Of a stretch of 64,000 nucleotides of DNA, positions 1 to 64,000 are shown in pieces. Numbering within the stretch: the first letter of the stretch is position 1; the number at the start of each line of letters is the position of its first letter. The translations under genes and the position numbers were made by a program. The notes beneath the pieces were generated by a model, which was not told the DNA's origin, did not search any database, and worked only from the letters and a program-made list of their open reading frames with translations. The stretch is from Miscanthus floridulus (taxonomy: Eukaryota > Streptophyta > Magnoliopsida > Poales > Poaceae): NCBI RefSeq assembly GCF_019320115.1, contig NC_089591.1:60821907-60885906 (forward strand). The letters are read 5' to 3'.

Positions 1-4
1 ATTC

Positions 5-388
5 ATGCCCGAACTTGACAAGTTCGTGGTCGTGTTTATCGATGACATATTGATTTATTCAGAAAATGAGTCAGATCATGAAGAGCATCTGAGGATTGTC
101 CTATCCAGACCGAGGGAGCATAAGCTATATGCCAAGTTTAGCAAATGTGAATTTTGGTTGAGCAAAGTACCTTTTTTAGGTCACATTTTATCAAAAGATG
201 GAATCTCTATAGACCCATCAAAAGTACAAGAGGTCATGGATTGGAAAGCCCCCACTTCGGTTCATGAAGTTCGGAGTTTTCTAGGGTTAGCAGGATACTA
301 TCGTCGGTTTATTCCAGATTTCTCAAAAATAGCTAAGCCTATGACCAGACTACTTCAGAAAGATGAGAAGTACAAATGGACACCATAA
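5..388 (+). pseudogene. pol: E1 reverse transcriptase, C-terminal part
   Basis: An open frame of 127 codons covers the end of the RT palm and thumb. The catalytic box reads [10 protein letters not shown] (residues 10-19), the Ty3-type form of YXDD. The thumb/connection motif [11 protein letters not shown] and the block [20 protein letters not shown] follow, which are characteristic of Ty3/gypsy RT. The frame ends at a TAA where the following RNase H frame begins slightly out of register. The N-terminal RT, protease and gag lie to the left of the window. Confidence 0.9.
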
Positions 389-394
389 TGTGAA

Positions 395-934
395 ATAGCT
401 TTTCACACCCTCAGAACTTTGTTGACTACAGTACCTGTGCTAGCACAACTAGACATTGAAAAGCATTTTGATGTATTTTGTGATGCATCAGGAATAGGTT
501 TGGGGTGTGTGCTTATGCAAGAAGGAAGAGTTATTGCGTATGCTTCTCGGCAATTGAGAAAACATGAAGTCAACTACCCTACACATGATTTGGAACTTGC
601 AGCCGTTGTCCATGCATTAAAGATATGGAGACATTACTTGTTGGGCAATGTATGTCATATCTATACTGACCACAAAAGCATCAAGTATATCTTTACCCAG
701 TCAGAGCTGAACATGAGACAACGAAGATGGTTAGAATTGATTAAGGACTATAATTTAGAAGTGCATTACCATCTAGGTAAAGCTAATGTAGTAGCCGATG
801 CACTCAGTCGGAAGTCCCATTGCAACACTGTGGAAGCCTTGTTGGAAGATGGATTCAACTTGTTACATCATGCTGTACTACACAATATCACAATCAGTTG
901 TTCACTTGAGGGCAAAATCATAGAGCTACAGTAG
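395..934 (+). pseudogene. pol: E1 RNase H domain
   Basis: The open frame at 419-934 encodes a Ty3-type RNase H that would degrade the RNA strand of the RNA/DNA hybrid. Recognisable blocks are [18 protein letters not shown] (first catalytic Asp), [18 protein letters not shown] (Glu), [12 protein letters not shown] (Asp) and the tail [15 protein letters not shown] (last Asp). All four acidic residues seem present. The frame ends at TAG 932-934, where E2 also has trouble, before the integrase linker. It is contiguous with RT upstream and integrase downstream in the usual pol order. Confidence 0.9.
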
Positions 935-951
935 ACAAATGTAGGAATAAG

Positions 952-2109
952 TCACATCAAGAGGAAAATGCAAGAGCAAGAAACCAAACATTTTAGATTG
1001 GACGAAAGAGGTGTATTATGGTTTGAGGACCGGTTAGTGGTACCAAAAGACCGTGAACTAAGGACTCAAATTTTAGATGAAGCTCACTCATCCAAATTGT
1101 CTATCCATCCTGAGTAGTAGTAAAATGTATCAAGATTTAAGAACCCGTTTTTGGTGGACTAAGATGAAGAAGGAGATCGCAGCCTATGTTGCTAGGTGTG
1201 ATAACTGCAGTAGAGTGAAAGTCATCCATATGAAAACCGCTAGATTACTTCAGCCATTGCCGATTCCAGGATGGAAATGGGAGGAAATCAGCATGGACTT
1301 TATCACAGGCCTTCCAATGACGCTAAAAGGTCATGATTCAATCTAGGTTATTATTGATTGTCTCACCAAGTCAGCACATTTTGTACCAGTTCACACAACA
1401 TATCACGTGGGGAAATACTCTGAGTTATATATTTCTTAGATCATGAGACTGCATGGAGTACCCAGGACTATGATCTCAGATCAAGGACCACAGTTCATAG
1501 CTCATTTCTAGGAGCACTTACACCAGGCCTTGAGAACCAAGCTAATCAGAAGTTCAGCTTATCATCCAGCAAACTTCAGGACAGACAGAGCGAGTGAACC
1601 AAATCTTAGAAGATTTACTTAGAGCTTATGTTATATCTTCAAAAGGTTCATGGGCGAAATGGTTACCTTTAGCTGAATTCTCCTATAATAACAGTTATCA
1701 AGCGAGTATCAAAATGGCTCCATTTGAAGCCTTATATGGCAGAAAGTGCAGAACTTCCATTGAATTGGATTGAGCCCGGTGAAAGGAGATACTTTGGTAT
1801 TGATTTTGTCAATGAAGCCTGAAGAGCAAGTATGTATCATCCAACAACATATGAAGGCAGCTCAATCAAGACAAAAGAGTTATGCCGACAAAAGAAGAAG
1901 ACCACTGACTTTTGAAGTGGGTGACTATGTATACTTGAGAGTATCACCCATGAAAGGTGTGAAAAGATTTGGGATGAAAAAGAAGCTTTCACCAAGATAT
2001 GTAGGGCCATACAAAATTTTGGAACAAAAAGGGAAGGTTGCGTATAAGTTACAACTTCCACCAGAGATGAGTGCAATCTTTGATGTGTTCCATGTTTCTC
2101 AACTAAAGA
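952..2109 (+). pseudogene. pol: E1 integrase, frame-broken
   Basis: The HHCC zinc domain is visible around 1080-1215 (HSSKLSIHP and later RCDNCSRVK). The DDE core starts with SMDFITGLP near 1290. A TAG at 1344-1346 interrupts it at the position of a conserved Trp (CTGG to CTAG), and another CTAG stop lies at 1508-1511. The second catalytic block, MISDQGPQF, is visible near 1480. From 1770 a frame encodes the integrase C-terminal GPY/F module (DYVYLRVSPMKGVKRFG, then RYVGPYKIL). It carries several stops and frameshifts and is clearly dead. Confidence 0.85.
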
Positions 2110-2342
2110 AATGTCTTTGAGTATCGGAAGAAGCTATTGCACCCACCAACGTGCAGCTTCAATCGGATTTGACCTATGAAGAAAAGCCAATTCAGGGTAT
2201 TAGAAGAGATGGAGAGAGTAACAAGGAGTAAGATTATTAAGTTATATAAGGTGGTGTGGAACAATCATAGTGAACAAGATGCTACGTGGGAAAGAGAAGA
2301 TTATTTACGAGAAGTTTATCCCGCCTTTTTCCAAGAATGGTA
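2110..2342 (+). pseudogene. pol: E1 chromodomain remnant
   Basis: After the FHVSQLKKCL block that ends the integrase, a TGA at 2118-2120 and a frameshift near 2190-2210 break the frame. A final piece is still recognisable in another frame: VTRSKIIKLYKVVWNN, then DATWEREDYL. The aromatic residues and the TWE(R/P)E signature are those of the Ty3 chromodomain, which in chromoviruses is thought to tether integration to chromatin carrying methylated histone H3. The end is a TAG at 2340-2342, 32 bp before the polypurine tract. Confidence 0.75.
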
Positions 2343-2351
2343 GGTCTTGCA

Positions 2352-2368
2352 AATCTCGAGACAAGATT
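2352..2368 (+). promoter_or_regulatory. Hairpin before the E1 polypurine tract
   Basis: AATCTCG-aga-CAAGATT is an imperfect inverted repeat directly before the polypurine tract. The same element sits at the same place in E2, E3 and L (see those entries), with the common form AATCTCG-gga-CGAGATT. In E1 one pair is lost. Confidence 0.6.
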
Positions 2369-2373
2369 TTTAT

Positions 2374-2386
2374 AAGGGGGAGGGGC
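2374..2386 (+). promoter_or_regulatory. E1 polypurine tract
   Basis: AAGGGGGAGGGGC directly precedes the TG of the 3' LTR. This is the expected primer for plus-strand DNA synthesis. Confidence 0.9.
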
Positions 2387-3472
2387 TGTAACACCTCGGG
2401 TGTTAGCCTTGCATAACTTGACTTGCATAACATGAGCATGATCATCACGCATTCATAAACAAGAATTTACAATTGAAACTTTTGATTGAAACATCTGCAA
2501 CATTTGCTTGTTATCGCATGTTTCATTAACATATGCAACCTTTCTCATTATTTCATGTCTCCATGTGTATATGCAAAGGATCATGAATGAAAACATGTAC
2601 TTGGTAGATGTGAGTCACAAAAACATGTAACCACACTTGGGTTAGCAATTAGAGCATTGTTCATGAAAGTCACTTTTCATAATCAAGCCTTTAAGGCAGT
2701 TTCATGTGATTGCACTAACTAGCTCTATGAGTGACTACTACATGAAATGATTGAATGACCATTGCAAATTGCTTGAACATGTTTAGAGTATCATTATGAA
2801 CAACTTTGATATTCTTGGTTAGGTGTAAAAAGGTCATTAAGCCATGCTTTGATGTGTATCATCATTTAAAAGGGACATGTTTGACTAAAGTTGAACTAGG
2901 TGTTAGAGACCTTGCATGGAGGAGATCACTAAAGCAAAGTTGTAGTATTTGGTATAAGGAACAACTTTTATTTTTGGGTCATTGACTGATTTAGCTTCTA
3001 ACATGCTTGAATAGGTCCCACAAAAATCAGAAAAATCAGCATTTCATGACTTAACAAAAATTTCTAAGTTGTTGATTGACTGACCGACTGACAGACGATG
3101 TTTGGGGTGATTCTACTCTGTTTCTATTGTGCAAATTAGAACTAGTTCTTTGAACAAGAATTATAGCTGGTACTTCGGTCTTCAACTTTGGTTTAGGAAG
3201 TTTTGGCTAGAAGTCCACGGATTAGGAGTTTGATCGACTCGAAAACACGCTGTTAGGCTGCTCCTCACTCGACTAACGAACTGAATCGAAACCTTCGGTG
3301 GCCGACCAGAGCCAAAACGCAAATGCTACGTGTCCGCAGTGATGGCCGTGCGTCGCCGACGCTCTGCCCAATGCGGCCAAGGCAGGCAGACGCGCGCCTT
3401 CAACACGCCAGCACCCACCCGCTCCTGTCCGCGCCCTCATTTCGCATTTCCTCTGCTCCTTCACCCACAGCG

Positions 3473-3516
3473 CAGCCGCCGAGCTCCCACAGCGCCGAGC
3501 TCCCACAGCGCCGAGC
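3473..3516 (+). repeat. 16-bp tandem repeat in the E1 LTR
   Basis: The unit CGAGCTCCCACAGCGC occurs twice, with a partial third copy, in the GC-rich block of the LTR. Confidence 0.8.
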
Positions 3517-5724
3517 AGCTCTGCCGTCGCCTTGCGTGCGCTACGTCGCAACACCACTGCCTCCATCTTGCCCATAGCTATGCCACACCTCCCTCCACCC
3601 CTCGTCTTGATTGCAGCGGCTGTCACGCTTCGGTGAGGGCATATTCACCATTTCCTTTCTCGCCGGAGTTCTCGGTCGCCATGGCCGCCTCCACGGCAAG
3701 CTGGCCATAGCTCGGCTCATCGGCGCTTTTCCTTCGATTTTGTGCGTTAGCGATTGGTCAGGATGTGTCTTAGTCGGTGCTAGGACGTTACCTTCGTTAG
3801 GGAGCCCACCGGCGGGGAACGCGACGACCCACGCCGCCTGCATTCTAACCCCCGCACCACCGCGCCGTGGTCAAGAGTCGTCGGGGCTTAGCATGATGCA
3901 TTTGTTGATGAAATAGAGTCACTAGGACACCGTGGTACTGTTGCGCGCCTCTCCTAGCTTTCCCGTGGCTAGAGACGGCCGACACAGTGTTGAGCAGTGC
4001 CGCCGTGCCGCCATGGCCGGCGACGATCATACTCCGCTGCACTAGCACTATCACCACCTAGACCATTCAACGCGTCTTGTGTAGTAGATCACGATGGTGC
4101 CCGTGATTTCACCGGAGAACTCACCGGCGACGAGCTCTGGCCGTGTCCGTAGGGTGGCACCACTGGCCCTATTTCGTCTCGATGACATGTGGGTCCAACT
4201 GATGCGTAGGTCCCACCGGTCAGCGATAGAAGAAGAGAAAGCTAGTTCATTCTTTTCATATTTAAATCCTGATTTCATATGTTTTGTTATTTTTAGATCT
4301 CCAGTTGGTAACTTCAAAAATTGTGAAATAAATTTGGTTGTGTTCCTTAGGAAGTGTAGTATTTAGGAAAAATATGTTCTTGACTTGTACAGTAGAAATT
4401 TTTGAAGATTTAAATAGGGTTTTGAAATGTGCTTTTGAATGCATTCAAATTTGTTTATTTTATATCTAGGGTTCCTGTGCTCCAAAAATTATGAAATTTT
4501 TGTGGTAAGCTAGTCTTAGTAGATATGAGCTCTAGGTAAAAATTGGAGGACCAGTGCATGTGTAGATTTATAGTTATAGATTTTTCTTTTATGAATAGTT
4601 AATCCTTGCATGAATTTTTATAAATTATTTATGAGTCCAAAATTCATGAAATTTGTTGGAGGTAATCCTAGTACCATATGGATGCTAAGAAAAATAGGAA
4701 ATCTGTTGCTTGACACTTTTCAATAGGATTTTCCATTTATGCTATTTTCAAGCCTTGCTTCCTTGTCATTTTTGTATAGGATGTTCTACTTAGTAAAATG
4801 ACATGAAATTTTTATAGTAGTCCTTTGATAGCATTAGTAAAGCACTGTAATGTTTTGAGAATTTATGAAGTACATCTGATATATGTTTATTATTTAACCT
4901 AGATATCGAAATAAAATAATAAAGGCATTTAACTAAATAGTTTGGGCTTCACCATTATAGTATCTAAAATGTATTTGGTATGCTTACACTGTTGGTAGAT
5001 TTTATGTTGTCAAATTTGGAATGATTACATGAAGTAGAAGTAGCGTTACTTTATATTGCATGTTGAATAGCTTCCGGACAGATTCTGTAGTTTGAGGAGT
5101 TGCATGTTGAAACTGATGGGTACTGTAAAAATGGTTAATAACAATGTTGTAAAGAATTTGATAAGCTTTTCAGAAAGTCTAGGATCACTGAAATTGGATT
5201 AGTAGAACTCTAGTTATGAGTAAAACAAATTGCTATTGTTTTGGGGCATAGTCAATGCATTGTAGAATGTAGTTAATTAATAATCGAGAAGAGATATGCA
5301 CCTACTCTATAAACATGATGCACTTGTTAACATATATGCATTCGTAATACTTATGCCATACTCATGCATCTAGGATCAGAGGAAGAGATCACGTTGCTGG
5401 AATTCGAAGAAGCCGAGGAAGGGAATCAGCAGGGAGGATCCACAAGCCGCAGCTCCCGAAGGCAGTGGAGTAGAACCCTGAAGAGCTTCCGGAGTGTCCT
5501 GACCATCCGCCCTACTTCCTTTCTGTGAGGCAAGCCCCAGGAGCATTATAAGTCTCCTAGTAATTTACAAATGTTTACTTACGTATTTATGATTGATGCA
5601 TTAGGTTATAAGAGTTGAATGAAACCACTTGATGCATGTACATTCCTTGTCCAGATATTACACCTTTAACCGGTATAGGTCTAGGATCGAATATATGCTT
5701 AGCCCTGCTTAGACCGGTAGAAGT

Positions 5725-5745
5725 CAGGTGATGTCCTGTCACCTG
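5725..5745 (+). promoter_or_regulatory. LTR hairpin B, E1 copy
   Basis: CAGGTGA-tgtcctg-TCACCTG is a perfect 7-bp stem with a 7-nt loop. It follows the conserved lead GGTAGAAGT. The same hairpin, with different but still paired bases, is in the LTRs of E2, E3 and L. Confidence 0.75.
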
Positions 5746-6553
5746 CGAGATATAGGTGGATACTGGAGCACGGTTGGCTATATCTGCCATCGTGGAACAG
5801 AACCATGTGGTAAAAGTAAATCAAGACTGGACGGGAGGTCGATAGAGAAGCAACAAGACATGGAGGTCTTAGGTGTGGATCTATCCCAGTCTAGTGTCGG
5901 ATTAAGGACCATACCAGTTGTTGGAACTTCTGACAAGATTGAACGCATGCCTCTCATTTAGCTGGCCGGATAACTATTTCGACCGTGAAGCCGAGTAATT
6001 CAACTCAGGCCAGGAACCATTCTGTTGTGCGCTCCTTCCGAGGAACGATCAGACTAAGCCCAAGGGCAGGCTTGTCCTGAGCATCCTGGCATCTGGTGTT
6101 CTAGATTGTGCGGCATGTGGTATGGACCCAGCGAAATGTGTACCTGAGTTAGTACCAAAGGTGACCTAATGCTATCGTGGCTGGTAGACCTAGGGTTTGT
6201 GTTAGGAATAAATTCCCAGCTGGTTGAAATCGATTCAAATCGCCGTCTCTCCCGGATAGTGAGAAACTTGACTAGCTCCAACATCGTAGTAACTGTGTTA
6301 TGAAATATGATGGTTCGGATGAATATGGAATTACAATACCTGCTATGGTTACTATTGTATGCTTTTAAATGATATACCACATGTTTGGCATAGGATAGTT
6401 GCTAACCTAGAAATGGATAGTTATAATTAACTTGATAAAGGAATCGTAATTATACAATGAGTTAAGTGCTTTTATGCAAAATGTTGTCAACTTACGCCCA
6501 CTTATATAGCCTTGCATAATCCTTGGAGTCATTTTATTTCTGGTTCATGATGG

Positions 6554-6608
6554 GTAAGTCTAGCTGAGTACCTTCTCGTACTCAGGGTTTATTTTCCCAT
6601 TGTTGCAG
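6554..6608 (+). promoter_or_regulatory. LTR hairpin C module, E1 copy
   Basis: GTAAGT (6554-6559) is followed by the hairpin CTGAGTAC-cttctc-GTACTCAG (6564-6585), then GGGTTTATT and a pyrimidine run ending TTGTTGCAG (6608). It lies 426 bp from the LTR end. The module is shared by E2, E3 and L at nearly the same distance. Confidence 0.75.
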
Positions 6609-7034
6609 ATGGCACTGTGTATCATGGTTATTGCAAGAGTTGCTTCTATCCCACTGTGGATGAGGAGTAAGCCTTGGGTAGGCTTCTTTAGTAATTCCTA
6701 TCTTTGCTTTTGTGGACCATGATCTTACTTGCCACTGTATCAAACTATGTTGGAAACTTTATCTTCGAACTTATTTGCTTCCGCTTTATTTATCAAACTT
6801 GGTTTGTAATAACTTTTATTCGTACTCTGATGACGAAATGTATTTGTGAACTTTATGTAATATGTGGCATGTATGTTGAATCCTGTACGATCTTGGTTGT
6901 TGTAAATCATTTATCGAGACCTATCGTGGTACTCAACGGACTACCGGGTTTATATGGGTTCAAGTATGATAGTATGACCGCTTGCGGAGCTGCCATTGTA
7001 CTTGTACTCTTATAAATTGGTCAGTTCTGCGACA

Positions 7035-8045
7035 CCCATCAGCTGAATGATGGATTCAGGATTCCACACGAACATACCCGTTAGTGAGCTCATTTAGCGC
7101 GACACTCGAGCCATCGAGGCAAGTGTCATCAACTCAACTCCTTCGGTCATAGAAATTGCGGACAGGGTAGCATGTGAAAACATGGCTGACCCCTAGCAGA
7201 CCCTAGAGGGCTCGGGGACTCGAGCCGCTCGATCCAAGATCGAGAGACCTGAGGATCAAAGGCTAACCAATGTAGGGTCTAGGTCCACCTAACGTCGAAC
7301 AAGAGCTAGGGGAGAAAACACAGATGAGCCTCAACAGGCCTTTGCCCGACCCGCATTAAGGTGAATAGGGTCGTCTTAACCTTGTTCAAATCTAGCCTCT
7401 AGCCTGAGCCCATAGAAACCCCATTGAGGGGGAATCTATTGGAAGGCGGGGCAAGGAGTAGTGGAACACCACCTGATGGGTGTGTGTGCCGACCCTGCCA
7501 CGAAGCAAATGGGATCGAATTCCATTCTGAACATCCCCATTAGCGAGCTCATAACACACGGTCACGCAGCAATCATCAAAGTCCTAGGTAAGGGGTATGA
7601 GAAAATACAAATGTAAGTTTGCTTCCCTCGCTCTGGTCTCCAGTAACATCTGACCCCAGCAACCACAAGGGGTCAGATCTCACTCGGAGGCTGATAAAGG
7701 TATGGGAACCTCCTTTCTTTTCTTTTCGAGAAAACATTACATTCGACCTCCTCTTCGCATCAAGACCAGTGGCAAGGTTCGGCGAAACAGACTGGTAAGA
7801 CTACAAAAGGCCCATGCCCAGACTAGCTACGATAATTTTGCTCACCAGCACAATCAAGTTGCCCCTAAAAAACCTCGAACCCTATGGTCTTAACAAACAG
7901 AAGGGTCAATTGTCTAAATCTTTTTCATCGCAAAAAGAGAAGAAGGTAAGATCAAACAAACAAAACGAGAATTATGAAACCATTTCTAGGACACAAAAGC
8001 ACTGACACTTGTTCACATATTACAAATAAGTGTTTATCAAACTAA
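7035..8045. other. Tat-1 spacer between pol and the antisense gene
   Basis: There is no coding capacity. Read on the minus strand it matches the Tat-2 spacer after 60977. Both have a stop-proximal run resembling TTAGTTT..CATTTGTAATA, a 'taagac(c/t)ata...ggg(c/a)aa' segment and a 'gtcc/tt(a)accag...aaccttgcc' segment. A local direct repeat (about 7050-7090 and 7510-7555, both ending GTTAG/ATTAG-like then GCTCAT) is present. The E1 insertion separates it from the Tat-1 pol region. Confidence 0.65.
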
Positions 8046-11000
8046 CTACTTCCGTGAAGGGAGAACCTCTTCTTTCAACCTGTTCGCCAGGTTCCGCACG
8101 AGGGGAGCCACTGCCTTTTCCATCTCGTCTAGCTCATCGTCATCATAGACTGGGCGGCAAAGCCATGGCTCATTACCTCTAGGTTAATCTCCTAAGCATA
8201 ATTGGAATGAGCAACAACAAAGGCTTGGGTGATCCCGGTGTGGAAGGCATCCTCTTCAAGTTGGCCCACCCACGCTAGTGATACCCACGGCGCGAGCCGT
8301 GAGCAAGCTAGGTTTCCACCGGTTGCTCCACCCTCAGGGCATCGATGACCACCCCGACAGCGGCTTGCAGAAGGTCATGCTCATCGCTCTCGGTCTGTAG
8401 GATCTCTCGCACTTTGGTAAGCTCCTTCTCTAGCCTGGTAGCAATGCTCTCAACCTCCAACCTTCAGGTTCACCATGATGCCAAGATCCACCCGGAGGGA
8501 GTTGGCCACCCCACGTGGCTCGTTGTGCTCCCAGATGGCCTAGTCGCGATCCTCACGAGCTACACTATGCTCTGAGTGAAGTCTTTCCTCGGTCTGACAT
8601 AGCTCATCCCGCTCCTCGTGTAACCAGGGTGATCGATGCGGCGTCCCGGTCCGCCCTCTGCTACAATGCTTTGGACCTCTCCTTAGCCTTTAGCTTGAGG
8701 TCTCACTCCATCTCCAGCTCCGCCAGGAGCTTGTCGGCCCACTCACTAGCTACAGCATCCTTCTGTAGCAGCTCATCCCGCTCCTTTCGAAGCCTGGCAA
8801 CCTCCTCCTCATCTAGCTTCACCCTCACTGACAGGTCCTCAAACATCCCATGAGCCTCCTCCATGTCCTGACGCACCTCAACCTCCCACTGCTAGGCGGC
8901 AGCAAGCTACATGCCCACGTCTCCTCGCAGCTAGGCCTCCTCAGTAAGACAATCCCACTCCGCCTTTTGCTCACAAAGGAACCAGGACTTCTCCCGACTA
9001 TGAGCAACAATATTCTGAAAAGGGACCGAAATCAGAAGACACGAAAACACAGAAATGTGTGAAGAAAGAAGAAAACAAGCGAGAAGATCAAGCAGATACC
9101 CTGGCTAGAAGGAATAAGGATTTCACGCAAGGCACCACTGGCCTCCCTCAAGGCACCCATCACCGCTGAGAACCCAACATCAAGATTCTCCTGCTCCAAG
9201 CTCTCGATAGCATCGTCAAGCGATAAAAGAACCGACACTGGGTCCTGAGCGACCATCCACTGGACCAGCGGCTCACCCCATGTGGGGAGCGGTTGCCTCT
9301 TGACAATAGGGCCAAAGGCAGCTCCCTTCTGGTCCTCCCCACCATAGTCATGATGCCTGAGGACCCTCCGGCCATGTCCTCCTTCATCCGGCCTGCCCCA
9401 GGCACCACGACCTGGACCACCGATGGCGTAGATTGCGCCACCCCCTTGGATGCCACCATAGCGGTGTTCGACCCTGCCGGGCTTGTCGTGGTCACGGCCA
9501 CCTCCGTTTGGGACTCCGATGGCATGAACTGCGCTGCTCCGTCGGTTGCCACCGCGGCTGCATTCGACTCCGCCTGGCCCACGTCAGGCGCCGTCACTTG
9601 GGCCACCGGGGGCACGGATTGTGCCACCCCCTCAAATGCCACCACGGCTGCATCCAGCTGCTCCTGGCTTGGTGCGGTCACGACCACCTGCTCGGCAACC
9701 ACCATAGGTGCCGCCAGATCAGCCAATGAGGCCACAATGTCAGCACCGCTTCTACCCAAAATAGGGGCGACATCGGGCAGTGTCATCCATCCTATCTGAA
9801 GGGCAAGGCTCTTCTTGGGCACCGGCCCCAAAGGGTGGCCCCATCGCAAGAATCTATAAGAGAGAAAAAGGCATAAAATCGGAACAAAATAAACAAAAAG
9901 GAAAAACGAGGGGAATCGGTGACATACTCTATAGCTTTAGGGCAGCGGGTACGTTTTGGGGATGAACCCCCGGACCCCTGCTCCAACTCATGTGGGCAGG
10001 AGCGCTTCATGCGTGCCCCCTACTCTGAGGTAGGGGGGCTCGTCTCCCTTGTCTCTAAGGGTGCGGCGATAGGGCCGCTCCCCTCCATCCACTCATAGGG
10101 CGTGGCGCTAGAGCCACCCCCTCCATCGACTCATGGGGCACGGCGCCGGAGTCTCCCCCCTCCATCAGCTCACGAGGGTGCGGCGTCGGAGCCACCCTCC
10201 TCCACCAGCACCTCAGGGATGGCCTTGAATCCATCCCCTCCCATCCACCGATCCTCCACCGCCACCCCAACGATGACGGCGGATCCATCGGCTCCCACCA
10301 GACCTAGGGGCAGGCCTGGCTCCACCATCCCCGTGGACTCGCTTCCCTCCATGTGGAACGGGAAGGGTCCCTACGTGGCCAACGGGTCCTCGTCCACTAG
10401 GTCACCCCAATCCACACCGGCTACTTCCTCATCCAACTCATCGTCATCATCATCATCTTCACTGCTTGTCTCCTCTCCTCGATCTCGAGCTTGCTACTTC
10501 CGTATCTCCTTCTTCTTCGCAAGCTCCTGCGTCTTCTTGTCCCAACCAGCCATGACGCAGTTCGTTGTTGCCTAGGTTGGGTCCTTTGGCAACAGAGCTA
10601 GGCTATCCTTGAAGTGTAGTCCCCCTAGCTGGTCCCACCATCCTGAGGTTAACATCAGGGGATCAGAAATTTCAAGTGAAAAGAAGAGCAAGTGGCAAGA
10701 AAACTTACGAAGTCAACAAACCCCGGTTTCGGTCGCATTGGGGGATGCCCCGGCACCGGATACACGAAGTCAACGACGGCACCAACAGAGTCCTTCGTGG
10801 GCTCCATTGCCTCCTTGATGCGCTGTGCCACTGTCCCTTCAAATGATGCTTTGGGCACCATCTGATACAAGGGAAGCACATGTGCCATCAGCGGCGCAAC
10901 CCTCCTCGCGTGGTAGGCACCGATGATTCCCAACCCCTTCACGCCCCTCTCCTTCAGAGTTTGGATGGCCACGAGATGGTCATTGAGTTTCTTCTTTTCC

Positions 11001-11585
11001 TTGCTCGGCACACCCCACCCCCATGACCCTGGGGCCTCCAAGATGTAGCGCCTAGTGAAGGCCGGCAAGGGGGCGGTGGCGTCATTCTTGACATAGAACC
11101 ATTGCAAATGCCACCCCTTGTTGGAGGTGGTCAGACGCATTAGTGGGTATGCCCCCACCTAGGTGTTGCAGAGGTGGATACTGGCACACCCCACCGATGC
11201 ATGTAGATCTTGCTTCCCGACCTGCCTCTTCATGAGATTGACGGCGAACAGATACCGCCACAGGTCAAAGTGGGGACTGATCCCCAAGAACCCCTCGCAT
11301 AGGGCGACGAATGCCGCAATGTGCTAGATTCCATTGGGGGTAAGGTGTTGAAGCTCCACCTGGTAGTAGTCCATCAGTCCTCGAAGGAACTGATGGGCGG
11401 GCGTGGTGAATCCCCGCTCATGGAAGTGAGCGAAAGAAACGATGTACCCTTCAGGTGGCTTCCGGTTCCTCCTCTTCACCGGGCAGCCACCACTCCTCGA
11501 CGGCGGTCAACGGACGAAGGAGGCCTCGGCGGACGAGGCCCTCTAAGTGCTGAGGGGAGATGTTGGATTTGTACCCTGGGCCCAT
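8046..11585 (-). pseudogene. Tat-1 antisense gene, PF04195-like ('putative gypsy type transposon'), four exons
   Basis: The function is unknown. It is encoded opposite to the element's own genes, between pol and the 3' LTR. The start is ATG at 11585 (MGPGYKSN), then the domain core in order: HFHERGFTTPAHQFLRGLMDYY, PHFDLWRYLF and WHLQWFYVKND. Later parts are an Ala/Val/Pro-rich stretch (exon 3) and a charged coiled-coil-like C-terminus ending LPSRK before TAG 8048-8046. Visible introns (minus strand) are 10708-10643 (GTAAGT..CAG), 9927-9854 (GTATGT..TAG) and 9099-9015 (GTATCT..CAG). Exons: 11585-10709, 10642-9928, 9853-9100, 9014-8046. It is broken by frameshifts near 11455 and 9300 and by TAG stops, including CTGG to CTAG at 11159-11162. 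A related copy is in Tat-2 at 27514-60976. Confidence 0.8.
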
Positions 11586-11735
11586 TGCGACGGCAGGAGA
11601 AGCATGGGGAAGAAAGCAACAGCGAGTTTGACGGCGAAAGCAGTATGGGTGCAAGAGGCACAGGCGATTGGCAGGGAGGCTGAGGATGCGAGGGCAAGGA
11701 CGTAAGGTACAGAACCCTAAGGGCAAACCCCGTGG

Positions 11736-11742
11736 TTTTATA
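11736..11742 (-). promoter_or_regulatory. TATA box of the Tat-1 antisense gene
   Basis: TATAAAA on the minus strand, about 150 bp upstream of the ATG at 11585. The Tat-2 copy has TATAAATA at a similar distance. Confidence 0.65.
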
Positions 11743-12321
11743 GGGGCAACGGATGCGAGAACAGTAATGGTCCACCTCAATCTCCGAGCCCGCCACGACA
11801 CACCACCGCGTCACATCACAAGACATGCGCACATGATCTCTATCCCTTCCCGAAAAATTGCACCAGATGGTTCGCCTTCCCCAGGCGTACTAGGACTCTC
11901 TCCCCATCAAGGGGACACCGGTCATAGAGCTTTTCCCTCTAGGCCCACCTAGGGCCCTAGAGCCAAAGGGCTATCCCAACGAAGGATAGGCTCGCAAACT
12001 ACCAGGACTCAAGGACGCAAGCATCACCAGGGCCTTGATCCATAGTTGGGTCCTTGCCAGGCCAGCCCTAAATAAAATCCCCACGAATGGAATACCACGA
12101 TTCTCTTAAAAATATCCAGTTGAACAAAAACCAAGTCTTTTAGCCTTACCCATGAAGGGTCCGATACTACCCCCTAGGCAACTCTACTCGAATCACCTAG
12201 GGGCTTGGGGGCTACACCCATCGGGTGCGCTCGCATGCACCCTCTCTTGAATTAACTCTAATGAAATAAAAAACACCCCTCGGGTGATTATATCTGAATC
12301 ACCTGGGGGCTTGAGGGCTAC
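11743..12321. other. Region between the Tat-1 antisense promoter and the 3' LTR
   Basis: I see no genes. It ends with the PPT-like run CTGGGGGCTTGAGGGCTAC (12303-12321) directly before the LTR. Confidence 0.6.
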
Positions 12322-12436
12322 TGTCGGGGACCTAATACCGGGGTACCCCAGGAGGTGGAACTAATAACCATCGAACGTTAAAAACTCTCGGATGGACAAG
12401 GGCACCACTGCGTTTCTTGCCCGAATGATGGGAGTT

Positions 12437-12750
12437 CGGTTCCGCCTTGCCCGACGCCCGTGGGCCAGCTCCGCCTCGTCCAAGGGTTAAGGACTAGACT
12501 CCACCTCGCTCGATGCTCGTGGGCCAACTCTACCTCACCCGAGGGCTAAGGGCAAGACTCCACCTTGCCCAACGCCTGTGGGCCAGTTGCGCCTTACCTG
12601 AGGGCTAAGGGCTAGACTCCGCCTCGCCCGACCCCTGAGGGCTAGGCTCGGTCTTGCCCTGATAGATAAAGGCTAGGCTCCACCTTCGCTCGACATCCGA
12701 GGATAGACCTCGCCTTGCCCGATGTCCAAGGACTGGTTCTGTCTCGCCTG
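12437..12750 (+). repeat. Minisatellite in the Tat-1 LTR, about 59-60-bp units (two 30-bp halves)
   Basis: Units alternate 'ctccgcctcgcccga' with 'gggctaagggctaga' or 'cgtgggcca'. About four to five imperfect copies decay toward the right. The Tat-2 LTR has a related 30-bp array at 26447-26715. Confidence 0.75.
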
Positions 12751-13439
12751 ATGACCTCTCCCTGCTCCCTCATGATGATAGGTACATTGTAAGACAAGAT
12801 GTTCAGGTCAATCATGGCATCGAGGACCATACCCAACACCTCAGCACGAAAAGTACTGCCAGGGAATGATGGGATAGGTGCTTTAGCCCACTTCGGCATT
12901 GTAGAGTTAGAACAGTATTATAGGCGCCGCCTTCAGCCCTCAGACATGGAACCCAACGTAGACATACGACAACCACTACAGTCTAGGAAAGGACTCGCAC
13001 CCTCCATAATGACTGATGTGCTGTCACCACGCTATGGTTCTCAAGGAGTGGTGCCCGCTCCATGGCCCCTTAGGTCCACCAGATCGAAGCACTTGCTTCA
13101 GCCTCTGGACGCCCTCTCTGATCAGAAGGCCTTGCCCATAGTGCTACTTCAGACTTCGACCCCACATCCCTCTGATAGGGACTCATGGGAACCAGAAGGC
13201 GTGTGGAGCAAGGCTACATAAGGCTCATAAGTCAAAACCACTATACCAGAGTCCATACCCTGCGTGGAGTAGTACTCTATAGCCATCCTAACATTCTATA
13301 GTGGCATCGACAGTATTGTAGGTGCTTACCATTATCTGGTATCCACCGGAATGGACAACAAGGCTTGGTAGATGTGAGCAACAAGGCTCGGTAGCATACG
13401 CACCCTTTCCCTCTCATTTGTAAAGTCGTCCCCTTCATC

Positions 13440-13447
13440 TATAAAAG
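13440..13447 (+). promoter_or_regulatory. LTR TATA box, Tat-1
   Basis: TATAAAAG followed by GGGATGTGC. It lies about 310 bp before the LTR end, a reasonable place for a U3/R border. Confidence 0.65.
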
Positions 13448-13757
13448 GGGATGTGCTTCCTCCAACAAAGGGACCGACTTTTGACGGACAACACACATCA
13501 CACACAGTCAAGCTGCTATCAGGCTCTTGACATCCTTTCAACCCTTCCATTAGAGACCTAGGGACTAGTCCCTCTCTCAACCATTTATACCCCCTACTAA
13601 GAACCATTTTTGGTGCTAATAACACGAGTAGCAATAGACTAGACGTAGGGACATTCAGCTCGAACCAGTATAAATCTTGTGTCCTTTAGCGCACCATCTA
13701 GGCCTAACGTGCATAAATATAAATTTACTTGCCAGGTGCTTGTTCGAAACACTGACA

Positions 13758-15249
13758 CTTATCCACACTCCCCTCACTCTCTTCCTATTTGCATAGCACT
13801 ACTAAACCTTGAAAGCTATATGAAGAGTGGCTCCTCCTTGTAAGCATGAATGAGAGTGAGGGGGGTAGGGGGTATTTATAGCACTTTAGTGTGGGCCCAT
13901 GGATCCATGTGACATGACTTCATAGCCATTGATCCAAACCACCATTACATCAAGGGTTGAGATGTGAGGATGTTGTGTTTGCATGGGAGCATGCAAGATG
14001 TGATGGAGCACAAAAGGGTGGTCGGCTGACCGCGACCCCCCATGACATGTGGGGTCTCCCCTTTGGAGTGGGGCCTCTCCTCTTGATCATGTGTGGGTAT
14101 GAAGTGGTGTGACCATGTGTTGATGTTGGTTTGGTGACATGTGGGCCATCTAATCCATTTGACTTCATCTTCCACCATTGAGAGAAAGCACACTTGTGAT
14201 CCAATGGCTCATGTTGCTTGAGAAGGTATTAGGAGGATCATGGAAGCTTGTGGAAGGGTTGAGAGCCTTTAGAGGCACAATGGGTAGGTCGGCCGACCAT
14301 AGGTGTGTCAGTCAAACCCCCACCCCCTTGTGGGCCCATTGTCTATTTGCTCCATTTTGTCCCTACAAGTAAATACATGGCATGTACAAATGGAACCATG
14401 TTGTTTGTACAAAACTCATTACTACTTTGCTTATTTTCTTCCAAAAAGGATGTTTCGTTGACACTTTTGACTATGTAAATGTGTGGTGAAATTAACATCA
14501 ACAACGATCTTTGTTGGAACTCAAATTTTAGATACTGCCAGAGCTCATTGCAGGCCAAACTTGTATCAAATTTGAATAGCAACTAAAATTAAATAGCAAT
14601 TTCAGAACTTTGAATAGCAATTTCAGAACTGAAATTTTACACCAGAAAACAACCAACTAAAATGCTAGAGTAGAACATTTCCATCTGCTAGCTTCTTTCT
14701 CTATTAGAACTAACATTTTAGAACTCAGCTAGCAATTTGCATCGAATAATAATTTCAACACTGACATTTCAGAACTCATCAGCTAGCCCCTGTCTCTCTG
14801 AGAACTCCAGCTACTGGTATAGCATGTGCAACTCTTTCCACACCTTTGGAGATTTGCAACAATTTGTGATGGACCAACAATGTCAGCTCCATACTGTCTC
14901 TTCTTGTGAGTTCAGCTTACAGTTAGAACCTTACACACTTGAAATGCAAAAAATAGTGGAAAATGAAATAAAATTGGTTCAGTTTGTTCCATTCATCAAG
15001 GACTATCACCTCTGCAATGTCATCATCACTAGTTACAGTCATACACACTTGAAATGCAAAAAATAGTGCAAAATAAAATTAAAATGGTTCAGATTGTTCC
15101 ATTCATCAAGGATTTTGTCAAGGATTGTCACCTTTGCAATGTCATCATCACTAATTGTAACTTTCATAACCTCCAGATTGTTGCTTATTAGATTGAGGTT
15201 CTCGATAACACTTGGTAGTATGCATCTTCCCACTATTGTGCTATCTTAG
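13758..15249. other. Unassigned DNA between Tat-1 and Tat-2
   Basis: There is no credible coding region. A TATAAATA on the minus strand (13880-13873) sits in a promoter-like setting. A 21-bp duplication of AATAGCAATTTCAGAACT starts at 14592 and 14613. A larger tandem duplication lies at 14933-15165. The composition turns AT-rich after about 14340. It may be an older element remnant or the pre-insertion sequence; I cannot assign a family. Confidence 0.4.
14933..15165 (+). repeat. Tandem duplication, about 110-bp unit
   Basis: ACACACTTGAAATGCAAAAA starts at 14933 and 15043. Both copies run through GGTTCAG.TTGTTCCATTCA to CATCATCACTA. The second copy has about 13 bp extra ('gattttgtcaagg'). Confidence 0.85.
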
Positions 15250-15580
15250 TGTCGGTGTTTTTGGACCACCGATGAGTAAATTTGTATTTGCGTGTCTGGC
15301 TCGGATGGTGTGCTCAGAGGACACAAGGGTTTATACTGGTTCAGGTGGAACGTCCCTACATCCAGTTCACTGCTGCTCGTGTTACCGGCACTTGGTTTAC
15401 AGTAGGGGTTACAAATAGGTGAGGGAAGGAGAGGATCCCAAGTATCTGGTGGAAGGAGTGAACGGGTGCTGAGAGCTCGCTTGCCGCTCAGCCGTGTGAT
15501 CATGTCGTGCTCTTGTGTTCCGATCTTTGTGTCGAGATCTCAATCCCCTTCATGGGGCACCCTGCTTTGCCTTTTATAGG

Positions 15581-15588
15581 CAAAAGGA
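15581..15588 (-). promoter_or_regulatory. LTR TATA box, Tat-2
   Basis: TATAAAAG on the minus strand, about 330 bp from the outer LTR end, like the Tat-1 LTR. Confidence 0.65.
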
Positions 15589-15612
15589 AAGCATGGGTTA
15601 CAGAGGAGGAAA

Positions 15613-15617
15613 AAGGA
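15613..15617 (+). repeat. Target-site duplication of L, left copy
   Basis: AAGGA; the right copy is at 26019-26023. Confidence 0.95.
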
Positions 15618-16068
15618 TGTAACACCCCTGGTGTTAAGAGTTTATTTAGCACCGCGATTTAGGCCTAAGAAAAATTTCCGAAACGAGTTTTTTGGGTTTT
15701 TAATTTAAAACGTACTTGCTGCGACAAGTGAATCCCGTGTGACTTAGTTTCGTGGACTCAAATCAACGCTCAAGATAAATTATGCAGTGCGTAGAAATAT
15801 TCAGGAATGTCCGACGACGATTCTAGAGAACGTTTTGTTCGGTTAGAGTAAGCATGAAAATCAACTTTTATAAATAAAATAAAATCCATTAATAAATAAA
15901 ACGATACATATATATAAACTCACGGATTTATTTTGTTAAGCACGAACTGACGAGAAAGAGAGCGCAGCAGCTTCGTTTATTTTTTCAACGTGCACCATAC
16001 TCGCATGAAATCAAACACGCTTTACTGTAGCTGGTCGCGCACGTCGGGACAGCAGCACCTTAGAGGAA

Positions 16069-16117
16069 CACTGTAGCATCGCGGAAAAACACTGTAGCGC
16101 ACAGAAAACACTGTAGC
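16069..16117 (+). repeat. CACTGTAGC cluster in the L 5' LTR
   Basis: CACTGTAGC starts at 16069, 16090 and 16109, separated by A-rich linkers (spacing 21 and 19). A related ACTGTAGC lies just before at 16024. The 3' LTR repeats the cluster at about 22930-23030 with one copy mutated. Confidence 0.8.
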
Positions 16118-16609
16118 ACGAAGAAAAACACGGCTTCCTGCAGACAACCCTGACTTCCATGACCTCGGACAGCTCTTGACTATCTTTAGTATGCACCTGC
16201 AAACTAAGTTATGTCTTTCTGTTATAGTATACTAGTTCAAGCACCAAAGTTTCCCATGAATTAATTAGCTGTCCCCAAAGTCAAGTCTATGACGTGTTCT
16301 TAGGAAAAAAAATGTGATGCATGAGCAGCATGCCACACACATAAGCAAGTGGTGTGGGAGCTGGGGACTATCGATGCAAGCAGTTAGTTGTTCAGCCTAG
16401 CTAGCTTCTCTCACTATCCGACGACGACTACTGTCAGGCAGTCACCATCTGCTGTAATAAGCCTGGTAAAACACGGTAGCTGTAGCAGCATGGAAACACT
16501 GTTCATCCGAAGCATCCCGTCGTTCGCAGCAACGTTTTATTACCTTTAAGCAAGCTAGTTAGCCACTAACCTTACGACGCGTCGCTGTCGCGCCTTCGCG
16601 TCTCCTGTC

Positions 16610-16619
16610 TTTAAAAAGG
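16610..16619 (+). promoter_or_regulatory. Possible L promoter (TATA-like)
   Basis: TTTAAAAAGG lies in a C/G-rich setting, followed by a pyrimidine-rich start-like region (CTCACTTGTTTCTCTCAACTC). This is inference only. Confidence 0.3.
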
Positions 16620-17754
16620 ATACGCCGAGCTGCCGAGCCGTTCCGCTCCGCTGCTCACTTGTTTCTCTCAACTCCAGTTCGTCTGTTCTTGCCCGAGAAA
16701 GCCGCGTCTATCGTTTTCTCCGCAAGCTAAAATCGACCGAGGTAGCTAGCCTCCAAAAATTCCTTCATTCTCCTTCTCCATTATTTTTGACCCAACGGTG
16801 CAGTGTTTGAAAGGAGACCAAGCGAACATTAATTTGTGCATGGCAGCCAGGCATACAGGCTTGACTGACTGAGCTACTTGTCTTGCCCCAAATTTTTGAC
16901 GGCAGCGACTTGTCTTGGCCGAAACTTTTGACGAGAGGGCCAACAGAGAGTTAATACGAGAGATAAATGATGCAAGCGTCCGTGCTAGTGCATGCAGCAG
17001 CCATGCAGAGGGAGAGGACAGTGGCATATGCAAATTGCTTCCTGTCGTGCACGGTGGAGTGCCCCGGTACTATGCGAAGGAGAGGAGACCAATTAGTCTT
17101 GGGTTCGTACATGAAAGCCAGCGCACCAGCAGCATTTTTATAGCACCAGCAGCAAAGCAACACAAGCTGCATTAGGCCATTTCTTCTTCGTCTCCAACCA
17201 CGCCCTGCACCACAGCACGTCATGCTACTGCCACTGCATGCCGGCGCAACCACGCTCCGGTTGCCTCCGCACGCCCACGGCTTAGCGACGTCCACACGTG
17301 ACTCCGTCTCTGCCGACCTGTTGCCCTGGCTAAGCTCCAACTTATCTCTTTCGTCTTTTAAATATCTTGTTTATGCATGTTTTCCTTAGACAAGCATATT
17401 GCAACGATGTATACCATTTAGGTGCGATGGTGGATTAACTGGAATAACCAAAAGAAGGCATGATGGTGACCACACATCGATGGAGGAACGATGAGGGATC
17501 GTGGGATCAACTGGAGTAGCTAAAAGATGATGCTATGGTGATCACATCACGAAGATGGAATGCTAACTTTTGGTTATATTTTACCCAGGAAAGCCCTGGT
17601 GCATAACCTCTACTTTTCTGCAGTTTAAATTATATTTGTGCATTAAGTTTAAGGAGTTGAATGAAACCCACTTGCATATATATCTTTATTCCTATAAGTC
17701 TTACTAGTATGACAGGATCGTGTAGAATGCTATGCACAGGACTCTGGTAGAAGT

Positions 17755-17775
17755 CGAGTGATTGCCTGTCACTCG
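17755..17775 (+). promoter_or_regulatory. LTR hairpin B, L 5' LTR
   Basis: CGAGTGA-ttgcctg-TCACTCG, a perfect 7-bp stem. Relative to E1 and E2, two base pairs are exchanged on both sides (A-T to G-C and G-C to A-T). Confidence 0.78.
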
Positions 17776-18543
17776 CGAGAGATAGGAAATATATTATTGG
17801 ATTACTATCACTTGGAAAATATCAAAATGGTGGAAAGGAAAATGGTGACCGGGCAGGGATATGGTTTGGGTATTGGTGGGTGTAAGAAGTTGTATCGCCG
17901 CGGAGGCGGGTCATAGCTTGGTTACACCGTTTTTCCCTGTCTGGTCAGTTAAGGACCGATCGTTGCATATGACTCTAGGCAGGTCACAGACTTATTATCC
18001 CAAGCACATACTTGTGTATGGGCGCTTGAAAGACTTGTTGCTCTCTTGTCACGGATCCGGCTCTTTCTGGACCGACTGTTAGGGTTTATTTTGGTGGAGG
18101 AGGTCCTTGCACCGCACTAAGTCCGGGACTCAGGCGCGGGGGCTTGGAGTCCCAGTTTGGACGGGGACCTAGACACCCGGGACAGGAGAGTGATGGGTTG
18201 GTCCTGCTTGTGCCTGGGGTACAAGCAGGGCGTGTGTTTTTGGGGTACCCAGCTGGGGGCATTGATTCGCGAATCGCCGGGCTATCCGGTATGGCTTGTC
18301 TACGGTTTAGCATCGTAGTAAGAACTGAAGATGAAAGATGAAAGATGGAAAAGGAAATCTGATTGCTTACCACCTGCTTGAAAGTAGCATAGGTGCTTAC
18401 ATAGAATGGTTAGTTAATGAACCAATGTGGCTTTTATTAAAAATCGAATATAAGGACGCACGCTTAGTAATGCTTCCTGCAAATGCAACCCACAAGCCAG
18501 ATAGCCTTGCATATCCTTGGAGTCTTTTCTTTTCTCCTGTCGG

Positions 18544-18597
18544 GTAAGTCTTGCTGAGTACAATTGAGTACTCAGGGTTTTATTCCCCCTGTTGCAG
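18544..18597 (+). promoter_or_regulatory. LTR hairpin C module, L 5' LTR
   Basis: GTAAGT (18544-18549), then CTGAGTAC-aattga-GTACTCAG (18554-18575), then GGGTTTTATT, a C-rich run and TTGCAG (18597). It lies 510 bp from the LTR end. Confidence 0.75.
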
Positions 18598-19109
18598 GTG
18601 ATAGGTTGATGCTAGAGCTGACCCTTGTGTGTGGGTTCCTCCTGGTGGGCTCAACGAGGATTCCTTTACGTCACGATCGTAGTTTCTATTTATAACTCTC
18701 ACCAAATGTTTTTATAAATGAAAGTTTCATAATCTGTTGTAGTAGTTTATATATCAATACTTCATCATATCATTAAGAGATGTTTATTTCCGCTATAATT
18801 CTGATCACATGTTTAAATTCCACTGTACATTAAATTATTTATAACTCTGATAATATGATTACATTCTGCTGTTATACAATAACTATTATACTCTGATGTT
18901 GTACTAAAAGGGATGTATGAAATGGTTAAGAATGATGTAAGCTTTGTTCTCTCATTTGTGATCCTGATGGCAAAAATGTGGATTTTCGGGTTCTCCCCTG
19001 GGGTGTGCCCGACGGAACCGAGTAATTTAGTGTTCTCCCTTGAGTGCTTAGTGTCTAATAGAAGACAAGCACTCCTGTGAGGCATTAGATTAGGCAGTTC
19101 TACCACAGG

Positions 19110-19121
19110 TGGTATCAGAGC
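19110..19121 (+). other. L primer-binding site
   Basis: TGGTATCAGAGC, two bases after the 5' LTR. This is the standard complement of plant initiator Met-tRNA. Confidence 0.95.
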
Positions 19122-19865
19122 ATAAATGAGGAAATAAAGCTTTCAAAACCTTTTCTAAGCTAAAAATTGACAACCTGTTTTTGCAAAAAGTTAGGACGTT
19201 TACATGCGAAGTTATATAAGTAGCCCTATTACTATGGTTATGTATCCAGGATAGATGGCACTCTGCTGACTTAGATAGGCTTAATCAAGTTTTTTGCAGG
19301 TACACTGACTCGAGCATAGTTCGATAGTATCAACTAGCTACAGGGAGAGAACGTTGTGCCAAAAATATGAGAACGGTTGCCCTATATGCTGGCAACAATG
19401 GAAGGACGTATAGGACGTGCATTCATGCATATCCTATTTGTGCATTGTAGCACTCGTATTGCTTGTAGATACACCCTCCATAGGTGTCACGACTGACTCG
19501 TTCCTATTCCATAGTTAGGTCTACACTGTGGTTTTGTGTTCCGTGTTCACTCGTGGTTTCACGCCTGTCGTGACCCATGTCTCCCCGTACCCCTTTTATA
19601 TGCTCTTGTCGGACCCTTGCCCTACAGTCGTACTAGTTAGTAATGGCCTCGAACGTCGCTCGCCTCAAACACGCAGAATTTGGTCGATTCGTCGTAGTGA
19701 TCTCGCGCGGGAACCCTGGTGAACCGCGCCAGGACCACTGAGCGCTCCGCCTTTATAAGCAGAGCCTGTGTTAGCCTTGGTATCACCACTCGGCGCACTT
19801 TAGCTCATTTAGCTTTTCCTTTGAGCAAGCGTTTCGCTCAGCCTTCCTTGCAACCACCGCCAGAG
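19122..19865. other. L leader between primer site and ORF0
   Basis: I see no gene. In this leader an upstream in-frame Met at 19719 could extend ORF0 by 49 codons. I prefer 19866, because MAG there lies in the same place as MAT in E2. Confidence 0.5.
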
Positions 19866-20705
19866 ATGGCAGGAGCCTGGATTAGTACCTACTGTCTGGA
19901 TGTGGAGGGTTTTCCCAAAATCCTGCATGCCACCCTACAAAAGCTCGAAGTCAAAGATCGTCCAGAGTATGAGGGCCGTGAGTATGAGATGCATGGCACC
20001 GATCGGTGTGAGGTTACCATCTATATTGGGAAGAGTGAAGAGTTCCCCGACATCACTGAAGCCTGGAGTGTGACCGCAACTGGGTGTAGCTTCATTGACA
20101 CCTATCAGGTTGTGGCCCGTAAAGCCTTGCGGTACCTCTGCCAGATCTATGAAGAGCCCATTGCCCGTACCCCCATGCGGTTCTTTCCACCTTTGGACAG
20201 GAATCGGCGGGCATGGAGGGCTCGCATGGAGGCTTTGTAAGGGTGGGATGCGCAAGAGGATAGTCCAACCGTGGTGTCCTTGACCACGTACATGCTTGCT
20301 TTAGATGAGCAGTATGACCGGCAAGCCTTGGAGCTGAGGGCATGCCTTCAGCGTGCCGAGGAAGCCGAGATCTTCAATAGGATGCTCCAGGTGCAGCTTG
20401 CCGAAGTGCATGCCAGCACTGCAGCTGCTGAGAGCCGAGAGGCTACCATGGAGGAAGCTCTAAAGGGGGCTGAAGATCGGCATGTCCATCAGCTACGGGT
20501 GGCCTATCTTGTCACCAGGGCCGAGCGGAGGATGCTGTCTGCTGAAGGGCAGGATGCCCCAATCTTGGAAGGGATCTCTATCCACCCACCAGAGAGAAGA
20601 AGAACCGGTGATGCAGCACCACCAGCACCTCCACCCTCGGAAGTGTTAGAAGTCGAACCCTTGGTTCCTCTCACTCAGCCGTTGCCACGAGAAGATGTAG
20701 ACTAG
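19866..20705 (+). pseudogene. L ORF0 (280 codons with one internal stop)
   Basis: The function is unknown. The N-terminal half (residues 1-124) is compact and mixed and ends in a block containing TYQVVARKALRYLCQIYEEP, then a Pro/Phe run and AWRARMEAL. After one TAA (20238-20240, codon 125; a CAA to TAA change would explain it) the frame resumes with a helix-rich Glu/Ala/Leu stretch likely to form a coiled coil. A Pro-rich, acidic tail ends REDVD. The E2 ORF0 at 42344-43418 has the same plan, including a matching block with the spacing A..AL..L..E....P..W....AL. A single stop in 280 codons, in a young element, argues that the reading frame was kept until recently. Confidence 0.72.
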
Positions 20706-22485
20706 TTGCCTTGGGATGTTGTACCATAGTAGTAGTGTTTTTCGTTGCTGTCCCCCTGTATTGTACTCTTGCCATTGTTATCATCCGTAGTTGTTGAGAT
20801 CATCCGACCGTAGGTGAATGCTAGGCTGTGAATGTGAGCCTGAATGCTTATACGTTGTACCCGTATCAGATCGTTGGAACATGCATTTTGTTATTTTGCT
20901 GTGTTTATTACGTTCATCTACCTTAAAGTTTCGTTAGATGTGCTTAAAGTTTTCTAGGGTGAAATTAAGCGGGTTGCAAGAGAAGTTGACATTCAGATGC
21001 TAGTAGATTAGCCATGAATATAGGACATTGTATCGACTAATTGTGGATGTCCCGGCAAAACACTTGAATCTCTTTAAAACAAATCCGTCGTTGGATTTGT
21101 ATTCCTTGTCCCTTATTGTGGAGGGAACCTTTGTTGTTTAAATTTTTCCCTTGCAATACTTCCCTTACTCTGTGGTCTATGACCCCACCGCCTTCATGGC
21201 GTGTAAGTTGGTAATAGTTGCCTGGTTAAAAGCTTATGCTGCTGTGACGAAACTGAGGGCTCCCTGTGGAATAGCTGCCACATGGTGACGCTGCTTGGCA
21301 CGCGCTGGTATCGAGGTTGTTAACCAAGTACCTTTACTAAGTTACACCGCCATACCACTTTTGCTACAAATAATTTTCTTGAAAATGTTCAGGTGTCTAA
21401 ACAGGAAATCCACAACGGGTCGATGAATTAGTGTTCTCTCAAAGTAAGCAAGAGGAGGTGGTTTTGGAGGAAGAAAGTATGGCATGGTATTAGTCTACAT
21501 GAAAGACGGACGTGGTCGAGTAAAAGAAAGAAAAGAAGAGTAGTAAGGAAGGATAGTCTCGAGTAGTAGGGAGTGCTTGTAAAAGCCTGAGTGGATGTCA
21601 TGTCCCAAGCCCTGTGTTTAGTTGACCATGCTATGTATGCCGGGTTATTTTGTTGCATGCCCTGTGAACGCCGTCTGTGTCAGGCCCTTTAGCTTCCCTT
21701 TCTCGTGTGGCCGCAGCATTGTGCCGCACTCGCCGTCCTTGTGCACTATGCACTTTTCCTTTCCTGGCGTCCGGTCGGCTCTCTACCCCGCACCGTCGTT
21801 CCCGGTACCGGACCCCCCCTCATTTCCCCTTCCCTCTCCTTTCTCTCTTCTTTTGGTGACATGACCGCCCGCACGCCTGCCTCCTCGAGCGGACCCCCTC
21901 TCCTCTCCTTTATTTCCCCCTCTACCGCTCGCGTAGGAAGCGCACCATGTCCGATCTTATCTTCATAGCATGAACCGTCTTGTATCCCATCCACTCCGCC
22001 TCCATTGCCAGTGATTTGCGCTCCACCTCCATTCGCCACTATAAAATCCCCTTGGTTCTTGCCCTTCTTCTTCATCCACATTCCCCCGTATTCAGAGCAT
22101 AGCTATGAGATCCAGTCGACGTTGTGAAGCTAGGTTCGCCTGTCTGAGGTGATGGTGTGATCTAAGAAGAAGAAAGGATCTGGTTCACCGAAGAAGTTCA
22201 AGTTCGTTTGGATAGTTCGATTTTAGGGTTCGCGATGTTTTACTTCTCAGTCGACTGTTTTTGGATCTGTTGGTGCTACGCTATGTTTTGGATAATCATT
22301 ATCTTGTTGTTTCTCCATTGCCCTCGTCTATCTCGACTTCTAGATTAAGTCTCGGTTATACTAGGTTGCTCTTAACCATGTATCCCTAGATCCCCGTGTG
22401 GTTGAGTATTCGAAGTCGTGTAATCTTTCGTGTAATCTCTGATCTACGAAATATAATCACGTTTTTCCCTTCTAGTTCTAGCTTC
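20706..22485. other. L non-coding internal region
   Basis: There is no gag-pol trace. The first part looks like a 3' trailer. From about 21600 the sequence becomes C/T-rich with plant promoter features, including TATAAAA at 22040-22046. A T-rich, 5'UTR-intron-like stretch follows (22200-22480). Confidence 0.5.
22040..22046 (+). promoter_or_regulatory. Internal TATA box of L
   Basis: TATAAAA followed after about 30 bp by a pyrimidine-rich start-like region (CTTCTTCTTCATCC). It may be an internal promoter or part of a captured host promoter. Confidence 0.45.
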
Positions 22486-22504
22486 GAATCTCGGGACGAG
22501 ATTC
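22486..22504 (+). promoter_or_regulatory. Hairpin before the L polypurine tract
   Basis: GAATCTCG-gga-CGAGATTC, a perfect 8-bp stem. E3 has AAATCTCG-gga-CGAGATTT, so the outer pair changes from G-C to A-T without breaking the stem. Confidence 0.72.
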
Positions 22505-22508
22505 TTTT

Positions 22509-22522
22509 TAAGGGGGGTTGGT
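22509..22522 (+). promoter_or_regulatory. L polypurine tract
   Basis: TAAGGGGGGTTGGT directly before the 3' LTR. Confidence 0.85.
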
Positions 22523-25500
22523 TGTAACACCCCTGGTGTTACGAGTTTATTTAGCACCGCGATTTAGGCCTAAGAAAAATTTCCGAAACGAGTTTTTCGG
22601 GTTTTTAATTTAAAACGTACTTGCTGCGACAAGTGAATCCCGTATGACTTAGTTTCGTGGACTCAAATCAACGCTCAAGATAAATTACGCAATGCGTAGA
22701 AATATTCAGGAATGTCCGACGACGATTCTAGAGAACGTTTTATTCGGTTAGAGTAAGCATGAAAATCAACTTTTATAAATAAAATAAAATCCATTAATAA
22801 ATAGAACGATACATATATATATAAATTTATGGATTTATTTTGTTAAGCACGAACTGACGAGAAAGAGAGCGCAGCAGCTTCGTTTATTTTTTCAGCGTGC
22901 ACCATACTCGCCTGAAATCAAACATGCTTCACTGTAGCTGGCACGTCGCGCACGTCGGGGCAGCAGCACCGTAGAGGAACACTGTAGCGTCACGGAAAAA
23001 CACTGTAGCGCGCAGAAAACACTATAGCACGAAGAAAAACACGGCTTCCTGCAGACAACCATGACTTCCATGACCTCTGACAGCTCTTGACTATCTTTAG
23101 TATACACCTGCAAACTAAGTCATGTCTTCCTGCTATAGTATACTAGCTCAAGCACCAAAGTTTCCCATGAATTAATTAGCTGTCCCCAAAGTCAAGTCTA
23201 TGACGTGTTATTAGGAAAAGAATGTGATGCATGAGCAGCATGCCACACACATAAGCAAGTGGTGTGGGAGCTGGGGACTATCGATGCAAGCAGTTAGTTG
23301 TTCAGCCTAGCTAGCTTCTCTCACTATCCGACGACGACTACTGTCAGGCAGTCACCATCTGCTGTAATAAGCCCGGTAAAACACGGTAGCTGTAGCAGCA
23401 TGGAAACACTGTTCATCCGAAGCATCCCGTCATTCGCAGCAACGTTTTATTACCTTTAAGCAAGCTAGTTAGCCACTAACCTTATGACGCGTCGCTGTCG
23501 TGCCTTCGTGTCTCCTGTCTTTAAAAAGGATACGCCGAGCTACCAAGCCGTTCCGCTCCGCTGCTCACTTGTTTCTCTCAACTCCAGTTCGTCTGTTCTT
23601 GCCCGAGAAAGCCGCGTCTATCGTTTTCTCCGCAAGCTGAAATCGACCGAGGTAGCTAGCCTCCAAAAATTCCTTCATTCTCCTTCTCCATTATTTTTGA
23701 CCCAACGGTGCAGTGTTTGAAAGGAGACCAAGCGAACATTAATTTGTGCATGGCAGCCAGGCATACAGGCTTGACTGACTAAGCTACTTGTCTTGCCCCA
23801 AATTTTTGACGGCAGCGACTTGTCTTGGCCGAAACTTTTGACGAGAGGGCCAACAGAGAGTTAATACGAGAGATAAATGATGCAAGCGTCCGTGCTAGTG
23901 CATGCAGCAGCCATGCAGAGGGAGAGGACAGTGGCATATGCAAATTGCTTCCTGTCGTGCATGGTGGAGTGCCCCGGTACTATGCGAAGGAGAGGAGACC
24001 AATTAGTCTTGGGTTCGTACATGAAAGCCAGCGCACTAGCAGCATTTTTATAGCACCAGCAGCCAAGCAACGCAAGCTGCATTAGGCCATTTCTTCTTCG
24101 TCTCCAACCATGCCCTGCACCACAGCACGTCATGCTACTGCCACTGCATGCCGGTGCAACCACGCTCCAGTTGCCTCCGCACGCCCGCGGCTTAGCGACG
24201 TCCACACGTGACTCCGTCTCTACCGACCTGTTGCCCTGGCTAAGCTCCAACTTATCTCTTTCGTCTTTTAAATATCTTGTTTATGCATGTTTTCCTTAGA
24301 CAAGCATATTGCAACGATGTATACCATTTAGGTGCGATGGTGGATTAACTAGAATAACCAAAAGAAGGCATGATGGTGACCACACATCGATGGAGGAACG
24401 ATGAGGGATTGTGGGATCAACTGGAGTAGCTAAAAGATGATGCTATGGTGATCACATCACGAAGATGGAATGCTAACTTTTGGTTATATTTTACCCAGGA
24501 AAGCCCCGGTGCATAACCTCTACTTTTCTGCAGTTTAAATTATATTTGTGCATTAAGTTTAAGGAGTTGAATGAAACCCACTTGCATATATATCTTTATT
24601 CCTATAAGCCTTACTAGTATGACATGATCATGTAGAATGCTATGCTACAGGACTCTGGTAGAAGTCGAGTGATTGCCTGTCACTCACGAGAGATAGGAAA
24701 TATATTATTGGATTACTATCACTTGGAAAATATCAAAATGGTGGAAAGGAAAATAGTGACCGGGCAGGGATATGGTTTGGGTATTGGTGGGTGTAAGAAG
24801 TTGTGTCGCCGCGGAGGCGGGTCATAGCTTGGTTACACCGTTTTTCCCTGTCTGGTCGGTTAAGGATCGATCGTTGCATATGACTCTAGGCAGGTCACAG
24901 ACTTATTATCCCGAGCACATACTTGTGTATGGGCGCTTGAAAGACTTGTTGCTCTCTTGTCGCGGATCTGGCTCTTTCCGGACCGACTGTTAGGGTTTAT
25001 TTTGGTGGAGGAGGTCCTTGCACCGCACTGAGTCTGAGACTCAGGCACGGGGGCTTGGAGTCCCAGTTTGGATGGGGACCTAGACACCCGGGATAGGAGA
25101 GTGATGGGTTGGTCCTGCTTATGCCTGGGGTACAAGCAGGGCGTGTGTTTTCGGGGTACCCAGCTGGGGGCATTGATTCACGAATCGTCGGGCTATCCGG
25201 TATGGCTTGTCTGCGGTTTAGCATCATAGTAAGAACTGAAGATGAAAGATGAAAGATGGAAAAGGAAATCTGATTGCTTACCACCTGCTTGAAAGTAGCA
25301 CAGGTGCTTACATAGAATGGTTAGTTAATGAACCAATGCGGCTTTTATTAAAAATCAAATATAAGGACGCACGCTTAGTAATGCTTCCTGCAAATGCAAC
25401 CCACAAGCCAGATAGCCTTGCATATCCTTGGAGTCTTTTCTTTTCTCCTGTCGGGTAAGTCTTGCTGAGTACAATTGAGTACTCAGGGTTTTATTCCCCC

Positions 25501-26018
25501 TGTTGCAGGTGATAGGTTGATGCTAGAGCTGACCCTTGTGTGTGGGTTCCTCCTGGTGGGCTCAACGAGGATTCCTTTACGTCGCGATCGTAGTTTCTAT
25601 TTATAACTCTCACCAAATGTTTTTATAAATGAAAGTTTCATAATCTGTTGTAGTAGTTTATATATCAATACTTCATTATATCATTAAGAGATGTTTATTT
25701 CCGCTATAATTCTGATAACATGTTTAAATTCCGCTGTACATTAAATTATTTATAACTCTGATAATATGATTACATTCTGTTGTTATACAATAACTATTAT
25801 ACTCTGATGTTGTACTAAAAGGGATGTATGAAATGGTTAAGAATGATGTAAGCTTTGTTCTCTCATTTGTGATCCTGATGGCAAAAATGTGGATTTTCGG
25901 GTTCTCCCCTGGGGTGTGCCCGACGGAACCGAGTAATTTAGTGTTCTCCCTTGAGTGCTTAGTGTCTAATGGAAGACAAGCACTCCTGTGAGGCATTAGA
26001 TTAGGCGGTTCTGCCACA
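22523..26018 (+). repeat. L 3' LTR (3496 bp)
   Basis: It matches 15618-19107 throughout with few differences. Hairpin B is at 24666-24686, its outer pair now lost (C against A). The hairpin C module starts with GTAAGT at 25455 and its stem is at 25465-25486. Confidence 0.93.
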
Positions 26019-26023
26019 AAGGA
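26019..26023 (+). repeat. Target-site duplication of L, right copy
   Basis: AAGGA, identical to 15613-15617. Confidence 0.95.
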
Positions 26024-26815
26024 GAACAATGAGAGAGAGAGAGAAGAAGGCTTCTAGGGCTACTAGGTCCTTCTTCTCCTTCATGCGGGTCCCACTGATC
26101 CTGTAGATGTCAATAGGGATGGCTCCATGTCACGGCCCTGTTCGTCACTAGCGCCATGCGCAGGCATCATATGTCGGTCATGACTTTCCACTCTGTCTCG
26201 GTGGATGTCATGGTGAATTGACGTGCCTCTCAGTGTCCGTATAAGGATTAGGCAGAATAGCATCAGCATGCCTAACACTGTTCTTGATGTGAATCCCTAG
26301 GTATGGCCCGTCATGCCCACGTGTTACATCGAGGCATGCTAGTCTCTTCCCTAGCATCAGAGTTTTGACCTAGGCCCATACGCTTGGACCTAGAGTGGTT
26401 GGCGGTGGTAAGGGTCCTCGTCGAATGCGACAGAACCCACATCCTTGGGGTCCGGCAAGATGGAGCCCGCACCTAAGGGGTTGGGCGAGACAGAGCCTGC
26501 ACTGAAGGGGTCAAGCAAGACAGAGCCCGTGGCCTCGGGGTCAGGCGAGACGGAGCCCGTGGCCTTGGGGTTGAGTGAGATGGAGCCCGTGGCCATGAGG
26601 TTGGGCGAGATGGAGCCCGCACCCAAGGGGTCAGGTGAGACGGAGCCCGCGGCCTTAAGGTTGAGCAAGATGGACCCCCTTCGAAGGGGTCAGGCGACAC
26701 AGAGTATGTGTCCTTGGGTCAGGAGAGACCTTTTAATATGTCTCGAGCCATCTGAGGAAGTCAGCATGGGTGCTAACTTCCTTGCTTTGGGTATCCCTAA
26801 TATCGATACCCGACA
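26024..26815 (-). repeat. Tat-2 3' LTR, proximal part
   Basis: It continues the LTR broken at 15617. The right end GGTATCCCTAATATCGATAC followed by CCGACA reads TGTCGGGTATCG on the minus strand, next to the PPT-like run GGCTCGAGGGCTAC (minus, 26829-26816). The joined LTR is about 1.16 kb. Confidence 0.78.
26447..26715 (-). repeat. 30-bp minisatellite in the Tat-2 LTR, nine copies
   Basis: Units are GGGGT(C/T)nGGCGAGAC(A/G)GAGCCCG plus 7-8 variable bases. They start at 26447 and repeat every 30 bp to 26656, then one 29-bp unit and one more 30-bp unit. Frames through it give decapeptide repeats, but that follows from the 30-bp period and is not evidence of coding. Confidence 0.9.
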
Positions 26816-27014
26816 GTAGCCCTCGAGCCTACGGAGGAGTAGAATACTCCTTTGGAGGCTTTTCTAGATGGGAGGACTCTGAGGGCCTTGGCCTTCTTTT
26901 TGTAGCCCATGGCATGTCCTGGTAGGATGATGATTCTCTTTTGTTGTGACCGGTCTTCTAGGGAGCATGTAACCATAGGATTCCAAAGGTTGGAAAGGTT
27001 GTTCCTGATTCCGG

Positions 27015-27334
27015 TCCCCTAGGATCCGATCGGTCCACCGTCGTACTATGACCACACGTGCAGTCTCCTTGTGAGCCTAACTTCCCTCGAGGCCCCACAC
27101 ATAGCAGGGGTCCAGTCGAGGGTTGGCTCGTCTTTATGATCGTCATCCCTCAAACGTTTTCTTTTCGATAAAAATGGAGGGGCTGAGCTGTGCCACGTTT
27201 TTCCTTGATGGTTGAAACATGGTGCTCGGTGAGCTGTTAATGGGCTAGTTCGAATGAGGCCCTGGCTTCCCATTCATGGGGGTCTGACATGGGTTAGCTG
27301 GGGACTGAGTCCAGATTCTCAGTGGCCAATCCAT
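27015..27334 (+). repeat. Promoter-side copy of a 300-bp direct repeat flanking the Tat-2 antisense gene
   Basis: It matches 61467-61771 (for example 'tgagc(t/c)gtgcca(c)gtttttccttgatgg' and 'tcatgggggtctgacatggg'). The match stops at CCAATCCATA, just where the TATA box begins in this copy. Confidence 0.85.
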
Positions 27335-27341
27335 ATAAATA
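27334..27341 (+). promoter_or_regulatory. TATA box of the Tat-2 antisense gene
   Basis: TATAAATA, about 170 bp before ATG 27514 and preceded by CCAAT at 27327-27331. Confidence 0.65.
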
Positions 27342-28671
27342 GTGGCCTCCCCTTCATGTTTTTGCACACCAAAACCATGACCTTACCTTCTCTGTTTCTT
27401 CGCTGCCACTGTTCAGATTTGCCATGCTTGCTAATCCACCATTGGAGTCCTAGATCCGTAGCTTTCGCTTTTCTATCACCGCCTTTGCTTCTTTGCAGCC
27501 ACCTCCATCCTTCATGGATTCATGCTACCACTCCGATGTTACCCATACGTGCATGGAGGGCCTCATCAAGCGTGGTCTTCTCCGTGGGCGGACCAATGCA
27601 GCAGAGTGGCTCGTGCCTAGCCATGAGGATGCGCTGGCGCTGCCCGATGGCTATGTCATCTCCTTTGCACCCTTCCATAAGCATGGACTCATGGTTCCTC
27701 CCCACCTATTCTTCTAGGGTCTGCTACACCACTATCAGATCGAGTTGTAGCACCTAAACCCCAACAGGATCCAGCACATCACGGCCTTCATCGTGATGTG
27801 CGATGGGTACCTAGGGATTGAGCCCCACTTCGAGCTATGGAGATATTTCTTCTCCATCTCCTTGATCTAGAAGAAGGAGAGAGGCCAGGAGACCCTGGTG
27901 CCGATGGGATGCACGGGCATCCACCTCTAAGGGCAGTGGGCGGCTGAGTACATGCCCTACCAGCTCTCTAGATAAAACAAAGGGTGGCATTCACATTGGT
28001 TCTACCTAAAGAACAACCCTACCACTCCCATGTCGGTCTTCTCTAGGCGCCTATTCAAAGAGGTACCGCCATCATGGCCTTGGGGTCCACCCATCAAGGA
28101 GAAGAAGAGGATGCGACCTTGAGGCCATCGTGTTTCTAAAGACCCACGGCCTTTGTGGGGCTAGCGTCATTGGGGGTATCACACGAGGAGGGTGGCACCC
28201 CTAATGTGGTGCATCCTCCCGCTATACGGGATGATGCCTAACACGTAGCTCATCGGGACGACACTTGCCCAGGGGCAGCTCCGCAATAGTGAGGTCGCGC
28301 AATGCATCAAGGAGGCCACGAGGGAGGCAGATGCCATGTTCCTAATCCTGGGGCATCTTGTGATGCGGCCAAAAATGGCTTCATCGAGCTACCGGTGGGG
28401 TTAGTCTTCTGGGACTTTATCATGCCGCTGCTAGAGCACGCTACTGTGAGGGCGGTGAACTATGCCGTGGATGAACAAAGGAAGAAGAAGAAGAAGGACG
28501 CCGAGGAGAAGAAACGACAGTCAAAGCAGTGAGCGAAGCTACAGCAAGGGAAGCAGCATCAAAGTTCATTGGAAGAATAGGAGGAAGAAGAGGAGGAGGA
28601 GGAAGAAGAAGAAGATGATGGCTCCATGTTGCCCATCCCTTGGGATGATCTGGCCACCGGGGATGAGGACC

Positions 28672-28676
28672 CGCCT
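28672..28676 (+). repeat. Target-site duplication of E3, left copy
   Basis: CGCCT; the right copy is at 56086-56090. Confidence 0.95.
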
Positions 28677-29107
28677 TATGGCAGAACCTCCTAAATTATA
28701 GGGCCACATGCACCTGTCACTGTCTAATGACCTCTGACGACTATGCATATGTTCCTGGTAACTTAAGAAGACTGTCAGGTGTCCTCGGAGAACCCCGAAT
28801 CATCCATGATTTCCAAACAGGATCCCATTATAGAGTCATTGCAGTATTACAACATTTATTCAAATATCTACATCAGAGTAAAATAGCAGAAGTCTTACAA
28901 TAACTTAGTTTACAAAACAGTAGTTTCAAATCTTACAAACTAAGTTCGATAATTATTACAAACCATAGTAGTGGAGTGGCATTAGTAGCATAATACAAAC
29001 ACACAATATAAGTACCCTGCCCAAGGGTCACACATTCACTTATCATCATCGATTTGAACAACCGTCATGCAGCATGGTCCAAAGAAGACCTGCTCATGAG
29101 GCTTACC

Positions 29108-29158
29108 TGCAACAAGGGTCAACGAACCCTGAGTACAAAAGTACTCAACAAGACTTAA
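29108..29158 (-). promoter_or_regulatory. LTR hairpin C module, E3 3' LTR
   Basis: On the minus strand: GTTAAGT, then TTGAGTAC-tttt-GTACTCAG (29148-29129) with one U-G pair, then a run ending TTGTTGCAG (29108). It lies 431 bp from the LTR end. The other copy is at 52949-52968. Confidence 0.72.
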
Positions 29159-29720
29159 CCAAAATAAAAACTGATAAGACTCAGGAATGCAGGCTCAGGG
29201 ATTCAAGGTAGGCTTTAGCAATAAACAAGGTTCTTTTGCGTAAAAGGTTTCTAACAAGATTCTTTCTTTCAACATTTGTATCTCCATATCAATCATATAT
29301 AAAGCTGACATGATCCGTATTGAGATCATGAAACCTCATATTAAACTCTTTCTCAAAACTTCCTCAAGTTTCAGTTATTAACTACGATGATGAATAGTGA
29401 GTTGAGTCTCCATAACCGAGGAGCAACAACGATTCAAACTGATTAAAACCTAGCTGGGGATTCCCAACCACACGACATATGCAGGTCCCCAACCTACATA
29501 TACCAACCTACCCTCAGATCCTCTAAAACAAGAATGGGTCTACGCTACCCGAGAATACAGTACTCTATCAATCCAGCCCATTGCCACGTGGGTACACGCT
29601 ATTCTCGCCATCTCTCCACTCCTAGTGCGTGAGTAGCCATTCTAGATTTATTACTCCACATGTTCATATCTCATGATCATATAAATAACCAGTCATATCC
29701 AAGAAACCATTTATATCTCG

Positions 29721-29741
29721 CAGGTGACCGGTGATCACCCG
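29721..29741 (-). promoter_or_regulatory. LTR hairpin B, E3 3' LTR
   Basis: On the minus strand: CGGGTGA-tcaccgg-TCACCTG. The second pair is G-U, intermediate between the A-U of E1/E2 and the G-C of L. The other copy is at 53710-53730 and has lost its outer pair. Confidence 0.75.
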
Positions 29742-32110
29742 ACTTTTACCGTTCTAAGCATGGCTAAGCATAAATAAGCATTCTCGGATTGAAACGGTTA
29801 ACAAAGTTGATATTGAAAAACAAGGTTGGTAATGCACCAATTAGGTTTTCACCCAACTCCTAATCACTTAATGCAGTACTTGAAAGCAAAAGCGATATAA
29901 TTTGTAAAACACAAGATAGGTTTAAATGCATCCGGGGCTTGCCTTGGTTGACGGAATAATCAGGTTCCGGAGACGTTCCACAGATATCAAATCCGACCTC
30001 AACAGACAGATTAACTTCCTCCACAACTTGATTGACTACCATGTTCTCACTTTCATTCACTACACGTAGTAACAATGCCATGTTTAATATGATGCGAGAT
30101 CTAAAACATGATGCTTGATGATGGGTGCAACATTAATAACTTGAATACAACTTTCCTTCGCGGTACAGTTGCAAATCAACAACTAACTAAACATTTCATA
30201 AATTCAAATAATTACTTTAAGTACCAAGAATTATTTATACTAATGACCCAAGGTTATCACTCAATCAAAAATTCAAACAAAACCTAATTCATTAAGGTTT
30301 ACTATTTGTTTTTATGAATTAATTATTAAATTTAAAATTATGAAATAAATCAACTTTCTCCAAATGAGCTCAAAATTTTTGTGAAGACTCATCACATGAT
30401 AACTAAGTGGCAAAACAATTTTCATAATTTTTTGATAAATAATAAAGCCTAGAAAAATCATGGAAGCTCATTTATTAATTAATTAGAGCAATTTTTATCA
30501 CATTAAAATGTATTTAAAATCCACATTTAATATTTTTCCTAAATAGTTCACATCTCAGAGAGGTCACACAAAAAATTTCATAATTTTTGGAGCTCTAATT
30601 AATTCTATACAAAAATAACAAATCATAGCACTATTCATTCAATTCTGTAAAATAGAAAAATCCATTTTCAAATAACAGTCACTGACAGAGTGACCCCACC
30701 TGTTAGCGTCGTCCTCCCACGCTCAACAGCGATGACCGCGCTTTGACCGGCGATTTCTCGCCGCCGGTGAGATCAACGGCGACAGCGAGGGTACCAACGT
30801 GATCACCACTACGAGGCGCACCTATTGGTGGCACTAGTTGCACCAATTACAGCTCAAACCGAGCTCAACGTCGGCCATGGAGGCCACGACGGCGTGGCTA
30901 TGCTACGTCGGCGAAACAAGGCTAGTAGCAGTTAAACAAAGCACTTGGGAAGAATCAGGAGCTCACCCCAAAGACGCTCGAGCAGAAAGATGGACTATAG
31001 GTGCAACGAAGAAGCTCGTCGTCGTTCACAGCAAACACGGCGGCGAAGCAGACGTCGACGGCGGTGTTCCGGTGGCTGTGGTGGACAAAATGATCAAGCA
31101 ACAAGGCACAAAGCATCACAGCAACATGGAGAAGATGGAGCAACACTTCGCAAGGACAGAGGCTAACCGTAGAGCTCCGACCACGGTGAAGTGGAATCAC
31201 CGGTGACGTTGCCGGTCGCGAGGAAGAAAAACAACGCATAGCGTACCTCATCGAAATCAAGAGCCTAGGACTATATGGCTGGTTTCGCAAGGAGTAGGCC
31301 GAGTTGTGGTATGCTTTGCCAAGACAAGGAAGGCGCTATGGCGATGGCATAGCTCAACGGAGCAGCGGCGGCGGCGACGGGAAAAACAGAGAAGAAGAAT
31401 GAAGAAAAACGGCGACGGTGAAGACCATATAACGTGGCCAGGAAGCCAAAGGAAGCCACGCCGCGGCCTTCTCCATGCCAGTGCGAAGCTGAAGGTGGCC
31501 ACGAGCACGCCTGGAAGCCAAAGGAAGCTCGTCGGCGGTGACAGTTGCCCGCTGGTACTGTTCCAACTAATTACCGAATTGCCACTTGTCTAATTTCTCA
31601 AATTACTCCCAAATTTGCATGGTAACTCAAAAATCTCCAAAAATAAAAGTTGTTCCAAATTCAAAGTTCTACAACTTTGCTTTAATAACCATACTCTAAT
31701 TCGGTATATATTTTTAAACGCAAGTTTAAAATCAAAAGGGGACACTTTAAGTACATTTCGCCTTTTCAAATTACTTCAAATTTTGTATAACAACTTTGAA
31801 AACTCCCAAAACCAACTTTGTACACCTTGACAAACTCTACACTTTTGCTGCTAGGTTCAACCCTAAAATATGCTTAGATTTTGAATTAGGTTTTCTAGGG
31901 TAAAATTAATTACTAGAAATTAGGGTTTTCAGAAATTCAATTCAATACAAAGATTTTGAACTTGATTCAAACCATACAAGTCAACACATATAACATAAAG
32001 GTAAACTTGTTTTAGTGTATGCATATCAAAATTTTCACTAACACCAAAATGATGTGCAATGCATACGATGACATGGCAGGTTTTAGTATTTAAACACCCG
32101 AGGTGTTACA

Positions 32111-32127
32111 ATCCTTCCCCCTAAAAG
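32111..32127 (-). promoter_or_regulatory. E3 polypurine tract
   Basis: On the minus strand, CTTTTAGGGGGAAGGAT directly before the LTR. Confidence 0.85.
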
Positions 32128-32146
32128 AAATCTCGTCCCGAGATTT
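32128..32146 (-). promoter_or_regulatory. Hairpin before the E3 polypurine tract
   Basis: AAATCTCG and CGAGATTT form a perfect 8-bp stem around a 3-base loop (gga on the minus strand). Confidence 0.72.
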
Positions 32147-32273
32147 AAAGTCCAAGGGTAAGTAATGGAAAAGGAAATGTGTCAATCCAAAAACATTCCA
32201 AACTTAACCATAAAATAGCTCAGGTCCTTTTACAAAACATGGTTCATAACAACAGAGCACAACTAACATTATT

Positions 32274-32711
32274 CTATATTGACGCAAGAAACTCTGGAAA
32301 TTGTTCTAGCAAGTAATCTTCGGATTCCCAAGTAGCTTTTTCTTTGAAATGTTGATTCCACGGTATCTTGTAGAATTTGATTGTCCTCCTTCGAGTGACA
32401 CAGTCTTTCTGATCCAAAACTCTGATAGGATATTCAGAATAGGTCAAATCAGGTTCAAGTTCAACTCCTTCAACCTCAACATTCTGCTCAGGCACTCGAA
32501 GACACTTCTTTAATTGAGAAACATGAAACACATCATGCACAGCTAAGAGATGTTCTGGTAACTTCAAGTGATATGCCACCTTTCCATACCTCTCCAAAAT
32601 TTGAAATGGTCTAATATAATGAGGTGCCAACTTGCCTTTAATACCGAAACGGGTAACTCCCTTCATTGGTGACACCTTCAGATATACATAATCTCCCTTG
32701 TTAAACACCAA
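32274..32711 (-). pseudogene. pol: E3 integrase C-terminus and chromodomain
   Basis: An open 145-codon frame. The GPY/F-type module comes first (DYVYLKVSPMKGVTRFGIKG, then LAPHYIRPFQIL; the usual GPF is altered to RPF). The linker FHVSQLKKCLRVPEQ and a chromodomain follow: YPIRVLDQKDCVTRRRTIKF, then ATWESEDYLLEQFPEF. The domain is continuous to its stop, the best preserved chromodomain in the window. The chromodomain of this class is thought to recognise methylated H3 tails or associated chromatin. Upstream stops separate it from the integrase core. Confidence 0.9.
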
Positions 32712-32720
32712 TAGTCTACA

Positions 32721-33600
32721 TCATTTATCTGCATAACTCTTTTGTTGGGGTTGAGCTATCTTCAAATTACTTTGTATCTGCCTAACCTTCTCTTCTGTTT
32801 CTTTCACCAGGTCAACTCCAAAGAACCATCTTTCCTCGGGTTCAGACCAATTTAGCGATGTTCTACATCTATGACCATAGAGTGCTTCAAACGGAGCCAT
32901 TCTAATACTCTCTTGATAACTATTGTTGTATGAGAACTCAGCCAAAGGCAAACATTCATCCCACTTATTGGAATAGTTAAGGACACAACACCTTAACATA
33001 TCTTCAAGTACTTAATTGACCCTTTCAGTCTGACCGTCAATCTGTGGATGATAAGCTGTACTATACAGGAGTTTGGTACCCAACAAAGCATGCACTTGTT
33101 TCCAAAAGTTGGAGATAAACTGTGTACCCCTTTCTAACACTATGGTCTTTGGTACTCCATGTAGGCTCATGATGTTTGCTAAATACATCTTGGCATATTG
33201 GATAGTGGGATATATACTCTTAACTATAAGAAAATGTGCTGACTTAGTTAGTTGATCTACAATAACCCATATTGAGTCAAAACCTTTTGATGTCTTGGGT
33301 AGACCAACTATAAAATCCATACTAATATCCTCCCACTTCCAAGCTAGAATAGGCAATGGCTGTAACTCTCCAGCGGACCTCAAATGTATAGCTTTTACCT
33401 TTTGACAAGTATCACACTTTCCTATATATCGAGCAATCTCTATCTTCATTTTGGTCTACCAAAATCTTTGTTTCAAGTCATGGTACATTTTATTACTTCC
33501 CGGATGAATAGATAACTTGGTTGTATGTGCTTCTTCAAGAATTGACTGCCACAACTCAGAAACCTTTGGTACCACAAGGCGATCCTTGAACCATATCACA
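32721..33600 (-). pseudogene. pol: E3 integrase core
   Basis: Zinc domain cysteines are in GKCDTCQKVK. The first catalytic Asp is in WVIVDQLTKSAHF. At the second catalytic position the text reads TIVLERGTQF (33132-33137): Ser-Asp, as in E2 ([10 protein letters not shown]), is replaced by Leu-Glu, so the enzyme would probably be inactive even if in frame. The second half, ending in YNNSYQESIRMAPFEALYGHRC, lies in another frame. A TAG replaces a Trp codon in the zinc-domain region (RFW then stop). Confidence 0.85.
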
Positions 33601-33620
33601 TCTGCATCATCTATCCAAAA

Positions 33621-34232
33621 TCATGTCGCTTTTCCATTTCTGACTCTTTCTTTGATATGGACTATACCCTTGTTTTCTTTCTGAGCGGCAATAATTTGAT
33701 CTCGAATAGTTGATTCAACAATTATATTGGTCAAACTACCTTGTTGAATTACCTCTATATTCAACTCTTCCATTTCTTGACATAAAGTCAGATCCATTGT
33801 TTTTACTGTCAAACAATTGCAATGACTCTTACGACTGAGGGCATCTGCCACCACATTTGCCTTACCAGGATGGTAATGCACCTCCAAGTCATAATCTTTA
33901 ATCAGTTCTAACAATCTTCTTTGTTGCATGTTCAATTCTGATTGAGTAAAGATATACTTTAAACTTTTGTGATCTGTATAAATATAGCAAGTATTACCAA
34001 GCAGATAATGCCGCCAAATCTTCAAAGCATGGACAACTGCTGCTAACTCCAAATCATGAGTTGGATAATGTTCTTCATGTTGCTTAAGTTGTTTGGAAGC
34101 ATAGGCAATGACTCGGCCTTCTTGCATCAATACACACCCAATACCAATACCCGAAGCGTCATAATAAATGTCAAACAGCTTCTCGATATCTGGCTGTGCT
34201 AACACTAGGGCAGTGGTTAATAACTTCTTCAA
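33621..34232 (-). pseudogene. pol: E3 RNase H
   Basis: A 203-codon open frame. [49 protein letters not shown] and [17 protein letters not shown] cover the whole domain with all four acidic positions. A 60-residue extension leads toward the integrase. The end is TGA or a frame change before the zinc domain. Confidence 0.9.
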
Positions 34233-34235
34233 AGT

Positions 34236-35003
34236 CTAGAAAGCTCCTTCATATTCAGGTGACCAGACAAACATGGCTTGGTTCTTCAACAATCCCATGA
34301 TGGACTTGGATATTCTAGAGAAATTAGGAATAAAACAACGGTAATAACCCACCATTCCTAGAAAACTCTGAACTAGATGAATAGTGGTTGGTGGTTTCCA
34401 ATCTAGTACATCCTTAACTTTGCTTGGATCTACTGCAATTCCTTCAGCTGACAAGACATGTCCTAAAAATTGTACTTCCTTTAGCTAAAAGTCACACTTA
34501 CTGAACTTGGCATATAACTAAGGTTCTCTTAGGCGGGTCAGAACAATTCTGAGATGTTCTGCATGTTCTTTCTTGTTCTTGGAATATACTAAGATGTCAT
34601 CAATAAACACCACTACAAACTTATCTAGCTTAGGCATGAATACTGAATTCATCAGATACATGAAATGAGCTAGGGCATTCGTCAAACCAAAAGACATTAC
34701 TAGGTATTCATATAATCCATATCTTGTGGTAAATGCCGTTTTAGGAATATCTTTAGGCTTAATTTTTATTTGATGGTAACCTAACCTCAAATCAATCTTG
34801 AAGAAAACTTTGGCTCCAGCCAACTGATCAAAAAGTAAATCTATCTGAGGTAAGGGATACTTATTCTTAATGGTCACTTCATTTAATGGATGATAATCAA
34901 CACACAATCTCAGAGTCTCATCTTTCTTTTTCACAAAAATTGCAGGACATCCCCAAGGTGATGAACTATGTTGGATAAACCCTTTATCAATCAACCCTTG
35001 CAA
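34236..35003 (-). pseudogene. pol: E3 reverse transcriptase
   Basis: 34518-35003 holds the fingers and palm: [52 protein letters not shown] (Ser replaced by Leu in the usual DLRSGYHQI) and the catalytic [10 protein letters not shown]. 34236-34454 holds the thumb in a second piece ([20 protein letters not shown]). A stop or frameshift at about 34500 separates them. Confidence 0.9.
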
Positions 35004-35093
35004 CTAAGTCTTCAACTCGGCTAATTCCTTGGGAGGCATCCTATAAGCTCTCTGAGAGATCAGAACTATTCTAGGTTTTAGATCTATGTTAAA

Positions 35094-35560
35094 CTAAACA
35101 TCCCTATCAGGTGGTAGACCAGGTAAATCTTTAGGAAAAACATCTAGAAATTCACCAACTACAGGGATATCTCTAATCTCCTTGATGGAAGTTGCACAAA
35201 CTTTTTCCACTGATCTTCTTAAGGTTGGAAGTTGGATAAGAATCTGAGAATTACTATCTAGGAAACTCAACCTTATAGTCCTATTTAGAGCATCTATAAC
35301 AGCCTTATGCTGATACATCCAATTTATTCCCAAGATCACATCTATATCCTGATCCTTGAGAATAATCATGGTATTGGGAAAATATGCCCACCCAGGTTTA
35401 TGGGTACCTAGTACACCATTTCCTTAGTACACAGACGTCCCCTAGGCGACTATATAAAGAAATTTTCCTTTGTTGCCCTAATTGGAATTTCATGCTTTAT
35501 GACAAAGGTTCTATTAATGAATGTATGAGATGCACCTAGAATCAAAAAGCATAACTGCAG
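35094..35560 (-). pseudogene. pol: E3 protease and linker to RT
   Basis: The active-site text is LFDS then a frameshift (about 35538-35543), after which GAS-like text continues in another frame. 35369-35094 is open (DIDVILGINWMYQHKAVID, the Ty3 linker motif, then DVFPKDLPGLPPDRDV). Confidence 0.8.
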
Positions 35561-35762
35561 GATGATCGGCAACAGGAAACATACCCAGCATCATGGGCTC
35601 TCCTTCTGGAATCTCCTTGGCCTAAATATAGAAAACCCGCCCTGTCTTCTTTTCATCTTTGCCCTTCTGAGCATTTTGGTTGTTGTTCTTGTTTTGGGCT
35701 TGACCTTGTTGTTGATTTCCAGGAGCCTTCTAAAAATTTAGATTATACTGCTTAGGATACGG

Positions 35763-36777
35763 ACATTCCCTAGAGAAATGACCTAACTTCCCACAATTGA
35801 AACATGGGTAATTGTGGCCTTGGGGTGTTGGAGCACGAACACCAGGAACATTTGACTGTTGAGAGTTTTGGTAAGTTGTAGCAGGACTGACATTAGAACG
35901 TGGCTTGAAACTGCAGTGGATGATAAAGAGGACAATAGTGATTCACTAGATGATAGATTATCTTCTGTCTCTTTTTATTACCACCAAAAGATCCAGATGG
36001 CACACTCTTTTTCCTCTTAATCTCCTTATGTTGCCGATATTTCTCCTCCAAAGCAATAGCAATGTTGACTACCTCAAGATATGTGACATTGGTGCAGGTA
36101 GTCATCATTGTCTGAAGTTTGGTATTTAGACCTCGCATGAACCACTTCTTCTTCTTGACATCTGTGTTTACATGCTCAGGTGCATACTGTGAAAGGTGAT
36201 TGAACTTGCCCACATACTGCATGACTGTTTGATCACCTTGTTTCAAAGTAAGAAACTCATCCAGCTTCATGGCCATAACTCCCTCTAGAATATAATGGGC
36301 ACAAAAAGCAGTACAGACCTTGGCCCAAGTTAACTGAACACCTGTTGGTTGCATAGCCACAAGGTTTGCCCACCAAGCACCTACTGCACCTCTAAGTTGT
36401 TGGGCAGCAAAAACAGGCTTTTGAAACTCAATGCATGGAATGAGATCAAACTTCTGCTCTATGGTACGAAGCCAATCATCAGCTTCCAGTGGTTCGTCAG
36501 CCTTGGTAAACACTGGTGGTCGTATATCAGTGAAATCAACATACATAGCTTCTTGCTGTTGATGATTACGACCATAGTTCCCTTGCATCATATTTTGATT
36601 GCTTTGAGCTAACTCCCAAAGCAACCGAGCATTATCGACGATCACATTGACCAGTGCTGCAATAGCATCAGCCAAATTTGGTGGAACTGGTGGCGGATCA
36701 GGAATACCATCCTCATCATGTGAAGTACCAGGAATAGTCAAACCCTGAGTACGACGCATCTGTTCATGACAAACCAA
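35763..36777 (-). pseudogene. gag: E3 gag with CCHC zinc knuckle
   Basis: An open frame of 294 codons (36777-35893) encodes capsid-type Gag: PPVFTKADEPLEADDWLRTI, then AAQQLRGAVGAWWANLVAM, then LTWAKVCTAFCAHYILEG, a Ty3/gypsy retrotransposon Gag pattern. After a frame change an intact knuckle follows at 35804-35763 (CFNCGKLGHFSREC, CX2CX4HX4C). The likely start is the inner Met at 36759 (MRRTQGLTIPG), aligned with MPRTCSTSAG in E2 and preceded directly by CAG. Confidence 0.9.
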
Positions 36778-36845
36778 ACTTTACTTACAAGCCTTTATTG
36801 AACTATTAAAAGAGCTTGCTACAAACACATTACAGTGGGTTCACT

Positions 36846-36853
36846 TATTTATA
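36846..36853 (-). promoter_or_regulatory. TATA-like site between E3 ORF0 and gag
   Basis: TATAAATA on the minus strand, 80 bp after the ORF0 stop and about 85 bp before the gag Met. An AATAAA follows at 36799-36794. Confidence 0.4.
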
Positions 36854-36933
36854 CACCAGTCTGCACTTAAGCAAAACTACCCAACTAGACTAGAACTCGC
36901 TATACAACAACTCTACTCTTCTCCTCGATCACA

Positions 36934-37504
36934 TCAAACCTCGTGATCGGTATCCATTCCAGAAACATTTCCGCCTTTATTATCACTTTCATCGATCATC
37001 ACTAATTCTTCTAGATCTTCTTCTTCTTCCTCTTCAAGTTCATCATCATCTACAATGATGACACCTGGGTCCATTGCATTTGCCTGAGGTTCATGATTTG
37101 GATCCAAAAGATTGTTCAGCCTATGGACTTCTTCATGTAGATTGGTAGAATATTCTTCTAAGTCTTCTACATAGAACTCTAACTCATGAGCTCAGGCTCT
37201 AGCTACATCTTCTCTATGCCAAGCCTCGTTTCTTCCTTCCACCATACAAACTAACATACGCTCACAGTTCTTATGAGCGGTGGTGAGACGCTTCAATTGA
37301 TTCTATAACTTGCCCACCTGGATGGCATCCAAGGCCCTATCTCTAGTAGCCTATGCTAACTCTGCTAAAAGCCTCTGTATCTTAGCCAGGGGATCAGGCC
37401 TAAAGCTACTACTGCTAGCACCATCACTCCTAAGGGCAAGCTGGTGATGAGGAACTCCTTTGGGTCCAACGGAACTTACGGGGTGTTACCTTGGTATGAG
37501 CCAT
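36934..37504 (-). pseudogene. E3 ORF0 with histone H3-tail-like N-terminus, coiled coil and acidic tail
   Basis: The function is unknown. The start is ATG at 37504: MAHTKVTPRKFRWTQRSSSS. If Met is removed, positions 1-9 read AHTKVTPRK against ARTKQTARK in histone H3, with K4 and K9 in register. A 1-nt frame change near 37440 leads to HQLALRSDGAS (compare the QLA of the H3 tail). A long helical Leu/Glu/Arg-rich part follows, with three in-frame stops, then an acidic run (DDDELEEEEEEDLEELV) and the end VSGMDTDHEV at TGA 36934. The E2 ORF0 ends in a similar way (VSDVDSDHFDE). It lies between primer site and gag, about 160 bp before gag. Confidence 0.72.
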
Positions 37505-37885
37505 ATTATAAGAAACAAGATTTCAAAATAGTAAGACGATCTGATAAAAGTCTCAAGAGCAGCAAGGATGGATTACACAACTCAACCCAGACTCACTACC
37601 CAACCCAGACTTAGAGCTAAAGGAAGTAACAAGTGGATTAATCATGATGCATGAATTGTTCTTATGAACAAACACATCAAAGCTCATAAACAATAGTTGT
37701 TATTATATAGGGCATAATAAGATTACTACTCCACCACACAAAGCCTTTTTAATCAAATAAGGAATGGCGAGAATGAAATAAGATAAGTCAGAAGCAATTT
37801 AGGACCAAATCAATAGGTTACATTTAATTGTCCCAAATCATTTTGAAGTTTTTGTAAAACCATACAACAAAAACTTTGTAATGAT

Positions 37886-37898
37886 CACTATGATACCA
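37886..37898 (-). other. E3 primer-binding site
   Basis: TGGTATCATAGTG on the minus strand, three bases inside the 5' LTR end. It is a Met-tRNA site with two changes. Confidence 0.85.
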
Positions 37899-37901
37899 TT
37901 A

Positions 37902-38302
37902 TGTGGTAGAACCTCCTAAATTATAGGGCCCACATGCACCTGTCACTGTCCAATGACCTCTGACGACTATGCGTATGTTCCCGGTAACATAAGAAGACTG
38001 TCGGGTGTCCTCGGAGAACCCCAAATCATCCATGATTTCTGAGCAAGATCCCATTATAGAGTCATTGTAGTATTATAACATTTATTCAAATATCTACATC
38101 AGAGTAAAATAGCAGGAAGTCTTACAATAACTTAGTTTACAAAACAATAGTTTCAAATCTTACAAACTAAGTTCGATAATTATTACAAACCATAGTAGTG
38201 GAGTGGCATTAGTAACATAATACAAACACACAATATAAGTACCCTGCCCAAGGGTCACACATTCACTTATCATCATTGATCTCAACAACCGTCATGCAGC
38301 AC
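37902..38302 (-). repeat. E3 5' LTR, inner part
   Basis: It matches 28677-29073 closely. It is interrupted by E2 at 38302 and resumes at 52892. Confidence 0.9.
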
Positions 38303-41300
38303 TATAACACCCTAGGTGTTTGCCTTCCACATTTGCACTTGCATTTCATGGACATGAGCATCATTCATTAATTCACAAGCTTATATCACATGAAACATGT
38401 CTTTGAAACATTGCAACAGTATAGTTATGTTTCTTGTGTGTTGTTTCCTTTATGAAATGTAAAGTGTGCAACACTTAAGTGCAACATGTGCCACTCACTT
38501 AGTGAAACAAAGTTAGTTAGTACTATGCAACAAGATTAGGAAACAAGTGAAACATGACTATGAAACTAGTTGTAACATTTCATGTGTTTTTCATTGTTTT
38601 AGTACATACCTTGCTTGACTCTTGTATGACCAATGTATGGTGTGGCTAAAAACTCTTGTAAGTGACTTAGTTACACATAGAATGTCTTTTGGAACATTGT
38701 TCATGTTGATCACTTTGACTAATTAGGTTCCCAAGTCATGGTTTGACCAAATTTGACCCCTGAACCCTTTGGTTTGACTGTTTAAAAAGTGTAGCTTACG
38801 ATGTTTGCATGTCTGAGCAACCTAAAACAAAGTTGTAGCTAATTTGATAAGGAACAAACTTTGTTTAGAAGTCAAGTCATGAAAATGTGCACAACATGTT
38901 CAAAAAGGACCCACAAGTCAGAATTGAAAGCTGATTCAACACTTGAAAATATTTCTAAGTCCTAAATCCAATTTCAGTTTGAATGGACCAACTTTGGCTT
39001 GACATAACTCATGATCCGTTGTGATTTAGCTATTGATTTCTAAATCAAAGTTGTAGCCCTACTATAGCTCTACAACTTTCATGTACATTGCTTGCACTAA
39101 TTCATCACGGTTTAAGAAATCAAACACTGTCAAACATGGCTGTCAGGCTGATCATTTTCACTGAATGGCGAGCTACAGTGCTGACCATTTTCAGAAAATG
39201 TCCGACGCGTGGGTGACACTTGTTGCTGGCCGTCTAATCGTGATAGCCACGTGCCACGGCCATTCTGGCGTCGCAGGCCATGACTTGAACACCCCGCACG
39301 CCTGCCTGACCTGCTTGTCACTCCATTTTTCATTTCTTCGCCTCCACCGCGCGCTGCAAGCGAGCTCCGCCGCTCCGCCATCGCAGAGCTTGCAAACCAC
39401 CACAAAAACATGAACTCCATCTTCACCGTAGCTCCGCAGTGTTCCTCTCGACCTTCTCCACCACTTAGCCGAGCTATTTGAGTGTTGGTAAGAGCGCATT
39501 CACCATTCTAGCCACCACCGCCATGAGCGTGCCCTCGTCGGAGTTGAGGTCGCCGTGGTCAGGGTAGCTAGGAACCCTCCCTACCTTGTCTCTTTGCTAG
39601 GATAGCACCGTGGTGACCTCCTATAGCTCATGCCATGCTCGGTTGAGCCAGCCGTGGCTTGCCGTCGCCGACAGCTCGCACTGAAGCTTTGTCGTGCCAC
39701 CATCACCGGCGACAAGCTCCCTCTACTAGGTCATAGCTCTAGCTAGTAGCACCAATCGGTTCCTCTCCTCGCGTAGGTCATGTAGGTAGCCGTGGTGTTG
39801 CTGGAGTCCTCGCCGTTGGCGAGCAAGACCAACGCTGCACCATCAAATGTCGCCTCCTCTATTTCGTCTCGCTGACCGGTGGGTCCGGCTGACAACTGGG
39901 TCCCCCACTGTCAGTGACTGAGTTTGAGAAGATAGTTCAAAAATTCTAGTTTTTAGTGCAGGAAGCCAACGAAGCAGCCGCCACGGAGGAGTTACCCGAG
40001 TGCCCTGACCACCAGCCTTCCTCGTTCCTGAAAGGCAAGCCCCGGAGCATATTAAGCCTCCCATGCTTTTACAAATACATTGAGTATCTTTTATTATTGA
40101 TGATGCATTACAGTATAGGAATTGGTTGGAACCAATTGCTGCATTATATATTCTTCCTTGGCCAGATATCGCACTAGAATACTATTTAAGTTCAGGACGG
40201 GTTAAATGCTTAGCCATGCTTAGTGCGGTAGAAGTCAGGTGATTTCCTGTCACCTGCGAGCTTTAGGATGAGGTGGATCATGGTTGGCTATATTTGCTAT
40301 CGTAGGAAAAGAACCATGTGAATAATGAATTAAGACCGGACAGGGTCTTGTGTAGGTTTGAACATAGTGACTTTGTCTGAGTCAGTTTAAGGACCGATAC
40401 AGTTGTACGTCCTCATGTCATGTTGAACGTAGCCTAACACTTAGCTGGCCAGATAAGTCGTTCCGACCATGAAGCCTAGTAGCTCGACTCAGGCCGAGGG
40501 ACACGAGCAGTGGCGTGCATTCTGGAGGTAGTAAGGATGTGCGGAGAGCCATTGGCATAAGTCCAAGGTGGGTTAGAGTCCCGAACAACCTTGGCAGAGT
40601 GGTTCTCTGAGAATGTCGATCTAGTTCGGACTCGCGACTCTTGAATCGTACCAAAGGTGACTTGTTTGTGACCCTGACGGGGGAAGCAAGGTTTGTGTTA
40701 GGAATACCCCTCTAGCTGGATAGGAATCGATTCGAATCGCCGTCTCTCCCGGATAGTGAGAACATTGACTGAGCAGCGGCAACGTAGATTCAATTAATTT
40801 AACGATATGGTTAAATGGATGATGATGATAAGGTTGCCACAATGAATACCTGATATGGTTATTAATGTTTGCACCTTAATAAAATGATTACTAAGTATAG
40901 GTGCTAATATAGATGATAGGATAATGGCTAAAAAGTCACTGCTAGTCTGGATAAGAGTTGATCATACTACTTATGCTTTTCTATAAAAAGAAAGTGTCAG
41001 CCAGCTCCACTACATTAAGCTATGCATAATCCTTGGTGTCATTTGTTTAGTTTTCGGCGGGTAAGTCTAGCTGAGTACATTCCCGTACTTAGGGTTTATT
41101 CTCTCTTGTTGTAGATGATCTTCTATATCAGGGATTCTGTAAGTATTGTCTCCACCCAGCGGGTGATGAAGACTAGATCATGGGCATGATCTCCGTTCTC
41201 TTATCTGAATGCTTTTGCGGGCCGTGATCAGCAAACCAGTATGTGTATTTGAACTCGGTGTGTGAGTTAAACTATTTGCTTCTACATGTTTACAAGACTT

Positions 41301-41539
41301 GTTTTGTAATAACGATGACTCTATGATGATGTAATCTATTTGCGAAACGGCTGTGAAATGTTGTAACGTACAATATGTTATGTTGAATTACTGTGATCTT
41401 GGTTGTATACAAGTTGGTTTGAAATCCTTCGAGATTTCGGTTGACTACCGGGTTTATATGGGCTCAAGTTCGAGAATTTGATCGTTTCAGGCGATTGTTT
41501 TTTGTACTTGTGCTTTATAAATTGGTCGGTTCCGTGACA
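38303..41539 (+). repeat. E2 5' LTR (3237 bp, internally deleted)
   Basis: It lacks the 1457 bp corresponding to 49852-51308 of the 3' LTR. The junction is in TTTTTAGTGCAGGAAG near 39957, and GTG is present at both break points in the other copy. Hairpin B is at 40236-40256. The hairpin C module runs from GTAAGT at 41061 to TTGTTGTAG at 41114, its second arm being GTACTTAG. Confidence 0.92.
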
Positions 41540-41541
41540 GC

Positions 41542-41553
41542 TGGCATCAGAGC
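41542..41553 (+). other. E2 primer-binding site
   Basis: TGGCATCAGAGC, a Met-tRNA site with one change. Confidence 0.92.
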
Positions 41554-42343
41554 TAGATTCAACATTAAACATGTCTTACGGCTATTTAAAACAAAAGCTT
41601 TTGTTGTAAAGATGGGTTTTAAACTTATAATTATATATAAGTGTTCAAAAATCAAAATTTTTATGGTATACTGGTGATCACATCCCTTATAGCCCACTTA
41701 AGGACTTCTAGGTGGCTTATATATAATTACTAACTTGGGGGAATTGATTGTTTCTATTTTGTCATCCATGCGGCATGATATTGCATGGGTGCCATTCGTT
41801 TGAATGGTAATGTATGGATCAATTGCCTCTACGCTATGGTAAGTGTGAGTTGCGAGAGCATGACCATCCAACCGTCGGTCTAGGGGAGAGCTAGTTGTGG
41901 TTACTGGAGTATTTACATGTTGCATACATGTATGTATGAAGGTACTTAATTGTGGGTACATTTGTTGGGTAGTTTGGATACCGAAGTATATATATCGGGG
42001 GATGTATATATGGAGAGTATCTTAGTTACTACTTGTCTAATTAGCATTATATCTTGTTGGGTTGGGCTACAATGAAGTTTTTCTGTAGGTATGCTAACAA
42101 CGCACCATGTAGATCGACTAGTTACCACTAATTGAGAGAACGTATGTATGCCACCGTATATCCCGCTAAAGCTTAAATTTTCTTAGGTTTGTGAGGACTA
42201 TACGGAATGAGCATGCATCATATTCACTCATGACATTCATATTGCATTACTCCCTCCCTTATAATTACTTATCCCAAGTATAAAGTACAATCTCTCAGCA
42301 GAGTAACCCTCTCACATGTGAATTGCATCCCTTTTTGATACAG
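41554..42343. other. E2 leader
   Basis: I see no gene. It is AT-rich and ends with the pyrimidine run TTTTTGATACAG directly before the ORF0 ATG, resembling a splice acceptor. Confidence 0.5.
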
Positions 42344-43418
42344 ATGGCCACGCCCGTGTTTCCTACTGGTAGCAGCACCTTTTTGGACCAAGTTCGGTAC
42401 TCCCACTTTGCTCTAGAGGGTGCTCAGTTTGGTCGGGTACCCTGGAGGCACCCAGCTACACATGGAGGCAGGCGGTACCATTAGGAGATGTACCCTAGTA
42501 TGTCATGACCTTTGTGGTGCCAGCAAAACCCCTCAAGACCGTTGTGGCATGGGTGGAGCATTGAGACTGATGGACAGTAGTCCATGGGAAGCCTCTCAGG
42601 TTGCTGCCCTTGATGTGCTAATGGATATAGCACAGAGCTTTGGGGATGAGTTAGTGGGTGGACCTACTTCATCCATTCCCCGAGTGTCTCCTACCAAGGC
42701 TGAGTGGACTCAGGACGTTGGTCAGGCCTTGGTTCGAGGCCATGGCGAATGTGTGCAGAGCGACAACGCTGGAATGAGTGCTATGATGGCAGTCTTGAAG
42801 CTTTGTCGAGTCAGGCAAAACACCCTTTCAAGTGCACTAGATGAAGCTGGCAAGGCAATGGAAGCCTAGCATAGGTTCAGGTTGCATGCCCGCAAGTATC
42901 GTCGTAGGGTGGATGCATGTGGGAGAGCTCAGCAAGAAGTTGAGGAGATTCACGGTATTGCAAATTATCATCTACAACAGTGGGGTCAAACCACACGTGA
43001 GAGAGATGCACTTCATAACCAGCTGATGAACCTCACTATTGAGAGAGATGAGGCCGCACAAGAGTTGGATCAGTGTGACACATCACCTGGGATGCCAGCT
43101 TTAGAGTTAGCAGAAGAAAGACGTCGAGGTTGGGTTTTGGCCAACCACAACGCCTTTCAAAGAGAGCAAGCACTACAAGAACAGCTTGAAGAGCTTCAGG
43201 TTGAGCACCATCAGCTACACAAAAGTCTGTTTCCTATTCCCCGTCCCATACCCAAGTATCCAATAGTGGGTGGACCTCAAGTAATTGAGGCCGATGAGGA
43301 AGAAGAGGATGTGCAGATGGATGATAATGTAGCTGAGTCGGCAGATGAACAAGAAGAGGAAGACTCAGAAGAAGTCCAAGGTGTCTCTGATGTGGACAGC
43401 GATCACTTCGATGAGTAG
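42344..43418 (+). pseudogene. E2 ORF0
   Basis: The function is unknown. It starts ATG 42344 (MATPVFPTGSSTFLDQVRYS). TAG at 42482 and a frame change lead to 42420-42869 and 42882-43418, which share one frame and are separated by TAG 42867-42869. The middle block WEASQVAALDVLMDIAQSF, then a later W, follows the spacing of the conserved block in L ORF0. The second half is helix-rich with repeated Glu/Gln/Leu (for example REQALQEQLEELQVEHHQLH). An acidic tail has runs of Glu and Asp and ends VSDVDSDHFDE at TAG 43416-43418. E3 ORF0 shares the coiled coil plus acidic tail. A 350-bp non-coding stretch separates it from gag. Confidence 0.7.
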
Positions 43419-43769
43419 TTTGTTAGCAAGCCTCACTAGTTAAGCTTTTGCAGTCAGGGATGTAATGAACTTAAGTACGAAGACTGATGTTGGATGTACC
43501 TTTTTAATTCAAATTTGGCATGTAATGTACTTCAATTCGCTCCCTTCAGGATGCGTATCGTAATGGTTAAGTTAAAACTTGTCATGTTGGAATGCACTGC
43601 GTTTGGTGCTAGTAATCTACTTGATGATGTGGTGATTGAAGAATGAATTATTACCTCTGTTTATTGTATGAAGTTTTTATTCTCGTCAGTAAATTCAGTT
43701 TGGCATGATTATATTGTTCCTCTCTAATGTGCTGACATCATCAATAATTACTGGTTGCGCATTGTGTAG
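43419..43769. other. E2 ORF0-gag spacer
   Basis: Non-coding. It ends GCGCATTGTGTAG directly before the gag ATG, again resembling a splice acceptor. Confidence 0.5.
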
Positions 43770-44777
43770 ATGCCTCGTACTTGTTCCACTAGTGCGGGTG
43801 ATGATGATGAACTTCCACCACCACCACCCACACCAACGAAATTAATAGCAATGCTTGCGGAAGGGCAGCGCACTATGGCCGAGGCCCTCCGTATGATTGC
43901 AAATTGTGATGGCCGTGGTCCATGCCAAGGACCGGATCCAAATCAATACAGTGATTTCAAGGATTTCCTTAACATGAAACCCCCAATCTTCAAGGAGGCT
44001 GAGGAGCCTCTACAAGCTAATGAGTGGTTGAATACTCTTGAGCAGAAGTTCCGTCTGCTCTGCTTGACTGAGGTGCTAAAAACTGAGTACGCATCGCACC
44101 AACTGCATGGGCCAGCTGGCATTTGGTGGAGTCATCATCGGTCCACTATGCCTGCTAATGCCCAAATCACTTGGGATCAATTCAAGTCTGCTTTTAGGGG
44201 AAATTACATTCCTCCTTGTCTTATGGTGATCAAACATACTAGAGTTCATAAAGCTAACCCTAGGGGAACAAGAGCCTAATGAATACCTGCAAGCTTTGAA
44301 CAACCTTGCAAGGTATGCTATCCGAGTTTGTGGACACCGATGCTAAGAAGATTGCAAGCTTCAAGCGGGGACTTCGTCCCAAACTGATGAAGACCAGTGG
44401 GAAATTGCAAGTGTGCTCATTTTAATGAGTTTGTGAGTGATGCCTTATCACAAGAGAACAACAATGCTGTATACGTGGCTTTGAAAAGTCGTAAGAGGGC
44501 CTATGAGGTGGGTGCCTCATAATCTAAGGCTCCCGTCGTGTAGAGGGCTCCATTCTGTCCTCCAGCGTCAGCCGCCAAGTTTCGCCTACCACAGAAGACA
44601 AATCCTGCCAAGACTGGGTTTCACAAGGCATTTATAGTTGCTCTTCCCAAGGGCACTACCAGTCAGGGCAGTTCTAGGGCTCCACCAAGCAACATGCCAT
44701 GCTGGAACTACAACAAGATAGGCCACTAGGCAAGGGAGTGCCCTTACCCTAAGAAGAATAATTACTAGGGTGGCCGT
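43770..44777 (+). pseudogene. gag: E2 gag with damaged zinc knuckle
   Basis: MPRTCSTSAGDDDELPPPPP starts a 169-codon frame with KPPIFKEAEEPLQANEWLNT and HGPAGIWWSHHRSTM, the Gag capsid pattern. A frameshift near 44235 breaks it, and more stops follow. The knuckle at 44700-44741 reads CWNYNKIGH-stop-AREC: the second Cys is Tyr (TGC to TAC), and the residue after His is a TAG from CTGG to CTAG. Confidence 0.88.
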
Positions 44778-44786
44778 CAGGGACAA

Positions 44787-45092
44787 GTGAACCACACTAA
44801 TATTACTGAGATTCCTTCAGGAGAGGTAGTGACTGCCGGTAAGTTTCTGATTGACCAACACCCAGCAGTTGTACTATTTGATTCAGGTGCTTCGCATTCC
44901 TTCATTAGTCCAGCATTTGCATCCAAGTTTATGCAGAAAACATATACTGTTGAGGGTGAGGGTTATTATATTAGGGCTGCCAGTGGTATTATCCCAACCA
45001 AGCTGGTAGTTGGGGATGTACAATTTGTGATAGAGGGGCGAAGTTATTAGGTTGATCTGGTAATTTTACCGAGGCTAGGTATCGATGTAATA
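44787..45092 (+). pseudogene. pol: E2 aspartic protease
   Basis: QHPAVVLFDSGASHSFISPA has the catalytic DSG at 44880-44888. The frame ends at TAG 45048-45050 and continues in the same frame after it into [15 protein letters not shown] single retroviral-type Asp protease domain of about 90 residues. Confidence 0.88.
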
Positions 45093-46180
45093 TTGGGAAT
45101 GAACTGGATGAGCCGTCATGGAGTGCTTATCAATACATCGACTAGGGTAGTTATGCTCAGAGATCCTAGCAATCAGCAGGGTTTTCTAGTACAGTTACCT
45201 AGGGGCATCAATCTTTCTTGCACGACCAATGCAGTGCAAGCAAAGTCTTTGGCAGACATCCCTGTCGTGTGTGACTTTTCGGATGTTTTCCCCGATGATT
45301 TGCCTAGATTGCCCCCGGATCGAGAAGTAGAATTCAAGATAGAGTTGCTTCCTGGTACAGCTCCCATCTCTAGAAGGCCGTATAGAATGCCTCCTAATGA
45401 ACTAGCCGAACTTAAGACCCAGTTGAATGAACTGCTAAAGAAAGGCCTTATCCACCCTAGTTCATCTCTGTGGGGGTGCCCAGCCATCTTTGTGAAGAAG
45501 AAGGATCAATCTCTATGCATGTGTGTAGATTATAGACCCTTGAATGCAGTTACAATCAAGAATAAGTACCCTCTGCCACGCATCGATATCTTGTTTGATC
45601 AGTTGTCTAAAGCAAAAGTCTTTTCCAAGATTGATTTGAGATCTGGGTATCATCAAATCAAAATTCGGCCTGAGGATGTCCCAAAAACCACATTCTCTAC
45701 AAGATATGGTCTATATGAGTACCTGGTTATGTCTTTTGGATTAACCAATGCCCCCGCACATTTTATGTATCTGATGAATTCAGTGTTTATGCCCTGAGTT
45801 GGACAAATTTGTGGTGGTATTTATAGATGATATCCTGGTCTATTCTGAGAATGAAGAAGATCATGTTGAAACATTTACGGGTGGTTCTCACTAGATTGCG
45901 GGAACACCAGCTATATGCAAAGTTTAGCAAATGTGAATTCTGGCTTCGTGAGGTACCTTTTCTTGGACACATGTTGTCCGATGGTGGAATTATGGTTGAT
46001 CCCACCAAGGTGCAAGAAGTATTGAACTAGAAGGCTCCCATCTTGGTGCACGAGGTTTAGAGTTTTCTGGGGTTGGCTGGCTATTATCATCGCTTCATCT
46101 CGGATTTCTCTAAAATAGCCAAGCCTATGACTCGATTGCTGCAAAATAACATGAAGTTTGTCTAGACTCCTGAGTGTGAT
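45093..46180 (+). pseudogene. pol: E2 reverse transcriptase
   Basis: 45093-45797 is open: [38 protein letters not shown], then [20 protein letters not shown] and [19 protein letters not shown]. One extra C in MPELD shifts the frame at about 45793. The catalytic FIDD (45820-45831) and VYSENEED are in another frame, then 45827-46030 resumes with [20 protein letters not shown] and [19 protein letters not shown]. Stops from CTGG to CTAG lie at 46027-46030 and 46162-46165. Confidence 0.9.
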
Positions 46181-46625
46181 ACGGCTTTCCATACCCTACG
46201 AACTCTTCTAACGTCGGCTCTAATTTTGGCACAACCGGATATCAAGAAACCTTTTGATGTGTTCTATGATGCATCAGATATTGGGTTAGGAGGTGTTCTT
46301 ATGCAAGAGGGTAGAGTCATTGCTTATACCTCTTGCCAACTTTAGAAGCATGAAGTGAATTATCCAACGCATGACTTGGAACTCGCTACAGTTGTTCATG
46401 CTTTGAAGGCCTGGAGACATTATCTACTTGGCAATGTGTGCAACATCTACACTGATCATAAAAGTCTCAAGTACACCTTCACTCAACCAGAGTTAAATAT
46501 GTGTCAAAGAAGATGGCTCGAGTTGATCAAGGATTATAACCTCCAAGTGCACTATCACCCTAGCAAGGCAAACATCGTCAGTGGATGCCTTAAGCAGAAA
46601 GTCTCATTACCACTCATTGATTGAG
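46181..46625 (+). pseudogene. pol: E2 RNase H
   Basis: [48 protein letters not shown], then [10 protein letters not shown], where the last Asp block (VADALS in E1/E3) is frameshifted to SGCLKQK. A TAG lies near 46345 in a position where E1 has QLRKHE. Confidence 0.88.
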
Positions 46626-46733
46626 AGTGATGTCCATTTGTCAAAGCTCCTTCATCCTACAGTCCTTCACAACATCACTGTCAGTTGTACTCTATAGAGT
46701 CGAATTATCAAGCTACAGAAGACAGATGTAGGT

Positions 46734-47760
46734 GTGTTTCACATCAAGCGCAAGATGAAAGAGCAAGAAACCAAACATTTTCGAATAGATGAGGAAGGCG
46801 TGTTATGGTTCAAGGATAGGTTGGTAGTTCCGAAGAATAGAGAGCTTAGAAACCAAATCATATCCGAAGCTCATTCCTCTAAATTATCTATTCATCCTGG
46901 TAGTAGTAAAATGTATCATGATTTGAAGCCTCGATTTTGGTGGACCAAAATGAAGAAAGAGATAGCCGCTTATGTGGCTAGGTGTGATACTTGTTAGTCG
47001 AGTCAAGGCTGTACACATGAAAGCTGGATTACTTCAGCCACTCTCTATCCCAAGGTTGGAAATAATAGGAGATAAGTATGGATTTTATTGTTGGACTCCC
47101 TACTACTCAGAGGAATTTTAACTCCATTTGGGTGATTGTTGACCGTACTGACCAAAGTCGGCACACTTCATTCCTAGTCCGCATAGACTTTCATCCAACC
47201 GACTATGCAGGAGTTGTACTTCAACCAGATAGTCCGACTTCATGGGATCCCTCGTACTATTGTCTCAGATAGAGGACCACAGTTCACTGCTCACTTTTGG
47301 GAGCACTTGCACTGGATTTTTAGGAACTAAGCTAGTAAGAAGTTCTGCCTATCATCCGTAAACCAATGGGCAAACTGAACGAGTGAATCAAATCTTAGAA
47401 GATATGTTGAGAGCATGTGTCATCTCGACTAAGGGCTCATGGGAAAAATGGTTACCCCTAGCTGAATTCTCGTACAATAATAGTTATCAAGAGAGCATAA
47501 AGATGGCACCATTTGAGGCTTTGTATGGCCGGAAGTGTATAACCCCATTGAACTAGGTAGAAGCTGGTGAAAGGAGATATTATGGCATTGATTTTGTTCA
47601 AGAAGCCAAAGAACAAGTCCTGTACTATCCAAACCCACATGGCCAGCAGCTCAAGCTAGGTAGAAAAGTTATGCTGATCGACGAAGAAAACCTATTGAGT
47701 TTGAAGTTGGAGACTTCGTTTATCTGAAAGTCTCACCTATGAAAAGTGCCCAACGCTTTG
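46734..47760 (+). pseudogene. pol: E2 integrase
   Basis: The zinc domain is in 46734-46997 (SEAHSSKLSIHPGSSKMY and VARCDTC). The core starts MDFIVGLP at 47078, WVIVDRT with a frameshift, then [10 protein letters not shown] near 47260-47290 with the catalytic Asp. YNNSYQESIKMAPFEALYGR follows, then CTAG at 47553-47556, which replaces a Trp. Dead by several frameshifts. Confidence 0.87.
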
Positions 47761-47826
47761 GTGTGAAGCTGAAAGCTTGCGCTGAGATATGTTGGTCCGT
47801 TTGAAATCATTAGACAAAGTGGTAAA

Positions 47827-48156
47827 GTGGCGTACAAGATTCAATTACCTCATGAGATGAGTGCTATCTTCAATGTCTTTCATGTATCCCAATTGAAGAA
47901 ATGTCTTCGCGTCCCTGAAGAGAGAGTTCCATTGGGGGATATCGAGTTAAAATCTGATTTGACCTTTGAAGAAAAGCCGGTTCGAGTGATTGACACTCGT
48001 GAGCGAGTGACTCGGAGTCAGGTGGTCAAGTTCTACAAAGTCATGTGGAGTAATCAGGGTAGTGAATGCGATGCAACATGGGAAAGGGAAGATTATTTGA
48101 GGGATGGTTATAAGGAATTCTATCAACAATGGTACGCTTTTCAAATCTTGGGATGA
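47827..48156 (+). pseudogene. pol: E2 chromodomain
   Basis: An open 109-codon piece: AIFNVFHVSQLKKCLRVPEE, then KPVRVIDTRERVTRSQVVKF, then CDATWEREDYLRDGYKEFYQ. The domain is well preserved, with the aromatic positions and TWE box visible. Confidence 0.9.
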
Positions 48157-48179
48157 GATTTTTATAAGGGGGTAGGGCT
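48143..48179 (+). promoter_or_regulatory. Hairpin and polypurine tract of E2
   Basis: AAATCTTG-gga-TGAGATTT (48143-48161) pairs with two wobble positions. TAAGGGGGTAGGGC then leads into the 3' LTR. Confidence 0.75.
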
Positions 48180-51100
48180 GTAACACCCCAGGTGTTTGCC
48201 TTCCACATTTGCACTTGCATTCATGGACATGAGCATCATTCATTCATTCACAAGCTTATATCACATGAAATATGTCTTTGAAACATTGCAACGTATCATT
48301 ATGTTTCTTGTGTGTTGTTTCCTTTATGAAATGTAAAGTGTGCAACACTTAAGTGCAACATGTGCCACTCACTTAGTGAAACAAAGTTAGTTAGTACTAT
48401 GCAACAAGATTAGGAAACAAGTGAAACATGACTATGAAACAGTTGTAACATTTCATGTGTTTTTCATTGTTTCAGTACATACCTTGCTTGACTCTTGTAT
48501 GACCAATGTATGGTGTGGATAAAAACTCTTGTAAGTGACTTAGTTACACATAGAATGTCTTTTGGAACATTGTTCATGTTGATCACTTTGACTAATTAGG
48601 TTCCCAAGTCATGGTTTGACCAAATTTGACCCCTGAACCCTTTGGTTTGACTGTTTAAAAAGTGTAGCTTACGATGTTTGCATGTCTGAGCAACCTAAAA
48701 CAAAGTTGTAGCTAATTTGATAAGGAACAAACTTTGTTTAGAAGTCAAGTCATGAAAATGTGCACAACATGTTCAAAAAGGACCCACAAGTCAGAATTGA
48801 AAGCTGATTCAACACTTGAAAATATTTCTAAGTCCTAAATCCAATTTCAGTTTGAATGGGCCAACTTTGGCTTGACATAACTCGTGATCCGTTGTGATTT
48901 AGCTATTGATTTCTAAATCAAAGTTGTAGCCCTACTATAGCTCTACAACTTTCATGTACATTGCTTGCACTAATTCATCACTGATTTAAGAAATCAAACA
49001 CTATCAAACATGGCTGTCAGGCTGATCATTTTCACTGAATGGCGAGCTACAGTGCTGACCGTTTTCAGAAAACGTCCGACGCGTGGGTGACACTCGTCGT
49101 CAGCCGTCTGATCGCTGCTGGCCATGTGCCACGGCCATTCTGGCATCGTAGGCCATGACTTGAACACCCCACACGCCTGCCTGACCTGCTTGTCACTCCA
49201 TTTTTCATTTCTTCGCCTCCACCACGCACTGCAAGCGAGCTTCGCCGCTCCGCCATCGCTGCCGCAGAGCTTCGCCATCGCAGAGCTTGCAAACCACCAC
49301 AAAAACATGAACTCCGTCTTCACCGTAGCTCCACAGTGTTCCTCTCGACCTTCTCCACCACTTAGCCAAGCTGTTTGAGCGTTGGTAAGAGCGCATTCAC
49401 CATTCCAGCCACCGCCGCTATGAGCGTGCCCTCGTCGGAGTTGAGGCCACCGTGGTCGGGGTAGCTAGGAACCCTCCCCGCCTCGTCTCTTTGCTGGGAT
49501 AGCACCGTGGCGACCTCCTATAGCTCACGCCATGCTCGGTTGAGCCAGCCATGGCTTGCCGTCGCCGGCAGCTCACGCCGAAGCTTTGTTGTGCCACCAT
49601 CACCGGCGACAAGCTCCCTCCGCTAGGTCGTAGCTCTAGCTAGTAGCACCAATCGGTTCCTCTCCTCGCGTAGGTCATGTAGGTAGCCGTGGTGTCGCCG
49701 AAGTCCTCGCCGTTGGCGAGCAAGACCAACACTGCGCCATCAAACGTCGCCTCCTCTGTTTCGTCTCGCTGACCGGTGGGTCCGGCTGACAACCGGGTCC
49801 CCCACGTCAATGACTGAGTTTGAGAAGATAGTTCAAAAATTCCAGTTTTTAGTGTTGTTTTGTAAATTTTGTAACTCCAAATTGGTAGATCCAAATTGAG
49901 TACTTCCAATTTTTTTAGACTCATAGTTAGGTCTAGTATTTAAGAAAAATATGTCTTGAGCACTTTATGTAGAAATTTTGGATGAATTAAATAGGAACTT
50001 GAAAAGTGTTTTTGAATGCATGCAAACTTGTTTAAATCATAACTTGAGTTTCTGTGATCCAAAAATTGTGAAATTTTGTGGGTAAGCTAGTATTGCTTAG
50101 TAGAAGCTCTGGTTAAAATTTGAGAGACATTGCATGTGTAGTTTGTGAGTTATAGATTTTCCTTTTATCATTGGTGGATACTTGTTTGAATTTTTGTAAA
50201 TTATCTATGAATTCTATGGCCATGAAACTTGGTAGGTAGTATCTTGGTACCTTATGGATGCTAGGAAAAATATGAAATCTATTGCTTGACACTTTTCACT
50301 AAGGTTTCCTAATTATGCCATTTTAAGCCATTCTGCCTTACTAATTTTGTGTAGGCTGTTATACTTACTAAAATAGTGTGAAATTTTTATGGTAGTCTAC
50401 TTAGGGCATGTAGTGTCTACTGTAATTTTTGTAGATTTAATGGTATAGTTTTCATATATGTTTACTATTTCCTCTAATTAATTAAATAAATTAAGAAAGG
50501 TATTAGAGGAAATGTTTTAGTGATGAACACCCTACTTTCTGGTGTCCTTGTGATATGGGTTACATATGAGTAGATTTAGTTTTGTCCAATTATATGTTTA
50601 CATCTTAAGTTATTAATTATTCGTTTGTATTATGTCCCTCTGGACAGATCTGGTGACTTTAGAAAGTTCCCTATAATATTTTGGTTTTCTGTGAATGAGA
50701 TGAATACAAGAGTTGTAGATACTTTATGTATCTAGCTCCTGTCAAAATTTGAGGGCATTGGGCCTAGTAGTTTAGAAACTACAGCTGTTTAAAGTTAGGT
50801 TCCAGTTTTTGCTTACTCTCTGCCTTGTGAGGATAGAGTTCTGTTGATTTATGAATTCGACTTGGTAAAGTATTGAATCATGCTTTTAGGTCTGAAAATG
50901 AATTGTAGTCATTTGGATTTATAAATATCCAGTTATGGCTAGTTTACTGCACCACTGCATAGTTTCATTTTGCTGAAATACAAATGTTTGAGTGTATGCT
51001 TGATGCAATGTTTCCGTTGATTGTTAGGGGTTAACCTAACTTGAGAATATGCTTAGGTGCAGGTGCTAGGTCATTAACTGAAGATGAGCAATTATACATT

Positions 51101-52891
51101 AGGTTGTATAAACTTGGTAAGTAAAGTGATTTGAATAGGGCTTAAATTGGAATATGCGAACTACAGCGAACATGCGCATTCCCCGAGCATCCCTGACATT
51201 CATTCATGTGCATCCATGATATTTATCTTGCGCATTCATGCAATAGGTGTGCCGGAGGGAGTGACGTTGCTAGAGTTTGAGGGAGCCAACCAGGAGGAGG
51301 AACTCGAGGTGCAAGAAGCCGATGAAGCAGCCGCTGCGGAGGAGTTGCCTGAGTGCCCTGACCACCAGCCTTCCTCGTTCCTAAAAGGCAAGCCCCGGAG
51401 CATATTAAGCCTCCCATGCTTTTACAAATACATTGAGTATCTTTTATTGTTGATGATGCATTACGTATAGGAATTGGTTGGAACCAATTGCTGCATTATA
51501 TATTCTTCCTTGGCCAGATATCGCACTAGAATCCTATTTAAGTTCAGGATAGGTTAAATGCTTAGCCATGCTTAGTGCGGTAGAAGTCAGGTGATTTCCT
51601 GTCACCTGCAAGCTTTAGGATGAGGTGGATCACGGTTGGCTATATTTGCTATCATGGAAAAGAACCATGTGAATAATGAATTAAGACCGGATGGGGTCTT
51701 GTGTAGGTTTGAACATAGTGACTCCATCTGAGTCGTTTAAGGACTGATATACTGTACGTCCTCATGTCATGTTGAATGCAGCCTAACACTTAGCTGGCCG
51801 GATAAGTCATTCCGACCGCGAAGCCTAGTAGCTCGACTCAGGCCAGGGACGCGAGCAGTGGCGTGCATTCTGGAGGTAGTAAGGATGTGTGCAGAGAGCC
51901 ATTGGCATAAGTCCAAGGCGGGTTAGAGTCCCGAACAACCTTGGTAGAGTCGTTCTCTGAGAATGTCGATCTGTTCAGACTCGTGACTCCTGAATCGTAC
52001 CAAAGGTGACTTGTTTGCTGACCCTGATGGGGGAAGCAGGGTTTGTGTTAGGAATACCCCTCCTAGCTGGATAGGAATCGATTCGAATCAGCCAGTCTCT
52101 CTCGGATAGTGAGAACTTGACTAAGCAGCGGCAACGTAGATTCAATTAATTTAACGATATGGTTAAATGGATGATGATGATAAGGTTGCCATAATGAATA
52201 CCTGATATGGTTATTAATGTTTGCACCTTAATAAAATGATTGCTTAGTATAGGTGCTAATATAGATGATAGGATAATGGCTAAAAAGTCACTGCTAGTCA
52301 GGATAAGAGTTGATCATACTACTTATGCTTTTCTGCAAAAGAAAGTGTCAGCCAGCTCCACTACATTAAGCTATGCATAATCCTTGGTGTCATTTGTTTG
52401 GTTTTCGACAGGGTAAGTCTAGCTGAAGTACATTCTCATACTCAGGGTTTATTCCCTCTTGTTGTAGATGACCTTCTATATTAGGGATTCTATAAGTATT
52501 GTCTCCACCCGGCGGGTGATGAAGACTAGATCATGGGCATGATCTCCGTTCTCTTATCTGAATGCTTTTGCGAGCCATGATCAGCAAACCAGTATGTGTA
52601 TTTGAACTCGGTGTGTGAGTTAAACTATTTGCTTCTACATGTTTACAAGACTTGTTTTGTAATAACGATGACTCTATGATGATGTAATCTATTTGCGAAC
52701 GGCTACGAAATGTTGTAACGTACGATATGTTATATTGAATTACTATGATCTTGGTTGTATGCAAGTTGGTTTGAAATCCTTCGAGATTTCGGTTGACTAC
52801 CGGGTTTCTATGGGCTCAAGTTCAAGAATTTGATCGTTTCGGTGATTGTTTTTTGTACTTGTGCTCTTATAAATTGGTCGGTTCTGTGACA
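48180..52891 (+). repeat. E2 3' LTR (4712 bp)
   Basis: It opens TGTAACACCCCAGGTGTTTG and ends TTCTGTGACA. It is the full-length copy. A GC-rich block lies at 49070-49810. Hairpin B is at 51588-51608. The hairpin C module is at about 52414-52467 with the stem damaged by an inserted A. An open LTR frame is at 51147-51470. Confidence 0.93.
51147..51470 (+). CDS. Possible short LTR-encoded acidic protein (E2)
   Basis: 107 codons. The C-terminal half, VTLLEFEGANQEEELEVQEA, then ELPECPDHQPSSFLKGKPRS, has relatives at the same LTR place in E1 (about 5390-5545, frame-broken: ITLLEFEEAEE, later ECPDHPP in another frame). The minus-strand E3 frame at 30081-29860 is also related (EPDYSVNQGKPRMHLNL). 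It could instead be a conserved nucleotide box around GGCAAGCCCCGGAGC that happens to be open. Confidence 0.35.
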   Translation: MEYANYSEHAHSPSIPDIHSCASMIFILRIHAIGVPEGVTLLEFEGANQEEELEVQEADEAAAAEELPECPDHQPSSFLKGKPRSILSLPCFYKYIEYLLLLMMHYV

Positions 52892-55800
52892 GCATGGTCC
52901 AAAGCAGACCTGCTCATGAGGCTCACCTGCAATAAGGGTCAACGAACCCTGAGTACAAAAGTACTCAACAAGACTTAACCGAAATAAAAACTAATAAGAC
53001 TTAGGAATGCAGGCTCAGGGATTCAAGGTAGGCTTTAGCAATAAACAAGGTTATTTTGCATGAAAGCTTTCTATCAAGATTCTTTCTTTCAACATTTGTA
53101 TCTCCATATCAATCATATATAAAGCTGACATGATCCGTATTGAGATCATGAAACCTCATATTAAACTCTTTCTCAAAACTTCCTCAAGTTTTAGTTATTA
53201 ACTACAATGATGAATAGTGAGTTGAGTCTCCATAACCAAGGAGCAACAATGATTCAAACTGATTAAAACCCAGCTAGGGATTCCCAAGCCACATGACATA
53301 TGTAGGTCCCTGACCTACATATACCAACCTACCCTCAGATCCTCTAAAACAAGAACGGGTCCGTGCCACCCGAGAATACAGTACTCCACCAATCCAGCCC
53401 ATTGCCATGTGGGTACACGCTATTCTCAGCCATCTCTCCACTCCCAGTGCACAAGTAGCCATTCTCGTAATAGAATAGCCAAGTTAAGGCTTACCGAAGT
53501 ATGTGGCTAGTACTACAAAGTCTCACCTTATGCAATTCAACAATGGACATGTCTTAATCGACATAGGTGGAAAGAACCCGCTCATAAGACTTCCATGTCT
53601 TATGGCTCCCATACACCAAGTCTGCCCAGTCTAGATTTATTACTCCACATGCTCATATCTCATGATCATATAAATAACCAGTCGTATCCAAGAAACCATT
53701 TATATCTCGTAGGTGATCGGTGATCACCCGACTTTTATCGTTCTAAGCATGGCTAAACATAAATAAGCATTCTCGGATTGAAACGGTTAACAAGGTTGAT
53801 ATTAAAAAACAAGGTTGGTAATGCACCAATTAGGTTTTCACCCAACTCATAATCACTTAATGCAGTACTTGAAAGCAAAAGCGATATAATTTGTAAAACA
53901 CAAGGTAGGTTTAAATGCATCCGAGGCTTGCCTTGGTTGACGGAATAATCAGGTTCCAGAGACGTTCCACATATATCAAATCCGACCTCAACAAATGGAT
54001 TAACTTCCTCCACAACTTGATTGACTACCATGTTCTCACTTTCGTTCACTACACGTAGTAACAATGTCATGTTTAATATGATGCGAGATCTAAAACATGA
54101 TGCTTGATGATGGGTGCAAAATTAATAACTTGAATACAACTTTCCTTCGCGGTATAGTTGCAAATCAACAACTAACTAAACATTTCATAAATTCAAATAA
54201 TTACTTTAAGTACCAAGAATTATTTATACTAATGACCCAATGTCATCACTCAATCAAAAATTCAAACAAAACCTAATTCATTAAGGTTTACTATTTGTTT
54301 TTATGAATTAATTATTAAATTTAAAATTATGAAATAAATAAACTTTCTCCAAATGAGCTCAACATTTTTGTGAAGACTCATCACATGATAACTAAGTGGA
54401 AAAACAATTTTCATAATTTTTTCATAAATAATAAAGCCTAGAAAATCATGGAAGCTCATTTATTAATTAATTAGAGCAATTTTTATCACACTCAAAATTT
54501 ATTGAAAATCAACATTTAATATTTTTCCTAAATATTTTACATCTCAGAGAGGTTACACAAAAATTTTCATAATTTTTGGAGCTCTAATTAATTCTATACA
54601 AAAATAAAAAATCATAGCACTATTCATTCAATTCTATAAAATAGAAAAATCCATTTTCAAATAACAGTCACTGACAGAGTGACCCCACCTGTCAGCGTCG
54701 CCCTCCCACGCTCAACAGCAACGACCGTGCTTTGACCGGCGATTCCTCGCCGCCGGTGAGATCAACGGCGACGACGAGGGTACCAACGTGATCACCACTA
54801 CGAGACGCACCTATTGGTGGCACTAGTTGCACCAATTACAGCTCAAACCGAGCTCGACGCCAGCCATGGCGGCCACGACAGCGTGGCTGTGCTACGCCGG
54901 TGAAAACAAGGCTGGTAGCAGTTAAACAAAATGCTTGGGAAGAATTAGGAGCTCACCCTAAACACGCTCCAGTAGAAAGATGGACTAGAGGAGCAACAGA
55001 GAAGCTCGTCGTCATTCACAGCAAACACGGCGGCGAAGCAGACGTCGACGATGGTGTTCTGGTGGCTGCGGTGGACAAAATGATCAAGCAACAAGGCACA
55101 AAGCATCACGGCAACATGGAGAAAATAGAGGCTAACAGTAGAGCTCCGGCCATGGTGAAGCGGGATCACCGGTGACGCTGTCCGGCCGCGAGGAAGAAAA
55201 ACGATGCACAGCGTACCTCAGTCGAAATCAAGAGCCCAGGACTATATGGCTGGTTTTGCAAGGAGGAGGCAGAGCTATGGTATGCTTTGCTGAGACAAGG
55301 AAGGCGCTACGGCAACGGCATAGCTCAACGGAGCAGCGACGGCAACGACGGGAAAAACAGAGAAGAAGGACGAAGAAAAACAGGCGACTGGTGAAGACCA
55401 TGTAATGCAGGCCAGGAAGCAACAGGAAGCCACACCGTGGCCTTCTCCATGCCAGCACAAAGCCGAATGTGGCCACGAGCACGCCTGGAAGCCAGAGGAA
55501 GCTCGACGGTGGTGACAGCTGCCCGCTGGTACTGTTCTAACTAATTACATGAATTGCCACTTGTCTAATTTCTCAAATTACTCCCAAATTTGCATGGTAA
55601 CTCAAAAATCTCCAAAAATAAAAGTTGTTCCAAATTCAAAGTTCTACAACGTTTCTTTAATAACCATACTCTAATTCAGTCTACATTTTGAAATACAAGT
55701 TTAAAATCAAAAGGGGACACTTTGAGTACATTTCGCCTTTTCAAATTACTTCAAATTTTGTATAACAACTTTGAAAACTCCAAAAACCAACTTTGTACAC

Positions 55801-56085
55801 CTTGATAAGCTCTACACTTTTGCTTTTAGGTTCAACCCGAAAATGTACTTAGATTTTGAATTAGGTTTTCCAGGGTAAAATTAATTACTAGAAATGAGGG
55901 TTTTCGGAAATTCAACTCAATACAAAGATTTTGAACTTGATTCAAACCATACAAGTCAACACATATAACATAAAGGTAAACTTATTTTAGTGTATGCATA
56001 TCAAAATTTTCACTAACACCAAAATGATGTGTAATGCATATGATGACATGGTAGGTTTTAGTATTTAAACACCCGAGGTGTTACA
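52892..56085 (-). repeat. E3 5' LTR, outer part
   Basis: It continues 37902-38302 after the E2 insertion. It keeps the 167-bp segment 53466-53632 that the other copy has lost, and has an 18-bp deletion near 55126 relative to it. It ends GAGGTGTTACA at 56085. Confidence 0.92.
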
Positions 56086-56090
56086 CGCCT
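56086..56090 (+). repeat. Target-site duplication of E3, right copy
   Basis: CGCCT, identical to 28672-28676. Confidence 0.95.
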
Positions 56091-56914
56091 TCACCGTAGG
56101 GGCCCTTCCCATGGCATGCCATGTGGCAAGAGAGGGGAGGACATGCCCCCGGAGCCAGAATCAAACCACCCCACCCTATCCAGACCTTCGATGGCAACCT
56201 TGGAACCAGTGGAATCAGGCCACCTCGCCTCGTCTGGGCCTTCGATAGCGGCCCTAGAGCCGGCGGAAATAGGTTGCCCCACTCTGTCCAAGCCCTCGGT
56301 GGCGCCTTCGGGGTTGGTGGGAGGCATCCGCTCTGATTTGTCCAAGCCCTCCGAGATGAGGGAGGGCTCAAAGTGGTAATGTGCCAATGAGGAGTAGCTG
56401 CGGTCAGGCAAGCTGGCCCCAAAACATCCTCGCATTATGGTGTCAAGGTGAGTCAAGAGTTTTTTCATCCTTTTGTCTTAATGAATTTTTGCCGTGAACT
56501 GACCGCCATGTCCCTTGCAGCATCGAAGGGTGTGGGACTCTGCTATGGCTCACTCTAAAAAAGATCCTCCTCCGATAAATGTGCCAAGAGCTGGCTGGCT
56601 CCGTGTCGGTGGTGAGCATGAGTGGCGTTGGGGCGACTACGACGTCGATCAGGGAGGTGCAGCCAATGGCTGCATCCATGGGAGAGTAGGTGGAGGAGGG
56701 CGTGTCCAGGGCGCCCATGGTAGGCATGATGTGGCCGGTTGTGTCTTCGATGTCGCAGGCGGAGGTGGCACGGCTAGAGCCATCGTTCAGTGTAGGTGGC
56801 CATGTCTATGGTGGGGCGGAAGAAGAGGGTGCACCCAAGGCATCCTTCATGGATGTGGTGACAGAGCAATCCTCCATGTCCGTGTCATAGGCCCCCTCTA
56901 CCGCTAGAGGAGAC

Positions 56915-57346
56915 TGTCGATGTTTTACCATCGGCAACCCATCATGGGGTATCCGGGACGGTGATTTGTTCGGAGGGGTATCGGTGTTTGCAGGAACTCG
57001 ATGGTAAACACAGGGAGACAATGATTTATACTGGTTCAACATGCCAAAAAGTCACGGCGCCCTACGTCCAGTCTAGTGTGGATAGTATATTACGCCCTGC
57101 GCTATTTGTTGTGTTGCGAGGTATGTTGTGGTTGTGAGTTCTAGTCGGTTATGTGTGCCTTGATCTAGGACCCATGCCCTCCTTTATATAGTCTAGGAGG
57201 GGTGAGAGTCCTAGTCGGTTACAAAGTAGAGATCCTAGTAGGATTACGTGTAACTAGTCCTAGTAGGATTACATGTAGGGAATCCTAGTTGGTCTAGGTC
57301 TTCTTCTCTCTTCTCCATGGGAAACCCCATGGGTCCCGCATCGATA
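56915..57346 (-). repeat. S LTR (left)
   Basis: TGTCGATGTTTTACC to GCATCGATA; the final CA is mutated to TA. It contains two copies of TCCTAGTAGGATTAC. Confidence 0.9.
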
Positions 57347-57483
57347 AGCCCCCGAGCATTTCATGGATGAGCTTCAGAAGCCTTCTTGTTCTTCTTGGTC
57401 TTCGTTGAGTTGTTATTAATCCATTCTAGGTTCTTCTGAAGTGAAACCTTGAGATGGTCTTCTTTGTCTTTTCTTCGGCTGAT

Positions 57484-57720
57484 GTGCACTTTTGGACAAA
57501 AGTGCACTCGGTGAGTGTAGCCCCCGAGCCTCTTGCTTGTTGGGACAAGAAGCCAGAGGGTCCCTTTAGTCTTCTTGGTTGCTCCAAGTTCTTTTTCGGT
57601 GGGTGCAATTTTTCATAAAAATTGCACTCACTGAGTGTAGCCCCCGAGCCTCTTGCTTTTGCTTGCAAAAGTTGGAGGGTCCAGATTCTTGTCTTCAAAA
57701 AAAATTGGGGTTATGTATCC
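57484..57720 (+). repeat. 119-bp tandem repeat with paired hairpins in S
   Basis: Unit 1 has GTGCACTTTT-ggac-AAAAGTGCAC (57484-57507) and unit 2 has GTGCAATTTTT-cat-AAAAATTGCAC (57603-57627). Each is followed by TGAGTGTAGCCCCCGAGCCT and then a second small hairpin. Confidence 0.85.
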
Positions 57721-59239
57721 CGCAGCCCTCGAGCCTTCTCCGAGTACTTTTCTTTAGAATAGAAAGCAGATGAAGGGTCTTGATGTGTTGTCTTTGTTGT
57801 AGTCTTGAATACTTGTATTCTTGGTCTTTCATCCTCGAATTCGAGCCCCCAGGCGTAGTTGAAGCGAATGCCGAGCCCTCGAGCTTAGTGTTTGACTAAG
57901 CTGTGATGCTCTTTCGAGTTGTTTTTATTCATCCAGGTCATTTCTAGACTTCTCTGGTTCTTGATGTACCTCTTCCAGATTGTTTGCACTTCGTCCAGGT
58001 TCTTTCTGAACTTGTATGTACCTTATCCGGGTTGTTTTCTGATCAATCCGGGTTCTTTCTGAATTTGTCTTGGTGCTTGCAGCTCCTCTTCGGGGTTATT
58101 TTCTGATCGATCCAGGGTTCTTTCTAAGCATTTGTCTTGGTAAGGACTGAGAACTTCTCCTGTTGCAGCCCCCAAGCTTGGAAGCTAGCTGAGCCATTGG
58201 AGATACGCTTAGCGTACTGGAGCATTGTTGTCGAGGCTTGTTCTGAAAGAAAAGATGCATACATTATATAGCATATTTGTAGAATATTGAAACTACTAAA
58301 ATTTATTCAGTGATTAATATAAACATTTTGTGTCATGCTCTTATTTCAGCCACATCTCTCCTGAGTAGTTAGCCTATTATGTTTAGGCTCTCAGTCCCCG
58401 TTTAGCCACAGCCACTGCGTGTGTGAGATCTTTGTCTCGTTTACGCGTGCGGGCACTGCCATTTGCACAGCTGAGATCTTTGTCTCGTGTATGTATGCTG
58501 GCACTTAGGCATAACAGGTGCACCTAAGGCTTTCATGAATTAAGGCGTGTTCTGCTCGAGAAGATTAGTGACTTTAAGAGAAGACAAAAGTGAGCAGTCG
58601 TCGTTGTGAAAAAAAGAGAGCATGATTGTGCGCAAGAGTTTGCTGCCCTCCAGCGAGTAGAGTGCGTGTTGTGCGCATTGGTCAATCATGCTGAAACAAG
58701 TCAGAGAAAAAATAATTTAAAAAAGTGATTTATCTTGATTCGTGGATGATTGTTGTCGAGTACTCGGAAACCCATCCCCAACTTGTGTGTTAGGTCCGAG
58801 TAGTTGAACTGTCGAAGTAGCCATCGAGTTGTTGTTGTGGTCATTGCTGCGTGTCGATCCATTGGTAAGAAGCCTCAGCAATTGGCTTCCATGTATATTG
58901 ACTTGTAGAAGTTGGACTCCCTTGCCCACATGTGCTGTGTAGCGGCGTCACCGAGGCCCAGGAACAGACAACACACGTCTAATAGCATGAAGTCAAGACG
59001 GATATGGTTTAGCTTGTCCGAGTCGAAAACAGCCACCGGTGTACGTGTAAGTTCTAATAACTATCTTGCTTGTCGATCAAGCCCTATACATAGCTGAGTA
59101 ATCGGTGGTGTCCAAGTAGATAGATGTACTACACTACAGAGCATGCTTGCATGTTGTCCCAACCAATATTGTAGTGATCTTGAGGTCCATCAAGCTCTCG
59201 AATGCAATTGCGCTGAAAGCCCCTACCTGGCACGCCAGC
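57721..59239. other. S interior without genes
   Basis: Repeated phrases such as GATC.ATCC.GG(G)TTCTTTCT occur around 57950-58140. I find no coding region. Confidence 0.6.
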
Positions 59240-59670
59240 TGTCGATGTTTTACCACCGGCAACCCATCACGGGGTACCCAGGATGGTGATTTGTTCAGAG
59301 GGGTATCGGCGTTTGTAGGAACTCGATGGTAAACGCAGAGAGACAATGATTTATACTAGTTCGGCATGCCGGAAAGTCACGGCGCCCTACGTCTAGTCTG
59401 GTGTGGATAGTATATTGCACCCTGCACTATTTGTTGTGTTGCGAGGTATGTTGTGGTTGTGAGTTCTATCAGTTATGTGTGCCTTGATCTAGGACCCCTG
59501 CCCTCCTTTATATAGTCCAGGAGAGGCGGGAGTCCTAGTCGGTTACAAAGTAGAGATCCTAGTAGGATTATGTGTAACTAGTCCTAGTAGGATTACATGT
59601 AGGGAATCCTAGTTGGACCAGGTCTTCTTCTCTCTTCTCTGTGGGAAACCCCATGCGTCCTGCATTGACA
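59240..59670 (-). repeat. S LTR (right)
   Basis: TGTCGATGTTTTACCACCGG to TGCATTGACA. It matches the left LTR at about 92%. Confidence 0.9.
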
Positions 59671-60976
59671 GAGACACTCTAGAGGAGTTGCCACCATAAG
59701 AGAGGTCAACGCCGCTTGAGGTCAGCATGGGGACGTCCCGGTCTCTGGTCTGGGTGGCTGCCCTTGATGAAGCGGTAGAGGAGAGGGAATGGGGGAGCAT
59801 CCACATGGAGGTTGGGGACGCGGTTCATGCCCTAACCACCATGCTGAGCTCGATGCACGACATTGTTGCCCCGATTGGCCAAGTATGGCATGACCGTGCT
59901 TCCAACCCTCATGTTCTCTTTCTGTGCCTCTAAGTCTTGTCTTCTTCGCAGATCCTTATGGCCCATAGTTAGGAGAAGTCCTAGTTCCTTACTGAGGAGA
60001 TGCGATGGAGTGAGGGGCTGGCCGCACAGCTTGCTACCGCTCATCAGGAGGTGGCTGAGCTTGCCCCTACCACCCAGGAGGTGTCCAACCTCTGAGTCAG
60101 GGAGAAGGATGCTCGTGATGATGCCCATGAGGCCAAGGAGAAGCTTGCGGCCCCAATCAAGAGGGTACACATGGACACCATAGAGTTCGAGTGGCTACGG
60201 AAGGAGCGGGATGATTTGCTTCAGGCCATAGAGGAGCTCCACATGGGGATTGACCTGGCTCGCCTAGGAGCATGCCAACACTCAATGGTGGATCGACCAC
60301 CTCAAGGATGAGCTTCAGAGGGAGAGGGACCTAAATGTTAACACCAAAGGCATGTCCGTTGGGCTCATCGTAGAGGTCGGTCAACACCAAGAAGAGATCC
60401 AATGCCTAGGAGGCCGAGGTGACCCGATAGCACGATGAGGTGCGTAAGCTTCGGGTGGATGTGAATGGTAAGTCTCTAGTTTCCCTTGTTGTCTTTCTCC
60501 AGTAGAATCCGCAGTAAGCCTTTTGACACAGTCGATACATGACTTGGGTAGGCCTCAATGACAAGCTCGAGGCAGAGGTGGTGAAGAGCCATGGCCTAGA
60601 GAAGGAGCTCAGTGAGGTGAAGGACATCCTCTAGAAGGAGAGCGACAAACACAACAACATGCGTGTCATCGTTCAGCTAGTCTACGATGAGCTCGAGCTG
60701 GCCTCGGAGCAGGAGACAAGCTTGCTTGTGGTTTGTGCCACCTAGATCATGGACTAGGCATGTGATATGGCAAGGGGCATGCTTCACTTTGGCATTCACC
60801 GATCATTCATGATCGCTCGTTCTCATTACGAGAACAATGATCTGGTAATGATGAGCCAAGGCTTCGCACCCGTCTATACCAACACCGAGCTGGACGACAT
60901 CGAGAAGGAGGTGGCCCCCCTAGTGCATGACCTTTCTACCAAGATAGAAGATGAAATCATCCCTCTGAGGGGTTAG

Positions 60977-62351
60977 TTTAGTCAGATAGGTCAGGCGACA
61001 CATTTGTAATAAGCGGACAAGTTCCATCGCTTTTTGTTTTGTTTAAACAAGTTTGTTCTTTTGTTTTGGTTGAACAAATTTGTTCTTTCTCCCTTTTTAT
61101 GTGTAAAAAAGGGTTAATGCATTCTGACCCTTAGTGTTGTTAAGACTATAGAGCTCAAGGTGTGGGCAAAAAACTCTAATCACGTAGGTAAGCAAGAGTG
61201 TCGTAGCCGCTAGGGTGTAGGTTTCTTGCAGTCCGACCAGTTTTACTCAGCATTCAGTTTCCGTAAACCTTGCCTCTATGTTTTTAATGTGAGAAAAGGT
61301 TGGGCACAGCGACTATTTTAGAAAGGATATATATACCCTTATCAGCCCCCTTGCCATTGCCAAGGTTGGGTTTCACTAAAGATTGAGGAGACGATAGCGA
61401 AACTAGTAAGAGAAAGTGTTTTTTGTTTCAGAAACGTTATCCTTAGTTTTTGTACATGCCCCTTCCTAGGATCAGAGCCATCATCCTATGACTACACATT
61501 TGGTCTCCTTGCGAGTCCAACTTCCCACAAGCCCTCGAACGTTGCAGGGGTCTAGTCGAGGGGTCAGCTCATCTTTGTGATCATCATCCCTCAAGTGTTT
61601 TTTGATAAAACGGAGAGGGTGAGCCGTGCCATGTTTTTCCTTGATGGACAAAACATGGTGCTCGGTGAGTTGTTAATGGGACTAGTCCAAGTGGGGCCTC
61701 AGCTTCCCGTTCATGGGGGTCTAACATGGGTTAGCTGGTGACTGACTATAGATCCTCAGTGGCCAATCCATAGCCACTGCGGCGTAGGTTTCTTGTAGTC
61801 CTACCAGTTTTACTTAGTGTTCATTTCCACAAACCTTGCCTCTACATTTTTAACTTGAGAAAGGTTAGGGCATAGAGAATGTTTGTTGAGTAGATATACT
61901 CTTTAATGTGTTTCGACTCTTTCCATAGTTAAGGCTAAAAAGCTCGAGGTGTGGGCAAAAAACTCTGATCACACTTGTGAGCAAAAACGTCATAGCCGCT
62001 GGGGCGTAGGTTTCTTGCAGTCCGACCAGTTTTTCTAGATCTTAACGTGAGAAAGGGTCAAGCATAGAGAATGTCTACCAGATAGATATGCTCTTATTAG
62101 CCCCCGAGTAAGGCTCGACTCTTGCCATTGCTAGGGTCGGGTGTCACTAAAGATCGAGGATTCGATAGCGAAATCGATAAGAGAAAGCATGCGTGAATTA
62201 AGGGTAAAAGCGACATAGCTGTTCGATGTTCTAGGCATTGACGAAGACTTCATCGTTGATGGTCTTGAGCCCCTTGCTATTGCTAGGGTTGAGTGTCACT
62301 AAAGATCGAGGAGTCAATGGTGAAACCGATAGGAGAAAGCGTGTGTAAATT
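60977..62351. other. Tat-2 spacer between antisense gene and pol, with repeats
   Basis: Non-coding. It holds several copies of 'gctcgaggtgtgggcaaaaaactct..gtaggtttcttgcagtccgaccag' (about 61150, 61930; partial at 61790). A second copy of the 300-bp promoter segment lies at 61467-61771, and a duplicated pol end lies at 62196-62350. Confidence 0.75.
61467..61771 (+). repeat. Downstream copy of the 300-bp repeat flanking the antisense gene
   Basis: It matches 27015-27334 in the same direction and lacks the TATA box. Confidence 0.85.
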
Positions 62352-62430
62352 AAGGGTAAAAGCGACATAGATGTTCGATGTTCTAGGTGTTGACGAAGAC
62401 TTCGCCATCGATAGTCTTGAGCTTATAGGT
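62196..62430 (-). repeat. 152-bp tandem duplication of the Tat-2 pol end
   Basis: AATTAAGGGTAAAAGCGACA begins at 62196 and 62348. Each copy carries the same pol C-terminal codons (minus: HLCRFYP- or QLCRFYP-like and stop). Confidence 0.85.
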
Positions 62431-63600
62431 GCGTAGTCAGAGCACCTCTACGATGACGTATGGTCCCTCCCATGGTGGAGAGAGCTTGTGATGGTTCTTG
62501 TTGCTCTGGACAAGGCGGAGCACTAGGTCCCCGATGTTGAAGGCCCAACCCCACACTCGATGGCTGTGGTACTAGCGCAATGCTTGCTGGTACTTTGCTA
62601 AGCAAAGGAGGGCAACGTCGCACACTTCATCTAGCTGGTCCATGGCATCCTTGAGGGACACCTTGGCTCCCTATTCGTCATACGCCCTGACCCTCGGCGC
62701 TCCATAATCAAAGTCGGTAAGGAGGATAGCCTCGGAACCGTAGACCATGAAGAATGGCATGTAGCTAGTGGCCCAGCTAGGGGTCATCCTTAGGCTCCAG
62801 AGGACCACAGAAAGCTCTGCGACCCATTGTCTACCAAGCTTGTTCAACTGGTTGAAGATCCTAGGCTTGAGGCCTTGTAGGACCATGCTGTTCGTGCGCT
62901 TGACCTACCCGTTTGTGTGGGGGTGCACCACGGCAGCCTAATCGATGTGGATGTGGTATTCTTCATGGAATTGGAGGAACTTTTCCTAGTGAACTGCATG
63001 CCATTGTCCATGATAATGGAGTTTGGGACTCCAAAGCGATGGACGATGTCAAGGAAGAATAGCATGGCTTGCTCAGACTTGATTGTAGAGATCGGTCGAG
63101 CCACTATCCACTTTGTAAACTTGTCTACGGTGACAAGCAAGTACGTATAGCCCCCGGGTGCCCTCTTGAGAGGTCCGATCATATCAAGCCCCTAGACCAT
63201 GAATGGCCACATGATGGGGATATCACCCGTTCTTGGGCCGACAGGTGGGTCTACCGAGCATAGTATTGACATCCTTCATAGGTGCACACAATCTATTCAG
63301 CATCGGCTACTACGGTCGGCCAGTAGAAGCCTTGTTAGAACGCATTTCCGACTAGGGTCCTAGGCGTAGCATGGTGCCTGTAGACCCATCATGGATATCA
63401 CTCAGCAACTACTTCCCTTATTTGAGCAGGATGCAGTGCTGTAGGATCCTAGTGTGGCTTTGCCTTTAGAGCTCGCCCTCAATAACGACAAAGGACTTGG
63501 CGCGACGCGCGAGCCGCTGAGCCTCCATTTTGTCCATCGATAGCGCCTCATGAAGGAGGTAGTCGAGGTAAGGCATCCTCTAGTTGGCTAGAGGGTCAGG
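62352..63600 (-). pseudogene. pol: Tat-2 integrase
   Basis: The N-terminal zinc domain region is at about 63350-63250 (remnants of CxxC). The core is at 63182-62844 with YLLVTVDKFTKWI (first Asp) and GVPNSIIMDNGMQF (second Asp). 62886-62671 holds the end of the core (WVAELSVVLWSLRMTPSW, then MVYGSEAILLTDFDYGAPRV), typical of Tat/RIRE2-type integrase. The GPY/F-like C-terminus (VLRLVQSNKNHHKLSPPWEG, then YKLKTIDGEVF) runs to about 62352. No chromodomain, as expected for Tat. Several stops and frameshifts. Confidence 0.87.
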
Positions 63601-63657
63601 CTCTATCGTTGGATCCTCGTCAAGCTCTATGACTTTGGGGTCGGATGGAGCCACCTG

Positions 63658-64000
63658 CTAGTTAGCCCCTAAGCCTAGGGTAGGTGGCCCATCACTGGTC
63701 TCTTTTGGCTCCTCGTAGTAGACCGAGGGCTTGTACTGATTGCTGGCAAAGACACCCGTCATCATTGGCTCTTGGCTAGACACCGTTTTTGACAGCACAT
63801 CAGCCACCTCATTGAGACACCTCAAGATGTGGTTGAGCTTGAGGCCGTCGAACTTTTCTTCTAGCTGGCGGACTTCTTGGCAATATGCAGCCATCTTGGC
63901 ATTATGGCAGCTTAATTCCTTCATGACTCCATCGATGACCAACTGGGAGTTGCCCTGAACCTCAAGTTGTCGGATACCCAACTTGATGGCAATGCGCAGG
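63658..64000 (-). pseudogene. pol: Tat-2 second RNase H (aRNH-type), partial
   Basis: LEVQGNSQLVIDGVMKELSC, then KFDGLKLNHILRCLNEVADV. This is the plant-type RNase H found in Tat elements between the Ty3 RNase H and integrase (family knowledge). In relatives the first block usually has Asp where this copy has Asn (GNSQ), so a catalytic residue may be lost. It runs off the window. Confidence 0.8.

Follow-up and report, generated by a model that had tools for sequence, protein, structure and literature searches.

Why would a plant retrotransposon carry, ahead of its gag gene, a reading frame that opens like the tail of histone H3? The question is raised by one element, here called E3, in the window (the whole stretch of DNA that was analysed, 64,000 nucleotides long). 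E3 is probably a plant chromovirus of the Tekay/Del type, now dead, and likely from a grass. It is a single minus-strand insertion running from 56085 to 28677, with AGGCG flanking both ends. Between LTRs bordered by this target-site duplicate lie gag, reverse transcriptase, RNase H, and the integrase end with its chromodomain, which is the Tekay/Del order; the integrase core was recognised by eye only. The parts of E3, from the 5' LTR onward, are these:

52890..56085, minus strand: 5' LTR, its 5' part, cut off by other sequence (38302-52889)
37902..38301, minus strand: 5' LTR, its 3' part
starting at 37898: primer-binding-like site TGGTATCA, which we take to be of the initiator-tRNA type
37430..37504, minus strand: ORF0 start (frame 1), MAHTKVTPRK..., the H3-tail-like N-terminus; 24 codons, with a stop past the frame change
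36934..37479, minus strand: ORF0 remainder (next frame), with the GPKGVPHHQLA segment, a helical middle and an acidic C-terminal tail; 3 internal stops
35893..36777, minus strand: gag (ORF; Retrotrans_gag, E 3.9e-17)
34518..35003, minus strand: reverse transcriptase piece (RVT_1, E 8.3e-26)
33621..34232, minus strand: RNase H piece (RT_RNaseH, E 1.1e-31)
32277..32618, minus strand: integrase C-terminal end, an SH3-like part and then a type II chromodomain (SH3_Tf2-1, E 3.2e-16)
about 32283-32435, minus strand: type II (Tekay-like) chromodomain (Chromo, E 4.6e-4, under Pfam's cut-off)
28677..32110, minus strand: 3' LTR, 3,434 bases, TGTAACACCT...CCATA
28672-28676 and 56086-56090: target-site duplicate AGGCG

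When the two LTRs are aligned over 3,434 sites, 198 of them differ, which at 1.3e-8 substitutions per site and year corresponds to about 2.3 million years. ORF0 (37504-36934) sits between the 5' LTR and gag, which begins at 36777. It is broken, with a frame change shortly past codon 10 and three stops in its second piece. The sequence that splits the 5' LTR (38302-52889) holds LTR-like pairs of its own (38302-39958 with 48178-49854, and 39956-41541 with 51309-52893, at about 94% identity). Elsewhere in the window, a 3.5 kb direct repeat with 97% identity (15615-19107 and 22520-26018) probably represents the two LTRs of an element younger than E3.

The ATG of ORF0 lies at 37504-37502 on the minus strand, and frame 1 from there reads MAHTKVTPRKFRWTQRSSSSPACP up to its stop. 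The sequence-only reading had likened M-AHTKVTPRK to H3 residues 1-9, had pointed to HQLA beyond the frame change, and had placed an integrase chromodomain in the same element. All of this is present. With Met excluded, six of nine positions are identical to the H3 sequence ARTKQTARK; the text of the next frame (...GPKGVPHHQLALR...) includes GPKGVPHHQLA; and the integrase ends in a Tekay-like type II chromodomain.

Such a match of nine residues might, of course, have arisen by chance in an element that is dead. Within the window, the start of E3 is the most H3-like 9-mer among all 127,936 in six frames, and also among the 2,830 that are preceded by Met. Matches at six or more of nine positions are expected about 0.004 times among the post-Met 9-mers and 0.18 times among all 9-mers, numbers that ignore how many famous motifs a reader could recognise. 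Coincidence draws some support from the frame-1 text of E3 alone, which reaches a z of just 1.9 against its own shuffles. The decisive support therefore comes from outside the window, where relatives match H3 at positions at which the window copy has lost identity.

Three protein searches for ORF0 relatives gave 176 (E <= 0.01), 198 and 248 (E <= 0.1) matches, of which the best 120 from each were examined. Many of these say nothing about the tail, because they are fragments that begin at an inner Met. A regular expression that constrains residues 9, 10, 14, 17 and 22, permitting K or M alone at residue 9, gathered 74 N-termini; it overlooked eight sequences that hold the region, the query itself among them. 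Within this gathered set, a Met-Ala start is found in 70 of 74, K4 in 70, T6 in 71 and K9 in 73, and the complete pattern A-x-T-K-x-T-x-R-K in 46. The sequence-only reading had asked that the N-termini of relatives be aligned, and had named absence of the pattern from intact relatives as an outcome that would speak against it; that outcome did not arise.

Relatives begin MARTKKTPRKSTGPKGVPRHQLAPR, which matches H3 1-23 at 16 of 22 compared positions. One distant relative begins MARTKQTARKMTGPKGVPRHQLAPR, which equals H3 1-9 exactly, and matches at 17 of 22 over H3 1-23. Distant relatives are more H3-like than E3: ARTKQTARK is found unchanged in P0234, which stands for 23 member sequences, P0232 has ARTRQTARK, and P0238 and P0162 start with ARTHETARKSTG and ARTKQAARKSSG. 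For closer study, 13 representative starts were picked by hand; the two analysis sets differ by one member of one clade. These 13 agree with H3 1-23 at 12 to 17 of 22 compared positions, with one extra residue (V) on the ORF0 side. Divided into two blocks (H3 1-14 and H3 16-23), the matches are 12/14 and 5/8 for P0234, 11/14 and 5/8 for P0005, and 7/14 and 5/8 for the weakest of the 13.

Against their own shuffles, the 13 starts reach z values of 6.4 to 9.9, and none of 2,000 shuffles per start equals the real score. A profile of the 13 starts, searched against all PDB chains, gave 139 matches at E <= 10, the best at E 5e-8, and the best 60 are all H3 sequences, one chain being labelled Cse4. 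A single P0005 start used alone reaches E 9e-4. The shuffles and the PDB profile search thus refute a chance match, to which we leave next to no probability. Judged from these alignments, the resemblance of ORF0 to the H3 tail is almost certainly real and conserved.

Not every residue is kept equally well. Present in all 13 representatives are R8, K9, P16, R17, L20 and A21; in 12 of 13, A1, T3 and Q19; in 11 of 13, T6, T11 and G12. Less well kept are K4 (9), A7 (8), K14 (7), S10 (7) and Q5 (4), and the clade of E3 has Pro at the position of A7. Other residues are specific to ORF0: P13, G15 and the extra V in 13/13, and H18 and P22 in 12/13.

Six relatives (P0123, P0146, P0148, P0149, P0162 and P0240) have a predicted protein that begins at a Met upstream of the M-A/P start; were translation to begin at that upstream Met, their H3-like tail would lie inside the protein. 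Among the viral contigs searched with the ORF0 alignment, 20 stretches fit a pattern and none encodes a relative. The window itself holds a second ORF0-like frame with an acidic end, before the gag of another element (ORF 42882-43415, plus strand, with a possible start at 42344). That frame (42344-43415) would start with MATPVFPTG; it was examined for a start resembling H3 and showed none, and its comparison with P0005 gave a BLASTP E of 14 and a profile-comparison probability of 44%.

The genome to which the window belongs (2.68 Gb) offers a view of recent copies. It was searched with P0162, and the matches listed are confined to the body of the protein, at query residues 101-236. The loci read were the 30 best and 40 picked mainly for open frames, which, after removal of one duplicate, leave 69 distinct places. 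The frame runs unbroken back to the start in 47 of these body-found places, and the tail is present in every one of the 47 (16 of 16 among the 30 best places, 31 of 31 among the other 39). Met is in place in 46 of the 47; in the remaining 22 of the 69 the frame is broken before the start. At the level of DNA, a fuzzy pattern of the E3 start, allowing at most 8 changes over 30 bases, occurs in 77 of 77 distinct loci, eight of which, E3 included, came from a DNA search with E3. Protein searches of this genome returned about 10,000 to 12,000 first-look candidates, of which 150 were scored per search. The copy number of the family is thus probably large: at least 150 scored places, and likely far more. 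Searches for distant ORF0 clades in this genome, with P0234 and P0238 as queries, gave 38-46% and 34-53% identity among the matches listed, and several of the places so matched coincide with copies of the E3 clade.

How strongly is the tail held over deeper divergence? Rates were estimated from 29 long relatives, three of them trimmed to the M-A/P start and P0123 also without its C-terminal end. Mean rates are 0.58 over the 25 columns of the tail and 1.08 over 146 columns of the body (Mann-Whitney p 2e-7); when 147 windows, each of 25 columns, are compared, the tail has the lowest rate. Among 11 divergent representatives, identity is 60-92% in the tail versus 19-69% in the body, and the tail exceeds the body in 55 of 55 pairs. 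The database search is biased to tail-bearing relatives, because the five-letter words that the deepest relatives have in common with the query come more from the tail than from the body; relatives without the tail may have been overlooked by such a word-based search.

The most invariant stretch of ORF0 is GPxGVPRHQLAPR, which departs from H3 in five ways (P13, G15, the extra V, H18 and P22). This deviation means that the constraint may serve a partner other than a reader of H3. Here, an explanation of a different kind suggests itself: a tail derived from H3, or convergent with it, that is now selected for GPxGVPRHQLAPR in a function of its own (contacting Gag, RNA or a further protein of the element, for example), with ARTK...K9 as a fading remnant.

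Recent copies bear directly on this explanation. Across 46 distinct open copies, dN/dS is 0.51 for residues 2-25 (bootstrap 0.41-0.65), divided into 0.66 for residues 2-13 (0.50-0.87) and 0.28 for residues 14-25 (0.17-0.46). Elsewhere in ORF0 it is 0.15 (residues 26-38), 0.19 (coil) and 0.19 (acidic tail). Uncorrected pN/pS with CpG columns masked, from a set that counted one copy twice, gives 0.40 (2-25), 0.80 (2-13), 0.17 (14-25), 0.28 (26-38), 0.19 (coil) and 0.26 (acidic tail). At CGT codons, several of the changes in the tail replace R by H or C, the outcome that CpG decay should produce in dead copies. The whole tail is under purifying selection, yet in this young clade no segment is less constrained than the first half of the tail. 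Thus, neutral evolution of the N-terminus, which, with the rest conserved, the sequence-only reading had named as another outcome that would count against it, is not found over residues 2-25; it is approached more closely in the first 12 residues (0.66 versus 0.19 for the coil).

This weak constraint on the first 12 residues counts against ARTK as a key contact in the E3 clade. It fits a function served by the second half of the tail, as do the change of T3 to A in 35 of the 46 distinct open copies (among L010-L076), where it is the commonest form among the copies read, and the Pro of the E3 clade at A7. The remnant part of that explanation has difficulty with the deeper relatives. A mere remnant should be gone at such depth, yet R8 and K9 are retained in 13/13 and A1 and T3 in 12/13, despite body identities of only 19-69% among the 11 representatives. 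We consider this explanation by a function of its own unlikely.

What sort of protein carries this tail? For P0234, AlphaFold2 (with a 33-sequence alignment) predicts residues 1-38 as disordered, a helix at 39-130 with pLDDT of about 97, and a disordered acidic end; the pTM of 0.43 is usual for a lone helix. None of five relatives has a histone-fold Pfam match at E <= 1, which implies that just the tail is common with H3, and none has a match to any Pfam family above its cut-off. Weak matches (ATG16, Bestrophin_2 and others) did not reach the curated cut-offs and were regarded as noise from the coiled coil. ORF0 as a histone is ruled out, as it lacks a histone fold by Pfam and its middle is predicted to be a single helix. 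ORF0 therefore shares with H3 the tail, residues 1-23; unlike in H3, what follows is a single predicted helix. The tails of CENH3 proteins depart from H3 shortly past ARTK.

These features suggest a plan for ORF0: an H3-tail mimic (residues 1-23), a long, probably coiled-coil helix, and an acidic C-terminal tail. An initiator Met before Ala is usually removed. Its removal here would expose a free Ala1 together with H3-like K4, R8 and K9 on a flexible tail, and self-association of the helix, if it occurs, would present several tail copies together. In the likeliest mechanism, the tail would then dock on the host's own binders and modifiers of the H3 tail, and the docked protein would serve the element as a decoy or as a chromatin tether. 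That R8, K9, P16, R17, L20 and A21 are kept in 13/13 is in keeping with a peptide that has to resemble H3 to something; P13, G15, V, H18 and P22 suggest that the partner may recognise an altered surface. We put the probability that ORF0 acts by engaging H3-tail-binding proteins at roughly 0.55.

The something that sees H3 might instead be the nuclear import machinery. Importins recognise the H3 tail, and the part that they use extends through residue 23; an H3-like tail could thus carry ORF0, or the integration complex, into the nucleus. An N-terminus that is basic and predicted to be disordered would suit this, and the H3-like residues do reach 23, within the part that importins use. Simple basic signals tolerate change, however, and the invariance of R8, K9, P16, R17, L20 and A21 (13/13), with Q19 in 12/13, is not what such tolerance would give, while K14 is found in 7/13 and K18 is replaced (by His in 12/13). 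Import as the purpose of the tail seems to us rather improbable.

A more specific form of engagement with H3-tail-binding proteins can also be framed. Displayed in several copies by a coiled coil, ORF0 would be a retrotransposon-encoded decoy of the H3 tail, methylated or read at the equivalents of K4 and K9 and occupying the plant's H3K9/H3K4 machinery. It would thereby weaken silencing, or would draw the integration complex into heterochromatin. We offer this detailed version only tentatively; it is less probable than not. The evidence does not tell decoy, tether and import apart.

The reader closest to hand is, of course, the chromodomain of the element itself. Its Tekay motifs were read by eye: EKATWESE fits seven of the eight places of EEXTWEXE, and CVTRRR fits five of the six places of (K/R)-X-(L/T)-R-X-(k/r). 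Its sole PDB sequence match is CLR4, at E 0.36. Of the cage residues, W45 is retained and Y48 is replaced by His. For Y24 the answer turns on how the sequences are aligned: without gaps it is absent, while HMMER, allowing a one-residue gap, pairs the Tyr of E3 with a Tyr of CLR4. HP1-type chromodomains bury A7 of H3. Since at least one of three cage residues is missing, and since the E3 clade has Pro at A7, it is doubtful that the chromodomain of E3 would read a methylated ORF0. The interpretation of ORF0 as a chromatin mimic, proposed by the sequence-only reading, is thus upheld in that the H3 resemblance is real and long conserved, to residue 23, and weakened in that the own chromodomain is a doubtful reader.

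Type II chromodomains as a class are described, in the part of the source available, as lacking the cage residue Y24 and usually also Y48, and the interacting factors of those in plants as not found (PMC3350952). E3 is like the Tekay-type chromoviruses in having this type II module (PMC3350952, in part). Their roles would differ: a type II chromodomain would read or target chromatin, and ORF0 instead imitates what chromatin displays.

Extra frames of this kind have been described before. The accessible portion of PMC3485330 reports ORF0 in elements of rice, maize, sorghum and Brachypodium, and none in homologues from dicots and Selaginella; the grass retrotransposon ORF0 is there without an assigned function. 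The ORF0s of Retrosat2, RIRE3, RIRE8 and their homologues in grasses are, like the one in E3, extra ORFs in grass Ty3/gypsy elements, and the LTRs of Retrosat2, at more than 3.2 kb, are comparable to the 3,434 bases of E3 (PMC3485330, in part). E3, with an extra ORF upstream of gag and an LTR above 3 kb, is likened to the Retrosat2/RIRE3 type by description alone. For Retrosat2 and others, the same portion gives homology models, enzyme-like annotations and strong divergence between species, and has ORF0 evolving faster than ORF1 in Retrosat2-type elements. The word histone does not occur in the main text of that paper. The rice Retrosat2 ORF0 is said there to have about 10% similarity to its sorghum homologue, with no BLAST match between them (PMC3485330, in part); if these belong to the same family, this is hard to reconcile with a tail kept by every grass ORF0.

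A viral protein that imitates the H3 tail is also known. Influenza A NS1 has a flexible tail that resembles H3 (residues 1-4), and that is bound and modified like H3; it offers four residues (ARSK) at a C-terminal tail, without a free N-terminal amine (PMC10612106, from the part available). In ORF0, unlike NS1, the H3-like residues number about 23 and stand at the N-terminus, where a free Ala1 is possible; the binding of ORF0 is putative. As a histone mimic, ORF0 would be about six times longer than that of NS1.

In purpose, a possible analogue is VANC of the Arabidopsis VANDAL transposons, which is encoded by the transposon and counters silencing by the host. Unlike ORF0, the VANCs are described, in the parts available, as sequence-specific anti-silencing proteins, and histone mimicry is unmentioned there (PMC5735166, PMC10398659). 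Among titles and the starts of abstracts in the openly licensed literature, no report of an H3-like tail in ORF0 was found. Histone mimicry is already known; the form proposed here would be long, N-terminal and retrotransposon-borne.

If the tail peptide binds H3 readers and is methylated, then the elements of an abundant family are equipped with a histone decoy or tether. This, in turn, would bear on how such elements survive silencing, and on the sites of their insertion.
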